Shown one piece after another: positions 1 to 64,000 of a DNA stretch of 64,000 bases; position 1 is the first letter of the stretch; each line of letters begins with the position of its first letter. The DNA is taken from IMG/VR virus record IMGVR_UViG_3300015263_001568, positions 1 through 64,000 of that record; one strand, given 5' to 3'. Position numbers and translations under genes: made by a program. Under the pieces are notes generated by a model. The model worked only from the letters and a program-made list of their open reading frames with translations, had not been told where the DNA came from and did no database searches. The DNA comes from a virus.

Positions 1-411
1 ATACACTTCTCTGCGCTTAACCTGTTCTGTGCTGTCTCCATACAAGCGCAAGTGCTCCGCTATCTCCATGAGAGCTTCATCGCGGTGTGAAGAGCTAAGC
101 CACTCATAAAAGGTGCTCTGGTAATTGTCGGTCGCCGACCCCCACGCGTCTTCGAGAATTTTAGCTTCCAATGCCTTGTCGGCCAAAATGTCCTCTAGCT
201 GCACATTCTTCAGCGTGGCTTCACTGTCTGCCCAAGCGTCCAGGTCGTACCACACAGCGTGCTGCGCGACGAACATAAATCCAGGCTCGTAAGAATCTGA
301 AACGTCTAAATCGTCCACGTTGACGCCAAGCGCATTAGCCACATCTTGAATGGCGGCGTCTTTGGTTGCAGCAAGCCGATATACGGCACCACGATAACGG
401 ATGCGGTTCAT
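1..411 (-). CDS. Hypothetical phage protein, 3' end outside the window
   Basis: The reading frame starts at an ATG at 411 and runs off the left edge, giving 137 residues with no stop. The start is set by an ATGA overlap with the stop of the portal gene, so the two are translationally coupled. The N-terminus reads MNRIRYRGAVYRLA, very like the N-terminus of the protein at 17472-18311 (MLRIRYAGAVYREA). The rest is acidic and mostly helical, with no recognised domain. Lying directly downstream of the portal suggests a head or morphogenesis role, but that is inference from position only. Confidence 0.75.
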   Translation of the reverse strand, partial: MNRIRYRGAVYRLAATKDAAIQDVANALGVNVDDLDVSDSYEPGFMFVAQHAVWYDLDAWADSEATLKNVQLEDILADKALEAKILEDAWGSATDNYQSTFYEWLSSSHRDEALMEIAEHLRLYGDSTEQVKRREVY

Positions 412-2732
412 TTGGTTTTACCTGTCAACAGCTCGTGCTTTTTCAGGAGCTTTTCACCACGCGCATTAAAGCGCATTCCGCGGCTACGTTGCACCGCAGC
501 CAAACCATCTTCCCATTGGCCACGGTTAGACTGCTTGTCCTTTTGCAACTGGTCTGCGCCAGAGAGCTTGTTGAGCGCGACGATTTCTGTCGTAAGCGCT
601 TTGGTCAAGCCCTCACCGTTCATCCGATTGCCCAGCCATTGCCGTACCAATGTGTACGTCTGCTCCTGTAGCCGTTGCGGTGGTACGTAACCCAAGCGCA
701 TGGCAAGGTAGCCAACCATCTGCACTTGTAGCTTGTCCAAACCATCCTCACGCCAACGCCGGGGAAGCTGCTCTGCTAGCTTGCGCCGAGCCCGCAGCTC
801 TGGATTGGTTTGTCCAATGTCGTGTAGGAGCTTTGCATACCTGCGCTTCGGCAGGCCAAAGAAGGCGCCATCCTGGTCCCAGATGGGAAGGGCCTCCAGG
901 CGGTCCATGACGGACCGTGGTTCGCCCGTCACCACGCGGCTAGGCAACCCCTTGGCCCGGAACCGTGCGCCTTCCAGAGAGGCTCCTGCGCCTTCCTCGC
1001 CACCGGCTGGTGCAGCGGGGGCTTCAGGCGCGGTCGGAGCAGCCGGTCCCGCCTCTTCGCCACCACCGGCTTCCTCTTCAGGTGCCAGCTCTTCACCGCC
1101 AAAGAGCCCACCGCCCGCTTCTTCCTCACCGCCGAACAAGCCGCCACCTTCCTCGCCACCCGCAGCGGCACCGGTGTAGTTCCCTTCCGCATCGAATCCA
1201 TACTGCTCGGCAAGCTGCACCAACGCGACACGGTGCTCATAGATTTGCTTGCGCGTTTCGATATCCGATTGGAAAGACTCAAGTGCTTTTTCGAGGTCGT
1301 AACCACCCGCTTGCGCCAGCATGTGTGTCGTGACTGGAAGGCCCTTTTCTTCCATACGGTCGAGCAGGTCAAGATAGGTTTCATCCGCAATCGGTTCGAT
1401 GGGACGATCCCATTCAACCGTTGGAATGAGTAGCTCGTCTTCGGTGTAGTATTTCTTCGCTACACGGATACGATGCGACAGGTGAGCTTCAGTGCGCTTG
1501 ACGTAGCCATTTTGCCGCGCCAGTGTCATCAGCATCTTTTCGACGACGATTTTGCGCGTAAAGTACGCCCGCAACGCACGCACGCGCTCCAATAACACAG
1601 AAACAACGGTATCTAATGAATTCCACGAAGCTTCTCCTGAGAGCAGCGTTTCAGAAATTCCCAATGCGCGCATCTTGGCAGCGCTGAGGAAATCCCACTC
1701 ATCCGACATTTTCCAGATGGTGTCCTTGCCGCCGCCTAATTCCTGAATGTCTACTTCTGTGCGCGTGAGGATATATCCGCCGATGGGGTCCTCTTCCGCA
1801 GCGAATGCCTGGTCGAGCAGCGTTTCCATTTCCCAAGACGTGTAGTCTTCAGGAACCTTCATGTGGCGCAACGGACCCGCACGCCGACGAGCACCAGCAA
1901 TGGTTGCATCCACCAATGCCTTTTCGTAAATCCAGTAAGGCAAAATGCGGGTGAGATAGCTAGAGCCATAGCGGTCCGTAGCGAACGCCTTCCGCGGCAG
2001 GAACATGGTATTTTCCGGAGCCAACGGAATAGACTTTCCAGCCGCCATCATTTTGATCAGCACCGGATCGATATCGCGGCGCTGTGCAATGATGCGCGGA
2101 TCTTGGCTGGTAGCCCACTGCACGTCTTCGTCGCTAGGCTGCACATCGATGAGCGGCGGCTTGCTCGGGAATGGCGAGACGGTGATTTTAACATGGTCGA
2201 GATCGTGGACAATCGTTTCCGTCCAATAGCCACGGCGCTCATCCATCAGCTGATGGAAGACAAATCGACCAAACGTTAGATAGGAGTGCAGCAAATCCGG
2301 CATGACGCTTGCGATGCCAGATGCTGAGATGGCGTCATTGTACTCTTGCAGGACATCCGTATCGTCCAAGCCACCGAGCAGAATTTCATTGGAGAACGCC
2401 AGGTCGGACCAATATTCCGTCGCCGGGCCAGCGATGGGGTCGAACATAATGATCTGGCGATAGACTTTGTTTTGCGTGGCGGTATCGGTAGGAAGATATT
2501 CCTCCGCCAGCGTGGGTGCCTCGGCGCGCTCGTAGAGCGGATTGTACCGCTGCAAGCCAGACCCACCTGCTGGGAATGGAGCATGGGTGCCACCGCTTGA
2601 ACCGCTGCCACCACCTGTTCCGGCAGCTTGGCGCTTCAGGCGACGGCGCGAACCGCGGCCTTTGCCTACTGCCGCAGTGCGCATGCCTTGCCGCAGTCGG
2701 CCGCCGGACATATCGTAGTTGATTTTGAACAT
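408..2732 (-). CDS. Portal protein
   Basis: This 774-residue protein is the likely dodecameric ring at the capsid vertex through which DNA is packaged and the tail attaches. It sits just downstream of the large terminase, the usual order. After a Gly/Arg-rich N-terminus (about 10-75) comes an alpha/beta body in which conserved-looking portal segments can be read: RQIIMFDPIAGPATEYWSDL, SSYLTRILPYWIYEKALVD and a helical stretch near ALGISETLLSGEASWNS followed by a long helix, as in the wing/stem/clip of phage portals. Residues about 520-600 are a low-complexity Gly/Glu/Ala/Pro segment with repeats of GGLFGGEE, and a basic helical region follows. At 774 residues it is longer than typical portals (450-550), which the low-complexity insert and C-terminal extension explain. 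The assignment is by pattern and context. Confidence 0.8.
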   Translation of the reverse strand: MFKINYDMSGGRLRQGMRTAAVGKGRGSRRRLKRQAAGTGGGSGSSGGTHAPFPAGGSGLQRYNPLYERAEAPTLAEEYLPTDTATQNKVYRQIIMFDPIAGPATEYWSDLAFSNEILLGGLDDTDVLQEYNDAISASGIASVMPDLLHSYLTFGRFVFHQLMDERRGYWTETIVHDLDHVKITVSPFPSKPPLIDVQPSDEDVQWATSQDPRIIAQRRDIDPVLIKMMAAGKSIPLAPENTMFLPRKAFATDRYGSSYLTRILPYWIYEKALVDATIAGARRRAGPLRHMKVPEDYTSWEMETLLDQAFAAEEDPIGGYILTRTEVDIQELGGGKDTIWKMSDEWDFLSAAKMRALGISETLLSGEASWNSLDTVVSVLLERVRALRAYFTRKIVVEKMLMTLARQNGYVKRTEAHLSHRIRVAKKYYTEDELLIPTVEWDRPIEPIADETYLDLLDRMEEKGLPVTTHMLAQAGGYDLEKALESFQSDIETRKQIYEHRVALVQLAEQYGFDAEGNYTGAAAGGEEGGGLFGGEEEAGGGLFGGEELAPEEEAGGGEEAGPAAPTAPEAPAAPAGGEEGAGASLEGARFRAKGLPSRVVTGEPRSVMDRLEALPIWDQDGAFFGLPKRRYAKLLHDIGQTNPELRARRKLAEQLPRRWREDGLDKLQVQMVGYLAMRLGYVPPQRLQEQTYTLVRQWLGNRMNGEGLTKALTTEIVALNKLSGADQLQKDKQSNRGQWEDGLAAVQRSRGMRFNARGEKLLKKHELLTGKTK

Positions 2733-2756
2733 CGTCTATTCGTCTTCAGTTGTCTC

Positions 2757-3071
2757 TTACCACAACGTGGCACGGCAGCTTTGGCAGTACAGCGCGTTCT
2801 CGTATTCCGAGAGCTTCACCATAGACATTTGCGTCTTGCAGTTGGGACATACGCCTTTGTTCGCCAGGAACTCTTGGGTATTTCCCTTGGTGCTCGCAGT
2901 ACGCACTTGGTGGGTAGGCTGCCGGCGCAGCTCGGTGTCAATGATAGCCGCCGCCGTGTCGGTGGTAGCACCAGACATGCGTAGCGTTCCAACAATGCGT
3001 TCGATGGCCTTTTGTTCCAACGGCACGTTCATGCTGGCTGCACGCTGACGGACTAGATCATACAGTGTCAT
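2757..3071 (-). CDS. Small zinc-ribbon protein between terminase and portal
   Basis: A 104-residue protein whose start overlaps the terminase stop (ATGA), so it is probably co-translated with it. The first 60 residues are helical and basic. The C-terminus holds a zinc ribbon, CPNC near residue 75 and CQSC near residue 96. Such small zinc proteins can bind nucleic acid or a partner protein; here the place between large terminase and portal hints at a packaging or head-assembly accessory. No family was recognised. Confidence 0.75.
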   Translation of the reverse strand: MTLYDLVRQRAASMNVPLEQKAIERIVGTLRMSGATTDTAAAIIDTELRRQPTHQVRTASTKGNTQEFLANKGVCPNCKTQMSMVKLSEYENALYCQSCRATLW

Positions 3072-5221
3072 GATGTTCTCCTACGACGTGCGCCAATGAC
3101 GCGCGCTTGCTGCTGTGAAGTGGTGCCGAAATTAGACGTCGTATTGGCACCACGACTGCGGCCATGTCGGCTCGCAAAGCGGGCAACAAATTGTTGGTTA
3201 ACCGCACCAGCCGGGCGTGCCCGTCGACTTTTCTGCGTAATTTCTTTTTGGTTGGAGCGCAGAAAATGATGCGCCAACACAACCGTACGGAACAAGTCGT
3301 CATTGCCGCCATCTGGCTTGAAGACCTGCTTCTTGAATTGATTGACCGTGCACAGCTGCACTTGCAGGTGCGCCTTGGGATGTTGCGCACGAAGCGCCGG
3401 ATCTTGTATCTTCAGCAATTTACCCGGGTCGATTTCCGGCTTGCTGAACCAGACCTTTGCTGATTGTAGGTCATCCCGAAAAGCTTCAAAGTCTTTCCAC
3501 GCCAGACTGTAGCGTTGCGCATCCACCTTGTGGTTCATGCGCAGGTCGTTGATGGCGTACGTGGATTCCCAACGGTCATAGGCAACAAAGATGAAGTTGA
3601 AGTGCTGGCATAGCTTCAGGACCACCTCATTATAGCACCAAGCCAGGTCAATGTGGTGGCCTTTCCAAGGGCAAACTTCAATCAGCGATTCGACCAGCAG
3701 CGCATCCCGGTCTACCAAGTACCGTGACATGCAGACAGCAAATGCGTTCTTCTTTTCGCCGTTGTCCACCGTCAGAATTCGCGGCGTCGAACGGTCGGAA
3801 TGAATGTTGGTCAGCCGCGGTTGCAGCATCACCCGACCACCGGCTGGATCTTCGCCAATGCTGATGTCGTACTCAAATGGTACTACTGCATTAGGCGGCG
3901 CCTCATACGTGACACTGCTAAGGATCTCAAATCCATCATCTCGGAAAAATGGGCTTGCTGCCTTTGGAGGAATCGCTGCGTAGTCGCGCTGTACTGTATC
4001 CGGATCAAACTGCTCTTCTAGCGAGCGGCGCGTCCATTTCGGATTCACATCCCACGTAGCATGGTGGGAGAAGAACATCCGTGGGCGCTGCGGAGCCGCG
4101 GCACCGAGCTGCATGATAGGGTCGTTGATGCTGGACGGGCTAGACACGTTGAACATGTACGCGTCGATAGCATCGTAGTCATCGAGATGGTTGCGCCGCC
4201 AGTCCGCTGCTTCCTGCAACGTAGAGAGGCTGTTGCGCAACGCTGCGTAGACTTGCTCACCAGAGCGCACCCCACGGCCACCACCGTCGGCCTTGACGTT
4301 GTACCAACCGTATTCGTCAATGGTGGCGAAGAAGCGCGTACCACCGCGCAGCGTCTGCGCATTCGACGCCGACATGTGAATAGCGAGGCGCTTACCCACA
4401 AAGGCCAAGAAGGTCTGCTGCTCACGATAGAGCTGCACACCGAATTTCTTTTCGCGGTCTTTCGTATGTTGCAGATATTCCCTGAACCAGGGACTCTCGT
4501 GATACACGTAGGTGAACGGTTCCCACATGTAAATCTTGACCTGGTCGAGCTTCGGTGCAACGAACGTAGCCTCGAACACTTTATTGGATGGTTCGTCGAA
4601 ATACCGGTTGATGTTGGGCAGCGCTAAGTAGCGGTGCAAAATGTAGGTAAATGCCGAGGAGGCGGTCACCATCGACTTACCCGACCTCTGTCCCCAAACG
4701 CCAACAAATTCGTTGGGAGGCACAGGTCGAGGGTCGACATCTTCGTCCAGATTGGTGTGGCGCCGGTAGCTGGGATCGGTCATCCACTCCGACAGAATTT
4801 CTGTCCGATTTTGCTTGCACTTTGGGCACACGCCATGACGCAGCAGAACAAATCGATCATAGAGATCATCCAGGCTGGCATCAACCGGCACGTCGAAAAT
4901 GTAGTCAAGGTCAGAGCAGCTATAACAGCAATCGCGGAAGAAGTGCACCAGCACCTCGAACTGCCGTGGAAAAAGACGAATGTCGCCACCTAGCATGTCG
5001 TTGCTGTGACACCAATGGATGATGTTATCGGCCACAGGGAACGGCTGCTCAGTGAAGACCGCCGGGTCGAGGTCAGCAGCGATGGCTTGCTGGATTAACT
5101 CAACGGGATTTGGAAGACTGAGTTCGTCGTCGCGAGGCGCAGGTGGACTGTTGGTATCCCAAACAGTCGTTGATGGTTTCCGCGATTTTTTCTTCGCGGA
5201 AATGGCGGCCTTCTTTGTCAT
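3068..5221 (-). CDS. terL: Terminase large subunit (ATPase and nuclease)
   Basis: This 717-residue protein is the packaging motor that cuts concatemeric DNA and pumps it through the portal. The ATPase domain shows a Walker A GQRSGKS at 177-183 and a Walker B ending in the acidic pair D302-E303 (FFATIDEYGW). The RNase H-like nuclease domain begins at RILTVDNGEKKNAF with D486, continues with FVAYDRW (D549), and has a further acidic site near 663 (NDDLFRTVVLAHH). An N-terminal cysteine cluster (C98, C99, C102 and CPKC at 132-135) looks like a zinc-binding insertion, which is not usual in terminases. The last 40 residues are basic. The gene overlaps its neighbours at both ends by four bases. Confidence 0.93.
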   Translation of the reverse strand: MTKKAAISAKKKSRKPSTTVWDTNSPPAPRDDELSLPNPVELIQQAIAADLDPAVFTEQPFPVADNIIHWCHSNDMLGGDIRLFPRQFEVLVHFFRDCCYSCSDLDYIFDVPVDASLDDLYDRFVLLRHGVCPKCKQNRTEILSEWMTDPSYRRHTNLDEDVDPRPVPPNEFVGVWGQRSGKSMVTASSAFTYILHRYLALPNINRYFDEPSNKVFEATFVAPKLDQVKIYMWEPFTYVYHESPWFREYLQHTKDREKKFGVQLYREQQTFLAFVGKRLAIHMSASNAQTLRGGTRFFATIDEYGWYNVKADGGGRGVRSGEQVYAALRNSLSTLQEAADWRRNHLDDYDAIDAYMFNVSSPSSINDPIMQLGAAAPQRPRMFFSHHATWDVNPKWTRRSLEEQFDPDTVQRDYAAIPPKAASPFFRDDGFEILSSVTYEAPPNAVVPFEYDISIGEDPAGGRVMLQPRLTNIHSDRSTPRILTVDNGEKKNAFAVCMSRYLVDRDALLVESLIEVCPWKGHHIDLAWCYNEVVLKLCQHFNFIFVAYDRWESTYAINDLRMNHKVDAQRYSLAWKDFEAFRDDLQSAKVWFSKPEIDPGKLLKIQDPALRAQHPKAHLQVQLCTVNQFKKQVFKPDGGNDDLFRTVVLAHHFLRSNQKEITQKSRRARPAGAVNQQFVARFASRHGRSRGANTTSNFGTTSQQQARVIGARRRRTS

Positions 5222-5556
5222 TTGACGATAATGTAGGTCCCAAGACGTTCTAGCTGCTCAAGCTGCGTTTGGCGCACCTTGGCGGCTTCTAGTGTTTCTT
5301 TCAACCCCTCTCTCAATCTAATAAGGCTGTCTTTGGAACGTACTTGCGGCTTTTCCGCTTGTGCGCCAAGCTGCTCAGCATAGAGCTTCTCAATGGCGTG
5401 CTTACGTTGGTTGGCCAACTGTAATGTATGCTTCAGTGTGGCAAGGCAACGTTGCACATAGCGCTCTGGTCGTACTGGTCGCTTATCCCGGTCTTCCTTG
5501 TCTTCCTGGATACTAGGGAAGATAGGGATCCAAGGATCCGTGATGGCTGTCTTCAT
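5218..5556 (-). CDS. Small helical protein upstream of the terminase
   Basis: A 112-residue charged protein. Residues about 30-105 are predicted helical, with heptad-like leucines (LATLKHTLQLANQ, LKETLEAAKVRQTQLEQLERL), so a coiled coil is likely. There is no signal peptide or membrane segment. It overlaps both neighbours through ATGA junctions, between a membrane-anchored coiled-coil protein and the large terminase. It could be a lysis accessory or a packaging partner; the sequence does not decide, and no family was recognised. Confidence 0.7.
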   Translation of the reverse strand: MKTAITDPWIPIFPSIQEDKEDRDKRPVRPERYVQRCLATLKHTLQLANQRKHAIEKLYAEQLGAQAEKPQVRSKDSLIRLREGLKETLEAAKVRQTQLEQLERLGTYIIVK

Positions 5557-5999
5557 TGCTTCCGCAGCCTCTCCAGCATGTCAGTTTGCTGCTGAATGGT
5601 ATCACGCAGGAGCTGTACGATATGGTCGAAAGCGTCGATGTCACGTCGGTATTGTTGGATCGTGACAAACTCTTTGAACATATCTCGACCATTGTCTTTT
5701 AGGCCGTCAATTTGTGCGCGCAGCTGATCAATGGACGCACGGTCAGCAGCATCGCCGCAGCGCCGGCTCAGCGATTCCAGCTTTTCCTTTAGACTGCCGA
5801 TTTCCGCCTGTACCAGCACAATGGTGTTCTCTGTCTTTTGCTGCGCATCCTTTAGCTTTTCCCAATCCTTAGCGCGCTTTGACAGCGAGTTGAGGATGAA
5901 TGGCACAGCGATGGCAGCCAGCACGCCAACCACGACACCAATGGTGTTGACAATGGTTGTAGGATCCGTTGATGCGAAAATCAGGTCAATCAAGGTCAA
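5553..5999 (-). CDS. Membrane-anchored coiled-coil protein, possible spanin or holin partner
   Basis: A 148-residue protein with one hydrophobic segment at about 18-38 (NTIGVVVGVLAAIAVPFIL) followed by a long charged coiled coil to the C-terminus. No ATG lies before the hydrophobic segment: the start must be a TTG at 5999 or 5993, which overlaps the end of the preceding gene. One N-terminal membrane helix followed by a coiled coil, two genes after a secreted cell-wall lytic enzyme, is the layout of an inner-membrane spanin; a holin or structural role is also possible. The spanin reading is inference. Confidence 0.65.
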   Translation of the reverse strand: MTLIDLIFASTDPTTIVNTIGVVVGVLAAIAVPFILNSLSKRAKDWEKLKDAQQKTENTIVLVQAEIGSLKEKLESLSRRCGDAADRASIDQLRAQIDGLKDNGRDMFKEFVTIQQYRRDIDAFDHIVQLLRDTIQQQTDMLERLRKQ

Positions 6000-6702
6000 G
6001 CTCGTGGCCCGTGACCATCTCCACGAAGGTGATGAGGTGCCCTCGGGCTTCTTCAGACACCACTGGGCTGCTGGCCAGCGCTGGTGCCAAAGCGGTTAGG
6101 AAGTCCAGGTCGCCATCATCGGCCGCGCTGGGATTTCCAAGCTCTTCACCGATTAAGGATAAGTCAGCGAGAAGGTGCTTCACCATGGCACCGAAAGCTG
6201 CCGGAACACTACCCAGACCATCCTCAACCACTTCGCCATTGCGCAGCACAGACCACTCTGTGCCGTGCGTGGTAGCGACCGCATAGGTGACATTGCCTAC
6301 CGTGGTGGTGAAACTGTAGGGGTCCACAGAGTCGTCAGGAGGCACGTCTGCCGTGGTGGGCTCTTTGCCTTCCTGCCAACGCGCCTTGACCTGCGTCTCG
6401 TGGGTAAAGACGTTGTCCTCGTCCTGCGTTGAAAAGTCCCATGCGATAGGATATTGCATGAGGACTTCTTCCGTAAGGCGGTCTACGATGGGCTCAACGT
6501 CCATCGGTTCGCCGTCGGGCTTTCCATCCGCGCGGTCGTACCAAATCAGTGTTAATCCAGCCGTCTGTTGATCGGCGGACTCACGGATTTCTTCGGTTTT
6601 AACGTATTCTTCGGGGACTTCGAGCCGGATGCGGTCTTGAAGCTCGCGCAGTGGCTCGATAAGCGACTTGGGCGCCCCGATGTCTTGGGCAAACGTGTAC
6701 AT
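5986..6702 (-). CDS. Acidic hypothetical protein in the lysis region
   Basis: A 238-residue strongly acidic protein. The start is supported by an AGGAG site a few bases upstream. Residues 1-45 are helical (LIEPLRELQDRIRLEVPEEY), the centre is rich in beta-forming and acidic residues, and the last third has helical segments. There are no cysteine motifs, membrane segments or recognised domain. It lies between the lytic transglycosylase and a membrane coiled-coil protein, so it may be part of the lysis cassette, but nothing in the sequence shows a function. Confidence 0.65.
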   Translation of the reverse strand: MYTFAQDIGAPKSLIEPLRELQDRIRLEVPEEYVKTEEIRESADQQTAGLTLIWYDRADGKPDGEPMDVEPIVDRLTEEVLMQYPIAWDFSTQDEDNVFTHETQVKARWQEGKEPTTADVPPDDSVDPYSFTTTVGNVTYAVATTHGTEWSVLRNGEVVEDGLGSVPAAFGAMVKHLLADLSLIGEELGNPSAADDGDLDFLTALAPALASSPVVSEEARGHLITFVEMVTGHELDLD

Positions 6703-6770
6703 AACGCTCCTCTACAGGAAGCTAGCTCCTATAGAGTAACGTCCGCGCCCGTTTAGGCTACCTTGAGGGA

Positions 6771-7658
6771 TTAACGGCTGGCTTGGCGGGAAGTAGAGCG
6801 GCGGTACAGACGGGGAATATCGGTCACTTTCCAGCGGTGGTAAAAGTACCGGCACTGGTCAATGCGAGTACGATTTTTACGCATCACCACCGGAGATTTC
6901 TGGTGCACTGCGCCGTACTTGAAGCAAAGGACCTTTTTCCAGTATATGGCCCGAGCCACACATTTCCAACGCCGGCTGGCGTAGTAGGGCCGCTTGCACC
7001 GTTGGATGGTCCGGTACATTGGCCCCTGGTTGTAGCGGTTGAGCACGCAGCGCCAATGCTGGTTGTCGTTGTGGATCTTTTTGCACCAGTCAATGTGGTG
7101 TGCAATTTCCTTGGCGCTTTTCAGGAACGACATCGTGAAGTCGTGCTGAAGTCGCCGGCAGAGCGGCACGACGTACTTCCAATATCCATACACATGGTGC
7201 TGTGTGATACCGCAGTCACCCGTGCAGAACTGCTTTTTGTGCCACGGTGTGCTGCCTTGGCATTGAGCCGACAACATGATGAGCGGGCGAAAATCAGACT
7301 CCATGCGACCAATGGCCAGCATCAAGAATGGATCAACACCGGTCTTTTTGTACGCCGCATAGGCTGCCTTGGCCAAGCGGATCTTGTACGAGGTCGTCAT
7401 CGGTAGACCGCGGTCACGAATCGACTCAGCGCCAACGGCCAAGCGCAGCAGCATGACCTGCGCTTTACCATTCTTGCCTTTCAACATTTGGCTACGGAAC
7501 AGTGCGCGGTCCTTTGCGTCATAACGACGCAGAAGCTGCTTCACCTGCGCTGCTTGCGGAGACTCGATGACGACGCGCGGCTCCACCGATGTGGAATTTA
7601 CCGAGGGTGAATTCGGCGGTGTGGCCAATAACGTCATAAGAAAGATGGACACGAACAT
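6771..7658 (-). CDS. Secreted lytic transglycosylase (SLT-like), probable endolysin
   Basis: A 295-residue protein with a hydrophobic N-terminus (MFVSIFLMTLLA) that looks like a signal peptide or signal anchor, preceded by an AAGAGG ribosome site. The SLT fold is visible: VDPFLMLAIGRMESDF with catalytic Glu at 120, CGITQ at 149-153 and RYNQGP at 208-213, the usual ES, GxxQ and NxG blocks. It should cleave the glycan strands of peptidoglycan. Unusually it holds about ten cysteines after residue 130, suggesting disulfides in the periplasm, and its C-terminus is very basic. The 204 bases upstream contain no gene. It heads a probable lysis cassette that runs into the terminase gene. A virion-borne enzyme that opens the wall during entry is the alternative. 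Confidence 0.82.
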   Translation of the reverse strand: MFVSIFLMTLLATPPNSPSVNSTSVEPRVVIESPQAAQVKQLLRRYDAKDRALFRSQMLKGKNGKAQVMLLRLAVGAESIRDRGLPMTTSYKIRLAKAAYAAYKKTGVDPFLMLAIGRMESDFRPLIMLSAQCQGSTPWHKKQFCTGDCGITQHHVYGYWKYVVPLCRRLQHDFTMSFLKSAKEIAHHIDWCKKIHNDNQHWRCVLNRYNQGPMYRTIQRCKRPYYASRRWKCVARAIYWKKVLCFKYGAVHQKSPVVMRKNRTRIDQCRYFYHRWKVTDIPRLYRRSTSRQASR

Positions 7659-7862
7659 GGAAAACCTCTTCAGGACAAAATCGTCCCAGCTTGGTGAGGC
7701 CGAAACCCCACGGCGGCGCGTAACTTATCTCAAATTGTCGGGAGGCGCCAGAAGTTTCTGAAGAAAGGAATTAGGTGGGCTACTCTAGGTTGGCGTGCTA
7801 ACTGACTTCAGCGAGCCAACTTGCGCTTAGTGCGCTGGGCACCTAGCAGTGATATTTTCTCC

Positions 7863-8483
7863 TCAATTCACCGATGGCCGCTTTGGCTTGGCCTTTGCTT
7901 TGCTGCCGAAGTCTTCTTCGAGAATGCCCTTCAGCTTGCTGATAAGATCACGCGTTTTAGCGTCGTAGCGTTCTGCCATACGCGAGGTCAAACTCTTCGT
8001 CGCCCGGTCCACACGTGCTGCGTTTTCCGCGCCAACGAAGCCAAGAATATCTGTGCGCGTACGGCGCACTTCCTCAATAGTGATGGTAGCGAACTCGCGA
8101 ACCAACGGTTCCAGGATCTGCTCGGTGATCTTCTGAAGGAGAACCGTAGACGGCTGGAGCTTATCCAGGGTGGCGATGGTCTCGCGAATTTCCTTGGCCA
8201 ACTTGATGAAGTGGCCCATCGCGTACGGGTTGTCTTCTGGGTCGTAGGACTGCCGCATTTCCTTGGCGGTGGTGTCCAGAACTTGCAGCAGGTGCGTCAA
8301 CATTTCATGACCGGACTTGGGCGGCTTTTTAACGCACTTCTTGACGTGCGTTGCCACGTACTTCGCATCGACGGAGTACGTATTTGCCAGCTGGACGATG
8401 GTTGAATCGCCCCTCTGGATTTCCTTATCGAGCTGCTCTACCAACTTCAGCGGGAGCAAGCGTCCACAGAGTCTACAAGCCAT
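7863..8483 (-). CDS. Zinc/HTH protein, candidate small terminase subunit
   Basis: A 206-residue protein. The N-terminus matches a common DNA-binding pattern: CRLC at residues 3-6, a helix-turn-helix-like segment (STIVQLANTYSVDAKYVATH), then H46 and C50 completing a possible zinc site. The rest (about 55-195) is helical and charged, as in oligomerising small terminases, and the C-terminus is basic. It lies upstream of the large terminase in the same direction, though the lysis genes lie between. A small terminase role is inference; a transcription regulator is the main alternative. Its start overlaps the previous stop by one base (TGATG). Confidence 0.6.
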   Translation of the reverse strand: MACRLCGRLLPLKLVEQLDKEIQRGDSTIVQLANTYSVDAKYVATHVKKCVKKPPKSGHEMLTHLLQVLDTTAKEMRQSYDPEDNPYAMGHFIKLAKEIRETIATLDKLQPSTVLLQKITEQILEPLVREFATITIEEVRRTRTDILGFVGAENAARVDRATKSLTSRMAERYDAKTRDLISKLKGILEEDFGSKAKAKPKRPSVN

Positions 8484-8920
8484 CAGCGCACCGTGTAATT
8501 GATGTCAACGTCAAAATCCACAAAGTCAATACGCTCCTCACGCGGCGAAATCTTCACCTGTGCAATGTCTTGGCCATCACTCCATTGCAGGTCTTTCAAA
8601 CGCGGAGTTCCGATTCCGTAATCATACACATAGAGGTCGCGAAGTAGACCCGAGATGCTTTTTCGTACTTCATCTGGAACCGATATGTCTAGTAAGGCGC
8701 GCTGTGCTTGCTTGTCTGACAGCTTCTCTAGCGCCCGCGATAGCACACGACGCTGCTTGCCAAGAAGGCGGGCAAGCGTTTGCCCCGATATTGAAAACGA
8801 CACCGTACACATCGAGTACAGGTCACTGAGGACGTCGTCTTCAGAAGGCTCTGGCTCTTGGTCAACCGCGAAGTCCGCTTCGGTTACGGAGATGTCCGCT
8901 GTACTGTAGCTGCGTCGCAT
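8483..8920 (-). CDS. Hypothetical virion-block protein
   Basis: A 145-residue protein if it starts at the ATG at 8920 (MRRSYSTADISVTEADF), four bases after the upstream stop. A longer frame opening at 9010 would overlap the upstream gene by 86 bases and looks less likely. The middle is helical and basic (TLARLLGKQRRVLSRALEKL) and the C-terminus beta-rich and acidic (DFVDFDVDINYTV). The C-terminal pattern resembles phage head-tail connector or baseplate proteins, but no family could be assigned. Confidence 0.6.
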   Translation of the reverse strand: MRRSYSTADISVTEADFAVDQEPEPSEDDVLSDLYSMCTVSFSISGQTLARLLGKQRRVLSRALEKLSDKQAQRALLDISVPDEVRKSISGLLRDLYVYDYGIGTPRLKDLQWSDGQDIAQVKISPREERIDFVDFDVDINYTVR

Positions 8921-8924
8921 GTGC

Positions 8925-9554
8925 TTACCGTTGTTGTGGGCGCAGCCGACCAAAATTCTGGCTGCTGGCAGTGCGTGGCGTAGCAGTGGTGGCGTTGACC
9001 AGCGTGCCAAATGTTGGTGGCACCATATCGCGGTCCTCGAAGTCGTCGAGTGTAGCCGGCCGAAGTCCCAGCTGCGATACGTGCTTGGCTTCGGCTTCGA
9101 TTTGGTAGGGCATGCCGTCGTCGGGGTCGATCATTTCCAGCAAAAAGGACTGGACCTCACGCTCACCACCCTGGTCGTCGGCCACCTTGGTCAGCTGCTG
9201 TCGGCGCACCAGCACCAGTGGGTAGATGTCCTCCGCGTTCTCGGCGAAGTACCACTTGCCCTCGTCCAGCGCGAGCTTGAATGCCCGAACACGCCGTGGC
9301 GGCTTGGCCAACGGCAGGTCCTTCTCGCCCTGAAGAGCTTCAATGGTGCAGCCGCACTCGGTGATGGCCTCTTCGATGGCTGGCATGGAGGATGCCCTCA
9401 CATCGTCCAGGACAGCCCTGTAGGCGCTCGTAGCGAACAGGGGATACCCCAGGTGCTCCAGGCGCCGTCCAGCCCGCCGTAGGGCCTTCTGAGAGCCTCC
9501 TAGGACGATAGATGCCCAACCGGGCTCAGTAAGCGTGGAAGCCATTGTAATCAT
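8925..9554 (-). CDS. Hypothetical virion-block protein
   Basis: A 209-residue protein. Its start overlaps the stop of the nucleotidyltransferase-like gene; an ATG at residue 4 could also be used. Residues about 25-120 read as a small alpha/beta domain, and the C-terminus (about 170-209) is Thr/Ala/Arg-rich and probably disordered. There are no catalytic motifs. Its position among structural genes is the only clue. Confidence 0.65.
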   Translation of the reverse strand: MITMASTLTEPGWASIVLGGSQKALRRAGRRLEHLGYPLFATSAYRAVLDDVRASSMPAIEEAITECGCTIEALQGEKDLPLAKPPRRVRAFKLALDEGKWYFAENAEDIYPLVLVRRQQLTKVADDQGGEREVQSFLLEMIDPDDGMPYQIEAEAKHVSQLGLRPATLDDFEDRDMVPPTFGTLVNATTATPRTASSQNFGRLRPQQR

Positions 9555-10651
9555 TCACCCTTACCCTGGTAGTAGCGCCGGTACAGCCGATACACGATCT
9601 CTTTGCGCCGAGAGGTCGTGTTGATGTAGCGACTCTTGTCCAAGATCAGCACGATAGCATCAAAGACGACATCAACGGCATGCTCATAGCCGCCTTCTGC
9701 CATCAACAGCTGGTGCATGGACGACTCAAAGCGTGCCCAGAGATGTGCCGCTGCCGAGCCGATCTTGCGGTAGGTGACACCCTTGTGCTGGATCGTTTTC
9801 GGGTTGTTGGTGGCCGCCATCCTCATCTCCTGCTCCTGCTTCTCTGCCAGCAGCCTTTGCGATTGTTCGTACTGTTGCTGCAACGTCTCTAGCAAATCAT
9901 CGTAGCGGAACTTATGCAGGACAGCTTTTACTTGCCTATCTGGTAGCGTGCCTGCTTCAACGACTTGGGTGGGCAAGTCGTCATTCCCAGTTTCGTACAA
10001 CTCGTGCTCGAATTCTTCAAGCGCTTTCCACACCGAGGCATCGGCATCACGAAGGCCCTTCTGCACATTGTTATCCAGAGCCCCGACCTTCATTTGAAGC
10101 GCTTCGATGAGCTTCAGCTGGTGCTCAGGGCGCATGGCGTTGAACGCTTCCGTTGCAACGGTCCATTTTTCTGGATAGGGATCGAGTGTGCGCTTGGCCT
10201 TGTAGAGCTGCCAATTTATTTGGCGTAGCAGCGCACCGGGTTGAAGCAGCTCGCTTTCGCTGGTGTTGCGCTCACCAAACCACTGCTGGCCGAAAATATC
10301 GTAAATTGGTCCAAAGTGCCGAGCAATAACATCCGGTGGACGTTGAGCCGACACAAGCCAGAAATTGACACGATGTTCGGATGGCAGCAGCTTACGCCCG
10401 GAGGCTATGCGCGCATCGTCTCGGTAGCCAGGAAGGTTGTCGTCGGGGACACGCACCAGTACATCCAACTCGGATTCTGGATCCCAGTAGTGGCCCACCA
10501 GCGCGCCGACCAAGTAGACACCTTCCGCGGTTGGAAAGCGTGTGCGTACTTGTTCGTCAAGCTGGGATTGGGTTCTGGACGTAAGTGTGCGCTCATCCGC
10601 ACCCCACACATACGGATCGAGCCACCTACGATGGTAGTCCCAAATCGACAT
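9551..10651 (-). CDS. Nucleotidyltransferase-fold protein (putative)
   Basis: A 366-residue protein. Residues 47-66 (LVGALVGHYWDPESELDVLV) fit the start of a pol-beta-type nucleotidyltransferase fold: a Gly-rich turn followed by a strand ending in D/E-x-D. A possible third acidic strand follows near EHRVNFWLV. The remainder is long helices with a Gln/Glu-rich coiled coil at about 255-280. If active it would move a nucleotide onto a protein, RNA or small molecule; the first acidic residue is Glu instead of Asp, so activity is uncertain. Its place in the structural block could mean a virion-associated enzyme. Confidence 0.5.
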   Translation of the reverse strand: MSIWDYHRRWLDPYVWGADERTLTSRTQSQLDEQVRTRFPTAEGVYLVGALVGHYWDPESELDVLVRVPDDNLPGYRDDARIASGRKLLPSEHRVNFWLVSAQRPPDVIARHFGPIYDIFGQQWFGERNTSESELLQPGALLRQINWQLYKAKRTLDPYPEKWTVATEAFNAMRPEHQLKLIEALQMKVGALDNNVQKGLRDADASVWKALEEFEHELYETGNDDLPTQVVEAGTLPDRQVKAVLHKFRYDDLLETLQQQYEQSQRLLAEKQEQEMRMAATNNPKTIQHKGVTYRKIGSAAAHLWARFESSMHQLLMAEGGYEHAVDVVFDAIVLILDKSRYINTTSRRKEIVYRLYRRYYQGKGE

Positions 10652-10669
10652 GCCCGACCCTTATGGAGA

Positions 10670-11077
10670 TTAGGTTGGCGCGGCGAGGGCGAGGTCGATC
10701 CACTGCGTACCGTCAGACAGGTTCAATGCAGAGTCATCCGAGTTGTAGAACGTGTACCCAATCGGCACAGACGTTGCCACAGGTCGCGTCGCGTCGGTGA
10801 AGACCGGGTAGCCTGAGAAGTTGGTGGTCTCGACTGTCCGCAGGCTGAGCACGTCCGCCGACGTCAGCACAACGCCATTGTACGACACGCTGAGGACACC
10901 AGCGTCGATGAGCGCTGCCAGGCCATTCACGGCGCCAGGAACGTTGGTGTAGTCATCCAGCGGCGCGTTGACCGAGCTGCTCTTCGGGATGGCGCCAGTG
11001 AGCACGCAAACCCGCTGTCCCGTCAAGTTGGTCAGCAGCAGCTGAGATGTGCCCTTGTTGAGAGTGCGATAACCCAT
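10670..11077 (-). CDS. Small beta-rich virion protein (putative)
   Basis: A 135-residue protein preceded by a good AAGGAG site six bases before the ATG. It is rich in Thr, Ser, Val and Asn, has no cysteine motif, and ends in a beta-rich segment (IGYTFYNSDDSALNLSDGTQ). The ending resembles the carbohydrate- or trimer-type tips of tail-fibre and head-fibre proteins. It is last in the group that holds the large fibre-like protein. A hairpin lies just upstream of its ribosome site. Confidence 0.65.
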   Translation of the reverse strand: MGYRTLNKGTSQLLLTNLTGQRVCVLTGAIPKSSSVNAPLDDYTNVPGAVNGLAALIDAGVLSVSYNGVVLTSADVLSLRTVETTNFSGYPVFTDATRPVATSVPIGYTFYNSDDSALNLSDGTQWIDLALAAPT

Positions 11078-11096
11078 TGTGTTCTCCTTCGTTGAG

Positions 11097-11111
11097 GCCG
11101 GGCATCCCGGC
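11097..11111. other. Perfect 6-bp hairpin in the leader of a small virion gene
   Basis: GCCGGG, a three-base CAT loop, then CCCGGC form a perfect stem between the patatin-like gene and the next gene downstream on the minus strand. No T-run follows in either direction, so it is not a classical rho-independent terminator; an RNA-processing or stability element is possible. Confidence 0.5.
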
Positions 11112-11123
11112 GAACCCTATAGC

Positions 11124-12038
11124 TTAACCTACGCCCAGCACCTTATCGGCGATTTCACGCCCATGCTGGATACGTTTTTCGTTGAGTTCATGGCTGAAAT
11201 CTGCGCTGTCCCACAGCTCGATTTCCGGCTGAAAAAGTCGCACATTAATGTGGCGTTTTCCGGCCATCGCTGGATCGCCAAGCGCGATGCGCGCATTGAT
11301 GTGCTCCACCATTTTTAGGTCGAAGTACACATCGCGAATGAAAATTTCCGAGATGGCCAAACCAACAATGCGGAGCCCATAATTCACCAGATTTATTTTG
11401 GTACCAAACCAGTTGTCGTGCGGGTCATGCCCTGCAATCTGCCTGGGGTCCCGAGTCACTACAACGTCAATATCGTCACATCCCGCGTCGATGGCGCTCT
11501 TAAACGGTGTGATGGTGCGCACGCCACCGTCAGCCCAGAGGTCACCTTGGATCTCGATGGGCTCATAATCTGGAGGTGCCGCCGCAGACGCGTACACCCA
11601 GCGCCAGAATTCTTCTTTTGGCACTTCAGCGGGGCCGACTTCGCGATACGCACCCGTGCCGTACGACACTACGCCAACCACAAAATTTCTTCCAGAAGCC
11701 ACAATGGCATCATAGTCCAGATGCTTCTGGATCAGCTTTCGTAGCGGTGCAGCATTCCAAAGCCCTGTCTTCCACGGAAGCGAAAGGTACTTTCCAAATG
11801 GCCAGCGTTTGTAAATGTCGGAATTTTTGCGTACGTCGGTATTCCAGACAGCCAGCGCCTTGTCGACACCTTGGCGTAAATTACCAGGAGGACTGGTGGC
11901 TATGATGGAACCAACCAAAGCGCCGGCGCTTACGCCAAAAATGCGACCGTAGTCATAGCCAGCCGCAGCCAAGCGCTCCACCACACCGATATGGAAAGCT
12001 CCACGTGCACCCCCACCGCTGAGTACCAGAGTGCGCAT
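11124..12038 (-). CDS. Patatin-like phospholipase
   Basis: A 304-residue protein with the complete patatin signature: a Gly-rich oxyanion loop GGGARG at residues 8-13, the nucleophile elbow GVSAG with Ser37, and the DGG block with Asp170, forming the Ser-Asp dyad of patatin lipid acyl hydrolases. Expected activity is removal of acyl chains from membrane phospholipids. There is no signal peptide. The gene lies inside the tail-fibre group and its start overlaps the stop of a structural gene (TAATG), so it is made with late virion proteins. It could be packaged to disturb the host membrane at entry, or act in the cytoplasm during lysis; both are inference. Confidence 0.88.
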   Translation of the reverse strand: MRTLVLSGGGARGAFHIGVVERLAAAGYDYGRIFGVSAGALVGSIIATSPPGNLRQGVDKALAVWNTDVRKNSDIYKRWPFGKYLSLPWKTGLWNAAPLRKLIQKHLDYDAIVASGRNFVVGVVSYGTGAYREVGPAEVPKEEFWRWVYASAAAPPDYEPIEIQGDLWADGGVRTITPFKSAIDAGCDDIDVVVTRDPRQIAGHDPHDNWFGTKINLVNYGLRIVGLAISEIFIRDVYFDLKMVEHINARIALGDPAMAGKRHINVRLFQPEIELWDSADFSHELNEKRIQHGREIADKVLGVG

Positions 12039-13015
12039 TAAATGTACTCAACTGCGGTTTTGCGGAACAAGAACAGGTAGCCTTTTAGGCTTCCAGACCC
12101 GCCACTTACCTTTACCACTTCAAGGCGCAATTTCCAATTCGGGTGGATAAATTCCGTTCCTTCAGGGTTAAAGGTGAAGCAACCTTGTGGATGCCCTAGA
12201 GCGATATTTTGAATGAATTTTACCTTGATGGTAGGTGCCAGCCCAAACGCAAACAGGTGATAGTGACCAGCGCCAAATGTAGGCGCTGGAGTAATAGCAC
12301 CCGTTTTCCTGTCTACGTTCCAATAGCCATCGACGTTGTCAGCAGGAATGGGTACCGCATTGGAAAGGTTGACGTCAGCAGTTCCGTCACCGCTGGCGGG
12401 AACAAGAATGCTAAACCCACCAGCATCAACAATGTTGCAATTGCCTTGTGTGAGCACATTTGGAACAGTGACGGTCGTACCCAAAACAGCGTAGAAGTGA
12501 AACTTGTCTGCTTGGCTCCAGTTGGAATCCGTATACAGTGCACCAGCTCGCATTTCAATAGGCTCAAAGAACTGAAGATCAACAGAAGCAGTGCCAGCGC
12601 CAGACATGCTGATGGCCAAGTCTTGGCCTTCTCCGATGCCCGCCGGCGCTAGTGCAAGGTTGTCACCAGCTCCCGTCCACATTGTCATGTAGCCGCCGGA
12701 AGGCACAGACGATGGCAAAACAATCTGCCGCCCATCCCAGTAGCGCAGTGTATTATCGACTTCTACTTTGGAGACTTTTTCTGTACCTTTTCCTGTATGC
12801 GCGGCACAGACAGCATCGAGAGCAGTTTCTTCAGGCGTAGACAGCGCCGCCTTCATCCAAATATCAACCACGTCACCAGCTGAATTTATGTGGTCAACAG
12901 CGATGGTGATCGTCGCATTGGCATGGATTTCGTCGGTCAACGCACCGCCGTTGATACTTGTGCCAATCAACCCAGTGAAGTGTGTGGCGATGGAGCGTGT
13001 GTATTTAACAGCCAT
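12038..13015 (-). CDS. Virion protein, fibre or decoration type (putative)
   Basis: A 325-residue protein preceded by a GAGGG ribosome site. It is Ala/Thr/Gly/Val-rich with many predicted beta strands, few charged clusters and no catalytic motif, in the style of tail-fibre or capsid-decoration proteins. It lies between the adhesin-like gene at 13026 and the patatin-like gene and overlaps the latter by one base. No family was recognised. Confidence 0.65.
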   Translation of the reverse strand: MAVKYTRSIATHFTGLIGTSINGGALTDEIHANATITIAVDHINSAGDVVDIWMKAALSTPEETALDAVCAAHTGKGTEKVSKVEVDNTLRYWDGRQIVLPSSVPSGGYMTMWTGAGDNLALAPAGIGEGQDLAISMSGAGTASVDLQFFEPIEMRAGALYTDSNWSQADKFHFYAVLGTTVTVPNVLTQGNCNIVDAGGFSILVPASGDGTADVNLSNAVPIPADNVDGYWNVDRKTGAITPAPTFGAGHYHLFAFGLAPTIKVKFIQNIALGHPQGCFTFNPEGTEFIHPNWKLRLEVVKVSGGSGSLKGYLFLFRKTAVEYI

Positions 13016-13025
13016 CAGCTACCCT

Positions 13026-13625
13026 CTAAGCCACACGCCATAGCGATAGGCGAGCATCGTAAATTACCGCACTTCCTGCACCAGAAGATTTACGATAGGA
13101 CATGTCAAGTGTATGAACGCCAGTTGCTAAAGTAATCACGTCATAAGACGTATCAGGGAAAAATACTGTCGTGCTACCTGTAGCGATGGTAGAGGTGTGC
13201 AATGTAGTGGTGCCGTCGACTTGGATTTGCACTTCAGTGATGGTATTTCCCGATGTACCACCAATGAGGCTACCGAAGAAAATCATGTAGTCGCCATCGG
13301 TAATGTCCGCAGTAAGCAACAGCTTTTGCTGGAAGACATCACTAGTCGTTGTCGACATCGAGTCATCTTTTACGGAGTAATATTGAAGTGGAAATGCGCC
13401 GTCAAAGTTCAGTGTTTCGCTGCCAGCTGGAACGATAGCTCCAGCCGGACCATCAATGCGTTCCAACTCACCGGCTGTAAAGGCAGCCGCCAAATCGGCG
13501 CTTTTTGTAAGTGCATCTGTGGTAAAATGGTTGTTTAGATCCATTTCAGATGACGCAGCAACCACTTGCCCCAGATCATCTACGCGAAAATTGCTTGCGA
13601 TGGATCGTCGTACCCAGAAAGCCAT
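13026..13625 (-). CDS. Virion protein with C-terminal beta domain (putative)
   Basis: A 199-residue protein. The start chosen is the ATG at 13625 (MAFWVRRSIAS), which overlaps the stop of the large fibre gene as TGATG; a start seven residues upstream is possible. The N-terminal 60 residues are helical. The rest is a Thr/Ser/Gly-rich beta domain (TITEVQIQVDGTTTLH) resembling a receptor-binding or fibre-tip jelly roll. The call rests on composition and on its place next to the large fibre gene. Confidence 0.65.
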   Translation of the reverse strand: MAFWVRRSIASNFRVDDLGQVVAASSEMDLNNHFTTDALTKSADLAAAFTAGELERIDGPAGAIVPAGSETLNFDGAFPLQYYSVKDDSMSTTTSDVFQQKLLLTADITDGDYMIFFGSLIGGTSGNTITEVQIQVDGTTTLHTSTIATGSTTVFFPDTSYDVITLATGVHTLDMSYRKSSGAGSAVIYDARLSLWRVA

Positions 13626-16432
13626 CAGCTTCTCCACGCAATCCAAAGTGCAACGATGGTTTCCAACGAACCGATTCCAGCAGCATCCGCTTCTACCCAG
13701 ATACTAGAACCTGCCGCTAAGTCAATATCGGTGGTGTTCTCAGAAAATACTGAAGCCGCTAACGCAAAGCTGCGTACGGAAACACCATTAACAAGGATGT
13801 AGAAGATTTTCGCCGGTTCTCCACCAGTGGAACGCGCGGCAATCCGCTTGATAGTTGCGTTGTACGGAATTAGTACGCCAGTTCCTGTACCCGCCGTTGA
13901 AATGCCATAACTTAGCAACGTGTTGCCATCAGCATTGTCACGACCCCAAGCAAGCACATATTCCGAGGTGCTAAGCCATTTTGTGCGGCTGGCGTCGTAC
14001 GCCATCAAGAAGTTCGACCCGGCAGCCGTATTGAACCACAAGTGGCCTGCGGCAGGACTTCCAGGAGCTACAGCGCCAGCCGTAATGGCGTGGACATGAT
14101 CCGCTCGCGCTAGACTGATGGATGTTCCTTCAGCGTTGGCCGACCCAATGGCTACCGGCACCGCCGTGGCAATGTCGTGCTTATGGTCAGAGCGTGCAAC
14201 TTCGTCCACAATTCCAGCACTGGCGGGATTGGTGTCCACATCGGCAGGCGCTGTGAAGGTGAACGGAATTTGTGCAGTAGGAACTTGCCCCAGACCATCT
14301 AGGCTGGCGTATCCACCAACAGCGGCTTTCTCACTACGAAGCTGATATTGAGGATGATCGTCATCAGCCAAGCCGCTCAACAACCCGTGGTCTGTGATTG
14401 CGGTGGATCCGGTAGCTAGCTGACCAATTCTTGGGCGCTGGTCAACGATCGATGCAATATCCGTTGCACCTTGCTCGACTACAATCCCAGCAATACGCAG
14501 TGCGTCATCGTTAAGAATCGCAGCAGACGCCGGATTGTTTCCTTGCTCGGCCGCTACCTGCGTGAGAAAGACCTCTTGCCCATATACGATGTGATATTCT
14601 GTGCCACCAGCATGCGTAGTGAGGTACAGCAGGTCCTTTTTGAATTCACCAGGAGCTAGCGCTGCCAACGTTCCAGAGCCATCATCGTAAAAGTCGGGAT
14701 CTATGGCAGTTTGCCCAACAACGTAGGTCCAGCCGCCCAATCCATCATGATACCAGTACACGAAAGTAATTGCCGCAGTTGCGGAAGCCGTGCGCTTATT
14801 ATCGTAGATGTAATAGGCTCCGGAATCCACGTTCAGCTGCAATGAGGGGGACCCAGCTTTGCTTGCAGCCGTACCAGCTACGCTGATTGGACCGATGACC
14901 TCTTGGGAATATACATGGTTATGTGGAATATGCTGAGTAATATCCACATAGTGCTCTGAAATGAAAACTATACTTGCGGCTGCGGTTACAACTTCACCCA
15001 GAACGATAGCGTCCTCGTGGTTAACCGTGCCTTCTGGTGCACTGAGAACGGTGCCATTGAAATCAACGTAAACTTCTAAGTCATCTTCATTCGCAGGAAG
15101 CGAAATGGTATCACCGGGCCACTGCACAAACACGATGCCAGTGCCGGTGTTGACAAATCCAGTACCTGCCGAAACGCTCAAATCCAGTCCGCCAGCACGA
15201 TTTAGAAGGCCGCCAGAGACTCTACCTGTGTTCGCCGTGGTGCGTGTTAGCGTTGCTTGTGGAACCGACTGCGATTGTGTTCCTAGCCACAGTTCGCCGA
15301 ATACAACCATGCCTTCTTCTGATGGCGTCAGATCAGTAAATGCAGCAGCAAAAGTGGCGCCTGCGACAACGCTGACTTTGTTCTTATCCAAGGTACCAGT
15401 GAACAGAACATCGGCGGTAGCAGAGAGGATTTCCAAATCGGTTGTGAATCCGGGTCGCACCAAGGCATTTTGGATTCGCAAAACAGTGGCTCCAGCAGCT
15501 CCAACATGAATTGCGGTAGACCCGCTTGTGAATTCACAAGTCGATATAGTTATATCGCAGCCGTTAGTTGCGCTTAAGGCATACGTCATACCTGTGGCGC
15601 CAAAGCGTGAGTCGTTTACCGTGACAACAACGTTGGCCCCATCAGCTACTATACCGTTGGACAATGTAGCTGGAATGGGAGAGTACAACACGCATGTGGA
15701 TACGCTGACAATGCCAAATCCACTTACCTGTAGAAATGTTCCGAGCGAAGAGCCAACGTATTCAAACCCGCACAAATCCATGTTGACCACGCTTATCGCC
15801 AGCGCAGGATCAACAAGGAATCCGATGTCACCGCGTTGTACTGTTACACGAGATAGCGTAAATGGGGCAGCGACTGGAGTGTCGTGGTGAACAGAAGCAA
15901 ACCCTATTCCTGTTGGGCCTAATAGACCAACATTTGACAAGTGGCTAAATGGTGCACCGGTGATAAAGTGCGCATTCAAATCAGTGGTACGCAACACCAC
16001 TGCTGATGAAGACAATCCTGATTCCGCTTCACCGACGACAGACACGTACGATTTCATCGTAAATGGGTCTTCGTCATACACACCAGGGAAAACCTGCACT
16101 ACGTATGGTTTAGCGGCAGAAGCGTCAACGATGAAGTCGACAGCATCCTTTACACTGGTGAAGTCTGCGTTGGCTTTTCCTACCGTGATGGTCTCAGCAA
16201 TATTTCCAACCGTTGTCGGATGCCATGCCGCCCCATCCCACTGATAGATCGTGTGCTCTACAGTGTGCCAGAAAATGTCACCAGTGTTTGGCGCTCCTGG
16301 AAGTGCCGCACCACTGGGAATAATCAGTGAATCTACGACCGATAGATTTTCGGTCAGCAGGCGGTCTGGCGAGCCTATTTCTTGATAGCCACGACCAGAG
16401 TCATCTATCGATGTCGCTCTACGATCTGCCAT
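13625..16432 (-). CDS. Large tail-fibre / tailspike-like protein with beta-helix
   Basis: A 935-residue protein. After an N-terminal attachment region (about 1-90) there is a long right-handed beta-helix-like stretch (about 85-350) of short Val/Ile/Thr/Ser strands starting at FTSVKDAVDFIVDAS and PYVVQVFPGVY, as in pectate-lyase-type tailspikes. The second half has short fibre motifs with His pairs, DHGLLSGLADDDHPQY, ARSDHKHDI and ARADHVHAI, typical of phage fibre shafts, and then a beta-rich C-terminal domain. It probably makes the host-binding appendage; the beta-helix could also degrade surface polysaccharide, but no catalytic pair was identified. The stop of the preceding gene directly abuts this ATG. 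Confidence 0.82.
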   Translation of the reverse strand: MADRRATSIDDSGRGYQEIGSPDRLLTENLSVVDSLIIPSGAALPGAPNTGDIFWHTVEHTIYQWDGAAWHPTTVGNIAETITVGKANADFTSVKDAVDFIVDASAAKPYVVQVFPGVYDEDPFTMKSYVSVVGEAESGLSSSAVVLRTTDLNAHFITGAPFSHLSNVGLLGPTGIGFASVHHDTPVAAPFTLSRVTVQRGDIGFLVDPALAISVVNMDLCGFEYVGSSLGTFLQVSGFGIVSVSTCVLYSPIPATLSNGIVADGANVVVTVNDSRFGATGMTYALSATNGCDITISTCEFTSGSTAIHVGAAGATVLRIQNALVRPGFTTDLEILSATADVLFTGTLDKNKVSVVAGATFAAAFTDLTPSEEGMVVFGELWLGTQSQSVPQATLTRTTANTGRVSGGLLNRAGGLDLSVSAGTGFVNTGTGIVFVQWPGDTISLPANEDDLEVYVDFNGTVLSAPEGTVNHEDAIVLGEVVTAAASIVFISEHYVDITQHIPHNHVYSQEVIGPISVAGTAASKAGSPSLQLNVDSGAYYIYDNKRTASATAAITFVYWYHDGLGGWTYVVGQTAIDPDFYDDGSGTLAALAPGEFKKDLLYLTTHAGGTEYHIVYGQEVFLTQVAAEQGNNPASAAILNDDALRIAGIVVEQGATDIASIVDQRPRIGQLATGSTAITDHGLLSGLADDDHPQYQLRSEKAAVGGYASLDGLGQVPTAQIPFTFTAPADVDTNPASAGIVDEVARSDHKHDIATAVPVAIGSANAEGTSISLARADHVHAITAGAVAPGSPAAGHLWFNTAAGSNFLMAYDASRTKWLSTSEYVLAWGRDNADGNTLLSYGISTAGTGTGVLIPYNATIKRIAARSTGGEPAKIFYILVNGVSVRSFALAASVFSENTTDIDLAAGSSIWVEADAAGIGSLETIVALWIAWRS

Positions 16433-17038
16433 TTACGGCCCTGATACCTTGATTGGCGGAGCGGGATGCAGAATGATAGTCACCCGACCGGTAGTAGCGT
16501 ACAACGTCGCATTTTCAACTTCGCCGACTAGTGTGTAGTAATGGCCGGACCCACTTATTGGGCGGGTATTCCGGAATTTTCCCGGAGTAATCCAGCTAAG
16601 CACTGCTGGATCTCCTGCAACTACACCCAGCCCAGCGTCAAACAATACTTCGACAATTCCGCCGACTACAATTTGACCCGCCGTTCCGGCATAGACACCA
16701 GCAAACGTTGACGTCAAAAAAGACCCTGCCAAATGGTCGGCATTGGTCGGCATAAATGTGCTGTTTCCAGACACGTAAGCTGCATAGCCAGCCGTCATCG
16801 CAGTCGTGTCTTTGCCGATGATGATGACCTGCTCAAGGTCATTGAACTGCGTCAAGTCGTCGAGGTTAATGACGACAATGGTACCAGACGCAATACGGCT
16901 GTACACTACCTCGGTATTGATCACATCGTCGTAGGCGACGAACTGGAAGACTTTATCCTCGCGCGGCTGAAGCGTGCCGTTCACTGGACTGCCTAGCCGC
17001 AAGACGTACGTCGTCAGATTTCGGATAAGTACAGCCAT
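16433..17038 (-). CDS. Beta-rich virion protein (putative)
   Basis: A 201-residue protein with many predicted beta strands and Gly-rich turns (TAGQIVVGGIVEVLFDAGLG). It ends with GSGHYYTLVGEV and ATTGRVTIILHPAP, a pattern seen in small capsid-decoration or tail proteins. It has no cysteine or catalytic motif. It is translated just before the large fibre gene, with stop and start directly abutting, and its own start overlaps the upstream stop by one base. An attachment or adaptor role for the fibre is possible. Confidence 0.65.
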   Translation of the reverse strand: MAVLIRNLTTYVLRLGSPVNGTLQPREDKVFQFVAYDDVINTEVVYSRIASGTIVVINLDDLTQFNDLEQVIIIGKDTTAMTAGYAAYVSGNSTFMPTNADHLAGSFLTSTFAGVYAGTAGQIVVGGIVEVLFDAGLGVVAGDPAVLSWITPGKFRNTRPISGSGHYYTLVGEVENATLYATTGRVTIILHPAPPIKVSGP

Positions 17039-17475
17039 TAGTATAGTGTCGAGGGCACCTGGACCACGTAGGTCGGTGGCTCGGGTGTAGTGTCACCGAC
17101 GCCAACCTCGTCGCCGCTCATAGCCTTCATCTTGGTGACGTTCAGGCGGCACAGCTCGGTGTTGGCGTCGTAGAGGTCCGGATCCTCCCCCGGATTGGCC
17201 CGGAAATAGCCCTTCGCTGCGTCGGAACCAGGGCGGACTACCTGGCATGACCCATAGCCTGACGAAGGCAGCAGAGCGGCTCCTGTGGGCCATGAGGAGA
17301 AGAACACTTCCATGGCGGCGTTTAGCGCACCTTGTAGGTCTGACGCCCACACTAGTTGGCTAAACCAAAAGGTCCGGCTGCGGGCAATCTTGCCCTCGTA
17401 CTGAGGTTGGCCGGTGAAGCCTACCTGCCAGGCAGCGAGCCCTTCCTGGGGCCATGTGCGAACCCCGTGTGTCAT
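17038..17475 (-). CDS. Hypothetical virion-block protein
   Basis: A 145-residue protein. The N-terminal half contains aromatic-rich strands (RTFWFSQLVWASDLQGALNAA); the C-terminal part is Pro/Thr-rich. Two cysteines are present without a metal-site pattern. Overlaps with both neighbours (TAATG and ATGA) place it firmly in the tail operon. No family was recognised. Confidence 0.65.
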   Translation of the reverse strand: MTHGVRTWPQEGLAAWQVGFTGQPQYEGKIARSRTFWFSQLVWASDLQGALNAAMEVFFSSWPTGAALLPSSGYGSCQVVRPGSDAAKGYFRANPGEDPDLYDANTELCRLNVTKMKAMSGDEVGVGDTTPEPPTYVVQVPSTLY

Positions 17476-18311
17476 CCTTCGTACTTCCGCAAAATGTCTT
17501 GTATGGACGACTTGAACTCGCTTACGCGGCCAAGTAGCAAGTCCGTCAAGTTGATTTCGTGGTTGTATTTGTTGGATTTGAACACACCGGTTAGCGTGTG
17601 GATGTCGCCAGGATTAAGCTGCCGACGTTCGGCGAGCGCATCCAAGTAAGCAGCGCTCAATCGATAGCTCTCGGTCACCGAGCCCGTACCATGATCACTA
17701 GCTGCTATAGACTTGCAGAGGTCGTCTAGCGCTTCGCCTAGACCGTCGGCTTTAGGCACAGGCACAATGGCATAACCGAAATATTCTGTGTATGGGTCTT
17801 GGCGCAGCTTGAAAAACACACCGCCATCGTTGGCTCGAAGCAGACTCTGGATCTTGCGATTCGGGCTGCTGGATGGCTTGTCGGTAGACCACCAGCATCC
17901 GACGAAGACCATGCCTTCAAACTTCAAGCCACGATGCAGCGGCTTTTCCTTGCCCTTGTACGAGTGGCGCTCCAATCGAACGTCGCCCGTGTCTTTGTCC
18001 TTTTTCCAGCGAAAGCCTGGAGGAGGATTATCCTCAATTTCACGGATCAGCTCGGTCACTACATCGCCTACCAGCATGCCAGTTGTAGCCAGCATGCGGC
18101 AGACTTGGAGCTTCAGTTCTTCAGGAATGTAGGGGTGCTCTGCTTGGCGCACCGGAACGTTGCAGCTTAAATTTTCAAGCCACTCGATGACCCTTTCCCG
18201 TGCCAAGCCTAGCTTGTATATCCACGGAAAAATCATCGTCGCCAGGACGTGCGCAATATCGCGCGTCCCGGCTTCCCGGTACACTGCTCCGGCGTATCGA
18301 ATACGTAGCAT
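17472..18311 (-). CDS. Hypothetical virion-block protein with IRYxGAVYR N-terminus
   Basis: A 279-residue protein with a GGAGG ribosome site eight bases before the ATG. Its first residues (MLRIRYAGAVYREA) closely match those of the partial gene at the left edge of the window; beyond this the two are not obviously alike. The body is mixed alpha/beta with a beta stretch at about 130-160 (LKFEGMVFVGCWWSTDKPSS). No catalytic motif was seen. The shared N-terminus may be a docking or assembly tag. Confidence 0.65.
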   Translation of the reverse strand: MLRIRYAGAVYREAGTRDIAHVLATMIFPWIYKLGLARERVIEWLENLSCNVPVRQAEHPYIPEELKLQVCRMLATTGMLVGDVVTELIREIEDNPPPGFRWKKDKDTGDVRLERHSYKGKEKPLHRGLKFEGMVFVGCWWSTDKPSSSPNRKIQSLLRANDGGVFFKLRQDPYTEYFGYAIVPVPKADGLGEALDDLCKSIAASDHGTGSVTESYRLSAAYLDALAERRQLNPGDIHTLTGVFKSNKYNHEINLTDLLLGRVSEFKSSIQDILRKYEG

Positions 18312-18332
18312 GTCCCGACCTCCGCCGGGCAG

Positions 18333-19157
18333 CTACTTTAGGCCGGTGCCCTTGAGTGTAACAAGCTTGCGTGCGAAGTCAGGGTCACCGTACATCTTGG
18401 TATAGATGTTGATGAACTCCTGCGTAGACTCCTGGGCGACGCGCGGCGACTTATCGGTGATGTCGACGACGTTACCCTTGTGCACCTGGAGCACTTCACC
18501 ATTGGCGCGCACACGCAGAGTATCGGCGCCGACGAACTCCACCTCACCGAACTGTCGGTAGCCGTCACGGATGAAGGTGATACGATCACCAACATCGTAG
18601 CTCAGCATCCCAGCCTGGTGCAGGTGTGCAAACCGCGGACGATGGTGCGCCGTTCCCTTGCGGATTTTGCGCTGCCGGTTTTCCAAAATGGCAGCGATGT
18701 CATCCCGAGCAACGCGCACCAGGAACTTGTTGCCATTTTCATCCGCCATCGCTTCCCAGATGCGATTGCTCTCATCGGCAAAGCGCTGCGTACCATTGCT
18801 CGCCGTGTGCACGGGGATCATGTGCCGCGCATGGCTGATAGGTGCCAGCTCTGGCTGCTGCACAACAATACCGCTGACAGCGTCAATTTCGCTACCAGTG
18901 GACTTTTCATGCAGCCGCACGCTCTCCAACGCCAGGCGGAGCTGACCCTCAAAGGTGCTGGTGACCCACTGGTCAACCTGACTACCCTTCGGGCGGCCAA
19001 ACTGTGCGTTGAACCCGATCAGAACCTTCGCAGAGTGGTCATCCACCACGTCCCAGTCCGACAGATAAAAGTCGGGACGTCCCGACCGAGTGCTGGCCAC
19101 TCGCTCGTTGATTCGGCGGGTGAGCTTGTCCGAGATGGTCTTCAGCAAGTCCGACAT
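18333..19157 (-). CDS. Hypothetical structural-block protein with SH3-like segment
   Basis: A 274-residue protein. The start at 19157 (MSDLLKTISDKLTRRI) has a strong AAGGAG site; an upstream ATG at 19199 lacks one. The N-terminal half is alpha/beta. At about residues 187-235 there is a compact beta stretch (VGDRITFIRDGYRQFGEVEF) that looks like a small SH3/KOW-type barrel. It is first in the leftward structural operon after a gap with a hairpin, so it may be the first gene of a late transcript. Confidence 0.65.
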   Translation of the reverse strand: MSDLLKTISDKLTRRINERVASTRSGRPDFYLSDWDVVDDHSAKVLIGFNAQFGRPKGSQVDQWVTSTFEGQLRLALESVRLHEKSTGSEIDAVSGIVVQQPELAPISHARHMIPVHTASNGTQRFADESNRIWEAMADENGNKFLVRVARDDIAAILENRQRKIRKGTAHHRPRFAHLHQAGMLSYDVGDRITFIRDGYRQFGEVEFVGADTLRVRANGEVLQVHKGNVVDITDKSPRVAQESTQEFINIYTKMYGDPDFARKLVTLKGTGLK

Positions 19158-19184
19158 TTTCTTGCGTCTCCTTATAGGTTTTAC

Positions 19185-19208
19185 GCACTCCAGTTCCATG
19201 CGGAGTGC
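19185..19208. other. 7-bp inverted repeat in the leader of the structural operon
   Basis: GCACTCC, a 10-base loop, then GGAGTGC, lying between the zinc/sigma-like gene at 19247 and the ribosome site of the gene starting at 19157. It is not followed by a T-run, so it may be an RNA hairpin or an operator. A CTATAAGG sequence lies between it and the start codon on the minus strand. Confidence 0.45.
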
Positions 19209-19246
19209 CGCAGTACCCCATAAGGTTAACTACAAAAATGGTCGGA

Positions 19247-20107
19247 CTACTCGCGAAGCGGTACGGAATGTCGACTACACAGCTTCTTAAATTCGGACTG
19301 CGATACGCCTACCGCGTTGGCCATGGCAGCAACCGCCGAAAAGCGCTCGGCGCACATCGTCAGCAAGCGTTTGATGGAAAGGTGGAATTCTTCTTCAAGG
19401 CGAATGTCGATAGGAGGCTTTTTATCGCGACATTGCTTACTACAGTAAGATATCGTGTCCTTTTTCAGGTAGGGCTTTTCAAACGAGCGCTCACAGACGG
19501 CGCAGACATTGGCGCTGGGAATGCGTGTAACGAGGTCTGTGTCTACTTCCTTGAGAATTTCCTCTTGCAGCGCACCTTTTCGCAGATTTGCCAACGTACG
19601 CGTCAGCATCGAGCGCACCGCTGTAGGTGACATACCCAGCAAAATGGACAAGTCGTGATTTGTTAGTATTGGCCCCTGGCGACCTTCGTAGCGCATATTG
19701 CGCGCCAGGTAGTGCAAGATGCAGTTGCGCGCCCAAGGATGGTCTGTGTGGAACGCACAGCTCCGCACGGCACAGGGCTGATGTATTGCAATGTTATCCA
19801 GCTCTGGGCAGTAGAACGGCGGCTCGTGGTCAATGGTGCGCGGCTCGTCGTAGAGCTGCTCCATGTTTCCCGAGAAAATGTGCTCGACGTATTCGATGAC
19901 ACTGTCGGCCGTCATAGGACCGACAGTGTCCTCCAGAATTTTCAAATTAGCGGGGTATTGATGACAAGGCCAAGATGCCTTGCCCGCGCAGAGGTTGAGT
20001 CGGCTTTTCGTGATGCCGATGTCGAGCAGGAGCTGCCCCGCACGATGGCACACCTTGTACATTGGGCAGGACGGATTAAGGTCCTTTTTGGCAATCCGGC
20101 CTGTCAT
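19247..20107 (-). CDS. Cysteine-rich sigma-like / regulatory protein (putative)
   Basis: A 286-residue protein with several cysteine groups: CPMYKVC near residue 14, a CAGKASWPC stretch near 41, CAVRSCAFHTDHPWARNC near 111-128, and a C-terminal zinc finger with CAVC and YCSKQC at about 197-222. Between these, NHDLSILLGMSPTAVRSML (about 148-166) reads as a helix-turn-helix like the end of sigma region 4, followed by LTRTLANLRKGAL. The PWARNC plus HTH arrangement occurs in sigma-like regulators. It most likely binds DNA or RNA polymerase and sits between the virion block and the DNA-metabolism block. The exact role is unknown. Confidence 0.55.
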   Translation of the reverse strand: MTGRIAKKDLNPSCPMYKVCHRAGQLLLDIGITKSRLNLCAGKASWPCHQYPANLKILEDTVGPMTADSVIEYVEHIFSGNMEQLYDEPRTIDHEPPFYCPELDNIAIHQPCAVRSCAFHTDHPWARNCILHYLARNMRYEGRQGPILTNHDLSILLGMSPTAVRSMLTRTLANLRKGALQEEILKEVDTDLVTRIPSANVCAVCERSFEKPYLKKDTISYCSKQCRDKKPPIDIRLEEEFHLSIKRLLTMCAERFSAVAAMANAVGVSQSEFKKLCSRHSVPLRE

Positions 20108-20121
20108 CCAACGTCACGCGA

Positions 20122-20820
20122 TCACTCGACTTCCCAAGAATCGGAACCGTCATCGGTATCGGCTGACGCAAAGTCTAGATCGTCATCGTCTTCCATTGCG
20201 TGCAGCTTTAGCTGAGAAGACTTCTTGGACTTCTTCTTGTCCTTCTTGCTCTTCTTCGCCTTCTTGTCCTTCTTCGGGCGCCCACGCTTCTTGGGAGCCT
20301 CCTCCGTTTCGGCCTCGACGTCCTTGTCCTTCTTCGGGCGCCCGCGCTTCTTAGCAGGAGGAGCCTCGTCAGCCTCGGCGTCCTTGTTCTTCTTCGGACG
20401 CCCACGCTTCTTGGGAGCCTCGTCAGCCTCGGCGTCCTTGTTCTTCTTCGGGCGCCCGCGCTTCTTGGGAGCCTCTTCCGTGGTCTCAGACTTCCTCGGG
20501 CGCCCGCGCTTCTTGGGAGCCTCTTCGGCCGCAGCAGCAGCCTTCGGAGGACGTCCACGGCGCTTCTGTGGCGCTGGCGCTGTATCGGCACTCTCCGTCG
20601 CTGGAGCGGCAAGTGGCTCCACCTTGTCGATGCTCTGCACATCTGCGGTAGGAATGTACCGCGTGATGCGCTGATGCAGTGCTGGGCGGCCTCGCCCCTG
20701 CTTCACTACAACATCGAATTGGACCTGCACGAAGCTGCTATCCATTCCGAGAAGCAAGCCATCGACGTTTGCCTTCTTACCTTTGAGGGTTACGCTTACC
20801 TGTTCGGCCTTCTTTGGCAT
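20122..20820 (-). CDS. AT-hook repeat DNA-binding protein
   Basis: A 232-residue protein with an AGGAGG ribosome site. Residues 1-70 form a small beta-rich basic domain, including one GRGRP at 42-46. Residues 88-190 hold six regularly spaced AT-hooks (KRGRPKK or RRGRPPK) separated by acidic linkers such as DAEADEAP. A Lys-rich stretch (about 185-200) and an acidic tail follow. AT-hooks insert their Arg-Gly-Arg-Pro core into the minor groove of AT-rich DNA, so this is probably an abundant architectural DNA binder acting on the phage or host chromosome. In composition it resembles HMGA and H1-like proteins. It leads into the ligase and recombination genes. Confidence 0.82.
   Translation of the reverse strand: MPKKAEQVSVTLKGKKANVDGLLLGMDSSFVQVQFDVVVKQGRGRPALHQRITRYIPTADVQSIDKVEPLAAPATESADTAPAPQKRRGRPPKAAAAAEEAPKKRGRPRKSETTEEAPKKRGRPKKNKDAEADEAPKKRGRPKKNKDAEADEAPPAKKRGRPKKDKDVEAETEEAPKKRGRPKKDKKAKKSKKDKKKSKKSSQLKLHAMEDDDDLDFASADTDDGSDSWEVE
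20274..20570 (-). repeat. In-gene tandem repeats encoding AT-hooks
   Basis: Repeats of about 45-60 bases, each containing a close variant of CTTCGGGCGCCCGCGCTTCT on the plus strand, encode the six AT-hooks. Spacer lengths vary slightly, so the copy number could change by slippage or recombination. Confidence 0.75.
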
Positions 20821-20850
20821 TTTGCCTCCTATCGTCTGCCGACTGTCTGT

Positions 20851-22446
20851 CTATGTGAGGTCTTCACGTAGTCGAATGAATCGGTTAAATCGTCCAATCG
20901 CAACTTCTGTCTTATCACCTTGAACGCGAAAGTCAACCTTCATCCCAACGATGTCTTTGCGTTTTTGCCAGTACGTCATACGCTGGTCGTTATCCGACGC
21001 ATGAGCAAACCCCCCACCAACATGAAATTGGCGCCCTTTGTACTTCACCACAAAGTAGCCGAGGCGCTCACCATAACGGTACGAGCAATGCCCCTTCCGA
21101 TGCGTAGAAATCCGGCGGTCCGTCGCATCACTAATAGCTTCACGTAGTTCGGCGCTAAGTGCCCGCGGCCGATCTACAGAACAATGCAAGTACGAACCAT
21201 CGTCTTCGACAGATCCCCACTCCTCCATGATGGCACGTACCTTCTTGACGTCTGCCTTGGAGGCACCCGCGTGCTTGCCCTTACCCGCCACCGCATCAAC
21301 GATGGTACCGGTCACATCATCCTCTGGCTTCAACTTCAGGCACAGGTCGGTACGCTTGAACACATGTGGTGCCTTGGGGTCTTTGACCATGATGCCTTCA
21401 AACGATTGGTCGAGGCACCAATCGTAGTAGGCTTGCATCTCGTCCACGTCCAACACCATCCGATGCGCCAGAATCCACACATTGCTGGAAAATTTGGCAA
21501 CGCGCTTGGCTTTTTGCCAATTGGCTACCGTTGACAATAGCGCCCTTTTACGACGGCTCCACGCCACGTCAAACGATCCGCGCATGTAGTTTGGCAGCCA
21601 GGACCAATCGAATAGCACGCAGCGCACTTCCTTCAAAAAGTCGCGCTTGTTGAAGTTCTTTGTGCTGCGGATCAAACTTGACGTACGGTTCCAGCTTCCA
21701 TCCACTGCCAGAAATTCACCGTCCAAAAAGACGGGTTTGTCTTCGCGCGTCTTGGTGATGCGGTTAAGCGCGCGAGCGATATCACAGAGCTGCGAAGAAA
21801 ATTCCGCTACCTGCTCGATGTGCTCACGGCGCTTATTTCCGCGCGTGTAAATGTGAATGCGCTGCTCAGCCGGAAAGGCAAATACCAATGCGCGCTCGCC
21901 ATCCAGCTTGGGCTCCACCGCCAAGGGAAAACGTGGGCGCTTGCTGCCCTTGTAGACGTCTTCGTACTTCTTTGCCAGCAAGCAGCCGTTAAAGCTCCAT
22001 CCGCGGTCTTTTTCCTCGGTAGAACGCCAGAAGTCCTTTCCCCAAATCTTGGTGATGGTCTTTTTGCTTACACCGATACGTAAATCGTGGTTGAGGATGC
22101 GGCGAAACCACTTCGCGAGATGCTTGGGAACCGACACCAGTAGCCGGTCTGTAGCCATGGAGGCTGTCTGCCCAGTCATTTCGCGTGACGTCAAAGCCTT
22201 TGCCAAGCGCACGAACTTGTCCCACGCTTCCCGCTCATCGGGAACCGTTACCGCCGGGACAAGGTTGGCAGTAGGATGCACATGGTACATGTCGCCACCG
22301 AGTGCCATCAAGACAATGGTACGCAGCAACTGGTTGTCTTTTTCCTGCTCCAAGACAGTCTCTTTGGAGAGGCGACTAGACATGTTCTCCATGTGATCGA
22401 GAGCCTTAATAGCGGCCTCGATTTCTGCCTTCGTGACGCGCGGCAT
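20851..22446 (-). CDS. ATP-dependent DNA ligase
   Basis: A 531-residue ligase that seals nicks during replication and recombination. The nucleotidyltransferase motifs are readable: motif I EPKLDGER with the AMP-accepting Lys180, motif III-like VFLDGEF, motif IV FEGIMVKDP and motif V LKLKPEDD. An N-terminal helical DNA-binding domain (about 1-150) and a C-terminal OB-fold region complete the usual layout, and the length fits phage and archaeal enzymes. The ATG overlaps the stop of the upstream acidic protein (TAATG). Confidence 0.92.
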   Translation of the reverse strand: MPRVTKAEIEAAIKALDHMENMSSRLSKETVLEQEKDNQLLRTIVLMALGGDMYHVHPTANLVPAVTVPDEREAWDKFVRLAKALTSREMTGQTASMATDRLLVSVPKHLAKWFRRILNHDLRIGVSKKTITKIWGKDFWRSTEEKDRGWSFNGCLLAKKYEDVYKGSKRPRFPLAVEPKLDGERALVFAFPAEQRIHIYTRGNKRREHIEQVAEFSSQLCDIARALNRITKTREDKPVFLDGEFLAVDGSWNRTSSLIRSTKNFNKRDFLKEVRCVLFDWSWLPNYMRGSFDVAWSRRKRALLSTVANWQKAKRVAKFSSNVWILAHRMVLDVDEMQAYYDWCLDQSFEGIMVKDPKAPHVFKRTDLCLKLKPEDDVTGTIVDAVAGKGKHAGASKADVKKVRAIMEEWGSVEDDGSYLHCSVDRPRALSAELREAISDATDRRISTHRKGHCSYRYGERLGYFVVKYKGRQFHVGGGFAHASDNDQRMTYWQKRKDIVGMKVDFRVQGDKTEVAIGRFNRFIRLREDLT

Positions 22447-23600
22447 TATTCTGCCTTGGTGGTATGGTGGTGCACGGCCTTTTTGACGATGGCCGGCTTG
22501 TACAGCTCACGGAAGTCCTTGAGAGGATACGTCAACGTGATGCCCGCGTGCACGCCTTCGATGCAAATCAGCGAAACCTGCCCTGCGGCATTTTTCGCCA
22601 CGAAGCCCTTGCATGCCATTCCGGTAGCACGGTCCGTCCACGTCACGGTGTCGCCCAGCGCGAACTTGAACTTTTCCTTGTCCTTCGTGCTGCCACGTCG
22701 GCGCATGACGACGCTGTAGTCGCTGAAGAACCTACGCGCGAGGTCGATCTGCTCAGCGTTGGTAAAGCCATTCAGAATATCCTGAACGCTTTGCAGTGCG
22801 TCATCGATCTTCAGCGCCGGATAGGACCTCTGGCACTTTTCCTCGAACCACTTCAACACGCGCTCTTGTCCCCGCAAGTAGTTGTAATGAACTTCCGAAG
22901 CGCGCTTGAGAAGCTCAATCGTGGGCTCGTCCATCCCCATAGCCTCTGGCACCACGTCGGCCATCTCATGGCTAATGAAGAATGACTGGCAGCTCCACTT
23001 GTCCTCACGCATCGGCTCGCCGCTGACCGTGTTCTTCTCGCTGCACACCGCTCCATGAGGGCCTACATACTTCCACACTGCGCACTGTCGGCATTCCAAG
23101 GGGATGACATCGCCGACCACATAGTCCTTACCAGCATGCTGGTAGCCCTTCTGCACTGTGTAGGTAGACGGTAACTGTTTCGGCTTCGGTCCACGCTTTG
23201 CTTGCTCCTTGGAAGACGTTGCAGCCTTTGCAGGCGCAGCAGACTTTACAGGAGCTGCCTTCGCTCCCTTTTTTGGCGGAGCGGGCTCGTCATCCTCGTC
23301 TTCGTCTTCATACTCGAAATCATCATCCTCCTCGTCGCCATCCTCCTCTTCATCGAAGTCCTCGTCGTCTTCGTCCTCGTCGTCTTCGTCGTCCTCCTCT
23401 TCGTCCTCCTCCTCTCCATCCTCGCTATCTTCCCCGTCCTCGCTATCTTCCCCGTCCTCATCCTCATCGTCGAACTCTTCGTCGTCCTCGTCTTCCCCTT
23501 CCTCGTCCTCGAACTCTTCGTCGTCCTCGGTAATATCCTCGTCTTCGTCGTCCAGTGCCTCAACCGCGGCTTCTAGCTTTTTCCGGCTATCCTTAGACAT
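22446..23600 (-). CDS. Acidic-tract protein with basic and Cys-containing C-terminal domain
   Basis: A 384-residue protein with an AGGAGG ribosome site. Residues about 16-105 are nearly pure Asp/Glu, followed by an Ala/Lys/Pro linker. The C-terminal 240 residues are a folded domain with a possible metal site: CRQC near 168, then C187 and C204, followed by helices and a beta region with FALGDTVTWTDRATGMACKG. The acidic tract resembles a DNA mimic or a tail that controls partner binding, but here it is N-terminal. It lies immediately before the ligase. No family was recognised. Confidence 0.7.
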   Translation of the reverse strand: MSKDSRKKLEAAVEALDDEDEDITEDDEEFEDEEGEDEDDEEFDDEDEDGEDSEDGEDSEDGEEEDEEEDDEDDEDEDDEDFDEEEDGDEEDDDFEYEDEDEDDEPAPPKKGAKAAPVKSAAPAKAATSSKEQAKRGPKPKQLPSTYTVQKGYQHAGKDYVVGDVIPLECRQCAVWKYVGPHGAVCSEKNTVSGEPMREDKWSCQSFFISHEMADVVPEAMGMDEPTIELLKRASEVHYNYLRGQERVLKWFEEKCQRSYPALKIDDALQSVQDILNGFTNAEQIDLARRFFSDYSVVMRRRGSTKDKEKFKFALGDTVTWTDRATGMACKGFVAKNAAGQVSLICIEGVHAGITLTYPLKDFRELYKPAIVKKAVHHHTTKAE

Positions 23601-23608
23601 GTGGCCTC

Positions 23609-24400
23609 CTATTCGTCGTCTTCGATTTCTGCCAGGGCTCCGACAACCAATCGTATGTCATCGGCGTCGACTTTATGTTCCTGCGCAATCGCTTCGATAT
23701 TTACTTCTTCGCGGTCTTGCGCCTCAAAATAATGGTTCACAGCTTGGCCGAGATAGATCCCATCACCGTCAATGCCTTCAACCCAACGGTAAAAGCTCAC
23801 TGCGGTATTTTTTCCTACACCTACCTTGGTCAAACGCTTACACGTTTTCTTCCACAAATCCTGGCTAATGTCGTCCATCAAACGCTTCACTGTCAACCGG
23901 CGAATTCGGTCGTGGTAGCGTTCATCGACTTCTGCAAGGATTTTGTCGAACCACCATTGCAAGCGCCGCCGCGGTGCTTTAGCCTTTTTGTCTACAACGA
24001 GCGCAGCTTCTTTGACAGAGGAAGCAAGCGGGATGTCCACAGCCTCTTCCTCGATGCGTTGATTTACCACATCCGGAAGCTGCCGCAGCATCTCGACCAC
24101 TTTGCCTTCGCGTGTTACTGCGTCAATGATGGGGACACCCATACGATTAAGGTCTTCTGGATTGCCAAAAACCAGCAAGCGGTGAATGCTACTATGGTGC
24201 TCGCGCAGCGCTTGCAACTTGCTCGTATCGCGCAGTAGCACAATGTGCCGCTTGTTCGTGTCTGACAAATCCAAGTCTTCAGGCAGCTCCGGTAGTGGCG
24301 GATACACATGCATCCGCTCGCCTCGATTGTACTTGTAATGGATTACAATGACTTCTGGCGAGAGCACCGAAAAGCCTACCGCTCGCACGGTTTCGCTCAT
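23609..24400 (-). CDS. Hypothetical protein in the recombination block
   Basis: A 263-residue protein whose ATG overlaps the stop of the gene before it (ATGA). The N-terminal 90 residues are alpha/beta (HIVLLRDTSKLQALREHHSS, RLLVFGNPEDL). The middle is basic and helical (KAPRRRLQWWFDKILAEV, HDRIRRLTVKRLMDDI), and the C-terminus is acidic with a small helical unit. A DNA-associated role is plausible from the basic helices and the neighbours, but nothing identifies it. Confidence 0.65.
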   Translation of the reverse strand: MSETVRAVGFSVLSPEVIVIHYKYNRGERMHVYPPLPELPEDLDLSDTNKRHIVLLRDTSKLQALREHHSSIHRLLVFGNPEDLNRMGVPIIDAVTREGKVVEMLRQLPDVVNQRIEEEAVDIPLASSVKEAALVVDKKAKAPRRRLQWWFDKILAEVDERYHDRIRRLTVKRLMDDISQDLWKKTCKRLTKVGVGKNTAVSFYRWVEGIDGDGIYLGQAVNHYFEAQDREEVNIEAIAQEHKVDADDIRLVVGALAEIEDDE

Positions 24401-24963
24401 TGTTGCACTATCCTTCTTAGGCGTTCAAACAGCGGCGCTCGCGCACTGGAAAATGGGAGTACCACGGACAGGTAGCCTGTGTCAATGGCGGTGATTTCCG
24501 TGTTCAGCGGGGCCTTGGTGTTCGCATCATCGCCAATGAATTTTACCTGGATACGTTTGTTGCCCTGCACATCTTTCAGCCGAACATTAGGCTTGCTGCT
24601 GATCAAGCTTGGATGGCTGACAATTGAAAATCCGGTGTCTGTTACGATGAACGGCAGCTTTTCAGGAAGAAAGCCCGCAATCTCCTGCACTGTATTGTGC
24701 AGCAGCTTATGGGTATCATCCCAACGCTCGTCGTACTCTTGACACAAATCCCAATACAACATAGCCGCAGTCTTATCCGACTCGATGCGCGCCATGCGTT
24801 GCAGCAATGCCATGCTGGAAAGAGTAAATGAGCGGCCGTCTTTCATGAGGATGCGCAGCGCGCCATCACCGAACGATATCTGCTGCACTATGTTGGGGTT
24901 TAGGAACTCGTACAACGACGCGCTTCCTTCACGGTACATCTGTAGAAAAACGTTGACCAACAT
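24397..24963 (-). CDS. Hypothetical protein following SbcC
   Basis: A 188-residue protein from the ATG at 24963, which directly follows the SbcC stop (TAATATG). An in-frame ATG at 25038 inside the SbcC gene could give 213 residues, but neither site has a strong ribosome-binding sequence. The protein is alpha/beta, with a helical first half and a beta-rich second half ending in a basic helix (LFERLRRIVQQ). No motif was recognised. The tight coupling to SbcC suggests a linked role. Confidence 0.6.
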   Translation of the reverse strand: MLVNVFLQMYREGSASLYEFLNPNIVQQISFGDGALRILMKDGRSFTLSSMALLQRMARIESDKTAAMLYWDLCQEYDERWDDTHKLLHNTVQEIAGFLPEKLPFIVTDTGFSIVSHPSLISSKPNVRLKDVQGNKRIQVKFIGDDANTKAPLNTEITAIDTGYLSVVLPFSSARAPLFERLRRIVQQ

Positions 24964-24964
24964 A

Positions 24965-27394
24965 TTAGCTTCGATCGTAGCGTGCTGCAATTTGTTGATA
25001 GCGCGCAGGGATGCCGCCTCTATACAGCGTTGACTCATTATTTTCGCGAACAGCCCACCACACTTGGTCCCAAACGGGATCTGCCAAAACTTCAGGCCGA
25101 TGGCTTACGACGAACACCGAGCCGAACTTTTGGCGCAGCATGCCTAGGATGCTGATCAAGCCAGCCGTCCCCTGCGGGTCGAGGCTTCCAAATGGTTCGT
25201 CTACAATGAGCACGTTTGTCGATGACTCTGTGTAGCGCTCTTTAAGGTCTCGCATACCAAACAGCATTGCCAATCCACTTTTGTGCTGCTCGCCTCCAGA
25301 TAGCAAGCTGCTACGCGTGGCAATATTACCATCTCGGCGACGGAGTTGGAATTGTATCGCATCCATGCTCTCTGACAACTCCAAGTCCACCGTGCGTCGG
25401 GGCCAGAGCACACTACTATACACCGGTACAGTAGTCTCAGTCGCGTCCTGCAAGATGGCGCGAAATCGATCTTGCTTGAGACCTTGGCTGCCGAATGCTT
25501 TCTTGAGGGCCTCCAGGCAGCGCTTGTTGCGCAGGATGCCAGTACCCTTAGCCAACCCCTTACGGACTTGAGCAAGCCGTGCCTGGAGCGTCTCCGATGC
25601 GCTGAGGCGCTCTTCCAGGATGGCTATCTGCCGACTCAGGTCTTCGGTCTGCGCAGTAGCGGAGCTGACGATCTTCTCGGCTCTGGCTAGCTGCTCCGCA
25701 GTCTGCTCGCGATTGCCTTTGGGAAGATCATCCATCTGGTCAATCCGAGTGCGCACCCGAGCAATAGCCTTCGCTCGTCGGCGCAGAGCGTTCGCCTTTT
25801 TGTGCAACCCGGCGATCTGCTCTTCTGGAACCGTACCGCGTGCATCTATTTCTTGTATCTGAATCTCAAGATCGTGCTTTTGCTGCGAAATTTCTTTTTC
25901 AGCCACCAGTTCTTTTTCCCGCTTGGTGGCTGTACGGATATCGCGCTGCACCTCTACCGGTGTGCGGGTGGTATCGATGGACTTGAGCCGTGCAGCTAAC
26001 TGCTCATACTTTTCTGAAGTTTCTAGCGCCGACTTGGCAGCGAATATTTCCTTCTTGACTTTACGCAGCTGCTGTCGGGCACCGCGCAGCTTTTCCCGCA
26101 GTGCTTCTGGATCGCTTTTTGTGTCGAGAGGGCGGTGGCACGTTGGGCAAACGCTCTTGTCTAAATGGCGTACTGTTACCTCTATCTCACGCTCTAGCGC
26201 CCCTTCTTCACGCATATACGCTTCTACTTGCTTGCGCAGCGGCTCAACATTTTCAGGCGGCTTGTCGAGTCCGGCCAGCTCTTCCGTGATTTCGTATCGC
26301 TGCTCAGCCTGTGGTAGCTCGGTATTTTGTAGGTAGCGCAGCTGTGACTTTACTTCGCTCAAGTCGGTGTCGATGTCCGCTAAGGCACGTCCAGACAGCT
26401 TGGACAGCTGGCGCTCAAGAATGTCTCTTCGTTGCGCTGCTTCACGTTGACGTTGCGCTGTATGATATGCATCCGACGCATCGGTGGCTTGTTGGTCGAT
26501 GGATTCGACTTCGGCGTCATCGATATCCGACGGTTTGTCGTACCATTTCCCGAGGTCTGCATCGTCCCAGATCACTCTGACCTGCTCAATAAGTTGCTTG
26601 CGCTGGTCGAGCTGGTTCAAGCGATCTCGTAGCTCCCGTGATTCCTGTACAGCCGCGTTGGACTCTGTGCGCAGCTCTTTTAGCTGGCGCTTGCGCTTCT
26701 TGAGTCTGGAACGCATTTTGTCGACATCACCAATATCGCCAGCGCGCGCTTCGAGGCTACCCAACTCGCGTTCCAAAGCCTCGATGTCGACCAAGCTAGT
26801 GGCCACGGATTTTTCACGGTCTCGGAAAATGGCGTACATGTTGTCGAAGACATCAAGCCCAAACATCTCTGTCAGGCGTTTGTAGCGATCGCTTCGCTTA
26901 CCATGCAGTAGCACATGGCTTAGCTTCTGCGGCAGGTACACCAAGTTGAAAAAGCTTGTGTCATCCAGACCTAGGTGAGCCTCACGGATCCATTTATGCG
27001 GCGCACGCGCAGCTCTGCTCGGAATGATGTTTTGGCCTGTGGACGTGTCCACAACACGGATCGCATCACCGTGAAGCGTGTGCTTACGATATTGTCGAAT
27101 TTCAAACGGGCGGCCATCTACGCGGTATTTTAGCACCGCCTCGAAGTCTTTTCCCGCAAGGTCGTTGACAACGTCGTTCTTGGAAAATTCCTGGCCCGAG
27201 CCTCGACCTCCGTAGCCTACCTGGATACTGGAAAATATTTCCCACAGTGAGGTTTTTCCACAAGCCAGGAAGCCACCATCGTCTACGTTCAATCCGCGCA
27301 CCAACACCAACCCTTGACCATCCAACGGTAAGTCGCAGTGGCGGTAGACGTAGCCGTTTTTGAACGTCAGGTGATCGTACTGAATGTGCGGCAT
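24965..27394 (-). CDS. sbcC: SbcC/Rad50-type ATPase (T4 gp46-like)
   Basis: An 809-residue SMC-like ATPase. Walker A is GFLACGKT at 41-48, the long central region is a coiled coil with a zinc-hook CPTC at 416-419, and the C-terminal lobe has the ABC signature LLSGGEQ followed by Walker B NVLIVDEPFGSLD. With the SbcD-like nuclease encoded at 29340 it should form a complex that processes DNA ends and hairpins and feeds recombination, as T4 gp46/gp47 do. Two genes and the clamp loader lie between the partners. The start overlaps the upstream stop (TAATG). Confidence 0.93.
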   Translation of the reverse strand: MPHIQYDHLTFKNGYVYRHCDLPLDGQGLVLVRGLNVDDGGFLACGKTSLWEIFSSIQVGYGGRGSGQEFSKNDVVNDLAGKDFEAVLKYRVDGRPFEIRQYRKHTLHGDAIRVVDTSTGQNIIPSRAARAPHKWIREAHLGLDDTSFFNLVYLPQKLSHVLLHGKRSDRYKRLTEMFGLDVFDNMYAIFRDREKSVATSLVDIEALERELGSLEARAGDIGDVDKMRSRLKKRKRQLKELRTESNAAVQESRELRDRLNQLDQRKQLIEQVRVIWDDADLGKWYDKPSDIDDAEVESIDQQATDASDAYHTAQRQREAAQRRDILERQLSKLSGRALADIDTDLSEVKSQLRYLQNTELPQAEQRYEITEELAGLDKPPENVEPLRKQVEAYMREEGALEREIEVTVRHLDKSVCPTCHRPLDTKSDPEALREKLRGARQQLRKVKKEIFAAKSALETSEKYEQLAARLKSIDTTRTPVEVQRDIRTATKREKELVAEKEISQQKHDLEIQIQEIDARGTVPEEQIAGLHKKANALRRRAKAIARVRTRIDQMDDLPKGNREQTAEQLARAEKIVSSATAQTEDLSRQIAILEERLSASETLQARLAQVRKGLAKGTGILRNKRCLEALKKAFGSQGLKQDRFRAILQDATETTVPVYSSVLWPRRTVDLELSESMDAIQFQLRRRDGNIATRSSLLSGGEQHKSGLAMLFGMRDLKERYTESSTNVLIVDEPFGSLDPQGTAGLISILGMLRQKFGSVFVVSHRPEVLADPVWDQVWWAVRENNESTLYRGGIPARYQQIAARYDRS

Positions 27395-27918
27395 TATGGT
27401 GTGGGTTTCTTCGGCTTCTTCGGTTTAGTGGCGGTGCTCTTAGGCTTGCTAGTTTTCGTCTTCGTTGTCTTTGCTTTACTCGTCGGCTTTACGACAGAGG
27501 TACTTTCTGCTTTTGGTTTGCGCTTAGTGGTGCGCTTTACCGGCGGAGGCGGTTCTTCCACAGTAGGAACTTCTGGTGCAGTAGGAACTTCTGGGGCAGC
27601 TTCTATGACAACTGTAGTTTCTGGCTCGATGATGGGCGTATCGATCGGCTCGGGGATGACGTCTTCCAGCACTTCTGGTGGCAAAGGCGCCATTTTTGCT
27701 TGTGCCAGCTCCAACAAACGAATGAAGTCCCCCATCAATACAAGGCGCCGGCCACGGCCCACCAAACCAGACCGCAGATGCTGCTCCTGGTCTTCACGTA
27801 GCTGCATCACTACATAGACGTTGTTGACATCCTCTTCAATAGCAGCCGCCAGATCACGGGCGTTCCTGCTAGAGAGAAATGCAGCCAACGTCACATGTGG
27901 GTCAGATTTTTCAGACAT
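27394..27918 (-). CDS. Hypothetical protein with Lys/Pro/Thr-rich tail
   Basis: A 174-residue protein from the ATG at 27918, which follows an AGGTGGG site and the upstream stop. The first 75 residues form a small helical domain (NARDLAAAIEEDVNNVYVVM). The remainder is disordered: Glu/Pro/Val-rich to about residue 125, then a Lys/Thr/Ser/Pro tail of about 45 residues (KTTKTKTSKPKSTATKPKKP) like histone H1 tails. The tail probably binds DNA or RNA. It is encoded between a zinc-ribbon protein and SbcC. Confidence 0.65.
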   Translation of the reverse strand: MSEKSDPHVTLAAFLSSRNARDLAAAIEEDVNNVYVVMQLREDQEQHLRSGLVGRGRRLVLMGDFIRLLELAQAKMAPLPPEVLEDVIPEPIDTPIIEPETTVVIEAAPEVPTAPEVPTVEEPPPPVKRTTKRKPKAESTSVVKPTSKAKTTKTKTSKPKSTATKPKKPKKPTP

Positions 27919-27919
27919 C

Positions 27920-28141
27920 TTACCCACCTGTCAGTAGCGCAATGTACGGGACCAACTCAGCTGGAACAGGGTCTAGGGTTACGTTGGTGGATGGGTAATC
28001 AGCGCAGTTAGTATTTGTGCAGACAGCTTTAGTCACCACAAAATGGAACACTGTGTTTTCAGGCTCCACATCTGTGCGGCGCACTTCACTTCCCGTGACC
28101 ATGAAATTGGTGTGGTTGCCGCAGACATTGCAAGTTGGCAT
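27920..28141 (-). CDS. Small zinc-ribbon protein
   Basis: A 73-residue protein with CNVC at residues 4-7 and CTNTNC at about 41-46, a likely single zinc ribbon, followed by a short hydrophobic end. It lies three bases after the clamp-loader stop, so it is probably co-translated with it. The role is unknown; small ribbons of this type often bind nucleic acid or replication proteins. Confidence 0.7.
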   Translation of the reverse strand: MPTCNVCGNHTNFMVTGSEVRRTDVEPENTVFHFVVTKAVCTNTNCADYPSTNVTLDPVPAELVPYIALLTGG

Positions 28142-28144
28142 TTC

Positions 28145-29335
28145 CTACTCTCCTTTACGCCGACGAGGTTTCTCTGACCAGGAAGACGTCACCGCAATGG
28201 CGCGCAACGTAGCCATATCGAGTAAGCCATGCTGGCTAGCGTACGATCGAGAGCGCTCTTGCACTCCGAGGAAAATGTCCAGCAGCTTGGCAATGTCTTG
28301 TATCTTCGCTACGTCGTGGTGCCCGTTTGGTAAACTAACACCTTTAAGATACCACGAATTTTGACTTATAGGAAGACGGCTTGGCTCCACCCAAGTGTAG
28401 AGAATTTGCTGAATGGTGGTGATCACACGGTTCAGAAAGAATACTAGGTCTACGGAGTCCGCCATGGCCTTTTGTACAGCAGCGAGCGTCTGCTCATATC
28501 GACCTTGGAACAACCCATCTACATACTGCTGCACGATGACGTAGCTGGCATAAGACTCCGACTCCTCCAGCACCTTCGGCAGCAGCGTTTCTAGGTCGAC
28601 TTTTCCATCAGCAACTTCCACAGCGTTTCTGAGCTGCGATAGCAAGGTCAGCGCATCTCTTGGATGACCGGCTGAAATTTCCGCGATCTTCTTCAGCCCT
28701 GTCTTCAGCTCTGCTTTCTTGAGCCCACTAGTGTGCAGTTCTTCTGCTTTGGCCACCCGCGCGAGCAGGCGATAGCACTCTGGCACCGTGACTGGGTTTA
28801 GATGGTAGCGTTGGCAACGGCTCAGAATGGTGCGCGGCACCAATTCCGGATTGGTGGTGCACAGAATAAAGCGCGTTCTCGGTGGTGGTTCCTCAAATAT
28901 CTTGAGCGCTGCTTGAAACGCGTCTTTGGTGATCTGGTGAGCTTCATCGAAGATGTACACCCGAAAGCGGCCAAAGCGCGGGGCGTACGCGATGTGCTGT
29001 TTCAGATCGCGAATATCACCGATGCCGCGGTTCGAGGCTGCGTTGATTTCCACAACGTCTGGGTGCTCCCCTTCACCACGGATGGCTTTCAACATGATTT
29101 TGCAGCTTGGGCATTCACCACAAGGCTCTTCCGCTGACTTTCGGCACACCAGATAGCGAGCGATCAAACGCGAGAAGCTGGTCTTGCCGGAGGAGTATGG
29201 GCCACTGAACAGAATCGTTGGAGCGATCCGCCCAGACTTGAGCATGCCACGGATATTATCCACGACATGTTCTTGGCCGATGACTTCCTCTAGCGTGGTT
29301 GGTCGATACTTGTTTGCGAGGCTTTTCGATTCCAT
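28145..29335 (-). CDS. Clamp-loader subunit, DnaX (gamma/tau)-like AAA+ ATPase
   Basis: A 396-residue protein from the ATG at 29335 (MESKSLANKYRPTTLEEVIG); a start at 29347 is also possible but too close to its ribosome site. It has Walker A GPYSSGKT at 45-52, a DnaX-type zinc module with Cys64 and CGECPSC at 72-78, a DEAH Walker B at 130-133 and the SRC arginine-finger motif at 172-174. It is closer to bacterial DnaX than to T4 gp44. It should load the sliding clamp encoded at 60754. The C-terminal 170 residues are helical, like the DnaX collar domain. No separate delta subunit was recognised here. Confidence 0.92.
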   Translation of the reverse strand: MESKSLANKYRPTTLEEVIGQEHVVDNIRGMLKSGRIAPTILFSGPYSSGKTSFSRLIARYLVCRKSAEEPCGECPSCKIMLKAIRGEGEHPDVVEINAASNRGIGDIRDLKQHIAYAPRFGRFRVYIFDEAHQITKDAFQAALKIFEEPPPRTRFILCTTNPELVPRTILSRCQRYHLNPVTVPECYRLLARVAKAEELHTSGLKKAELKTGLKKIAEISAGHPRDALTLLSQLRNAVEVADGKVDLETLLPKVLEESESYASYVIVQQYVDGLFQGRYEQTLAAVQKAMADSVDLVFFLNRVITTIQQILYTWVEPSRLPISQNSWYLKGVSLPNGHHDVAKIQDIAKLLDIFLGVQERSRSYASQHGLLDMATLRAIAVTSSWSEKPRRRKGE

Positions 29336-29339
29336 TTGT

Positions 29340-30401
29340 CTAGTCATCCTCGTAGGGGTTGCTGAAGGAAACACCTAGTTCCTTTGCCGCCGCGTCGACG
29401 AACTTGAACGCGTGTGGCAAATACTCCTCCGGCAGACCAGCTTGCAGCAGTGTGTTGTCCAACCCGTCGAAAATGCCATGCACTCGGCGCGCATTCTGTG
29501 GAAGCGCTCGCGCCGGCATCTCTTCTCCAGGTTCAACATTCATCGGTAAAGGCATGGTGGACGTGGGCATCGCGTGGAGCTTCACAAAAGCTTCAGCCGC
29601 GCTAGGCCACACGTCAGGAACTTCATGTAGTTCAATCAGCTTGGTAGAACGTATTGGGACGTATTTCGGATTCGTTGGATCGGCGGTATCGACGACCAAA
29701 ACGCCTTTGTCGAGGTCTTCTCCAAATCTCGTTTGGTGCGGTGCGCCGCAGTACCACGCATTGGGCAAAATCGACTGCCGTTTATGGATGTCTCCAAGTG
29801 CCCAATAAGTAACGCCGTCGATCGGTTCCAAGTGCACTTGCGCATTCGACGTCACCATGAGCCCAGTATCCGTTTTGCTACCCACCACATTTTCATGCAG
29901 CACGACAATGATTGGCTCACGATGACGCTGCGCATACCGCACCATCGAGTGCACCATCAAGTAGACCTCTGCATCCTTCCACCCGTGACTGGGATCTCTA
30001 GCGGGAAACAGAAGCAGCTGACATCCATGCATCGACTTTATCAATGGCAAGCCGTCATGAATGAAATGCTTCCCCAAAATGTCGGTCATCCGGCTCAAGT
30101 AGCTAAGCGACGTATCCCCAATTTGACTTGAACGCACATCATGGTTCCCGCTGATCATCACGATGGGAACCGGCGACGACGCCAGCCAGTCCGTGAGGAC
30201 TTGTCGTTCTTGATGCAGGATGTCGCGGCGTTCCCAAATGTCACCAGCAACGATGGTAAAGTCGACGCGGTGCTTTCTAGCCGCCTTATGTATGCCCTCC
30301 AACGTCTGCACCATCCGACGCAAATACGCGGCCTGACTATGATCAGAGAACCGCCGCAGCGCATTGATGTGCAAATCGGACGTATGCAGAAACCTAGGCA
30401 T
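29340..30401 (-). CDS. sbcD: SbcD/Mre11-type nuclease (T4 gp47-like)
   Basis: A 353-residue calcineurin-type phosphoesterase with the metal-binding motifs in order: TSDLHI (D9, H11), AGDIWE (D54), SGNHD at 84-88, and later VVLHEN and ALGDIHK. It should be the nuclease partner of the SbcC-like ATPase. The C-terminal 100 residues, ending in an acidic tail, would hold the SbcC-binding region. Its ATG overlaps the stop of the HNH-histone gene. Confidence 0.93.
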   Translation of the reverse strand: MPRFLHTSDLHINALRRFSDHSQAAYLRRMVQTLEGIHKAARKHRVDFTIVAGDIWERRDILHQERQVLTDWLASSPVPIVMISGNHDVRSSQIGDTSLSYLSRMTDILGKHFIHDGLPLIKSMHGCQLLLFPARDPSHGWKDAEVYLMVHSMVRYAQRHREPIIVVLHENVVGSKTDTGLMVTSNAQVHLEPIDGVTYWALGDIHKRQSILPNAWYCGAPHQTRFGEDLDKGVLVVDTADPTNPKYVPIRSTKLIELHEVPDVWPSAAEAFVKLHAMPTSTMPLPMNVEPGEEMPARALPQNARRVHGIFDGLDNTLLQAGLPEEYLPHAFKFVDAAAKELGVSFSNPYEDD

Positions 30402-30775
30402 CAGAGGTCGTGCGGCCGAGCCGTCTTGCGCGCATTCTCCTGCACGCGCTTTACAGCCTTCAGCATCATGCCATAGACTTCGTGGGCAAGAGCGCTGGTA
30501 AGCTTGGGATCGATGCGCACGTCGTGGTACTTGAAGTATTCCTTGATTTTAGAAGCGGTCAGGATCTTGACGCCCATCTCCTTAACGGCCTTCTGGTGCG
30601 CCTCCAACCGAGCGCGCTTGTCATTGCTCTGAGCCGACCCATCAGCACCCTTCTTGGACTTCTTTTTCTTCTTTGCCACAGGAGCATCACCCTCGGTCTT
30701 TGCCTTCTTCTTTTTCTTCTTCGCTGTGGTGGCGTCGCCGTCGGTGATGGTCTTCTTAGTCTTCTTTTTCTTCAT
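30401..30775 (-). CDS. Possible separate histone-fold protein from an in-frame internal start
   Basis: An AAGGAG site lies eight bases before an ATG at 30775 in the same frame as the HNH gene. Starting there gives a 124-residue protein: a Lys-rich N-terminal tail (two KKKKKK-type clusters) and then the histone-fold domain of about 52 residues. Tail plus short histone fold is the layout of bacterial histone-like proteins. Either the phage makes both forms, or a former stop between two genes was lost. Whether the short form is really made cannot be told from sequence. Confidence 0.45.
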   Translation of the reverse strand: MKKKKTKKTITDGDATTAKKKKKKAKTEGDAPVAKKKKKSKKGADGSAQSNDKRARLEAHQKAVKEMGVKILTASKIKEYFKYHDVRIDPKLTSALAHEVYGMMLKAVKRVQENARKTARPHDL

Positions 30776-31318
30776 TGAGTCGGCTCCTTGTCCATGCCGT
30801 TTATGATGACATGGTATGCAGAGTGTGCGCATGTTAGCGAGGTCACATTGTCCTCCACCTTGATGCACAGGAATGATGTGGTCGGCATCCCAATAGCCCC
30901 GAGATTTTCGTGCCCCACGCGGTGCTCCCAAGATACGCTGCCAATGCATGGCATCGATAGTGCGCTCGGCAGACACAGTGTCGAGACCGCATTCTGCGCA
31001 TATACCACGGTCGCGAGAGTAGACTTGTCTGCGTAGATATCTCGGATCGCTACGGAGTTTGAACTCTTCCACACAATGGTCTGAGCAAAACGTGCGGCGC
31101 CCTTTCGGCACCTCGATTTTGCAGTAGCGGCAGAGGCTGCGGCCGTTCGCACCTTTGGGCAATAGCTGCGGGTAGCGAACACGTCCGCGGAACGCGCCAC
31201 TACGCATAGTGCCGTCTGCCTCAAAGTACATTTTCGTGTACTGTGCACGTAGTTGCTCAACCTCTGTGTCAGACAGCGCACTTAAAGGCCGACGGCGTCT
31301 TCGATGGCGTTTTCTCAT
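30401..31318 (-). CDS. HNH endonuclease fused to a histone-fold domain
   Basis: A 305-residue protein in three parts. Residues 1-175 are an HNH nuclease with two metal modules (CRYC 63-66 with FCSDHC 78-82; CAEC 107-110), the core DADHIIPVHQGGG at 145-157, N162, and CIPCHHKRH at 167-175. Residues 182-235 are a Lys-rich linker. Residues about 253-305 read like a bacterial/archaeal-type histone fold: SKIKEYFKYHDVRIDPKL, then AVKRVQENARKTARPHDL, where the ARKTxRPxDL ending matches the last loop and helix of short bacterial histones. A strong internal ribosome site precedes Met182, so the histone part may also be made alone. A nuclease held on DNA by a histone is the inferred role; some HNH proteins help terminases or act as homing enzymes. 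Confidence 0.8.
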   Translation of the reverse strand: MRKRHRRRRRPLSALSDTEVEQLRAQYTKMYFEADGTMRSGAFRGRVRYPQLLPKGANGRSLCRYCKIEVPKGRRTFCSDHCVEEFKLRSDPRYLRRQVYSRDRGICAECGLDTVSAERTIDAMHWQRILGAPRGARKSRGYWDADHIIPVHQGGGQCDLANMRTLCIPCHHKRHGQGADSMKKKKTKKTITDGDATTAKKKKKKAKTEGDAPVAKKKKKSKKGADGSAQSNDKRARLEAHQKAVKEMGVKILTASKIKEYFKYHDVRIDPKLTSALAHEVYGMMLKAVKRVQENARKTARPHDL

Positions 31319-31729
31319 CGGCTAGTATTTGCTGCGCATAGCGACCTGGAAACGTTACAGGATTTATCTTTCGCAACATGGTCAAAATCGCTTTGGATGG
31401 CTTTACCCAACCTAACGCCAGTGCTGACAGCGCAATTGTTTGCAGGTTCTCGTCATTCAGGCATTCACGAAGAATGATCTGCTGCTGCCGCATGTCGGAA
31501 ACAAGCACGCCAAGATACACTTCCAAGGCTTGTCCACGCAGCAGAAAGTCCAGATTAGTATCTCGGATGAGGGCACGTATTTGGCGTCCGGTTCCTTTGT
31601 CATCCGAAATGATGGCGTCTTCTAGCTGCGCCAGTGCGCTTTATACTCTCGTGGTCGATCCTCCAAGAGCAAGTAGCGAACTTGTTCCAATACTGATTCC
31701 GGTGGTGATGTTGCATTAACTGGTAGCAT
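31269..31729 (-). CDS. Hypothetical protein interrupted by a frameshift near 31640
   Basis: The gene starts at an ATG at 31729 that overlaps the upstream stop (TAATG) and reads 35 codons to a TAG. In the -1 frame a good coding stretch begins at the same place and continues to 31269 (LAQLEDAIISDDKGTGRQI), with no ATG of its own before residue 50. Joining the two near TATAAAGCGCAC gives about 150 residues, mostly helical. The junction is not a classical X-XXY-YYZ slip site, so a one-base loss (true mutation or sequencing error) is more likely than programmed frameshifting. The function is unknown. Confidence 0.6.
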
Positions 31730-32697
31730 TAAGACCTATGCAAAATAGCTCCTACTGGAAGCTTGGTGCTCTTCCAGCCTCGGTGCTTTTGTAGTTCCTC
31801 AACGTAGACTACCGCGGCCCCCTGTAGGCCACCGAGCTGCTGGAGCACCGCAGCAGCACGATCACGCGATGGTCGTGCCCAGAATACCGTATTCGAGCCG
31901 TCGTAGAAACTCGTGACTTTTTCAATGGGCGAATGGTCGATTTGCATCGTGAGCAGCCGCCCATGTACATCGCCCAAGCGACTATCGATCAAGTCAAGCT
32001 GCTGGTAGAAAGCTGCTGCTTGACGCCGATCAAACGCCTCTTCTGGATGCCGAGGTTGCAGCAAGCCTGTACGTCGCCGGAGACCGGCTACAAGCTGTCG
32101 CCGTGCTTCCAGGTAGAAGGCCCATATGGTTGCCGACAAAGGCTTCCTATGGGCCTCTACAGGCGTCCAGGTAGCAAGCCAGACATCCTGCGCAGCGACC
32201 GGCATCAGCCGACTCAGGGCAAACAAGCGCTGCCGTTCAACGCCCGTGCGCAGTGCATGAAAGAGGCCGAAGGCTAAACTATTGATATCATTGAAAACTT
32301 CAATGGACGAAGGCGGAAACCCAAGCCAAGGCGGACTGCCGTTACCGAGAAGGTCTACGCGCGTGCGAAATGCCTTCCAAAATGGCTCGACCACTTCTTC
32401 GACCGCACCTTTCGTGGTGAGCCACTTTGACACACTTTCTGCCCAACGAGTAGCCTTTGCCGCAGCGAGCACGAGGACGTTTCGCTGGGCATCCTGTAAA
32501 CGCTGTAGGAAGCTCTTGAGGTCACTCAAGGGTTTCGCTACCTGCCAGGTACCACTGGGGCCTTCCTTGGCGCCTCGTGGCGTCCAGGAGGCATCCCAAG
32601 ACTGTGCTGCATGGATAGTGCAGTGTGGCCCGCCGTTGCGCTTGCCGTGGATGACGCACACAGTGTCCGCAAGGCTATTCGTCATCGTCATCGGCAT
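31729..32697 (-). CDS. Hypothetical protein following recA
   Basis: About 318-322 residues; three nearby ATGs (32697, 32691, 32685) overlap the end of recA and none has a clear ribosome site. There is a His/Cys-containing N-terminus (CVIHGKRNGGPHCTIH) that could bind a metal, then long helices with Arg-rich stretches and a C-terminal alpha/beta part. No known domain was recognised. Its place between recA and the SbcCD/HNH genes suggests a recombination or repair role. Confidence 0.65.
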   Translation of the reverse strand: MPMTMTNSLADTVCVIHGKRNGGPHCTIHAAQSWDASWTPRGAKEGPSGTWQVAKPLSDLKSFLQRLQDAQRNVLVLAAAKATRWAESVSKWLTTKGAVEEVVEPFWKAFRTRVDLLGNGSPPWLGFPPSSIEVFNDINSLAFGLFHALRTGVERQRLFALSRLMPVAAQDVWLATWTPVEAHRKPLSATIWAFYLEARRQLVAGLRRRTGLLQPRHPEEAFDRRQAAAFYQQLDLIDSRLGDVHGRLLTMQIDHSPIEKVTSFYDGSNTVFWARPSRDRAAAVLQQLGGLQGAAVVYVEELQKHRGWKSTKLPVGAILHRS

Positions 32698-33964
32698 AAT
32701 AGCGGGACCGCGGAGCTGCGTCTGTCTTCGATTTGGTCTTCTTGGCTTTCTTTGATTTTTTGGTAACAGCTGTCGTTTCTATGACAATTGGAGTCTTCGT
32801 ACGCGGCTTCTTGGTGGTAGCCGTCGCAACCACATCCTCTCCATAGTCCTTGTCGAAGTTGTACGTACGATTACCAGAAATCTCAAAAAAGCGGTCGTAG
32901 TTTTCAGGCTGCTGCAACATCAGAAAGAACTTCTGTCGATTGCGCGGACTGTAGCTCATCTTACGAAACGATGGCAGGTCCCACTTCTTGTTATCGAGGC
33001 CCTTGAGGTTGATCGAACGCCTTCCAGCCGCCGTCTTCAAAAATCCCAAGGCTGCCAAGAATTGCTGCGTGTCGTACGCCTTATCCACGCCATGGCCTGG
33101 GATGATCTGCAAATCAACGGTGAGCCAACTAGGAAAGCACTTGTTCTTTGTGGTGCGCACCGTCGCCGGAATAATTTGGACACCCATACTATCCCGGCTC
33201 TCTTTTCCAAGTGTCTTGTCACTGCGTCGACTTACGCGCAGCTTGTAGTCCGGATAAAATCGCAGCGCTTTTCCGCCAGTTTCTTGGTCAGGGGCACCAT
33301 AGGCACCAATGTTGCTCCGCACTTGATTTGTGCCGACCAACACGCCGCCTTTTTTGCGCAGGCGTACCTTAATTTGCTTCAGGTACTGACTATGCATCCT
33401 AGGCTCCGGTGTGATGCCACCACCCGTGCCTGTTTCCTCATCCACGTTTTCACTGCTCAATGCCGCAAAACTGTCGACAAAAAATGCGATAGTTGGAGGA
33501 CCCGACGTCACATCCGGCATCCGATTAAGCGTGCGCATGATGAGGCGATATGTGTCTTCTCCCGTGTCAGGCTGTGCGTAGTAAAAAGACGCGTACTTCT
33601 GCTTACCAACGCTTAGCTTGTGCTCAATCCGTAGTCCTTGCCGCTGCATGAACACAGGATCGGCACCAGTTTCTGGATCGAGGAACACTACAGGAATGCC
33701 TTGTAGCTGTGCCGACACGGCAATTTCTTGTAGTAAGGTAGATTTACCAACGTGTTCTCCGCCAAAGATGGTGCAGAACCGACCACGCTGAAGTCCGCCA
33801 CCGAAAATCAAATCCAGCGATAGGACACCTGTAGAAAGGCAGTCGAGGACACGCTGACCTTTCATCAGATTGATTGGGTCTAATCCATCAATGGAGGCAA
33901 ACGCTTCGGCAACAGCCTGAGAAGGATGTACCAGGTTGTATTCGCGCTTTTTCTTTTTCGCCAT
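32675..33964 (-). CDS. recA: RecA-like recombinase
   Basis: A 429-residue strand-exchange protein. It has Walker A GGEHVGKS at 68-75, FLDPETGADP after it (the catalytic Glu region), a Walker B strand IAFFVDSFAAL, and an L1/L2-like region with GTNQVRSN and ETGGKALRFY, the RecA NQ-R and GGxALxFY blocks. The C-terminus is extended: a helical domain, a Lys-rich part and a DDDDE end like the acidic RecA tail. It should coat single-stranded DNA together with the SSB candidate encoded nearby. Its ATG directly follows the stop of the upstream gene. Confidence 0.93.
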   Translation of the reverse strand: MAKKKKREYNLVHPSQAVAEAFASIDGLDPINLMKGQRVLDCLSTGVLSLDLIFGGGLQRGRFCTIFGGEHVGKSTLLQEIAVSAQLQGIPVVFLDPETGADPVFMQRQGLRIEHKLSVGKQKYASFYYAQPDTGEDTYRLIMRTLNRMPDVTSGPPTIAFFVDSFAALSSENVDEETGTGGGITPEPRMHSQYLKQIKVRLRKKGGVLVGTNQVRSNIGAYGAPDQETGGKALRFYPDYKLRVSRRSDKTLGKESRDSMGVQIIPATVRTTKNKCFPSWLTVDLQIIPGHGVDKAYDTQQFLAALGFLKTAAGRRSINLKGLDNKKWDLPSFRKMSYSPRNRQKFFLMLQQPENYDRFFEISGNRTYNFDKDYGEDVVATATTKKPRTKTPIVIETTAVTKKSKKAKKTKSKTDAAPRSRYYADDDDE

Positions 33965-34342
33965 TTAGTACATCAACGGAGTGAAGATGCTGGATAGCAC
34001 GGAGTAGTTAGCCAACCCGTGATGCCGGGCTGCTTCCACTCCTCCAACACGAACACGGATTTGAGGCAGCATCGCGACGCCTAGCTCGGTGGCGCCTTCA
34101 AGTGCTTGGGTGATGACGATGGGAGCGCGAAATTCGTGCCGCTCCACAAAATGGGCGATAACGCGTTTAGCCTTCTCACTTAGAAAGTCGTCTCCGAGCA
34201 GTACGATCCCCAAGTCTGGAAATACCCTTGTAAGGCTAACCACGGCTTGCCACGGTACAGGAAGCAACCGTCCAAAGTAATAACGAATATCGGCTCTAAT
34301 GTAGTCCATTACCGTGACAAGTACAGACAAGCCGGAAGCCAT
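33965..34342 (-). CDS. Hypothetical small protein upstream of recA
   Basis: About 125 residues from the ATG at 34342, although the ATG at 34309 (MDYIRADIRYYFGRLLPVP) is an equally good candidate. It reads as an alpha/beta domain with hydrophobic strands (GIVLLGDDFLSEKAKRVI, RAPIVITQALEG), reminiscent of a Rossmann-like fold but without a nucleotide motif. Its stop abuts the recA start, so the two are translationally coupled. No function is assigned. Confidence 0.55.
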   Translation of the reverse strand: MASGLSVLVTVMDYIRADIRYYFGRLLPVPWQAVVSLTRVFPDLGIVLLGDDFLSEKAKRVIAHFVERHEFRAPIVITQALEGATELGVAMLPQIRVRVGGVEAARHHGLANYSVLSSIFTPLMY

Positions 34343-34397
34343 AGGCAACGTCTACATTTCACTTCAGCTAGATGCTGCCCATAGCACGCCGGTGCCG

Positions 34398-36146
34398 TTA
34401 CCGCCCGCGACCTTTTCCCGAGCGCTTCTTTGCCGGTGGCTCGTCGTCCTCATCCTCCTCATCCTCGTCGTCCTCGTCCTCATCGTCTAGATCGTCGTCG
34501 TAGTCCTCATCCTCCTCATCCTCGTCGTCTAGATCGTCGTCGTCATCCTCGTCCTCGTCGTCCTCATCCTCGTCGTCCTCGTCGTCCTCATCCTCGTCGT
34601 CGTCCTCGTCGTCCTCATCCTCGTCGTCTAGATCGTCGTCGTCCTCGTCGTCCTCATCCTCATCCTCGTCGTCCTCGTCGTCCTCGTCCTCGTCGTCCTC
34701 ATCCTCGTCGTCTAGATCGTCGTCGTCCTCGTCGTCCTCGTCCTCGTCGTCTTCGTCCTCGTCGTCCCCATCCTCGTCGTCCTCGTCCTCGTCCTCGTCG
34801 TCTTCGTCCTCGTCGTCCCCATCCTCGTCGTCCTCGTCCTCGTCCTCGTCGTCCTCGTCCTCGTCGTCCTCGTCCCACTCTTCGTCGTCATCTTGTACAA
34901 AGCTACGCCCACTGGGTGGCGTCTCCGCCTCGTCTTCGTCGTCGTCATCATCATCTAGATCAGGCTTGGATGGCTTGGCCTTTTTAGCCGGCTTCTTTGC
35001 CGACTTTTTCGCGCTGCTCTTCTTTGCAGGCTTGGCATCTTCTTCATCCTCGTCCTCATCATCTAGGTCAGGCTTGGACTTTTTCGCGCTGTTCTTCTTT
35101 GCAGGCTTGGCGTCCTCATCAGCGCCCTTTTTACCTTTCTTACCCCAGCCCTTCCAGTCATCACCAGCGTCGTCATCGTCATCATCCGACTTCGATTTGG
35201 ACTTCTTCGGCTTCTCAGCCTTCACCTTGCCGGCCTTCTTGCTCTTGTCCTTGACCTTGGACTTTTTCTTATCCTTGTCTTTTGTCTTGGCGGCCTTCTT
35301 ACCCTTGGACTTCTTCGGAGTCTCTTCCTCTTCGGCATCGTCATCAGTCTCGTACTCGAAGTCGTCATCAGTGACTTTGGATTTCTTCTTGGAACTACTG
35401 CTTGTGCTCTTCACTGCGCTTCTCCCAGTTGTTTTTTCCAGTAGAGTGTAGAGACCCACCCGTTCTAGATCAATGCGTGTAGTGGCGCCGTCTTGCAGAC
35501 CGGCATTCCACATGCTCAAAAAGTCCTGTTCTCCTCCCTCGTACACGCGCTTGCCAACTTTGATTTGATAAATGTCATCGAGTTGCTTAATGGGTAGCCG
35601 GTCACCCTTTACGAACGCATCCTTTTCCTTAGAGTCCTTAGCGTCCTTATTGTGCGTCCAGTACACGGACACACCATACTTCGGATGTACGATGGTGCCC
35701 TCACCGCCCCTAATGGTCTTGCTGATATTTAGCAAGTCGGTGTACCCATACTTGTTCAACTGCATCGCCCCAGTACCGTTTTGCACATTGCCCTGCTCCA
35801 ATGCAGTAATGTTGAAACTATGTGCGATGTAGCGCCGTTGTGGGTAAAAGAGAAGTTCTTCTGGCAGATCGTCACCGGTGAAGTCAGCGCACAAAGGGCA
35901 ATCGCACTTGTTCGCCGGAAGGGTGCTATCGTTCACTGGATCGAAGTTCGAGCAAAGCTGCGGGAACGTCTTTACTTCACCCTTCTTGTTTATAAACCTG
36001 ATCCAGTGCCACACGAGCACAAAAATGTGTCCGTAAAGCCTATGGATGTGTTGTCGACCGCCAGCTGGCGGTTCGTGATAATGCGCCTTGCCGTCCCACC
36101 GTTCACGCTTGTTGCTCGTACGTGGCGGATTATTCCAATCGTGCAT
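34398..36146 (-). CDS. Probable single-strand DNA-binding protein with a giant acidic tail
   Basis: A 582-residue protein with a strong GAGGAG ribosome site. The N-terminal 230 residues form the folded domain, with a possible zinc site (KCDCPLC near 80-87, plus an upstream Cys and His) followed by strands ending RRYIAHSFNI, as in phage SSBs that carry a zinc knuckle and an OB fold. Residues about 240-415 are Lys/Ser/Asp-rich linkers. Residues about 418-572 are almost only Asp and Glu. Bacterial and T4 SSBs end in acidic tails that recruit partners; this one is far longer. Neighbouring recA supports the SSB reading, but no OB-fold search could be run, so a chromatin-like acidic protein remains possible. 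Confidence 0.6.
   Translation of the reverse strand: MHDWNNPPRTSNKRERWDGKAHYHEPPAGGRQHIHRLYGHIFVLVWHWIRFINKKGEVKTFPQLCSNFDPVNDSTLPANKCDCPLCADFTGDDLPEELLFYPQRRYIAHSFNITALEQGNVQNGTGAMQLNKYGYTDLLNISKTIRGGEGTIVHPKYGVSVYWTHNKDAKDSKEKDAFVKGDRLPIKQLDDIYQIKVGKRVYEGGEQDFLSMWNAGLQDGATTRIDLERVGLYTLLEKTTGRSAVKSTSSSSKKKSKVTDDDFEYETDDDAEEEETPKKSKGKKAAKTKDKDKKKSKVKDKSKKAGKVKAEKPKKSKSKSDDDDDDAGDDWKGWGKKGKKGADEDAKPAKKNSAKKSKPDLDDEDEDEEDAKPAKKSSAKKSAKKPAKKAKPSKPDLDDDDDDEDEAETPPSGRSFVQDDDEEWDEDDEDEDDEDEDEDDEDGDDEDEDDEDEDEDDEDGDDEDEDDEDEDDEDDDDLDDEDEDDEDEDDEDDEDEDEDDEDDDDLDDEDEDDEDDDEDEDDEDDEDEDDEDEDDDDDLDDEDEEDEDYDDDLDDEDEDDEDEEDEDDEPPAKKRSGKGRGR
34440..34890 (-). repeat. Low-complexity GAC/GAG-type repeat encoding the Asp/Glu tail
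   Basis: About 450 bases built almost entirely from Asp and Glu codons (TCGTCGTCCTCG-type units on the plus strand), with a longer imperfect repeat containing TCGTCGTCTAGATCGTCG appearing at least four times. Length variation through slippage, and assembly errors, are both likely here. Confidence 0.85.
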
Positions 36147-36186
36147 GCTTTCTCCTCGACAGGTTGGTGACGTTAACGTGAAAGCT

Positions 36187-36213
36187 ATTATCGTAGTTCG
36201 CTGCGAAAAGCAA
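36187..36213 (-). promoter_or_regulatory. Putative sigma70-type promoter for the SSB candidate
   Basis: Read on the minus strand: TTGCTT, a 15-base spacer, then GATAAT (five of six matches to the -10 consensus), between the sigma-factor stop and the start of the SSB candidate. The predicted transcript would have a leader of about 30 bases with the GAGGAG site. The short spacer lowers confidence. Confidence 0.35.
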
Positions 36214-36217
36214 GAAG

Positions 36218-37594
36218 TTACGTAAGTAGCGGGATTCCCTCGGAAGGTTTACCAGGTGTTGTGTCTCGCATGCTACGGTGCAACTGCGCTGCTTTGGCCA
36301 ATTGGCGTAAGCGCTCTTTCAATCCTTCGGTAAGGTTGAGCCCTTCGTTCAGTACGCCTTCGATGTAGCCATACTTGAGGCAAACGAGGCGCCGCTCATC
36401 GGGTTCTAGGTGGTCCAGGATAGCCTCAATCGATTCCCGCATGTAGCCCAGCTCTTCTTCGTCCTCCCCATCTTCACCTGTTTGCAGATAATCGTAGCCA
36501 GACTCGCCATCGGGTGTCACGGTGCTCAACGGGACTACTTTAGCTTGCTGCACCTTTTGTCGTACGCTGACGATGGTCTTTGTAGACAAGCCACTCAGCT
36601 CGGAGACATCTTCATCGGTATACGTGTCTCGCGTTGCAGCGACAGCTTGCAGACGCCGTTCAGCAGCACGTATTTTCTGCCAGTTTTCCAGTACAGAATT
36701 CGGTAACCGGATGATGGGGCTGAAGTGCTTACGGCTCTTCATGATGCGTTCGCGGATCCAAGTTTGCGCGAATGTTGGGAAGCTTGCTCCCTTGCGCACG
36801 TTAAACCGGGACACCGCTGTAGCCAGCCCCATGCTTCCAGCCTGGAAAAAGTCGAGCGCTTCGATTTCGCTTTCTGCGGCGCTGCGGGCTAGTTTTGGTA
36901 CGAGGCGCATGTACGCCTTGATAATCCGCTCTTGGCGCTTGCGGACTTTTTCCATCAAGCTCCGAATGATGCGATATGTCCCATACAGCTCATTCGGAAG
37001 CACGCACCCAACCGACATCTCGAACATTTGAACGTCGTCGATGAGATCACCGATACGGCGCATGTCTTCAATCAATGGTTTTCGTCGGCGGTCACGGCGA
37101 ATGCGCAATGTCAGCACAGCCAACGCATCACGCGCTTCCATGTAGCCTTTGGCTTCTTTGAGGAAGGACAACAGGATATTTTCGTAAAGGCTGGTGCTGA
37201 GGCGCAAACTGCGGAGGATTTTCTTGACGAGTGGTACCGCTACTTCGCGCTCGGTTTTGCTGAGTTTGAACAGGTCGAAGCCGATGCCAAAAATGCGGGA
37301 GTTCGTTGACCCGATTTCGATGTCTTGCCCGACGTCTATTTTTCGGCGCGAGATGCTACCGCGGTAGACTTTTCGATTTTTTATGTGGCCGCAGGCAATC
37401 TCTGACAAGAGGTAACAGAGGTTGTCCTCGACATAGGTAGTGGTTTGCAACAGGACGTGAATCCCGTAGCTCATAAGTTCTTCAATTTCCAAGAAAACCT
37501 TTGTAAGTGCATCCCGCTCCAACGGAGGGTACTGTAGGGTTCTCTTTACCAGGGCATTGAAGGTGTCGTAGGTTTCGCTTGTCTGTCGTGCCAT
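36218..37594 (-). CDS. RNA polymerase sigma factor (sigma70 family, divergent)
   Basis: A 458-residue sigma factor. Region 2 is clear at about 240-300: EALDFFQAGSMGLATAVSRF, then GASFPTFAQTWIRERIMKS, which covers the core-binding and -10-reading helices. A region 3-like segment (TDEDVSELSGLSTKTIVSVR) follows. The start of region 4 can be seen (LEPDERRLVCLKYGY), but the usual 4.2 helix-turn-helix is not recognisable. The first 200 residues match no sigma family known to me. It probably redirects host RNA polymerase to phage promoters, perhaps without a -35 contact. The gene diverges from the plus-strand gene at 37662. Confidence 0.85.
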   Translation of the reverse strand: MARQTSETYDTFNALVKRTLQYPPLERDALTKVFLEIEELMSYGIHVLLQTTTYVEDNLCYLLSEIACGHIKNRKVYRGSISRRKIDVGQDIEIGSTNSRIFGIGFDLFKLSKTEREVAVPLVKKILRSLRLSTSLYENILLSFLKEAKGYMEARDALAVLTLRIRRDRRRKPLIEDMRRIGDLIDDVQMFEMSVGCVLPNELYGTYRIIRSLMEKVRKRQERIIKAYMRLVPKLARSAAESEIEALDFFQAGSMGLATAVSRFNVRKGASFPTFAQTWIRERIMKSRKHFSPIIRLPNSVLENWQKIRAAERRLQAVAATRDTYTDEDVSELSGLSTKTIVSVRQKVQQAKVVPLSTVTPDGESGYDYLQTGEDGEDEEELGYMRESIEAILDHLEPDERRLVCLKYGYIEGVLNEGLNLTEGLKERLRQLAKAAQLHRSMRDTTPGKPSEGIPLLT

Positions 37595-37621
37595 TTACAT
37601 CAGGATGCGTTAAACTGTAGT
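37594..37621 (+). promoter_or_regulatory. Putative promoter in the divergent gap upstream of the SWIM protein
   Basis: TTTACA, a 16-base spacer, then TGTAGT (four of six to TATAAT), in the 67-base gap between two divergent genes. The downstream ATG at 37662 has its own AAGGA site. It is a weak match. Confidence 0.25.
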
Positions 37622-37661
37622 ACACAGCTTGGCCACACAGGGCCAGTCCAAAGGAAGACAA

Positions 37662-38267
37662 ATGCCACGTGGGAAGTCTACGTTAGACCGGTTGTCACTG
37701 CAAGACATGATCCGCATGACAACTTCACCTATCCGAGCGCGTGCCCGAAGAGGTTGTCGGCCCATTCAGCAAAGCTACGAGCTTAGCACAAAGGAAGGGT
37801 TTTCGCGACCATCACGTGCAAAAGAACCCAGCTATACCAACGAACTGAAGCTGGTGTCGCGCTGCACGCAGAAGCGCCATGCTAGCTATATCCGATTCTA
37901 CGGGGAGCCGGGGCTGAAAACGCCCGTTTGGGTATGGTGCGACTGCGACTACTTCAAATACTACTTGGAAGTGTCGTTGGCGCGGCGGGGATCGTCATCG
38001 CTGCGTGCATCGAATGGCAAGGCGCCAACCATCCGCAACCCGCACATGAACGCCTACCTCTGCAAGCACCTCATGCTGGCCGCAGAGATCGCTTTGACAA
38101 AAAAGGACCTTATACGTCCGTTTTTGGAGCAGGAGATGTCCGACATTCCAGAAACCGAAGAATTACCAAAGCATGCAGAAACTGAGCTAGAAGTTGAACC
38201 AGAAGAGGAAGCGGTAGCAGAGGAAGAGGAAGCTTCTGTGGAGGGTGAAGAAGAAGCAGAAGTCTAG
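37662..38267 (+). CDS. SWIM zinc-finger-like protein with acidic tail
   Basis: A 201-residue protein from the ATG at 37662 with an AAGGA site. The first 60 residues are basic. A SWIM-type metal site can be read: CDC in VWVWCDCDYFKYY and CKH in NAYLCKHLMLAAE, spaced by about 45 residues (CxC...CxH). SWIM fingers bind DNA or proteins and occur in Rad51-paralogue helpers and transposases. The C-terminal 50 residues are a Glu-rich acidic tail. Its stop overlaps the stop of the convergent KH-domain gene through CTAG. Confidence 0.7.
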   Translation: MPRGKSTLDRLSLQDMIRMTTSPIRARARRGCRPIQQSYELSTKEGFSRPSRAKEPSYTNELKLVSRCTQKRHASYIRFYGEPGLKTPVWVWCDCDYFKYYLEVSLARRGSSSLRASNGKAPTIRNPHMNAYLCKHLMLAAEIALTKKDLIRPFLEQEMSDIPETEELPKHAETELEVEPEEEAVAEEEEASVEGEEEAEV

Positions 38268-38563
38268 CCAGCAGCTTCGACGACTTGAATGTTGACCTTA
38301 CGCGATACGCTACCAGCAGCTGCCCCAATCAGAGATCGGATGGCGCGGATGGTATGGCCACGAGTGCCAATGATGCGACCGATGTCAGTTTTGTCGACTT
38401 CAAACTCCATCACAGTCCATTGACGGCCGCGAGTGATGGTAACGTTGACTTTGTCTGGCCTACCAACAATTTTCAGAATGGATAGTACGGCTAGCGCTTC
38501 AATATCCATGTCAACGTGGTTTGGTAGCAATTCAGTGGCAGCGACAGTCGTTGGTTCCGGCAT
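38264..38563 (-). CDS. KH-domain RNA-binding protein, KhpA-like
   Basis: A 99-residue protein with one KH domain. The signature DIGRIIGTRGHTIRAIRSLI contains the GxxG loop (GTRG at 66-69), preceded by strands VNVTITRGRQWTVMEFEV and followed by VNIQVVEA. Size and order match bacterial KhpA, which binds mRNA and sRNA. Phage copies could steer translation or RNA stability. It is transcribed leftward, downstream of the nuclease gene, and converges on the SWIM gene. Confidence 0.85.
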   Translation of the reverse strand: MPEPTTVAATELLPNHVDMDIEALAVLSILKIVGRPDKVNVTITRGRQWTVMEFEVDKTDIGRIIGTRGHTIRAIRSLIGAAAGSVSRKVNIQVVEAAG

Positions 38564-38572
38564 TGTTAGCTC

Positions 38573-39475
38573 CTAGCGTTTCTTCTTTTTCTTCTTTTTC
38601 TTCTGCTCAGGAACCGGTTCCAGCTTTGTCTCCAGCAGCGGGTCGAAGCAGAGGACCTTCCACGGGCACCACACTGCGTATTTGTCAGTTTGGTGGATGC
38701 ACAGCCCTTCTGGAGGTGTAGCGCTCTTTAGACTGCGCTTGCCGGTTCTTATGAGTCCCACCGTTTTGTGGAACAACTTCTGACTGAGCGGTAGCTGCAT
38801 GGGGAGCCAAGTGCGGTTGGCGGCTCCCCGGTCTATATAGACTAGAACGATTTTGTCGATCTTGACACCACCGAACTGATCCGTGTCGCTCAGCGAATTG
38901 ATGGCATTAGCGTAGTAATTGACCTGTAAATAGTTCTCCTCTTTCGGAAGCCCATCTCTACGTAAATCCATAATTTTGTAGTGACCAGATCCCTTGAAGT
39001 CCACCAAGAATGCAAGTTTGCCGATCTTGACAATCATGTCGATGTGACCTGACGCCGGAAGCTCCTTGGTCGGCTCGATGGCGTACTCTTGGTAGCGCAT
39101 TTCTTGGCCACATTTCGAGCACGTCTGGATGCCCAACTTGTGCCGCTTAATGCGATTGCAGGACTTGCATACCCAATTTCCGTAGGTATGGTCCTGCATG
39201 GCTATGCCGAACCACTTTTGGAGAACTTCGTGCAGCGCTGTACCCGCCTCAGTAGCCGCCTCGCTAGCGAATGTTTCCCGTCGCTGTGGCAGGTCTTCAG
39301 GGCGCGTGCGCTTGAAAATGTGGTAGGCGCGCGGGCACACCGGAAACGAGCTGGCACGCAGCTCCAACTGCTCTTTCTTGCGCGCCTTGCGCTCTCCACG
39401 GCGCACCCGTTCAAATCCCGTAGCCAGCTTCGGGTTCAGCGGTTCTAGCCTTGGGATCGGAAATTCTTTAGACAT
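38573..39475 (-). CDS. PD-(D/E)XK nuclease, Cas4/RecB-like
   Basis: A 300-residue protein with an AAGGAAG ribosome site. The nuclease core shows H82 (AGTALHEVL), GHIDMIV with D146, the DxK pair D159-K161 in LVDFKGS, and QVNYYANA with Q184. One cysteine (C47, FPVCPRAYHIF) and CPWKVLC near 267-273 could form the Cas4/AddB-type iron-sulfur cluster. A zinc ribbon (CKSC 103-106, CSKC 119-122) is inserted between H82 and the catalytic strand. The C-terminus is a run of Lys. It probably resects DNA ends in recombination alongside RecA and SbcCD. Confidence 0.85.
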   Translation of the reverse strand: MSKEFPIPRLEPLNPKLATGFERVRRGERKARKKEQLELRASSFPVCPRAYHIFKRTRPEDLPQRRETFASEAATEAGTALHEVLQKWFGIAMQDHTYGNWVCKSCNRIKRHKLGIQTCSKCGQEMRYQEYAIEPTKELPASGHIDMIVKIGKLAFLVDFKGSGHYKIMDLRRDGLPKEENYLQVNYYANAINSLSDTDQFGGVKIDKIVLVYIDRGAANRTWLPMQLPLSQKLFHKTVGLIRTGKRSLKSATPPEGLCIHQTDKYAVWCPWKVLCFDPLLETKLEPVPEQKKKKKKKKR

Positions 39476-39495
39476 CAGCTTCCTTCTGCTAGAAT
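39467..39495 (+). promoter_or_regulatory. Putative promoter of the primase gene (TAGAAT motif)
   Basis: TTTAGA at 39467-39472, a 17-base spacer, then TGCTAGAAT with TAGAAT at 39490-39495. The 11-base sequence TAGAATGGCGC is repeated exactly before the gene at 57737. The expected transcription start falls on or next to the ATG at 39503. Confidence 0.4.
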
Positions 39496-39502
39496 GGCGC
39501 CT

Positions 39503-40450
39503 ATGGCGCGTGAAGACCTATCTGACTTTATCGAGTCGGAAATGCGGCGTCTGGGCTTCGTGGTGGAAGGAATGAACTCTTCCAGCTCGTGGCTCAAAAC
39601 CCGATGCGTCAATCCGCAACACAACGACTCTACACCAAGCTTTTCCATCAATCGGTACACCGGCTACTTTCAGTGCTTCGGTTGCGGCATATCCGGCAAG
39701 CAATGGAACGACCTCAGTCAGTGGATACCGGTAAAGGAAATTAGCGAAGATGACGATGACCTACAAATCGATCCTTTCCGTGTGCTGCGCCGAAAGCGCG
39801 AAGAAAAGAAGCGGCGGGAAAGTGTCATCTTTACCATTCCTTGGGACGCTGATCCATGGAAAGGCCCGTGGCAGCTACCGAACACTGACTTCAAAATATC
39901 TCAACAAACACTGCAAGCGCTTGATGCACGCCGCTACTACGACGATCGGGACAACTGCTATCGTATATTGTTTCCGTGCTGGCAGCAAGAAGAGTTGTAC
40001 GGATGGACGGCGCGCCGCTTAGACGACGCGGAGTTCAAGAAAAAGGACCAGAAGCCGCCTAGGCGTTGGCGAAATTGCGACAATTTCCGTGCCATAGACG
40101 TGTTGTTCCCGTTAGACATCGTCATGCGCATGCACAGTCGCTATGTCGTGTTGGTTGAAGGTCCGGGCGACGCCATACGTTTGGTCAACTACGACATCCC
40201 AGCGTTAGCCATTTTGGGCACGAAGAATTGGAATCCGCGGCTAGGCTTGGTATTGTTGCACTACATCGGCGCAGAGGTCGTCATTTTGGCGCTAGATTCT
40301 GACGATGCCGGAAGGATGGCGAGGGCGCGCATCGAATTGGATCTGCAAGACCACTTTGCGGTCAAAAATTTCCGTCCGCCGGAAGGTCATGATCCAGCAT
40401 CGATGCCGCTGCGCGATGTGCGGCGCTTGTGGAAAGGAACGCGGCGCTAG
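39503..40450 (+). CDS. DnaG-type DNA primase
   Basis: A 315-residue primase from the ATG at 39503; an ATG at 39494 lies inside the probable -10 box and would add three residues. The N-terminal CHC2-like zinc domain has CVNPQHNDSTPSF and CFGCGISGK (Cys, His, Cys, Cys). The TOPRIM fold has the metal Glu in VLVEGPGDAIRL and the DSDDAG acidic pair near residue 265. It makes RNA primers for the DnaB-like helicase complex. At 315 residues it is shorter than bacterial DnaG and has no helicase-binding domain. It converges on a structural gene with a CTAG overlap of stop codons. Confidence 0.88.
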   Translation: MAREDLSDFIESEMRRLGFVVEGMNSSSSWLKTRCVNPQHNDSTPSFSINRYTGYFQCFGCGISGKQWNDLSQWIPVKEISEDDDDLQIDPFRVLRRKREEKKRRESVIFTIPWDADPWKGPWQLPNTDFKISQQTLQALDARRYYDDRDNCYRILFPCWQQEELYGWTARRLDDAEFKKKDQKPPRRWRNCDNFRAIDVLFPLDIVMRMHSRYVVLVEGPGDAIRLVNYDIPALAILGTKNWNPRLGLVLLHYIGAEVVILALDSDDAGRMARARIELDLQDHFAVKNFRPPEGHDPASMPLRDVRRLWKGTRR

Positions 40451-41373
40451 AAGAGATTTACTAAGCTGGAAGCTGCCGATTCTATTTTTGCCGCTGCTGC
40501 ACTTGTAGCAGTGTTAGCAAAAGGATTAGCCAAACGCGATTTAGCGGAAGATGACGACGGCGCATACAACGGTGTGGGCGACACATTTGGGTTTGAAGCC
40601 ACACGTTGACCTTGCAATAGCTTGGTGCTACGTCGCAGCGCTTCGTTGCGCCCTTGGCTGTTGACCCACATCTGGTACGTACTCGCCATTTGGCTGAAAC
40701 TTGTCAACCTTGGAACCGTCCAATATACTTGGAAATTCGCTTGCCACACGAGCTGATTTGCATGGTCTGCTGATTCTTCCCACGTTACAGGCTCTCCAGT
40801 GAAGTAGCCTTCCAACCGCAACACCGGGAAGGCCCGCGTGTACATGATGATTACGTGGCGGTTCTCAAACGCTCCCAGCAGTGCTGGAGAGTCGACCAGC
40901 TCCCAAAATTCGTAGAAGTTCTCCAATCCAGGAGGAACCTGTACGTTCTGAAAATCCAGGCCGAAATCCGTAGCACCTTGAATAGACTGCGCGTACGTCT
41001 CATCAATTGCTCCAGCGGATGGCATAATGTTACCAGTCTGGAACGTAATGTTGAGCGTAAATTCGTCCAAGTATGTGTTGCGATATCTGTTACGCCAGGT
41101 GTTCCGCACGGCGCCGGCTGCTGTCTTTACCACCGTTTCGCGCCGCGGTACAGACCAGCTAATTTGTCTAGGATTAACAAACAGCTGAATATAGCGACCG
41201 TTGGCCATCCATGAGGTCGTCGAAAGCAGCATGCCACTACGTGGTTCGTTGTAGTGACGGAATTGATTGCGCACCACACGATTGCGCAAACGGCTGTTTT
41301 TCGTCATCAGGGTGTCAAGGCGTAGACCTTGGCTTCCCCCGCGCGGAATCAATATCTGGCGTACTAGTGCCAT
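40447..41373 (-). CDS. Virion structural protein, tail or baseplate (putative)
   Basis: A 308-residue protein. The core is beta-rich with many aromatic residues (GRYIQLFVNPRQISWSVPRR, NTYLDEFTLNITFQTGNIMP), a pattern of phage tail or baseplate proteins where an LFVNP-type strand starts the fold. The last 60 residues are Ser/Ala-rich and disordered. It is last of three leftward genes (43372, 42158, 41373) that look like a separate structural group inside the replication region. Confidence 0.6.
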   Translation of the reverse strand: MALVRQILIPRGGSQGLRLDTLMTKNSRLRNRVVRNQFRHYNEPRSGMLLSTTSWMANGRYIQLFVNPRQISWSVPRRETVVKTAAGAVRNTWRNRYRNTYLDEFTLNITFQTGNIMPSAGAIDETYAQSIQGATDFGLDFQNVQVPPGLENFYEFWELVDSPALLGAFENRHVIIMYTRAFPVLRLEGYFTGEPVTWEESADHANQLVWQANFQVYWTVPRLTSFSQMASTYQMWVNSQGRNEALRRSTKLLQGQRVASNPNVSPTPLYAPSSSSAKSRLANPFANTATSAAAAKIESAASSLVNLF

Positions 41374-42158
41374 TATCGGCGCCGCCGGCGCTTACCGTGC
41401 TGCTCATCCGCGAGTTGCCGAGACGCCATCAGCTGACGCGCCCAAGATGTAATCGCTGGGAATGCGCGAGCGCGATCCAGAATGTAGCTCAAGTCCTCCT
41501 GGGTGTAGGAGTCCTCGTCGACGGTGTCGAGGTCGGCCAGAACATCCTGCTTGGACGCGGGATCGGCTTCTAGCGTTCCAATCAGGTTCAGCACGCGGGC
41601 ATTCACCGACGTGTCCATCTTCAGCTTGGCTTTCGTGATTTCAGCATCACGCAGCATGTCCGGCGCATTGGGATCGATGGCTGCTAGCTGCATTGCCATC
41701 ATGGCATCCTCGTCGTCATCGCGCCATTCAATGCCGTCTGTCTCAGCCAGCTCCGGATCGTGCTTTCCTTCATCCTTTGTGCGCAAACCATAGCGCTCGC
41801 GGGCCGGTGTCAGGTTGAGCTTCTGACTCAGGTTGCTCTTGCCGTATTCGCGCGCAATGGCTTCCTGCGCACCAGGACGGCTCAGCAAGGACTCTGCTGC
41901 CTGCGGGTCTACTAGCTCCAAGCCTCCCGCGTGTAACAGGCGCATGAAGTCGGTAGACTCCACAATGCGATTGCGCGGCACCCGTGACGCCAGGTCGATG
42001 GGGTACTTCATGTTCGGGATCATGACCGTCGAAGAGTTGCCGTGGATGTCTTTGAACACCAGCATCAGCTTCATGCCCTGGCCATTGTGCAGCCGAGATG
42101 TGGTGTTCTTGACATAGATGGGCCCGCTACCCTTGATCAGTTCGTGAATATTCGGCAT
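41373..42158 (-). CDS. Hypothetical structural-group protein
   Basis: A 261-residue protein with an AGGAG site. The N-terminal 80 residues are beta-rich (GPIYVKNTTSRLHNGQGMKL, STVMIPNMKYPIDLASRV); the C-terminal two thirds are acidic and helical, ending in KRRRRR. The N-terminus resembles phage virion proteins that open with a small beta domain. No family was recognised; the setting between two beta-rich tail-type genes supports a virion role. Confidence 0.6.
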   Translation of the reverse strand: MPNIHELIKGSGPIYVKNTTSRLHNGQGMKLMLVFKDIHGNSSTVMIPNMKYPIDLASRVPRNRIVESTDFMRLLHAGGLELVDPQAAESLLSRPGAQEAIAREYGKSNLSQKLNLTPARERYGLRTKDEGKHDPELAETDGIEWRDDDEDAMMAMQLAAIDPNAPDMLRDAEITKAKLKMDTSVNARVLNLIGTLEADPASKQDVLADLDTVDEDSYTQEDLSYILDRARAFPAITSWARQLMASRQLADEQHGKRRRRR

Positions 42159-42175
42159 CGTCTTTTCTTCTCCTG

Positions 42176-43372
42176 TTAGTAGAGCCCTACCTGGGCGAGT
42201 AGTGCCTGAGTATCATACGGTGCTCCGACTCCTAGGCCGAAGTTACCAACACGCCAGACACGGTTTGTATAGCGGAAGTTCTTGGGACGAACGCCGGACC
42301 GTGCAACACCGCACATCCGGCGGAAAATCTGCTTTTTCGCCTCGGCGAATTTGTTGAGCATTTCGCCAAGAGCGCTGATTACGCCACTGTAGTCGTGGTT
42401 GTACTCTAGCGTAACGGTCTGACCGCCATGGCTAAAATTCAGCTCGATTTCCAGAATCTGCTGCGACTGCAAAGCCCAGATGGCAGCGGCGATGAGTGTT
42501 GACGTAGCGAGTGCATTAGAACCGGTAACCGGAATTTGGCTCAGAGTCCAGTCAGTCTCAGGATAGATCATGTTCACGTAGCCGAGACCATGCTGGATAT
42601 AATCGTACATGTCAGAGGTGGCGTAGCTCTGCACCAACCCGATTTTCTTGTGGAGCTTGTCGACCAATATGCGCAACGGCATGTTGAGCAGCCAGAAATT
42701 GCTCTCCGGAACCTTGATGTTACGTTGCAGATATTCGGTCTCCGACACGGATGAATCCCGCACTTTCCAGAAAATGACGTACTCACCTTCATTCAAGGCA
42801 TCCGTGTCGAAGAAATAACGGTACTGACCGTTTTCAATTTCGCGACCAATTTTTCTCTGCGGGTTGGACCGCACCAAACATTGGCTGTTTAGATCGCTCT
42901 CCGTGACATCCGTTTCCCGGCCAAAGCGCGTCGTCACAACCTTTTGAGCGAAGTAGCGAATGTCGAGTCCGATTTCGTAGGCCCGACTCGTGCGCTGAAT
43001 GCTTACGCGCTCTTGAGTTCCGGCCATCGTCAGGAGGGTCCATTGCCGGTCTTCATACTTCGCTTCGACCTTGTCTACGACATCAAATTCTTCGGAGATG
43101 TCCTTATTGTGACCCGCATAAGTCACCATGAACCAGTCGATACGCCATCGACGTTCATCGGTGTTTAGCTCGGCATCTTCTGGCACGAACCACATGAAGC
43201 GGTAGCGGCCCTTACCAGTAGGTGCGCCGACGCCGTACTTCACCACCGTTCCGGCCGGATCTTTGATCTGTACCGTAACGGGGGTGCTCTGGTCAGCCGG
43301 CACCATGGGCTCACCATCGACGTCAATGAAGTCCGCCTCGAAAGGCACTGTAGTTCCACGAATGAAGCGCAT
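42176..43372 (-). CDS. Virion structural protein with Ig-like N-terminal domain (putative)
   Basis: A 398-residue protein from the ATG at 43372 (MRFIRGTTVPFEADF); a start at 43444 would run into the divergent neighbour. Residues 1-100 read as an immunoglobulin-like beta domain (VTVQIKDPAGTVVKYG, GKGRYRFMWFVPEDA), and a second similar unit may follow at about 175-225 (GQYRYFFDTDALNEGEYVIF). The rest is mixed alpha/beta. Such domains occur in tail, baseplate and capsid surface proteins. No catalytic motif was seen. Confidence 0.65.
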   Translation of the reverse strand: MRFIRGTTVPFEADFIDVDGEPMVPADQSTPVTVQIKDPAGTVVKYGVGAPTGKGRYRFMWFVPEDAELNTDERRWRIDWFMVTYAGHNKDISEEFDVVDKVEAKYEDRQWTLLTMAGTQERVSIQRTSRAYEIGLDIRYFAQKVVTTRFGRETDVTESDLNSQCLVRSNPQRKIGREIENGQYRYFFDTDALNEGEYVIFWKVRDSSVSETEYLQRNIKVPESNFWLLNMPLRILVDKLHKKIGLVQSYATSDMYDYIQHGLGYVNMIYPETDWTLSQIPVTGSNALATSTLIAAAIWALQSQQILEIELNFSHGGQTVTLEYNHDYSGVISALGEMLNKFAEAKKQIFRRMCGVARSGVRPKNFRYTNRVWRVGNFGLGVGAPYDTQALLAQVGLY

Positions 43373-43411
43373 ACATAGAGAATAGTAAGAAACGCCTTTT
43401 CTGGTTACGCT

Positions 43412-44380
43412 ATGGTGGAGTCGTGCCTCGGCACGTGTATCCATATGGGAACAAAAGCATATCGACCACAGAGGGACGACTACGTCCCAGACGGCTCAGA
43501 GGTTCTAGACGACCACCCGCATACGATTGCGCGTGAGCTGCTTCTGCCACGCATCGCAGCGCGGAATAAAAAAGCCGTCAAGACCATCCGAACCGAACTC
43601 TATTACTTCGCTAAAATACGCGCCGGCCGCAGGTGCTCCTGCTTTGAAAGTGAGATCGCTCCGGATTCACTTTGCTCGGCGTGCTTTAGTACCGGCATCG
43701 TCGGAGGCTATTTGAAGTACGGCACCGACCTGTTCACGCTGGACGTCACCCATCCAAATATCCGCTCTGTAAACGTCATTCCCAACCACGAAATCAAGGA
43801 AAAGCCTACGCCGCTTACGCTAGTCGATGGCAGCACATTTGGCTTTGCCGAATTTACCGTGCAGCTGGGAACCAACATTGGGCTGCATGACGCTTTTCTA
43901 TCGATTACAAAGGCACCGGATGGCAGCTCCGTCGATGCTTTTTTGAAAAGTCCTGCGGACCAGACGTACGTCGCTTTCACCAAGCAGAATTTCGACCAAC
44001 GGTTGCTCAACCACACTTTGCAGGTGCGCATCGAATTGCGCCGACCTAACGCTGCTTCTAAGACGCCGCGCTTTTACTGCCTGCATGGTCGCTATCGGCG
44101 CATCAGCGACTTGAAGCTGACGGCGAACGTTCCACGCACTGAGCGCTCGCAATTTCTCGGCGACCACGGTCTGACGGACCAATGGCAGTCGCAGCACTTT
44201 TTCCTCGACAACACCATTAAAAACATCACGACGGAAGACTTCGTCGCCACGCCTGATGGGCAAACGCGATGGAAGATCCACAACGTGAACCCCTTCGATC
44301 CTGAAAACCAGCTGTTGAGCTGGGATGTCGATACCCGACTCGTGCATCCTTACGAGTCGTACAACTACGTGCCCCTCTAG
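43412..44380 (+). CDS. Virion-type protein with a Cys-rich segment (putative)
   Basis: A 311-322 residue protein; the start may be the ATG at 43412 or that at 43445 (MGTKAYRPQRDDYVPDG). The N-terminal part holds RCSCFESE and LCSACFSTGIVGGY, a four-Cys zinc-type knuckle, followed by beta-rich domains (FGFAEFTVQLGTNIG, HTLQVRIELRRPNAAS). The style is that of phage tail or baseplate proteins of unknown function. It is divergent from the structural gene at 42176 and is followed closely by another virion-type gene. Confidence 0.6.
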   Translation: MVESCLGTCIHMGTKAYRPQRDDYVPDGSEVLDDHPHTIARELLLPRIAARNKKAVKTIRTELYYFAKIRAGRRCSCFESEIAPDSLCSACFSTGIVGGYLKYGTDLFTLDVTHPNIRSVNVIPNHEIKEKPTPLTLVDGSTFGFAEFTVQLGTNIGLHDAFLSITKAPDGSSVDAFLKSPADQTYVAFTKQNFDQRLLNHTLQVRIELRRPNAASKTPRFYCLHGRYRRISDLKLTANVPRTERSQFLGDHGLTDQWQSQHFFLDNTIKNITTEDFVATPDGQTRWKIHNVNPFDPENQLLSWDVDTRLVHPYESYNYVPL

Positions 44381-44389
44381 GAGACTTTC

Positions 44390-45046
44390 ATGTCGCTGTA
44401 CGAGATCACAAATGTTAGCGACAAGCGCGTCGCTGTCTCTTCACGCGAATATCGGCCTCTGCATTTTAGTCTCGGCCCTGGAGAACGCATCGGTGTCTTG
44501 ATCGAGGACCTCAAACGCTGGTCACAGTGGGGCAAGCAGGATCTCGCGGAATACGTACAAAAAGGCTTCTTGCAGATTGAAGCCCGCGATACGGTGCATG
44601 TCGTTCAGGATAAAGCACACCGCTTGCCACTTTCTACCTCCGGGCGCTCGGGTGCTACAGGCTTGACTACGGCGGTCGATCGTGCGAATCTGTTCAAGGC
44701 TGTGTACAATGCCCACATCCCATCAACGTTGTTTCATAGCGTTGCTGATGGCGTGAATACAATCACGTCTCCGGATGTGGATCCCACAGACACACCAGCT
44801 ACGCAGCTCACCGATATGATCACGCTGCTGACAGAAGCACAGCTAGACTACGACGCGCACCGTACACAAGCCGGCGTGCATGTCGTAGATGACACCACCA
44901 ATGCTACTGCACTCGTTGCCCCAGTAGACCTAGACACCTGTATTGGCGTGCTTGACGAGCTATATGCGTTGTTCAACTCTCACCTTGCTTGGTTCTACGA
45001 CGCTGCTGCTGCGCCGCTGACGCCGGTAGACATCATCACTCTCTGA
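44390..45046 (+). CDS. Virion-type protein (putative)
   Basis: A 218-residue protein with a GGAG site. The first 70 residues are beta-rich (YEITNVSDKRVAVSSREYRP), with a pattern like that of the beta-rich protein at 16433. The C-terminal half is helical with Asp/Thr-rich turns and ends LTPVDIITL. No recognised domain. The stop overlaps the start of the resolvase gene (TGATG), so a structural gene and a recombination gene are co-translated. Confidence 0.6.
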   Translation: MSLYEITNVSDKRVAVSSREYRPLHFSLGPGERIGVLIEDLKRWSQWGKQDLAEYVQKGFLQIEARDTVHVVQDKAHRLPLSTSGRSGATGLTTAVDRANLFKAVYNAHIPSTLFHSVADGVNTITSPDVDPTDTPATQLTDMITLLTEAQLDYDAHRTQAGVHVVDDTTNATALVAPVDLDTCIGVLDELYALFNSHLAWFYDAAAAPLTPVDIITL

Positions 45047-45570
45047 TGCGCGTTCTTGGGATAGACCCCGGAAAAGTCAACTTCGGTTGGGCAATTTACG
45101 GAAATGATGGATTGGAGCGCCATGGTGTCATCGACGGCGCAGAAGCGCTCGAAGACTTAGCAGCATGGCGCATACGGTTCTCCCGCATCGTAAAGAACTA
45201 CAAGCCAGACGCGCTTTGCGTCGAGCGGTACGCACGGCGCTTTGGCAAAGGCGGTCAGAAGGAAAGCGAGATCATGAACATCATGATCGGTCATGCTTTG
45301 GAAATCTGCCTTTGCCGAAAAATCAGCTGCACGTTGGTTACGGCCAGCACGCACAAAGGCTGGACGGCAAAAAACTTCGACGTGCAGCCTTATCCCAAGG
45401 CTAAGAAAAACGGCAGCGTTGAGAAAAAGTGGGACCTTGGAACGTACGAAGAATGGAAGCACCTTGCGGCAGATTATTCGTACCATGAAGTAGATGCTGC
45501 CAACGTGGCCAAGTATGGTCACGATGTCATTTTTACCAACATAGGAGACGACGATGAAGACGATTCGTGA
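45046..45570 (+). CDS. ruvC: RuvC-like Holliday-junction resolvase
   Basis: A 174-residue nuclease of the RNase H fold. The catalytic acids are D7 in RVLGIDPGKVNFGWAIY, E60 in DALCVERYA, and D150 in HEVDAANVAKYG. Length and motif order match RuvC. It should cut four-way junctions made during recombination-dependent replication so that the DNA can be packaged. The C-terminal tail is acidic (GDDDEDDS) and overlaps the next gene by 17 bases. Confidence 0.88.
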   Translation: MRVLGIDPGKVNFGWAIYGNDGLERHGVIDGAEALEDLAAWRIRFSRIVKNYKPDALCVERYARRFGKGGQKESEIMNIMIGHALEICLCRKISCTLVTASTHKGWTAKNFDVQPYPKAKKNGSVEKKWDLGTYEEWKHLAADYSYHEVDAANVAKYGHDVIFTNIGDDDEDDS

Positions 45571-46231
45571 ACGCGACCTCGCAGAGCACGGGATTCCGAA
45601 AATCATGGTGAAGGGCCGTGTGGTCCCTAGCCAGCTGCCGACGCCAATGAACGTACCCGCCACCACAGAAACGTTGACCGCTGCATTGCAACAGTCTGGA
45701 CAAGCGCGGAACGCTGCGGAGGAGCGTGCAGCCAAGCTGGAAAAAGAGCTGCTCGACGTCAAGTACGAACTCGACAAGCTTGGTGCGGCTGGCATCTCAA
45801 AAGACGTACTGGAAGGCGTAGAGACAGAGCTGCAAGAAGCGCTCGAAGAAGCACGACGGCAGCGAGAGCGCGCCGACCAGCAAGCAGGCGAACTAGATAA
45901 TCTGCACAATAGCGTGCGCGAGCTGAAGTCTAGCCACCGTACCCTGCAAGGAAAGATCACCGATGCCGAGGCAGCGCTTGAAGAGCGAACGCTGCTTATG
46001 GAAGAGAATGACCAGCTCAAAGCAGAACTCGCGGCGCTGAAGTCTGCGGGCATCGGTCTCATGTCGCCTACCGACGTCAATGAGATCGATGAAGTCAAGC
46101 GCCTCACCCGCACCGACGACAGCCTCATTATCGAAGGCCTGTCAAACGGTGAGGACTTCAAGATCAGCATGAAATACGATTCTTATCGCGCGTTCCGTCG
46201 CATGAAGCCCATCAACGACGAGGCCGCATAA
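45554..46231 (+). CDS. Coiled-coil protein
   Basis: A 225-residue protein. Residues about 45-170 are a long coiled coil with heptads (AEERAAKLEKELLDVKYELD, ERTLLMEENDQLKAELAAL), flanked by an N-terminal basic/Pro segment and a C-terminal beta-rich piece (DSLIIEGLSNGEDFKISMKY). It could be a scaffold or an assembly factor. It is encoded between the resolvase and a small zinc ribbon. No family was recognised. Confidence 0.7.
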   Translation: MKTIRERDLAEHGIPKIMVKGRVVPSQLPTPMNVPATTETLTAALQQSGQARNAAEERAAKLEKELLDVKYELDKLGAAGISKDVLEGVETELQEALEEARRQRERADQQAGELDNLHNSVRELKSSHRTLQGKITDAEAALEERTLLMEENDQLKAELAALKSAGIGLMSPTDVNEIDEVKRLTRTDDSLIIEGLSNGEDFKISMKYDSYRAFRRMKPINDEAA

Positions 46232-46242
46232 AGGAACGACTG

Positions 46243-46422
46243 ATGGACACACCACAACCACAGCAACCGCAACCTCAATCCCCCACCACGCCGACGCATT
46301 CTTCCGAGGCGTGCCCGAAGTGTGGCGGCCCCCGCAAGCGACAGCTCTTCCGCACCGGCTCTGTGCAGCATCCTGGGCGCGATGTTGACGTCTGTACCGC
46401 CTGTGGCAAAGTCGTAGAATAG
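46243..46422 (+). CDS. Small zinc-ribbon protein (59 residues)
   Basis: A short gene with an AAGGA site seven bases before the ATG. The first 20 residues are Pro/Gln/Thr-rich. The rest forms one zinc ribbon, CPKCGG near residue 25 and CTACGK near residue 51. Its size suggests a nucleic-acid or protein-binding adaptor. It ends before the intergenic region that contains a probable promoter for the reductase genes. Confidence 0.7.
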   Translation: MDTPQPQQPQPQSPTTPTHSSEACPKCGGPRKRQLFRTGSVQHPGRDVDVCTACGKVVE

Positions 46423-46442
46423 CCACTAGTTAGCGATACTCC

Positions 46443-46470
46443 TTGACCGGTTCCACAGGCCAGATAAGAT
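46443..46470 (+). promoter_or_regulatory. Putative sigma70 promoter of the reductase operon
   Basis: TTGACC, a 16-base spacer, then TAAGAT, in the 116-base gap between the zinc-ribbon gene and the gene before the ribonucleotide reductase. The match is five of six at -35 and four of six at -10. The predicted leader is about 60 bases with no obvious riboswitch. Confidence 0.4.
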
Positions 46471-46538
46471 AGCTAGTCCAGCACGTCTTGGGCGGCTGTC
46501 CTTCCGGACCTGGCAGGAACCACAAGGAGAGGCCAGAG

Positions 46539-47042
46539 TTGAGCCCGCGTATCGCCATCTCGACTACTGGCTACCCCGTCAAGACGGGTGTGGCAACGGA
46601 GATACAGGTTGGTAGCCTCCGTCACCTTCTACAAGCCGCGGAGAGCCTCGCTGAGCAGCCCTACCGGCTTGTGGCTATCTACCCCTTTGGCCAACCTCGA
46701 AAAGCCGTATACGACGTCCTAGACAGCCTGGAGAAGTCCCTTTGCTCTGCCAAGGTGCTGGTGGTCTGCCGGCACGGCGCGCAGGCCATAGTGCCCGACT
46801 TCCTTCAGCCGCACCAACGGCTCCGGCGGCCAAACGGGCACATCGATGTCATGGTCCACGTTGACCGTGACTTGGCGTGGGAGCCGCCCACGAATCTTTC
46901 GCTCGACATCCATCCGACGACAGGGCGATTCAGCCGCTGGGCTATTCAACAAGGCTTGGTGCCGATCGTTCTGCGCCGGATAACGTCTGTTCAAAAGTGC
47001 AAGGACCTCTACAACCTTCTAACCGCTGAGGCAGCTCTATGA
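46539..47042 (+). CDS. Hypothetical protein coupled to the ribonucleotide reductase
   Basis: About 167 residues starting at a TTG at 46539, which has an AAGGAG site; no suitable ATG exists, and an in-frame TTG at 46488 lacks a site. It reads as an alpha/beta fold: AIYPFGQPRKAVYDVLDSLE, then SAKVLVVCRHGAQAIVPDFL and HIDVMVHVDRD. It ends in TGA overlapping the reductase ATG (ATGA), so it is translated just ahead of it. The function is unknown; a link to nucleotide metabolism is inference from the coupling. Confidence 0.6.
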   Translation: MSPRIAISTTGYPVKTGVATEIQVGSLRHLLQAAESLAEQPYRLVAIYPFGQPRKAVYDVLDSLEKSLCSAKVLVVCRHGAQAIVPDFLQPHQRLRRPNGHIDVMVHVDRDLAWEPPTNLSLDIHPTTGRFSRWAIQQGLVPIVLRRITSVQKCKDLYNLLTAEAAL

Positions 47043-50000
47043 TCCAAGCGACCTATCAACAGCGAATCATGCTCGACCGCTACGCGCAGAAGGACCCGCA
47101 CGCAAAGCCAAAGGAAGGCGACTTGGTCATCGTCAAGATGACGCGCTCTTTTTCTTTGGATGGCGAGGAGATCACATCGCGTGAGCTTGGGCAAATTACC
47201 GAGGTCACCAATGGCGGCGGACCGGCACGCTACACTGTCGAGCTGGAAAATGAGATCGTAGCCGATCTCGATCGTAGCCGTGTAGAAGTCATCGTTGAAA
47301 AGACACCCGAGGACATCTGGCAGCGCTTGGCCAACGGCATCTGCAAAGCTGAATTTCTATATCTCAGCAATCCTCCGGACAGCCTTGCCTGGCAGCACAT
47401 TCAGTACCAGCTTGATCAAGCCGTGCTCCCGGACCAATGGAAGCCCATCCGGGAATTCCGCGACAAAGTCTATTCGGCGTTGTCACGCAATGAGTTCATT
47501 CCAGCCGGTAGAATCCAAGTTGGCCTCGGTCGAGAAGACCTCACGCTGACCCTGTTCAACTGCTACGTGCTGCCGCGACCTGAAGATTCTAGGCACGGCA
47601 TCACACGCCGCTGGGGTGAGATGTTCGAGATTTTCGCGCGTGGCGGCGGTATTGGATTTGACGTTAGCAGCATGCGCCCCGCCGGTGCGCCAGTTGCCAA
47701 AGTCAGTGGGCGATCCAGCGGCGCCATCAGTTGGATGGAGCAATGGAGCCAAGTCACCGGAGAAGTGGAGCAGGGCGGCTGCTTTTCTGGCAATACACGC
47801 ATTGCCACCACCAAAGGTTTAATCCGCGCAGAGGATCTAGCGAACCGTATTGACGCCGGCGCGCCGCACTGTGTGTATACGCATTCTCGTCCTCCAAGAC
47901 ACGTCACGCACGTTTTCCGAAATGGCCAGAAACGATTCTTTCGCGTGACCACCAAACGTGGCTATGAAATCGAAGTCACGGGTGACCACAAGATGGGTGT
48001 GCTCAAAGAAGGGCGCATTGAAACGGTGCCGCTAAAGCACCTTTCTGTTGGCGACAATGTGCTTCTATTGCTTCCAAAATGCCAATTCCCCGAGAAGTCC
48101 GCTGTGGAGTTGTCGGCAATCGACTACGAAAAGCCAAAGATGAGCACCACGCTCAACGAAGACGTGCGCTTTCCAATCACACTAAATGGGAAGCTCGCGT
48201 ATGTACTCGGCTACATGTACGGCAACGGTAGCGTCATCATGGGCAAGAAAGTCACATGGTCGTCGCCCAAAGGCATTTCGATGTCCGTGCCAACCAGTCG
48301 AGAAGACATTGCATGCAAACTGCAAGATTATATCCTCGACTGTTTTGGAGTGGTCGCCGAAATGGAGCCAGGCGACGGAGCCTGCGTGAATGTGAAACTG
48401 TACTCGCGCATCGTGGTGGAGTGGCTGAATACGAATGGCCTACTGAAGAAAAAAGCTGCGGATATCCGTGTACCCGAGCAGATATTTCATGCACCGGAAA
48501 CGGTAGTCAGCTCATTCGTTTCCGGCTACTTCGACGCAGATGGATCCGACCGCGGCATCAAAGGAGGCTACGGATTCGACTCTATCAGCAAAGGTATGCT
48601 GCAAGACGTGCAGAAGATTCTAGCCAGCTTTGGCATCGCTGCCAAGCTACGTCCAGAAGACCGGTCTTCTACAGGGTGGAGCACCCTCTACAGACTATCT
48701 GTAACGGGACCCGTATTTAAGGAACGCTTCATGGACTTCGCACGCTGGTCGATGAAGGCACAGCGACATACATCCAGGCGTGACACGAACATGTACCCGA
48801 TGGAAGCCTTCAAATCGTGCCAGGTGGATCCCAAGCTCTATAAAGGCTTGGTAGCAATTTCCTATGACGTGGTCTCGTATGCTGCGGTTAGCCGCGTTTT
48901 GGATCGCGCCGGTGATGAAGGACTGGGTGGGTCTGAACAGGCTGCCAAGATGGACGCACTGCTAAACGTTCTACCGGATGCCATTGATAGCATCGAAGAC
49001 GTCGGCATGATGGACGCTTTTGACTTTGAAGTCGATGAAGTCCACATGCTCAGCGGCGATGGATTCTACACCTCGAATTCCCGAAGAGGCGCTACGCTCT
49101 TTGGTATCGCGCCTTGGCATCCTGATGTCGAGCGCTTCATCGAGGTCAAGTCGGAGCGCAGCGCTTTCCGCATGTCGGGTGACGAGCTGCTTCAAAGCCT
49201 CAACCCCGAGATCATGGAGCAGTTCGGCGCACAGCTTCGTAAAATCTTCGTTGGGAAGGAAGATGCTGCCTCGATCAGCCGCAGCAAAGACCTCATCAAG
49301 AACGCCAATATCAGCGTGCTGTTCACCGAGGCGTTCATGGATGCCGTCGAGCGCGATGACTACTGGGACTTCGTTTTCCCTGACACCTCAGATCCGGAGT
49401 ACGACGCCATCTGGCATGGTGACATCGAGGCTTGGCGCGCGTTGGGCAAGCCCGTCATCCACTACGGCACCAAGAAGGCACGTGATCTTTGGTACCGCCT
49501 CATCGACCGTGCGTGGGCGTCGGGAGAGCCAGGTGTCCTTTTTGTCGATAGAATGAACGAAATGAGCAATAGCTGGTACTATGCGCCCATAGAGTGCACA
49601 AACCCGTGCGTTACCGGTGATTCGCTCATCTACACCAGCCGCGGTCTGATCACGGTGGACGATCTGATGGCGGAGCGCACGCAGCCCCAATATCTTGTCG
49701 ACAGCCGCTTCGGCTACGAGCCTACATTTTCTGAAGGCACCAAATTCTGGTGCTCGGGTGAGAAGCCCATCTATCGTCTAGAGACTAAAGAAGGCTACAC
49801 CATCCGCGCCACAGCCGACCACAAGATCATGACGTCGCGCGGGTGGGTGCAACTTGCGAAGTTAAAGGAAGGCGACAAAGTGCACATCGCCAATCGCGGT
49901 GGCGCTTTCGGAAAAGAAGGCACGCTAGAGTTCGGCCGCGTCTTGGGCTGGTTCATTGGCGATGGATATTTCACTGGTGAAAAAGCCATATTGGATTTCT

Positions 50001-53000
50001 ACGGAGATAAGCATCAGCTAGCCGACACATTCGTAGGCTACGTGCAAGACTTGGTCGGGCACGACAAGGACTATAATCCACAGTACAACATCACAGGGTA
50101 CACGGTTGAGGCGCGCGATCTGGTAACCATTCAATCCGAACGCCTCTACCAAATGCTGCACGAGTTTGGAATCACGGAAGACACCAAGCTGCGCGTGCCG
50201 AAGATCGTGCAGCGTGGCACCGCTGACATGCAGCGCGGGTTCCTTCAGGCGCTGTTTGATGCGGATGGCTCAGTTCAGGGGTCAAACAAGAATCCTACGA
50301 CAGTCATTCGGCTGACCTCTATCTCGGATGACTTGTTAATCGGTGTACAGCAGCTTTTGTTGAACTTCGGCATCGCTTGCCGCATCTACTGGGAACGCCG
50401 ACCTGCCGGCTACCGTAAACTGCCGGATGGCAAGGGGGGCTTGAAGCGCTACTGGTGCCAGGCGTATCACGAGCTAGAAATCTCAAAAGCAAATCTGCAA
50501 GTGTTTGCGGACGAAATCGGGTTCCTCCGTGATGTCCACCAAGGTAAGCTACGAACGCGCCTTGCCGCCTACATCCGACCACCACAGGCCGAAAAGTTCA
50601 CTGCACGCGTGTTCAGAATCGAAAGCGATGGTGTAGAGAAGGTCTACGACGTCACCGTTCACAACACCCACAGCTTCGTAAGTAGTGGAATTTGCTTAGC
50701 AAATTGCGGTGAGCAGAGTTTACCAGCCAACTCGGTTTGTAACTTGGGTCACATCAATTTAGCACAGTTTGTTCGTGCCTCCAGTGAAAATTTCCCAACC
50801 AGCTCCCGCACCAGCGAAGACGCGCAGCGAGCCTTCAATCTGCCGCACTTTAGGGACGTCGTAGCAACGTGCGTTCGTTTCCTCGACAACGTGATTGATG
50901 TCGAGAATTTCTTTATCCCTGCCGTCGAAGAACGCCAACGTGCTGAACGCCGTGTTGGCCTTGGCATTCTTGGCTACGGAGAGCTGCTAGTACGTCTTGG
51001 GCTTCGCTATGGATCTGACGAGGCGGTCGACTTCACGCACTGGCTTTTCCAGCAGCTCGCTGAAGCCAGCTATAGAGCGTCTGTTGACTTGGCAAAGGAC
51101 CGTGGTGAATTTCCGCTATTTGATGCTGAGAAGTTCCTCCAGTCTGGCTTCATGAAGGGCATGCCGTCAGAAGTACGCGACGCAATACGCGAGCACGGTA
51201 TTCGCAACGTCACATTGAATACGATCGCGCCAACGGGTTCCGTGGGCACCGCGGTTGGCACCACTACAGGCATCGAACCCTATATTGCCTTGAATTGGCT
51301 AGCCCGTAGTCGCGTTGGTGAAGCAGCGGAAAAAGCCAACGTGATGGAAAAGCTGGAAGAGAAATTCGGTGAGCGTAGCAATTGGCCCGACTACTTCGTA
51401 ACCATCGCCAACATCACGCCATCGGAGCACGTCAGAACGCAAGCAGCAGCGCAGCGTTGGATTGATTCCTCCATCTCCAAGTGCGTTACCGGAGATACCC
51501 TGATAGCGACAACGGACGGACTTATCCGTATTGCATCGCTGCACCAAGGGGAAGCGGCCGACAGTTTCAGAGATGCAGAGCTAGAAGTGGCTTCGGTAGG
51601 ACCGAATCAGAAAACGTCTGCCTTCTATTACGGCGGACCTAGGACGGTGAAGAAGGTAGTCCTTCATTCTGGTCATACCGTGAAAGGCACGGAAAATCAT
51701 CGACTGCTTGTCGGCACAGTAGACGGTCTGCGTTGGGTAAGGATGGATCAAATACAAGAAGGCGATCTAGTAGCCGCCCGTTATGGCGCGGATATTTGGT
51801 CATCGCAGCCGTCAAAATTTGCTGACTTCTCCCCAAGCCAAAAATATGGAAATCAGAAGTCCGTTAAGCACCCGATTGAGATGACTGAGGACTTGGCCTG
51901 GCTTCTGGGTGCCTACGCGGCCGAGGGCCATACTACACAATCCACTTGGACAATCACCATCACAAACTCAGTAGAGGCGGTGCTACAAAAGGCCGTAGCT
52001 GTCTGGGAATCAGAATTTGGCGTTGCTGCACGCATAACTCGACAGAGCGGGAAATGCCCTGGTGTAGAAGTCGCCTCAAAAGAAATCGTAGAATTCTTTG
52101 ACTACCTTGGGTGTGGCCATAGATCGAACGAAAAGCGGATTCCGGAGGTGGTACTACGCTCTCCAAAACCGATGGTTCTAGCATTTCTACAAGGTCTGTT
52201 TTTGGATGCCTACACTACTGATGGCACGCTAACAAAATGGGCCATCTGCCTAAATTCCAATGGCATGTTGGATGACCTACAAGCGATCCTTACCAACTTG
52301 GGTGTTATTCACAGCCGAATCTCCAAGTACAACCCTGACTACGACAAGCATTATGACGAAGTGTACGCCTGTGGATTAGACGCGCAGAAGCTCATGTCCA
52401 TGGTGCCGTTCATGGAACCGGACAAGAAGGCACGCGCGGACGCCATTCTAGCAAAAGACCTTAGTAGCTGTATCAACAAAGCAGACATCGTGCCTGTTGA
52501 CCGCCGTGCTTTGCATGAACTGATTCCACATGGGAAACGGAAAGCCTTCGGCGCTGCGCTACGAAATGTGAATACTACGTTCCCAAGCCGGCATACGATT
52601 GAACGGTTTGCCGCAGCGTACCCAAACGCGCTACCAGATTACGTGAGAACCATCTTGGACAGCGACCTGCATTTCAGCCCCGTGATGTCGATTGCGGACG
52701 ACGGTGTGCAGGAAGTTTTTGACCTATCCGTTCCTGACAACCATGCTTTTGTAGGAAATGGGATCGTAAACCACAACACGGTCAACCTACCGCAGAGCGC
52801 TACCATAGAGGACGTGAGCGAAGCCTACCTGGAAATGTACCGCCAAGGTTGCAAAGGCGGAACGGTATATCGTGACCGCTCACGCGATCGGCAGGTGCTC
52901 TACACTCTCGATGAACAGCCGGCAATCGTCGAAGAGCTTACCACTGCGGAATTTGAAGAAGCAGCGCCTGAAGGGTGCCTGCGCCCGCGGCTGTCTGTCG

Positions 53001-53644
53001 GCATCGCGCCATTGTTCACGCAAGACACGCCGGTCGGGCATATCCATGTTGCCATTCGGCATCATCCTGACAATCATCAACCGTACGACATTTTCGTCGT
53101 GAGTGGCAAAGGCAACGTCGGCGCTGATGTGCAGGCATTGGCACGATTGATGTCGATGATCATGCGGTGGCCCAACAACGCACGCATCAATCAGACCACG
53201 CGACTGGAAATGATTCATCATCAGCTGCAAGGGATTGTCGGCCACGGCCAAGTGGGCTTTGGCCCCAATGCTGTCGTCAGCTTGCCCGATGGTATCGCTC
53301 GGTCCATCCGGCGATACCTCGAAGGTGAGTACCCGCAAACTGTACCGGCCGATACACTTGACCCCGCCCTGAAGACTGTTTTGGCTAAGCTGATACAGCA
53401 TCAAGGCAAAGACACCACGCTAGAAGCCATCCTGAGCCTTCTGGAGGCGTCGGCGAGCAACAACAATGGGATGGCCCCAATAGAGCTGACGTCCGCTGAC
53501 GGCGCCTCTGAGGCGCTGCATTGGGACGTGCCGAACGACTTCAGCTTCCCCTACGACATGTGCCCTAGCTGTGGGCGGACGACGCTGCTACGGATACCTG
53601 GTAAGTGCGCAGATTGTAAGGAATGTGGATATTCTGCGTGCTAA
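47039..53644 (+). CDS. nrdJ: Class II (B12-dependent) ribonucleotide reductase with three inteins
   Basis: A 2201-residue precursor. Removing three inteins (residues 248-680, 857-1222 and 1482-1913) leaves about 970 residues. Extein landmarks are LFNCYVLP (redox Cys), SRRGATLFG, CTNP joined to CGEQSLPANS (the Cys and Glu of the radical active site), LNTIAPTGSVGT, and SISK joined to TVNLPQSA. A TSCPD-like domain (YDIFVVSGKGNVG, SLPDGIARSIRRY) and a C-terminal CPSCGRT...CADCKECGYSAC zinc/redox tail follow, the layout of NrdJ enzymes. It converts ribonucleotides to deoxyribonucleotides using adenosylcobalamin, so the host must supply B12. No NrdB-type small subunit was seen nearby. Splicing is needed for activity because each insertion lies in a conserved block. 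Confidence 0.93.
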   Translation: MIQATYQQRIMLDRYAQKDPHAKPKEGDLVIVKMTRSFSLDGEEITSRELGQITEVTNGGGPARYTVELENEIVADLDRSRVEVIVEKTPEDIWQRLANGICKAEFLYLSNPPDSLAWQHIQYQLDQAVLPDQWKPIREFRDKVYSALSRNEFIPAGRIQVGLGREDLTLTLFNCYVLPRPEDSRHGITRRWGEMFEIFARGGGIGFDVSSMRPAGAPVAKVSGRSSGAISWMEQWSQVTGEVEQGGCFSGNTRIATTKGLIRAEDLANRIDAGAPHCVYTHSRPPRHVTHVFRNGQKRFFRVTTKRGYEIEVTGDHKMGVLKEGRIETVPLKHLSVGDNVLLLLPKCQFPEKSAVELSAIDYEKPKMSTTLNEDVRFPITLNGKLAYVLGYMYGNGSVIMGKKVTWSSPKGISMSVPTSREDIACKLQDYILDCFGVVAEMEPGDGACVNVKLYSRIVVEWLNTNGLLKKKAADIRVPEQIFHAPETVVSSFVSGYFDADGSDRGIKGGYGFDSISKGMLQDVQKILASFGIAAKLRPEDRSSTGWSTLYRLSVTGPVFKERFMDFARWSMKAQRHTSRRDTNMYPMEAFKSCQVDPKLYKGLVAISYDVVSYAAVSRVLDRAGDEGLGGSEQAAKMDALLNVLPDAIDSIEDVGMMDAFDFEVDEVHMLSGDGFYTSNSRRGATLFGIAPWHPDVERFIEVKSERSAFRMSGDELLQSLNPEIMEQFGAQLRKIFVGKEDAASISRSKDLIKNANISVLFTEAFMDAVERDDYWDFVFPDTSDPEYDAIWHGDIEAWRALGKPVIHYGTKKARDLWYRLIDRAWASGEPGVLFVDRMNEMSNSWYYAPIECTNPCVTGDSLIYTSRGLITVDDLMAERTQPQYLVDSRFGYEPTFSEGTKFWCSGEKPIYRLETKEGYTIRATADHKIMTSRGWVQLAKLKEGDKVHIANRGGAFGKEGTLEFGRVLGWFIGDGYFTGEKAILDFYGDKHQLADTFVGYVQDLVGHDKDYNPQYNITGYTVEARDLVTIQSERLYQMLHEFGITEDTKLRVPKIVQRGTADMQRGFLQALFDADGSVQGSNKNPTTVIRLTSISDDLLIGVQQLLLNFGIACRIYWERRPAGYRKLPDGKGGLKRYWCQAYHELEISKANLQVFADEIGFLRDVHQGKLRTRLAAYIRPPQAEKFTARVFRIESDGVEKVYDVTVHNTHSFVSSGICLANCGEQSLPANSVCNLGHINLAQFVRASSENFPTSSRTSEDAQRAFNLPHFRDVVATCVRFLDNVIDVENFFIPAVEERQRAERRVGLGILGYGELLVRLGLRYGSDEAVDFTHWLFQQLAEASYRASVDLAKDRGEFPLFDAEKFLQSGFMKGMPSEVRDAIREHGIRNVTLNTIAPTGSVGTAVGTTTGIEPYIALNWLARSRVGEAAEKANVMEKLEEKFGERSNWPDYFVTIANITPSEHVRTQAAAQRWIDSSISKCVTGDTLIATTDGLIRIASLHQGEAADSFRDAELEVASVGPNQKTSAFYYGGPRTVKKVVLHSGHTVKGTENHRLLVGTVDGLRWVRMDQIQEGDLVAARYGADIWSSQPSKFADFSPSQKYGNQKSVKHPIEMTEDLAWLLGAYAAEGHTTQSTWTITITNSVEAVLQKAVAVWESEFGVAARITRQSGKCPGVEVASKEIVEFFDYLGCGHRSNEKRIPEVVLRSPKPMVLAFLQGLFLDAYTTDGTLTKWAICLNSNGMLDDLQAILTNLGVIHSRISKYNPDYDKHYDEVYACGLDAQKLMSMVPFMEPDKKARADAILAKDLSSCINKADIVPVDRRALHELIPHGKRKAFGAALRNVNTTFPSRHTIERFAAAYPNALPDYVRTILDSDLHFSPVMSIADDGVQEVFDLSVPDNHAFVGNGIVNHNTVNLPQSATIEDVSEAYLEMYRQGCKGGTVYRDRSRDRQVLYTLDEQPAIVEELTTAEFEEAAPEGCLRPRLSVGIAPLFTQDTPVGHIHVAIRHHPDNHQPYDIFVVSGKGNVGADVQALARLMSMIMRWPNNARINQTTRLEMIHHQLQGIVGHGQVGFGPNAVVSLPDGIARSIRRYLEGEYPQTVPADTLDPALKTVLAKLIQHQGKDTTLEAILSLLEASASNNNGMAPIELTSADGASEALHWDVPNDFSFPYDMCPSCGRTTLLRIPGKCADCKECGYSAC
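47780..49078 (+). mobile_element. Intein 1 (433 residues) with degenerate LAGLIDADG endonuclease
   Basis: It begins with Cys (CFSGNTRIATTKGLI) and has a block-B-like EVTGDHKMGVL. It ends FDFEVDEVHMLSGDGFYTSN before Ser of SRRGA. The two endonuclease motifs are LGYMYGNG and GYFDADG; the first has Asn where the catalytic Asp is usual, so DNA cutting may be lost. The residue before the final Asn is Ser instead of the usual His. Confidence 0.9.
49607..50704 (+). mobile_element. Intein 2 (366 residues) inserted before the catalytic Cys
   Basis: It begins CVTGDSLIYTSRGLITV, with block B TIRATADHKIMTSRG, LAGLIDADG motifs LGWFIGDG and LFDADG (both with Asp), and ends VYDVTVHNTHSFVSSG then ICLAN. The +1 residue is the Cys of CGEQ. 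The penultimate residue is Ala in place of the usual His. The homing endonuclease looks intact. Confidence 0.92.
51482..52777 (+). mobile_element. Intein 3 (432 residues)
   Basis: It begins CVTGDTLIATTDGLIRI, with a block B-like VKGTENHRLLVG and endonuclease motifs LGAYAAEG and FLDAYTTDG, and ends in the canonical VFDLSVPDNHAFVGNG then IVNHN before Thr of TVNLP. It keeps the His-Asn end and has an extra helical segment (about residues 320-400 of the intein). Confidence 0.92.
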
Positions 53645-53678
53645 GCTAGTCCATTGACTAAGATCATCCACCAAGATC

Positions 53679-54632
53679 ATGACCATGCCCCACGAATCAC
53701 AGCACGTCAAAAAACGGACACCAACGGATGAATTTGAGGCCATCGAGCGGCTAGACCGCCTGTTTGAGGTACGCCTCGACAGCACGGATGCACCGTTAGA
53801 GCCGGGCGACTTCATCACGTTCGAGGAATGGGACCAGCAGCAGCGCCAGTACACCGGCCGCCGCATGTCCTACCGAGTTAGCTACGCCATCCACACCAAG
53901 GAGCTGGCTTCACGTTATGGGTGGTCGGAAGACGACATCGCTAAGCGTGGAATGAATCTGTATGGATTGGTTCCACCAGACTATCGACGGATGCGCAGCG
54001 TTTTTGCGCACGCGTTCGTCATCGCCCTTGTCGTCCAAAAGTTCGATTCTGATCGCCAATGGGAGCTGGTAGAAGGCCCCACATTTTTACCTTTTTTGCT
54101 GTGCCCTACCATCGACATCAGCTCACTGATATCTTTTTCCAACATCGACCGGTGGCCTGCGGGGATTTACTCCGTCCACTGGATGATTGACTTAGACAAC
54201 CCGGAGCATGTTGGGATAGCAGAAATCAAGATTGTCGACATGCTGGTGTGGACGTGGACGTCCTATCTCGAAAACGAAATTGAAGAGGAGCGCACGCAGC
54301 TCTTCTTGCAAGAGCTAGACCCGCAAGCATTGCGAAATGGTGATACGATCAACATTGACGGCAAGAAGCTTATCCCTGCGCATCCGGACGAAATTGGCGC
54401 TTTGTACGGGGCTGACGAAGAGGATGACGATGGGAATGTGGATATTGAAGATGAAGGTACAGATGACGATTTAGCTGAAGACGATGACCCTTGGAGTACG
54501 GCGCGCTACGAAGCTGCCGCTGGCAGTGATGAGCGGCGCTCGCAAGAATTCATTCACAGGCTCCTCCATGGGAAAATATCAGACGATGAACTAGAACAGG
54601 CCATGTTCGACAAGGACGCAGGAGACGTATAA
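53679..54632 (+). CDS. DUF3850-like (ASCH/PUA fold) domain protein with acidic tail
   Basis: A 317-residue protein; ATGs at 53679 and 53685 are both possible. Residues about 27-72 match the DUF3850 pattern: RLFEVRLDS, then EPGDFITFEEWDQQQRQYTG and RRMSYRVSYAIHT (glycine-Asp turn, E-W-D, Y-TGR). This domain is related to ASCH/PUA folds that bind RNA or modified bases. The middle is alpha/beta with aromatic strands, and a strongly acidic segment lies at about 245-275. The function is unknown; an RNA or nucleotide-sensing role is inference. Confidence 0.65.
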   Translation: MTMPHESQHVKKRTPTDEFEAIERLDRLFEVRLDSTDAPLEPGDFITFEEWDQQQRQYTGRRMSYRVSYAIHTKELASRYGWSEDDIAKRGMNLYGLVPPDYRRMRSVFAHAFVIALVVQKFDSDRQWELVEGPTFLPFLLCPTIDISSLISFSNIDRWPAGIYSVHWMIDLDNPEHVGIAEIKIVDMLVWTWTSYLENEIEEERTQLFLQELDPQALRNGDTINIDGKKLIPAHPDEIGALYGADEEDDDGNVDIEDEGTDDDLAEDDDPWSTARYEAAAGSDERRSQEFIHRLLHGKISDDELEQAMFDKDAGDV

Positions 54633-54994
54633 TGACCGAACATCCATGGGAAGAGCGGCCAGCTTGGGTAGTGTTGATGCTACTATCCTCCAAAGCTGAT
54701 GTAGATCGCGCTGCGGCGGCGTACTTCGGCCCAGACAAAGCAGCTAGCGAAACATTCATAGCGGAATTTGGGATCGACCTAACGCAGTTCATCGGGCACT
54801 ACTTGGAGGTCGATGTGGCCGAAGCCCCCATGGGACCGTTCGTCAAGGGACGTGTGCGCCCCATCGTCAGCATTAGCAAAGATGGGGAAAAGTACCGTCC
54901 TCGGGTATTCAGCCATCAAGAAGGCTTGTTCAACACAAACACAGGATTGGCGTGGGTGTCGGTTGAGGATTGGGAAAGCCTAATCGGCGCATGA
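54632..54994 (+). CDS. Hypothetical small protein
   Basis: A 120-residue acidic protein with one base of overlap with the gene before it (TAATG) and four with the gene after it. It is alpha/beta, with helices at the N-terminus (KADVDRAAAAYFGPDKAASE) and a beta-rich C-terminus. No motif was recognised. It is one of four short unknown genes translated together between the reductase and the SF2 helicase. Confidence 0.65.
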   Translation: MTEHPWEERPAWVVLMLLSSKADVDRAAAAYFGPDKAASETFIAEFGIDLTQFIGHYLEVDVAEAPMGPFVKGRVRPIVSISKDGEKYRPRVFSHQEGLFNTNTGLAWVSVEDWESLIGA

Positions 54995-55383
54995 ACAAGA
55001 AATCCCAAACCGAATTATTCGCGCCGCGCTTTAAGGGCAAGGCCGCTGAGATAATCGACCTCAGCGAAAAAGAGCACGAGGCCATCGCTTTACGTATTAG
55101 CGATGAGCAGGCGCTCCTTGTCATGTGGGACGTAGACGAGTCTGGAGCGCGCCGATTCCGTATCCGTATGCTGGGCTTTGACAGTAATGGCCGTCCCATT
55201 TTCAAACAGTTCCGCCAGAACGAAAAGGCCACTGCCTTCATGGGCGAGATTGCCATCATGGGTCCTGGAAGCTCCGAACTATGGTCGTCGATGGGCTACG
55301 AAGATCCAGATGACATCGACGCCGAAGGCAACATCACCAACAAACCGCGGGAGATCGTAATCATCCCGGTACAGGATTATTGA
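54991..55383 (+). CDS. Hypothetical small protein
   Basis: A 130-residue protein from the ATG at 54991, set by an ATGA overlap. It opens with a basic segment (MNKKSQTELFAPRFKGK) and continues as a beta-rich domain (LLVMWDVDESGARRFRIRML) with an acidic turn near residue 105. No family was recognised. Confidence 0.65.
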   Translation: MNKKSQTELFAPRFKGKAAEIIDLSEKEHEAIALRISDEQALLVMWDVDESGARRFRIRMLGFDSNGRPIFKQFRQNEKATAFMGEIAIMGPGSSELWSSMGYEDPDDIDAEGNITNKPREIVIIPVQDY

Positions 55384-55961
55384 TGTCAGACCAAGAGGAC
55401 TTTGAACGTGTAAAGCCCTTGTTGTCAGTCCGTGACGAGCCAGCAGGCACCATTTACACACCGCCTGATGGGCAGCCCGTCGACAATGAAGGCATCTATC
55501 TTCCTGACGATCCCAGCGTGATGACCGACAGGCTCGTCAACTGGGAACGGCGCTTTCTCCTGCCGTTGGCGCAAATCGTTTCCCGTGTTTTTCGCGTCCT
55601 TCCAATCACGGATGATGTGTACCGCACCTTGCCACAGGATACGCGGAACTCGGTACTGTGCGTTGTGCTCAGCCGCTCCGAAATTCAGCAAGTCGCCGGA
55701 GCGGACGCCATTCGCTGGCCGGCTATCCGTGTCGTTGTGAAGCAGTATGAAGTCGTTAGGATCAACGTAGTCTGCGATTTCAGCCGCAAAGTCTGCGACG
55801 TCGAATTCATGGACTTGTGGCGCAACGCAAAGCCCGGCTACGAGCGCATTATCGATCCCAATGGTCGTGCCATTGGCCCTCAGACCATCTATCAAATTCT
55901 CACACGCTACGCGGCCATTGAAGGCATTTTGCCCAGCGTGATGATCCCTTCGGTGCGCTGA
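55383..55961 (+). CDS. Hypothetical protein
   Basis: A 192-residue protein whose start overlaps the previous stop (TGATG). It is alpha/beta, with a long helix around WERRFLLPLAQIVSRVFRVL and paired strands (IRVVVKQYEVVRINVVCDFS). Two cysteines do not form a clear metal site. No catalytic motif. Neighbours suggest a role near nucleotide or DNA metabolism. Confidence 0.65.
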   Translation: MSDQEDFERVKPLLSVRDEPAGTIYTPPDGQPVDNEGIYLPDDPSVMTDRLVNWERRFLLPLAQIVSRVFRVLPITDDVYRTLPQDTRNSVLCVVLSRSEIQQVAGADAIRWPAIRVVVKQYEVVRINVVCDFSRKVCDVEFMDLWRNAKPGYERIIDPNGRAIGPQTIYQILTRYAAIEGILPSVMIPSVR

Positions 55962-56218
55962 TGGCCAATCCACGTACCAGTGAAAGTTTAGAAGCGCTGC
56001 TTGCCGACCTTGCCGAAGCAAAAAAGCGCTGTGCTAGGGACGAAGAGCAGCTACAAACACTGTGGCAATTGGTGCACCACCTGATCTTGTTGGAAGACCC
56101 ACGCATCGATGCTGTTCTGCAAAAGTTGAACATCACATTCACCGTCGACGGCAAGCAGATTTTCCCCCGCCACAAGCCGCTGTCTCCTACCGTTATCTAC
56201 GACACCAAAACCAATTAA
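55961..56218 (+). CDS. Small helical protein upstream of the SF2 helicase
   Basis: An 85-residue protein. The first 55 residues are helical and coiled-coil-like (LEALLADLAEAKKRCARDEE), followed by a short beta end. Its stop ends one base before the helicase start, so the two are likely co-translated. No family was recognised. Confidence 0.65.
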   Translation: MANPRTSESLEALLADLAEAKKRCARDEEQLQTLWQLVHHLILLEDPRIDAVLQKLNITFTVDGKQIFPRHKPLSPTVIYDTKTN

Positions 56219-56219
56219 A

Positions 56220-57710
56220 ATGCCGAAAATCGTCCTCGCTAACCAGTGTTTTGTGCCCGAATCCATGATAACGCGAGATGATTTACAACGATGGTATTAC
56301 GAATGGGAAGAAGACGTTGTCGAGGACAAGCTGGACGAAAATGGTGTGGTGATTTTTGACGGTGATGGTAAACCCATGACGGTGCGCACCAAGGTGCAAA
56401 AATCACTGAAAACGTATGAATGGGTAGTGGATGACAGCGGCCGGCGTTGGGTTGGTCTGCCACGCGGAAATTTCAACAAAGTGCGCCCGCTGTTGCGCGC
56501 CAACCGAAAAGACGTCGTAGACCTACGCTGTCACGCGCCGCTCGATCTCGGAATGGCTATCAACAAGAGCACGCGTTCTGATCCGCGTTGGAAATCACAG
56601 AAGGATGCAGTCAAAGAGTGGCTGCAATATGGCTGGGGAATCATCCGTGGGGAGCCTGGTAGCGGAAAAACCACAATGGGCATCGCTGCCATTGCCGCCG
56701 TCAAGCAGCGCACGCTCATCTTGTCTGCACGGCGCGACGGCAACACGCACTGGATTAACCAGTTGCGCAAGCACACCAACTTGCAAGAGATAGAGGAGCT
56801 AGAAGGGCGCGAACTAGTAGGCGTCTACAAAGCGAAGAGAAACCGCATCTGGCCAATCACTGTGGTGACGGTGCAATCATTCCTGCATGACAAGGGGCAC
56901 GGGCGCCTCGCTGAGCTGCAACAGAAATTCGGTATGGTGCTCATCGACGAAGTGCACGAGTTCGGCTCGCCAAAATTCTCGTATATCCTGAGCTGCACCA
57001 ATCCTCGCTACATCCTAGGTGTAACCGCCACGCCAAAACGTAGTGACAGAAAACACCACCTGGTGTATGACCTCGTGGGTCCGGTTGTAGCCCAAGCAAA
57101 ATCAAAGCAGATGAAGCCAAAAGTCACGTTCATTCTTACAGGCGTCATGGCGCCGGAATGGATTTACAAACAGCCATTTCCTCCGCACTACCGCTGGCAA
57201 AAGTGCTTGGAAACGCTTGTCGCATCCGAAAAGCGCTACGACATCATCATACGGGAGCTGTTGCGGGACATCGAGCGCGGGCGCATCATCGCCTGCGTCT
57301 CTGAGCGACGAGAAGTCGTGCAGCGCTTGTTTAGCACGCTGTGCGACCGCGGCGTGGATAATGTCGCGTACGTAGACGGCGGCACAAAAAACCGCGAAGC
57401 GATATACGAGTCCGTGCGTGATGGCCAAGTGCAAGTGCTGTGCGCCGGGAAGGTGCTGAACGCTCTGGTTGACATCGCGGTGCTCGACTGCATTCACCTG
57501 GTGACGCCGGTGAACAACGAAAAGAGCGTGAAGCAGATTTACGGACGCGGAAACCGCTGGTTTGAAAATAAGGTGACGCCGGAAGTCAAAGACTACGTAG
57601 ACCAAGGCGGCCAGCTGACGGGAGCGTTCAAAAATCGCAACCGTATATGTCTGGAGAATGACTGGCAGACCGAAGTAATAGACGGCGCGCGCAGTTCTTT
57701 CTGGAAGTAA
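56220..57710 (+). CDS. SF2 DNA helicase (UvsW/RadD-like)
   Basis: A 496-residue helicase. The first 125 residues are an extra domain. Walker A is GEPGSGKT at 144-151, motif II is DEVH at 243-246, motif III-like GVTATPKR follows, and motif VI is QIYGRGNR. The DEVH box with TATP and QxxGRGxR fits branch-migration helicases such as T4 UvsW, which process replication forks and recombination intermediates. Its neighbours (helicase loader and DnaB) support a replication-fork role. Confidence 0.88.
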   Translation: MPKIVLANQCFVPESMITRDDLQRWYYEWEEDVVEDKLDENGVVIFDGDGKPMTVRTKVQKSLKTYEWVVDDSGRRWVGLPRGNFNKVRPLLRANRKDVVDLRCHAPLDLGMAINKSTRSDPRWKSQKDAVKEWLQYGWGIIRGEPGSGKTTMGIAAIAAVKQRTLILSARRDGNTHWINQLRKHTNLQEIEELEGRELVGVYKAKRNRIWPITVVTVQSFLHDKGHGRLAELQQKFGMVLIDEVHEFGSPKFSYILSCTNPRYILGVTATPKRSDRKHHLVYDLVGPVVAQAKSKQMKPKVTFILTGVMAPEWIYKQPFPPHYRWQKCLETLVASEKRYDIIIRELLRDIERGRIIACVSERREVVQRLFSTLCDRGVDNVAYVDGGTKNREAIYESVRDGQVQVLCAGKVLNALVDIAVLDCIHLVTPVNNEKSVKQIYGRGNRWFENKVTPEVKDYVDQGGQLTGAFKNRNRICLENDWQTEVIDGARSSFWK

Positions 57711-57724
57711 GGTGGGTACTTGAG

Positions 57725-57730
57725 TAGAAT
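57725..57730 (+). promoter_or_regulatory. TAGAAT -10-like box immediately before a start codon
   Basis: TAGAATGGCGC starts seven bases after the preceding gene's gap begins and is identical to the 11 bases before the primase. The ATG at 57737 lies seven bases after the hexamer, about where transcription should begin, with no Shine-Dalgarno between. A -35 box is not convincing. Confidence 0.35.
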
Positions 57731-57736
57731 GGCGCG

Positions 57737-58321
57737 ATGACACAAAACGTCAACAAGACCAACAGCTCAGAGGTTATGCATAACCTGCGCTTGGCCGGTA
57801 ACGATACTGAACGGGTATTGGCCAAAGCAGGCATACCGCGCCGATTCTGGCACTTGTCCATTTCGCAAATCAACTTCATCCCTACGCCATTTTACGGTGC
57901 TTCGCTGTCTACTATTGCACAACGGCACTGGGTGAACTACCTGGTAAAGTCCACGAAATGGAACCGCCATCGAGTGGTCGTCATTGGCTCATCGCCAACC
58001 GATGAAGGTGCAATAGCGCTTGCGTCGTACATTCTTGAGCGCGCGGCGCGCAGAAACTGCCCTGTGATGTTTGACGACGTGGCCCACAATGAGCGCACAT
58101 GGTACGACCCATACCCGTACTTCTTCGCGCTTCAGAACGTCACGAAGAACATCACAAGAGAGCGCAGCATTTTAGTTCGAGATGCGATGCGCAGGTTTTA
58201 CAGCGCCACGACGATCATTTGCGTGGCAGGAATCACCGATCCGTACAAGTTCGCCTGCAACCATCTAAATGTGTACCCAGATGCAGCGCTGCGCGTCATG
58301 GACATCGTGACCCCGCCATGA
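57737..58321 (+). CDS. DnaC-like helicase loader with degenerate P-loop
   Basis: A 194-residue protein. AGIPRRFWHLSISQIN at 31-46 is the entry segment of DnaC/DnaI-type loaders (AGIPxRFWdLs). In those proteins a P-loop GxPGTGKT follows; here the same place reads GSSPTDEG (84-91), with no Lys, so ATP binding is probably lost. The helix after it (AIALASYILERAARRNCPVM) and a later sensor-like strand (YSATTIICVAG) keep the AAA+ outline. The next gene, overlapping by four bases, is the DnaB-like helicase, so it likely helps place that helicase. The chance that it is only a relative with another role remains. Confidence 0.65.
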   Translation: MTQNVNKTNSSEVMHNLRLAGNDTERVLAKAGIPRRFWHLSISQINFIPTPFYGASLSTIAQRHWVNYLVKSTKWNRHRVVVIGSSPTDEGAIALASYILERAARRNCPVMFDDVAHNERTWYDPYPYFFALQNVTKNITRERSILVRDAMRRFYSATTIICVAGITDPYKFACNHLNVYPDAALRVMDIVTPP

Positions 58322-59688
58322 AGCAAAAAGCACCGCACATTGAAAACTCTGTACTTCTTGCGCTGCTGGAATCCAAAGACGTTGACGTAAGGGCGCTGAT
58401 TCTCAAGCAGCTAACCGTCGACGACTTTGGAACGGACTGGGGTCGAGAAGTCTTCGAGCGTATCCTACTTTTACGCAGTCTCAATAAGCCTATTGGAGGC
58501 GTGTTAGACGTTGCCGAAGACCCTGCTATTTCCGAAGAAGCCCGTACTTGGCTGCGCAGTACGCCAAAGAACCGGCGCGTGGCGCGCACTATCAGCTTAG
58601 ACAAAATAGAATACCGCGTTGAAGTGCTGCACCAGCACAGTAAAATACGCGTTCTGTCAAAAGGAGTGGACGACATCATCAAGGTCGCCGAAGGCAAGCA
58701 GCTGACGCCAGACATGGAACGATCCATTATCAAAAGTCTGGAAACCATGCACAACGCTATGCATCGTACCAGTGAGGCACAGCCCTTCTTGCACCTTGGT
58801 AAGCGGGCAAGCATACCGGAAGTAAAGTCGCTAACTGAGGAACTCCTAGACCCTGAACAGGTGCACTTTATTCCAACCGGATTTTCTGCTATCGACGAGC
58901 ACATGCATGGCTTTGAACCGGGAACGTTGGTCGTACTATCCGGTCCGCCAGCCGGTGGGAAAAGCCTGGTAGCCAATACAATGGCGATAAACCAGTACAA
59001 GATATCAAAGTGTGACGTGTGCGTCGTTTCGTTGGAAATGAACAAAAAACAGCAACTACGCCGCATGATCGCAAACTTGACGCAGTTCAACCACAACTTG
59101 GTACGAGACCCCTCCAAATTACGAGAAACACAAATAGCGCACATCAAGCAAGAGATGCGAAGATTCGTTCAGTGGGGTAAAAAACGCGACTGTGAATTCA
59201 CGATTCGCGATGTCGCTAACACGGACTATACTCCCACCAAGTTGGAAAATGAGCTGGCGCAGTTTCATTACGACGTCATTTACGTCGACTACATCACCCT
59301 ACTCAGCACCAAAGAGCACAAGACACTTTGGGAAATGCAGATGGAGTTCAGCCGGCAACTGCGTGTCATTGCGCAAAAACTCAACTGCGTAATGGTGGTG
59401 TTGACACAGCTGAGCGACGATGAGAAAGTCAAGTATGGAAGGGCTATCGAAGAAAACGCAGACTACTGGTTCTGGTGGAACTGGGATGCGCAGAGCCGGG
59501 AGTATGGTGAGACCGACATCCTGCTACAGAAAGCTCGGCATGCGGAAGGCTTCACAAAATTCCGGACCCATTTTAAGTTCGCCGAGATGCGCGTCACCGT
59601 GTATGGCAAGAACGAAGCCGGCTTCGTTCCCGACAATCTGAGAATGAAAAAGGGAATGGCCAGCGGACCAACCGCAGGAGGCTTCTAA
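58318..59688 (+). CDS. DnaB-like replicative helicase
   Basis: A 456-residue protein from the ATG at 58318 (ATGA overlap with the loader stop). The N-terminal 180 residues are helical. The RecA-fold ATPase has GFSAIDEHMHGFEPGTLVVL, then Walker A GPPAGGKS at 209-216, SLEMNKKQQLRRM (the DnaB SxEM block), Walker B DVIYVDYITLL and VVLTQLS near 360. It should unwind DNA at the fork as a hexamer, with primase, SSB and clamp. The length equals that of bacterial DnaB. Confidence 0.92.
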   Translation: MKQKAPHIENSVLLALLESKDVDVRALILKQLTVDDFGTDWGREVFERILLLRSLNKPIGGVLDVAEDPAISEEARTWLRSTPKNRRVARTISLDKIEYRVEVLHQHSKIRVLSKGVDDIIKVAEGKQLTPDMERSIIKSLETMHNAMHRTSEAQPFLHLGKRASIPEVKSLTEELLDPEQVHFIPTGFSAIDEHMHGFEPGTLVVLSGPPAGGKSLVANTMAINQYKISKCDVCVVSLEMNKKQQLRRMIANLTQFNHNLVRDPSKLRETQIAHIKQEMRRFVQWGKKRDCEFTIRDVANTDYTPTKLENELAQFHYDVIYVDYITLLSTKEHKTLWEMQMEFSRQLRVIAQKLNCVMVVLTQLSDDEKVKYGRAIEENADYWFWWNWDAQSREYGETDILLQKARHAEGFTKFRTHFKFAEMRVTVYGKNEAGFVPDNLRMKKGMASGPTAGGF

Positions 59689-59696
59689 GCAGATGG

Positions 59697-59876
59697 CTAC
59701 GCCGCGCGAACGATACGCACGCGGTCCCGCTCGACGACAACGATGGACGTGTCGGCGATCCGAACGCCTAGCTGCTGCCAGACTTCGGGCGACCGCGGAG
59801 CACGACGGAGGCGCTCCAACTGCTCTGGACTTACCGAGAGGTACTTGCCAGAAGTATTTGAGCTGTAGTCTTCCAT
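59697..59876 (-). CDS. Small protein (59 residues) on the opposite strand
   Basis: A complete frame on the minus strand between the helicase and the exonuclease genes, fully in the gap. The translation looks like real protein: MEDYSSNTSGKYLSVSPEQL, then a helix (ERLRRAPRSPEVWQQLGVRI) and strands (SIVVVERDRVRIVRAA). The plus-strand alternative in the same place is Arg-rich and lacks protein-like patterns. No good ribosome site is seen before the ATG, which weakens the call. If real it is the only minus-strand gene in this stretch. Confidence 0.5.
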   Translation of the reverse strand: MEDYSSNTSGKYLSVSPEQLERLRRAPRSPEVWQQLGVRIADTSIVVVERDRVRIVRAA

Positions 59877-59883
59877 ACAATGC

Positions 59884-59889
59884 TAGAAT
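59884..59889 (+). promoter_or_regulatory. TAGAAT -10-like box upstream of the exonuclease
   Basis: TGCTAGAATGACACC lies 25 bases before the ATG at 59914 and shares the extended TGnTAGAATG form with the motifs at 39487 and, less closely, 57725. It differs from them at two of the following bases (ACAC in place of GCGC). Confidence 0.3.
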
Positions 59890-59913
59890 GACACCGTAAT
59901 ACCAAATGTCAAG

Positions 59914-60753
59914 ATGAAAGCGCTATTCACCATACCACGTCGTCCGCGGGTGCTCTTGTTCGATTGGTCGAATGTCGTAGCCCGCGCGTACAGCATCGTC
60001 GATGGGAACGGTTTGCTCCTGCTGTGCAAGATGCTCCGCAGCTACCGCCGCAAGTTCCCGTACTGGCAATTTGCCTTCTTCCTTGAAGGCTCCGGTGTTG
60101 CGCAACGTCGCAAAATCTTTGCGAATTATAAGCAACAACGCGAAGGAGATGGGCCTACAAAAAGGCATCCCGAGTCGATCGACTTATTGGAATGTTTGAC
60201 CGGAACCGTGGTGCAAGCAGCCAAGGGAGAATCCGACGACGCCATCGCCAGCTACATTGCGCAGCACTGCCAAGACGCCGCAAAAGTCGTCATCGTGTCC
60301 GAAGACCGTGACCTCTGGCAGCTCATCAACCGCCAAGTTCATGTGCTCACTCGCAAGGGGGAGATCGCTCCCGAAGACTGCCAACAGTTGCTAGGTGTCC
60401 CGCCGGCCAATGTCCGAATGCTGAAGGCCCTTAGCGGAGACACCTCAGACAACATCCCAGGTGTGCCGCGCGCCAAGCGCAGTACCCTCCAACGTCTTGC
60501 CAAGCGCTGCGAGACCTTGAAGGAACTGGGTGCCCTCCTGGATGCAGATGAGCTACAAGCTAAGGAAGCAGCTAGAATCATTAGCTTTCGTAGCCAAATC
60601 ATTTGCAACTGGAAGGTCATCGGGCTACGGTCTGACTTGAAGCTGACCATCACAAAACACAAGGAGCCTGCGAGCGTCCTGGTCGACTACCTCGCATCCC
60701 AAGGCCACCGACTAGACCCACGAGACGCGAAGCTCATAGCCGAGGAGATGTAG
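59914..60753 (+). CDS. 5'-3' exonuclease / flap endonuclease (T5 D15 family)
   Basis: A 279-residue nuclease. The metal ligands are placed as in FEN enzymes: D17 in LLFDWSN, GESDDAIAS with E106, D108 and D109, SEDRDLWQLI with D131 and D133, and LSGDTSDNIPGVP with D176 and D179 next to the helix-hairpin-helix. It should remove RNA primers and flaps before ligase acts. It stands alone (no polymerase fused), as in T4 RNase H and T5 D15. Confidence 0.92.
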   Translation: MKALFTIPRRPRVLLFDWSNVVARAYSIVDGNGLLLLCKMLRSYRRKFPYWQFAFFLEGSGVAQRRKIFANYKQQREGDGPTKRHPESIDLLECLTGTVVQAAKGESDDAIASYIAQHCQDAAKVVIVSEDRDLWQLINRQVHVLTRKGEIAPEDCQQLLGVPPANVRMLKALSGDTSDNIPGVPRAKRSTLQRLAKRCETLKELGALLDADELQAKEAARIISFRSQIICNWKVIGLRSDLKLTITKHKEPASVLVDYLASQGHRLDPRDAKLIAEEM

Positions 60754-61941
60754 ATGAAAGCCACAGTAGACACCAAAATCCTGCGGTCAGCGCTCAAGAG
60801 CATGACGGTGCTCCATGGATTCGGCAAGCAGAGCGCCGGAGAGGGCTCTCAGGGCTGCTTGTTGACTGTCACGGATAAGGACACCCTCGTCCTGGAAACG
60901 ACCAATGGCGGGGCTTACATCAAGCGAGTCATTCCTGCCCAGACCCTGCGTGCTGGCCAGGTGGCGGTCGACGGCGCCCAAATCCTAAAGCAGAATCTGT
61001 CGGGAACCGTCACTCTGGAAAGCTCGGGTAGCCAGCTCCGCTTGAGCTTCCGGCAGAGCGCCAAGGCCGAGATGGAGGTCGAAGCCTCCTTGGCCGAGAT
61101 GATCATCGACAGCCGGCCTCGCGGAAAGAAAAAGATGGCCGAGATGCCGTTTGCGCTATTCAAGGCCGCTGTGACCGCCGTCACCTACCCTTCCGTAATG
61201 AAGGAGCAAGAGCTGCACGTGCAAATCCGTCTGCGTCGAGGCAAACGCCGTAGTCGTCTCGAAGTGAGCGGCATCGACAATATCTCGTACGCTTTTTACC
61301 GGGCGATTGCCACCGACATTAAGGTCGAGTCCGACGACTTTCGGTTCATTCTTGGCTCCGACTTGCTCAAGAAGGCGCTCGCCGAAATCGATGCCGAAGG
61401 CGCGATGTTCATCGGTTTGGGGCGCGATGACACGGCAATTTTCATCGCCGAAAATTTTGAGCTGCACCATCCGAAGCTCGACGAAGACTGGATCGACATC
61501 GAGCATCTAATCGAAGGCGAACCGGATGGCTGGTTCGAGATCACGCACAAGCAGCTGCTGGGGGCTGTCGATACCGTGCGGCGCATTGACGCACCACCGG
61601 ATGCACCGTTGCGTCTTACCGTCGAGTATCTTCCCACCAACGGCGCAAAGTCGAAGAAAAAGAAGAAGGCCAATGAGGAGAAAAAGGTGCGCATCTCGAC
61701 GGCGTCAAATCGAGCACAGCTTCAGGAAGACCTCATTGTGCTGGACGCCGCGGTTCCAGAGGGTGACCTGTCCTATCAGACAAGCGAAACAACCTTGTCC
61801 AACTTTTTGAAGCTCCTCCCAAGCGAGCTTCCACTTAGGCTGGAGTCATGGGAAAAGCACTGCATCCGCGTAATGCCAAACGGAATGAAAAGCGGAACAA
61901 AGGTAGAGTACATGCTACCGATGTTCTCAGCCGAGGACTAG
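60754..61941 (+). CDS. Sliding clamp, DnaN-like beta subunit
   Basis: A 395-residue protein. The N-terminus (MKATVDTKILRSALKSM) and the C-terminal end (VEYMLPMFSAED) resemble the first and last strands of bacterial beta clamps, and the length fits three clamp domains. A Lys-rich insertion (KSKKKKKANEEKK) lies at about 302-315. Its ATG follows the exonuclease stop with no gap. With the DnaX-like loader it gives a bacterial-type processivity system, whereas most T4-like phages use a short gp45 clamp. Confidence 0.82.
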   Translation: MKATVDTKILRSALKSMTVLHGFGKQSAGEGSQGCLLTVTDKDTLVLETTNGGAYIKRVIPAQTLRAGQVAVDGAQILKQNLSGTVTLESSGSQLRLSFRQSAKAEMEVEASLAEMIIDSRPRGKKKMAEMPFALFKAAVTAVTYPSVMKEQELHVQIRLRRGKRRSRLEVSGIDNISYAFYRAIATDIKVESDDFRFILGSDLLKKALAEIDAEGAMFIGLGRDDTAIFIAENFELHHPKLDEDWIDIEHLIEGEPDGWFEITHKQLLGAVDTVRRIDAPPDAPLRLTVEYLPTNGAKSKKKKKANEEKKVRISTASNRAQLQEDLIVLDAAVPEGDLSYQTSETTLSNFLKLLPSELPLRLESWEKHCIRVMPNGMKSGTKVEYMLPMFSAED

Positions 61942-62420
61942 CAAACCTCGACAACATCTTGGGCTGCTGGGAGCAGTTCGATGAAGAGTTCTTCGTCGAA
62001 GTCGACCAAGCATTCGTGCTGCGCCTAAAATCGGTTCTGTACGGAGAAGAGGTCTACGTAAAGAATCTGGCACAACATGGAAATGTCCGACTGCTTGGCG
62101 TATTTGGCCGCCGGGTGCGGCGTGAGCGCATGCTTGGCTACATCGTCGAATTCGTGGGTTCGCCTATCATCCACGGCTATACATGGTTCCTCGCCCTCAG
62201 CTACACTGCGGCGACGGATGTACGGCGGAAGCCATTGCGCTACCTGTTCACCGACGAGAATATTCGGCTGGCGCGCGCTGGAATTGGCGTAGAGGAAGGT
62301 GGGATGCAGAAGTTTGACTATTGGGTTGGCTACCGCGATAAGGACCGGCAGCACGACGAAGAAGGCGCCGCTGGCTCGGTCGCCATCCACACCTCTGGTG
62401 GATGGAGAGCGGGGCTATGA
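61848..62420 (+). CDS. Hypothetical protein overlapping the clamp gene
   Basis: A 190-residue frame starting at an ATG 94 bases inside the clamp gene; a later TTG at 61959 could reduce the overlap. The first 30 residues (in the overlap) are basic, then come an acidic helical part and a domain with HGYTWFLALSYTAATDVRRK and GGMQKFDYWVGYRDKDR. No motif was recognised. The start is uncertain but the body is strong coding sequence. Confidence 0.55.
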   Translation: MGKALHPRNAKRNEKRNKGRVHATDVLSRGLANLDNILGCWEQFDEEFFVEVDQAFVLRLKSVLYGEEVYVKNLAQHGNVRLLGVFGRRVRRERMLGYIVEFVGSPIIHGYTWFLALSYTAATDVRRKPLRYLFTDENIRLARAGIGVEEGGMQKFDYWVGYRDKDRQHDEEGAAGSVAIHTSGGWRAGL

Positions 62421-62455
62421 GCGAGTCGAGCTGCCCACTGATGGAAACCTAAGAC

Positions 62456-64000
62456 ATGGCCATCAGCCTAAAAGGTATGACGCCGCAGCAAAAAGCCGCC
62501 GTTCGTCACCGCGAAGGGGCTGCCATCGTTATCGCCATTCCGGGAAGCGGTAAAACAAGAATAATTACACACCGGATCGCGGACCTCATCGATGATGGCG
62601 TGCGTCCGGGTGAAATCCTTGCCGTCACCTTTACCAACAAAGCCGCCGACGAGATGAAGACGCGTGTCCGTGGCATGATCGGGAAGGTAGCTAACTCGGT
62701 TTGGATATCCACCTTCCACAGCATGTGCGTGCGGATGCTGCGTGTAAACCCCGTTGAGTTCAACGTACCGAGGAAGTTCACTATCGCAGACAGCGACACG
62801 TCGGTACAAATAGCAGCACAAGCGATTGCGTACGTCACTGGTGAGACCATTGAAGAAGTAAAGCAAACGGACAGCGCGTCCATGATGGCAAAAGTCATCG
62901 AGGGCTTGAAACGTAATGCACGTCGTCCTGCCGATGTGCGGAAGACAAACAAAAAACTCTACAATGTGTACAAAAAGTACGAGGGGCTTCTGTACGACAA
63001 CCAGATGCTGGATTTCAGCGACTTGATACTGCGCGTCGTGCTTGGATTCCGCGAAAGACCTGACTTGAGAAAATCCTGGTCCGAACGCTTCGTTCACATG
63101 CTAGTGGATGAATATCAGGACACGAACGCCTCACAATACGAGCTGGTGAAACAGCTATCTTCCGTCCACGGTAATCCGTTCGTGGTGGGGGATGATGACC
63201 AGAGCATTTACGGTTTCCGAGACGCCGACATTCGGAATATCCGCCGGTTCGAGCGCGAGCTAAAAGCAAAGATTTACCTGTTGGATCGAAATTTCCGTTC
63301 GACAGGCAACATCACCGCGGTGGCCAATGCAGTAATTCAGCACAACGACCGGTTCATCGACAAGGTGATCACTCCGGTAAAGGATGCAGGACGGCCGGTG
63401 CGACTGATCCGGGCCCACGACGAAAATCATCAGGCTATGTTCATCGTGGACGAAATTTCCGCACTGGCCAAGCGCGACCCAAATGTCTACGGGAAAACAG
63501 CGGTACTGTACCGTACAAATGTGCAATCCAGACGTATTTCAGACAGGATGACCGGGCGTGGTATGCCACACCGTGTGCTTGGCGCGCTGACTTTTTACCA
63601 GCGTGCCATCGTCAAAGACGTGCTGGCATACTTATCCGTACTACACAATCCGCGAGACAACGTCTCCTTTACGCGTCTGTACAACAAACCCATACGAAAA
63701 ATCGGCAAAGTGGGCTTTGCTGAGTACACACAAGCAGTAGAAGCCTACAACGAAGACAACGGCAAAAAGCTGTCGCTGTACCAAGGTTTGGGTAAGCGCT
63801 GCTACAGCGAAACGGTTCGAGGCGCCGCTGCCGCTGGATTCCAGCAACTGCGCGCAGTATTTTCGCAGCTGCGCAAACTGCCTCATGACCATGTGTGCCT
63901 CTTGATAGATCACATCATCAAGCATACGCGAATTCGTGAAATCGCTGTAGAGGCAATGCAGAAGACAAAGTCCGACGCGCAGCAGCGGAAGTACATGGAC
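62456..64000 (+). CDS. UvrD/Rep-type SF1 helicase, cut by the window end
   Basis: A partial gene of 515 residues. Motif Ia-type start MTPQQKAAVRHREGAAIVIA, Walker A PGSGKT at 29-34, VTFTNKAADEMKTRV, motif II VDEYQDTN with D218, GDDDQSIYGFR, motif IV-like LDRNFRSTGNI and VLYRTNVQSRR are all present in order. It is an SF1A 3'-5' helicase such as T4 Dda-related or UvrD/PcrA types, acting in repair or fork restart. The start may be the ATG at 62456 or the one seven codons later. Confidence 0.92.
   Translation, partial: MAISLKGMTPQQKAAVRHREGAAIVIAIPGSGKTRIITHRIADLIDDGVRPGEILAVTFTNKAADEMKTRVRGMIGKVANSVWISTFHSMCVRMLRVNPVEFNVPRKFTIADSDTSVQIAAQAIAYVTGETIEEVKQTDSASMMAKVIEGLKRNARRPADVRKTNKKLYNVYKKYEGLLYDNQMLDFSDLILRVVLGFRERPDLRKSWSERFVHMLVDEYQDTNASQYELVKQLSSVHGNPFVVGDDDQSIYGFRDADIRNIRRFERELKAKIYLLDRNFRSTGNITAVANAVIQHNDRFIDKVITPVKDAGRPVRLIRAHDENHQAMFIVDEISALAKRDPNVYGKTAVLYRTNVQSRRISDRMTGRGMPHRVLGALTFYQRAIVKDVLAYLSVLHNPRDNVSFTRLYNKPIRKIGKVGFAEYTQAVEAYNEDNGKKLSLYQGLGKRCYSETVRGAAAAGFQQLRAVFSQLRKLPHDHVCLLIDHIIKHTRIREIAVEAMQKTKSDAQQRKYMD

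Follow-up and report, generated by a model that had tools for sequence, protein, structure and literature searches.

A candidate two-start gene placing an HNH nuclease in frame with a face-to-face histone in the replication and recombination cluster of a large-phage lineage

Introduction

Face-to-face (FtF) histones are defined by residues R48, N52, R54, and D61 (published FtF logo numbering), with the RxTxxxxD motif forming the RD clamp and R48 and N52 serving as tetramer residues (PMC11390915). The tetramer of the histone HLp wraps approximately 60 bp of DNA (PMC12701072). One class of alpha3 phage histones has been described, and it lacks the FtF motif (PMC11390915). The histone fold is also found, rarely, in polyvalent proteins, with no HNH-histone fusion mentioned (PMC5512222). 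Among HNH nucleases, mutation of D1020, H1021, N1036, or H1045 in human ZRANB3 reduces or abolishes cleavage, and the nearest structural relative of the ZRANB3 HNH domain is the junction resolvase T4 endonuclease VII (PMC5481773).

Here, a window of 64,000 nucleotides (positions 1 to 64,000 of the 80,099-base IMG/VR viral record IMGVR_UViG_3300015263_001568, a metagenomic viral contig) was analyzed. The window comes from a bacterial virus of a large tailed-phage lineage. Each part of the gene described below is of a known kind; what appears to be new is their combination and the placing of FtF histones within a replication operon of a phage.

Results

Composite open reading frame and its operon

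An open reading frame (ORF) that encodes an HNH nuclease followed by a histone fold was found within a cluster of replication and recombination genes. An earlier note, made from the DNA sequence alone, had reported this in-frame arrangement without a strand; the frame is indeed open and lies on the minus strand. The composite ORF and its neighbors were annotated as follows.

30401 to 31318, minus strand: HNH-histone composite ORF, 305 amino acids (aa), stop codon included, no internal stop; same open architecture in a related phage (L034:5218-5985)
31729 to 32697, minus strand: conserved gene preceding the insert, similar in its motifs to D12-type adenine DNA methyltransferases
32675 to 33964, minus strand: UvsX/RecA-like recombinase (phrog_97, E = 6.9e-47)
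29340 to 30401, minus strand: SbcD-like nuclease subunit (phrog_100, E = 2.2e-22)
28145 to 29374, minus strand: clamp loader (phrog_5846, E = 1.4e-69)
24965 to 27394, minus strand: SbcC-like subunit (phrog_77, E = 1.1e-58)

Gene order on this strand was sigma factor, acidic-tailed protein, UvsX, methyltransferase-like conserved gene, composite ORF, SbcD, clamp loader, and SbcC. By coordinates, the SbcD start codon overlaps the histone stop codon (TGATG), which suggests that the two may be translationally coupled. Because of this overlap, and of an ATGA overlap at the same boundary in the related phage L012, the histone was considered a member of the UvsX-SbcD operon. The methyltransferase-like gene had no PHROG match and shared 25 to 27% identity with its counterparts in the relatives L002, L014, and L015, where it directly precedes the histone.

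An 85-aa ORF with a TTG start (31269 to 31526, minus strand) overlaps the HNH start. It had no phage homologue, was missing from the syntenic gap of the relatives, and may have arrived together with the HNH sequence. In the C-terminal half of a 582-aa protein (34398 to 36146, minus strand), extended blocks of lysine give way to a very long repeat of Asp and Glu, and lysine-rich C-terminal stretches were also found in UvsX and in the ORF at 27394 to 27927; charged low-complexity tails seem to be a habit of this phage. Elsewhere in the window, an ORF at 11124 to 12038 (minus strand), amid apparent structural or late genes, had by eye the look of a patatin-type phospholipase (GGGARG ... GVSAG), and a single 2,201-aa ORF (47039 to 53644, plus strand) lies on the strand opposite to the composite ORF.

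HNH nuclease part

The N-terminal part of the composite ORF contained the following features.

30776 to 31318, minus strand: HNH nuclease part (residues 1 to 181), with Pfam, PHROG, and PDB matches and DH-N-H residues invariant in the homologue alignment
30794 to 30895, minus strand: HNH motif (residues 142 to 175; Pfam PF01844, E = 7.5e-8, above the curated cutoff)
31073 to 31132, minus strand: Cys-rich motif C63/C66/C78/C82, N-terminal to the HNH core, read from the sequence

Residues 48 to 192 matched phrog_11604 (E = 7.7e-20), and the N-terminal nuclease proposed earlier was borne out by this and the Pfam match. The catalytic residues D146, H147, N162, and H171, the zinc cysteines C107, C110, C167, and C170, and C63, C66, and C82 of the Cys-rich motif were invariant among the aligned homologues. 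The best PDB match was the HNH domain of human ZRANB3 (E = 6e-12 for the window and 5e-15 for L034), and the spacing of D146-H147-N162-H171 was identical to that of D1020-H1021-N1036-H1045 in ZRANB3. Judged from its sequence, the N-terminal part is an intact HNH nuclease of the ZRANB3 type. Both phage HNH domains (window 30776 to 31318, minus strand, and L034:5218-5727) matched human ZRANB3 above any other solved structure, and a prokaryotic or viral pool is hinted at as the possible origin of the ZRANB3 nuclease.

Stand-alone phage HNH homologues were approximately 155 to 180 aa long and ended approximately 17 to 35 residues past the last HNH histidine. The HNH start at 31318 was not preceded by a Shine-Dalgarno (SD) sequence. 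The full-length AlphaFold model, built from an alignment without HNH homologues, was poor (mean pLDDT, 54.7), and its HNH part was not usable.

Histone part

The C-terminal part of the composite ORF had no Pfam or NCBIfam family match and was assigned by other means.

30404 to 30568, minus strand: alpha3 FtF-type histone fold (residues 70 to 124 of the short form), identified by profile, AlphaFold2, Foldseek, and invariant FtF residues

Searched with phmmer against PDB sequences, the C terminus matched HTkC (9f2c; E = 8.4e-5) and HLp (9qt0; E = 0.0021), and a profile of five phage homologues matched Leptospira HLp (E = 1.6e-10) and archaeal HTkC (E = 1.5e-8). The AlphaFold2 model of the 124-aa part (pLDDT of approximately 84) contained helices at residues 74 to 83 and 90 to 113 and a 3-residue stub at 121 to 123, preceded by a disordered tail and an extra helix (47 to 67). 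This is the helix-loop-helix-loop-(short) helix arrangement expected of a histone, with the truncated alpha3 (3 to 4 residues) of FtF alpha3 histones. The top four Foldseek matches were chains of HLp and HTkC (probability, 1.00; TM-score on target, 0.65) with E values of 0.026 to 0.067, which are weak probably because half of the query is disordered.

R48, N52, R54, and D61 were invariant in six phages. The RxTxxxxD motif (NARKTARPHD in the window) was present together with R48 and N52, and the protein ends one residue past the motif. The conserved DNA-binding lysines of alpha1 were present (SKIKEYFK in the window); S13 was invariant and K14 was found in five of the six phages, with R in L015. 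The C-terminal part was firmly identified as an alpha3 FtF histone. The bacterial/archaeal-type fold named in the earlier note is supported by the HLp and HTkC profile and Foldseek matches; its reference histones, Bd0055 and HMfB, give way to the FtF histones HLp and HTkC as nearest relatives.

Several candidate affiliations were rejected. The bacterial dimer histone HBb (Bd0055) ranked below HLp and HTkC in Foldseek and was missing from the sequence matches. The protein was not placed in the phage-histone class of Schwab et al. 2024, as it contains RxTxxxD and has no C-terminal domain. The phage histones of a 2025 report (PMC12619734) are H1-like proteins of a different kind.

Junction between the two parts

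A second potential translation start was found where the two parts meet.

30784 to 30789, minus strand: SD sequence AAGGAG, eight bases upstream of the internal ATG
30773 to 30775, minus strand: internal ATG (residue 182), SD preceded, start of the short histone form (predicted product, 124 aa)
30626 to 30775, minus strand: lysine-rich N-terminal histone tail, beginning at the internal ATG

Across 29 window genes, an SD of ≥6 nucleotides (nt) preceded 1 of 163 internal in-frame ATG codons, that of residue 182 alone. The background in 13 related loci was 29 of 745 internal ATG codons for an SD of ≥5 nt and 4 of 745 for ≥6 nt. Stand-alone histones of related phages were preceded by AAGGAG (L002 and L015) or AGGAG (L014), with no clear SD in L012, and the junction in L034 read AGGAG N6 ATG. 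These sequence features make it highly likely that the gene also yields a stand-alone histone of 124 aa.

The histones of L002, L014, L015, and L012 have short basic tails in the equivalent position. Given the SD-preceded ATG at its start and the stand-alone relatives, the lysine stretch, previously read as a linker between nuclease and histone, is most simply the histone's own tail. Linker sequence was not conserved between the two phages with an open junction, only its openness, and the L034 linker was not lysine rich. A search for tandem repeats from which the tail might have arisen turned up only a short CTT run. In the window, the internal ATG follows a TCA codon, which a single base change would turn into a stop.

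Related phages and gene history

Relatives were reached solely via syntenic SbcD and SbcC searches of IMG/VR; pattern scans of IMG/VR that used a single sequence, either the histone or the whole ORF, gave no match. Five further distinct phages carried a homologous histone at exactly the same site, as a separate gene in four and in frame with an HNH nuclease in one.

L002 (identical to L003 and L004): stand-alone histone, 82 aa, directly before SbcD
L015 (IMGVR_UViG_3300018080_000098, 349.8-kb contig): stand-alone histone, 84 aa, directly before SbcD
L014 (260-kb contig): stand-alone histone, 91 aa, directly before SbcD
L012 (108.6-kb contig): stand-alone histone, 85 aa, directly before SbcD
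L034: HNH-histone ORF (5218 to 5985), in frame without a stop, before SbcD

Each of the four records with a stand-alone histone held a single copy. L015 and L014 are relatives of jumbo size with a single-copy stand-alone FtF histone in the UvsX-SbcD cluster. No histone was detectable in more distant phages with a UvsX-SbcD cluster (contigs of up to 424 kb), genome-contig scans with histone alignments revealed no bacterial relative, and tblastn searches of phage and plasmid collections with the histone returned nothing credible.

In a tree of UvsX and SbcD, the window grouped with L002, L015, and L014 (support, 91), and L034 grouped with L012 (support, 83). Identity between the window and L034 was 51% for the HNH part, 41% for SbcD, 37% for UvsX, and 32% for the histone. 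The window histone was 42 to 45% identical to those of the L002/L015/L014 group and, by identity, appears to follow its phage backbone. The tree allows three histories for the HNH-histone ORF: presence in the ancestor with two or more losses, two gains, or transfer between phages; the higher identity of the HNH part than of the backbone genes makes lateral movement of the nuclease possible. The first view of the HNH sequence as a one-off insertion was overturned by the in-frame ORF of L034, which also means that homologues are not always nuclease free or separated by a stop.

Discussion

The reading that we favor, which we put at even chances, is that of a functional gene with a long and a short product in a replication and recombination cluster. 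Translation from the internal ATG (30775) would yield the 124-aa FtF histone with its lysine-rich tail, which by analogy with HLp may form tetramers wrapping approximately 60 bp of DNA. Translation from 31318 would yield a 305-aa long form, in which the ZRANB3-type HNH nuclease is N-terminal to the same histone and which could join the short form through the histone dimer and tetramer interfaces. A minority of histone particles would then carry a nuclease and keep the HNH domain at the DNA of the phage (or host). Given the operon (UvsX, SbcCD, and clamp loader) and the nearest relatives of the nuclease, its substrate is likely to be branched DNA, found at forks or in recombination intermediates. 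The sequences show the anatomy of the locus, the family of each part, the junction signals, the recurrence in L034, and the synteny; we infer translation from both starts, coassembly and tethering, the branched-DNA substrate, and a selective value of the long form. Against this reading, four of six phages do without the nuclease, so that the long form is dispensable in the lineage, the HNH start has no SD, and the linker is conserved in its openness alone. A more specific picture is somewhat doubtful: nuclease-armed chromatin, in which substoichiometric HNH-histone subunits, coassembled with the plain FtF histone, would carry a structure-specific nuclease on phage nucleosome-like particles and trim forks or recombination branches near UvsX and SbcCD.

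The main rival is that the histone is the sole selected product and that a selfish, homing-type, free-standing HNH gene was inserted before the histone ribosome-binding site and lost its stop, with read-through tolerated but useless; we consider this a serious contender with somewhat less than an even chance. Its intergenic position and patchy presence on the tree are compatible with a homing endonuclease. The gap before the histone in L002, L014, L015, and L012 is short or without HNH, and no HNH sequence was found across their whole records (G001 to G006). Many phages have free-standing HNH homologues, the HNH identity between the window and L034 exceeds that of the backbone genes, and the window insert also holds the 85-aa ORF without phage homologues. 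However, the junction stop was missing in both of the two genomes with HNH before the histone, although these lie on different branches with histones 32% identical, and in both the histone SD was kept in frame. If read-through were a tolerated accident, stops in the linker would have no cost and should have arisen over this divergence, and harmless read-through needs two insertions at the same site and in the same frame unless the two parts were inherited together or transferred as a unit. Weighing against the two-start reading, two cases are few, and the chance of an open in-frame junction in L034, given a stopless HNH gene there, is not very low (rough estimate, 0.1).

It is improbable that only a single fusion protein is made, with the internal SD and ATG unused and the lysine stretch acting as a flexible tether of the nuclease to the histone fold. 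The ORF is uninterrupted in two phages, and alpha3 histone fusions exist (ZZ and Rab GTPase; PMC11390915), but an SD was present at the junction in both phages versus a background of 0.5 to 4%, stand-alone relatives have the same SD position and a basic tail from the same point, and the linker of L034 is not rich in lysine. Of the two possibilities raised in the earlier note, a nuclease anchored through a histone or a gene pair now read through, the open frame was upheld; one simple fused protein was not, as four of six histones are separate genes.

An assembly or sequencing error, in which one base change removed a stop before the histone ATG, is very unlikely: the contig is metagenomic and TCA is one base from a stop, but the independent contig L034 is open too, with a different junction sequence. 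The chance that the C terminus is not a histone and resembles one by accident is close to negligible, as the missing Pfam/NCBIfam match and Foldseek E values of >0.001 are outweighed by the HLp profile match, FtF histones at the top of the Foldseek ranking, and FtF residues invariant in six phages.

The earlier statement that no standard family combines HNH and histone parts also held: 50,697 phage records contained neither the HNH-histone architecture nor an FtF histone that the searches could find, and neither is described in the literature searched (outside most subscription journals and bioRxiv preprints). Histones of the FtF type, which form tetramers and wrap DNA, are placed by these data in the core replication and recombination operon of a large-phage lineage, a lineage-wide occurrence of interest in itself. 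Within what was searched, this is the first case of a phage histone fold joined to a nuclease. As an apparent source of histone both with and without an attached nuclease, the gene could serve as a simple, expressible system in which to ask whether phage DNA is organized by nucleosome-like particles and whether enzymes are recruited through them.

Comparison with known systems

The ZRANB3 HNH domain (PDB 5MKW; PMC5481773) resembles the phage nuclease in its catalytic spacing and zinc Cys dyads, and both have, from the dyad to the DH pair, residues missing from the Caulobacter phage homologues. Unlike the phage protein, ZRANB3 is a eukaryotic SNF2-helicase protein that depends on ATP and PCNA and has no histone fold. 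The HNH proteins that Caulobacter and Brevundimonas phages encode as free-standing genes (phrog_11604) belong to the same HNH family (32 to 40% identity), but these genes lie close to those for the capsid, end at a stop of their own, and have no histone attached.

HTkC of Thermococcus kodakarensis (PDB 9F2C; PMC11390915) has the same fold as the phage histone but is archaeal, with no tail and no nuclease. HLp of Leptospira perolatii (PDB 9QT0-9QT2; PMC12701072) shares the very short alpha3, the N-x-R-x-T-x4-D motif, and the N-tail; it is a 63-aa chromosomal protein, whereas the histone described here is encoded by a phage gene adjoining SbcD, with an HNH nuclease in frame before it. The phage histones of Schwab et al. 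2024 (PMC11390915) likewise have an alpha3 histone fold and occur in tailed phages, but their histone fold is N-terminal, followed by a C-terminal helical tetramerization domain, and they lack RxTxxxD, whereas the histone described here has that motif almost at its very end and is extended at the N terminus instead.
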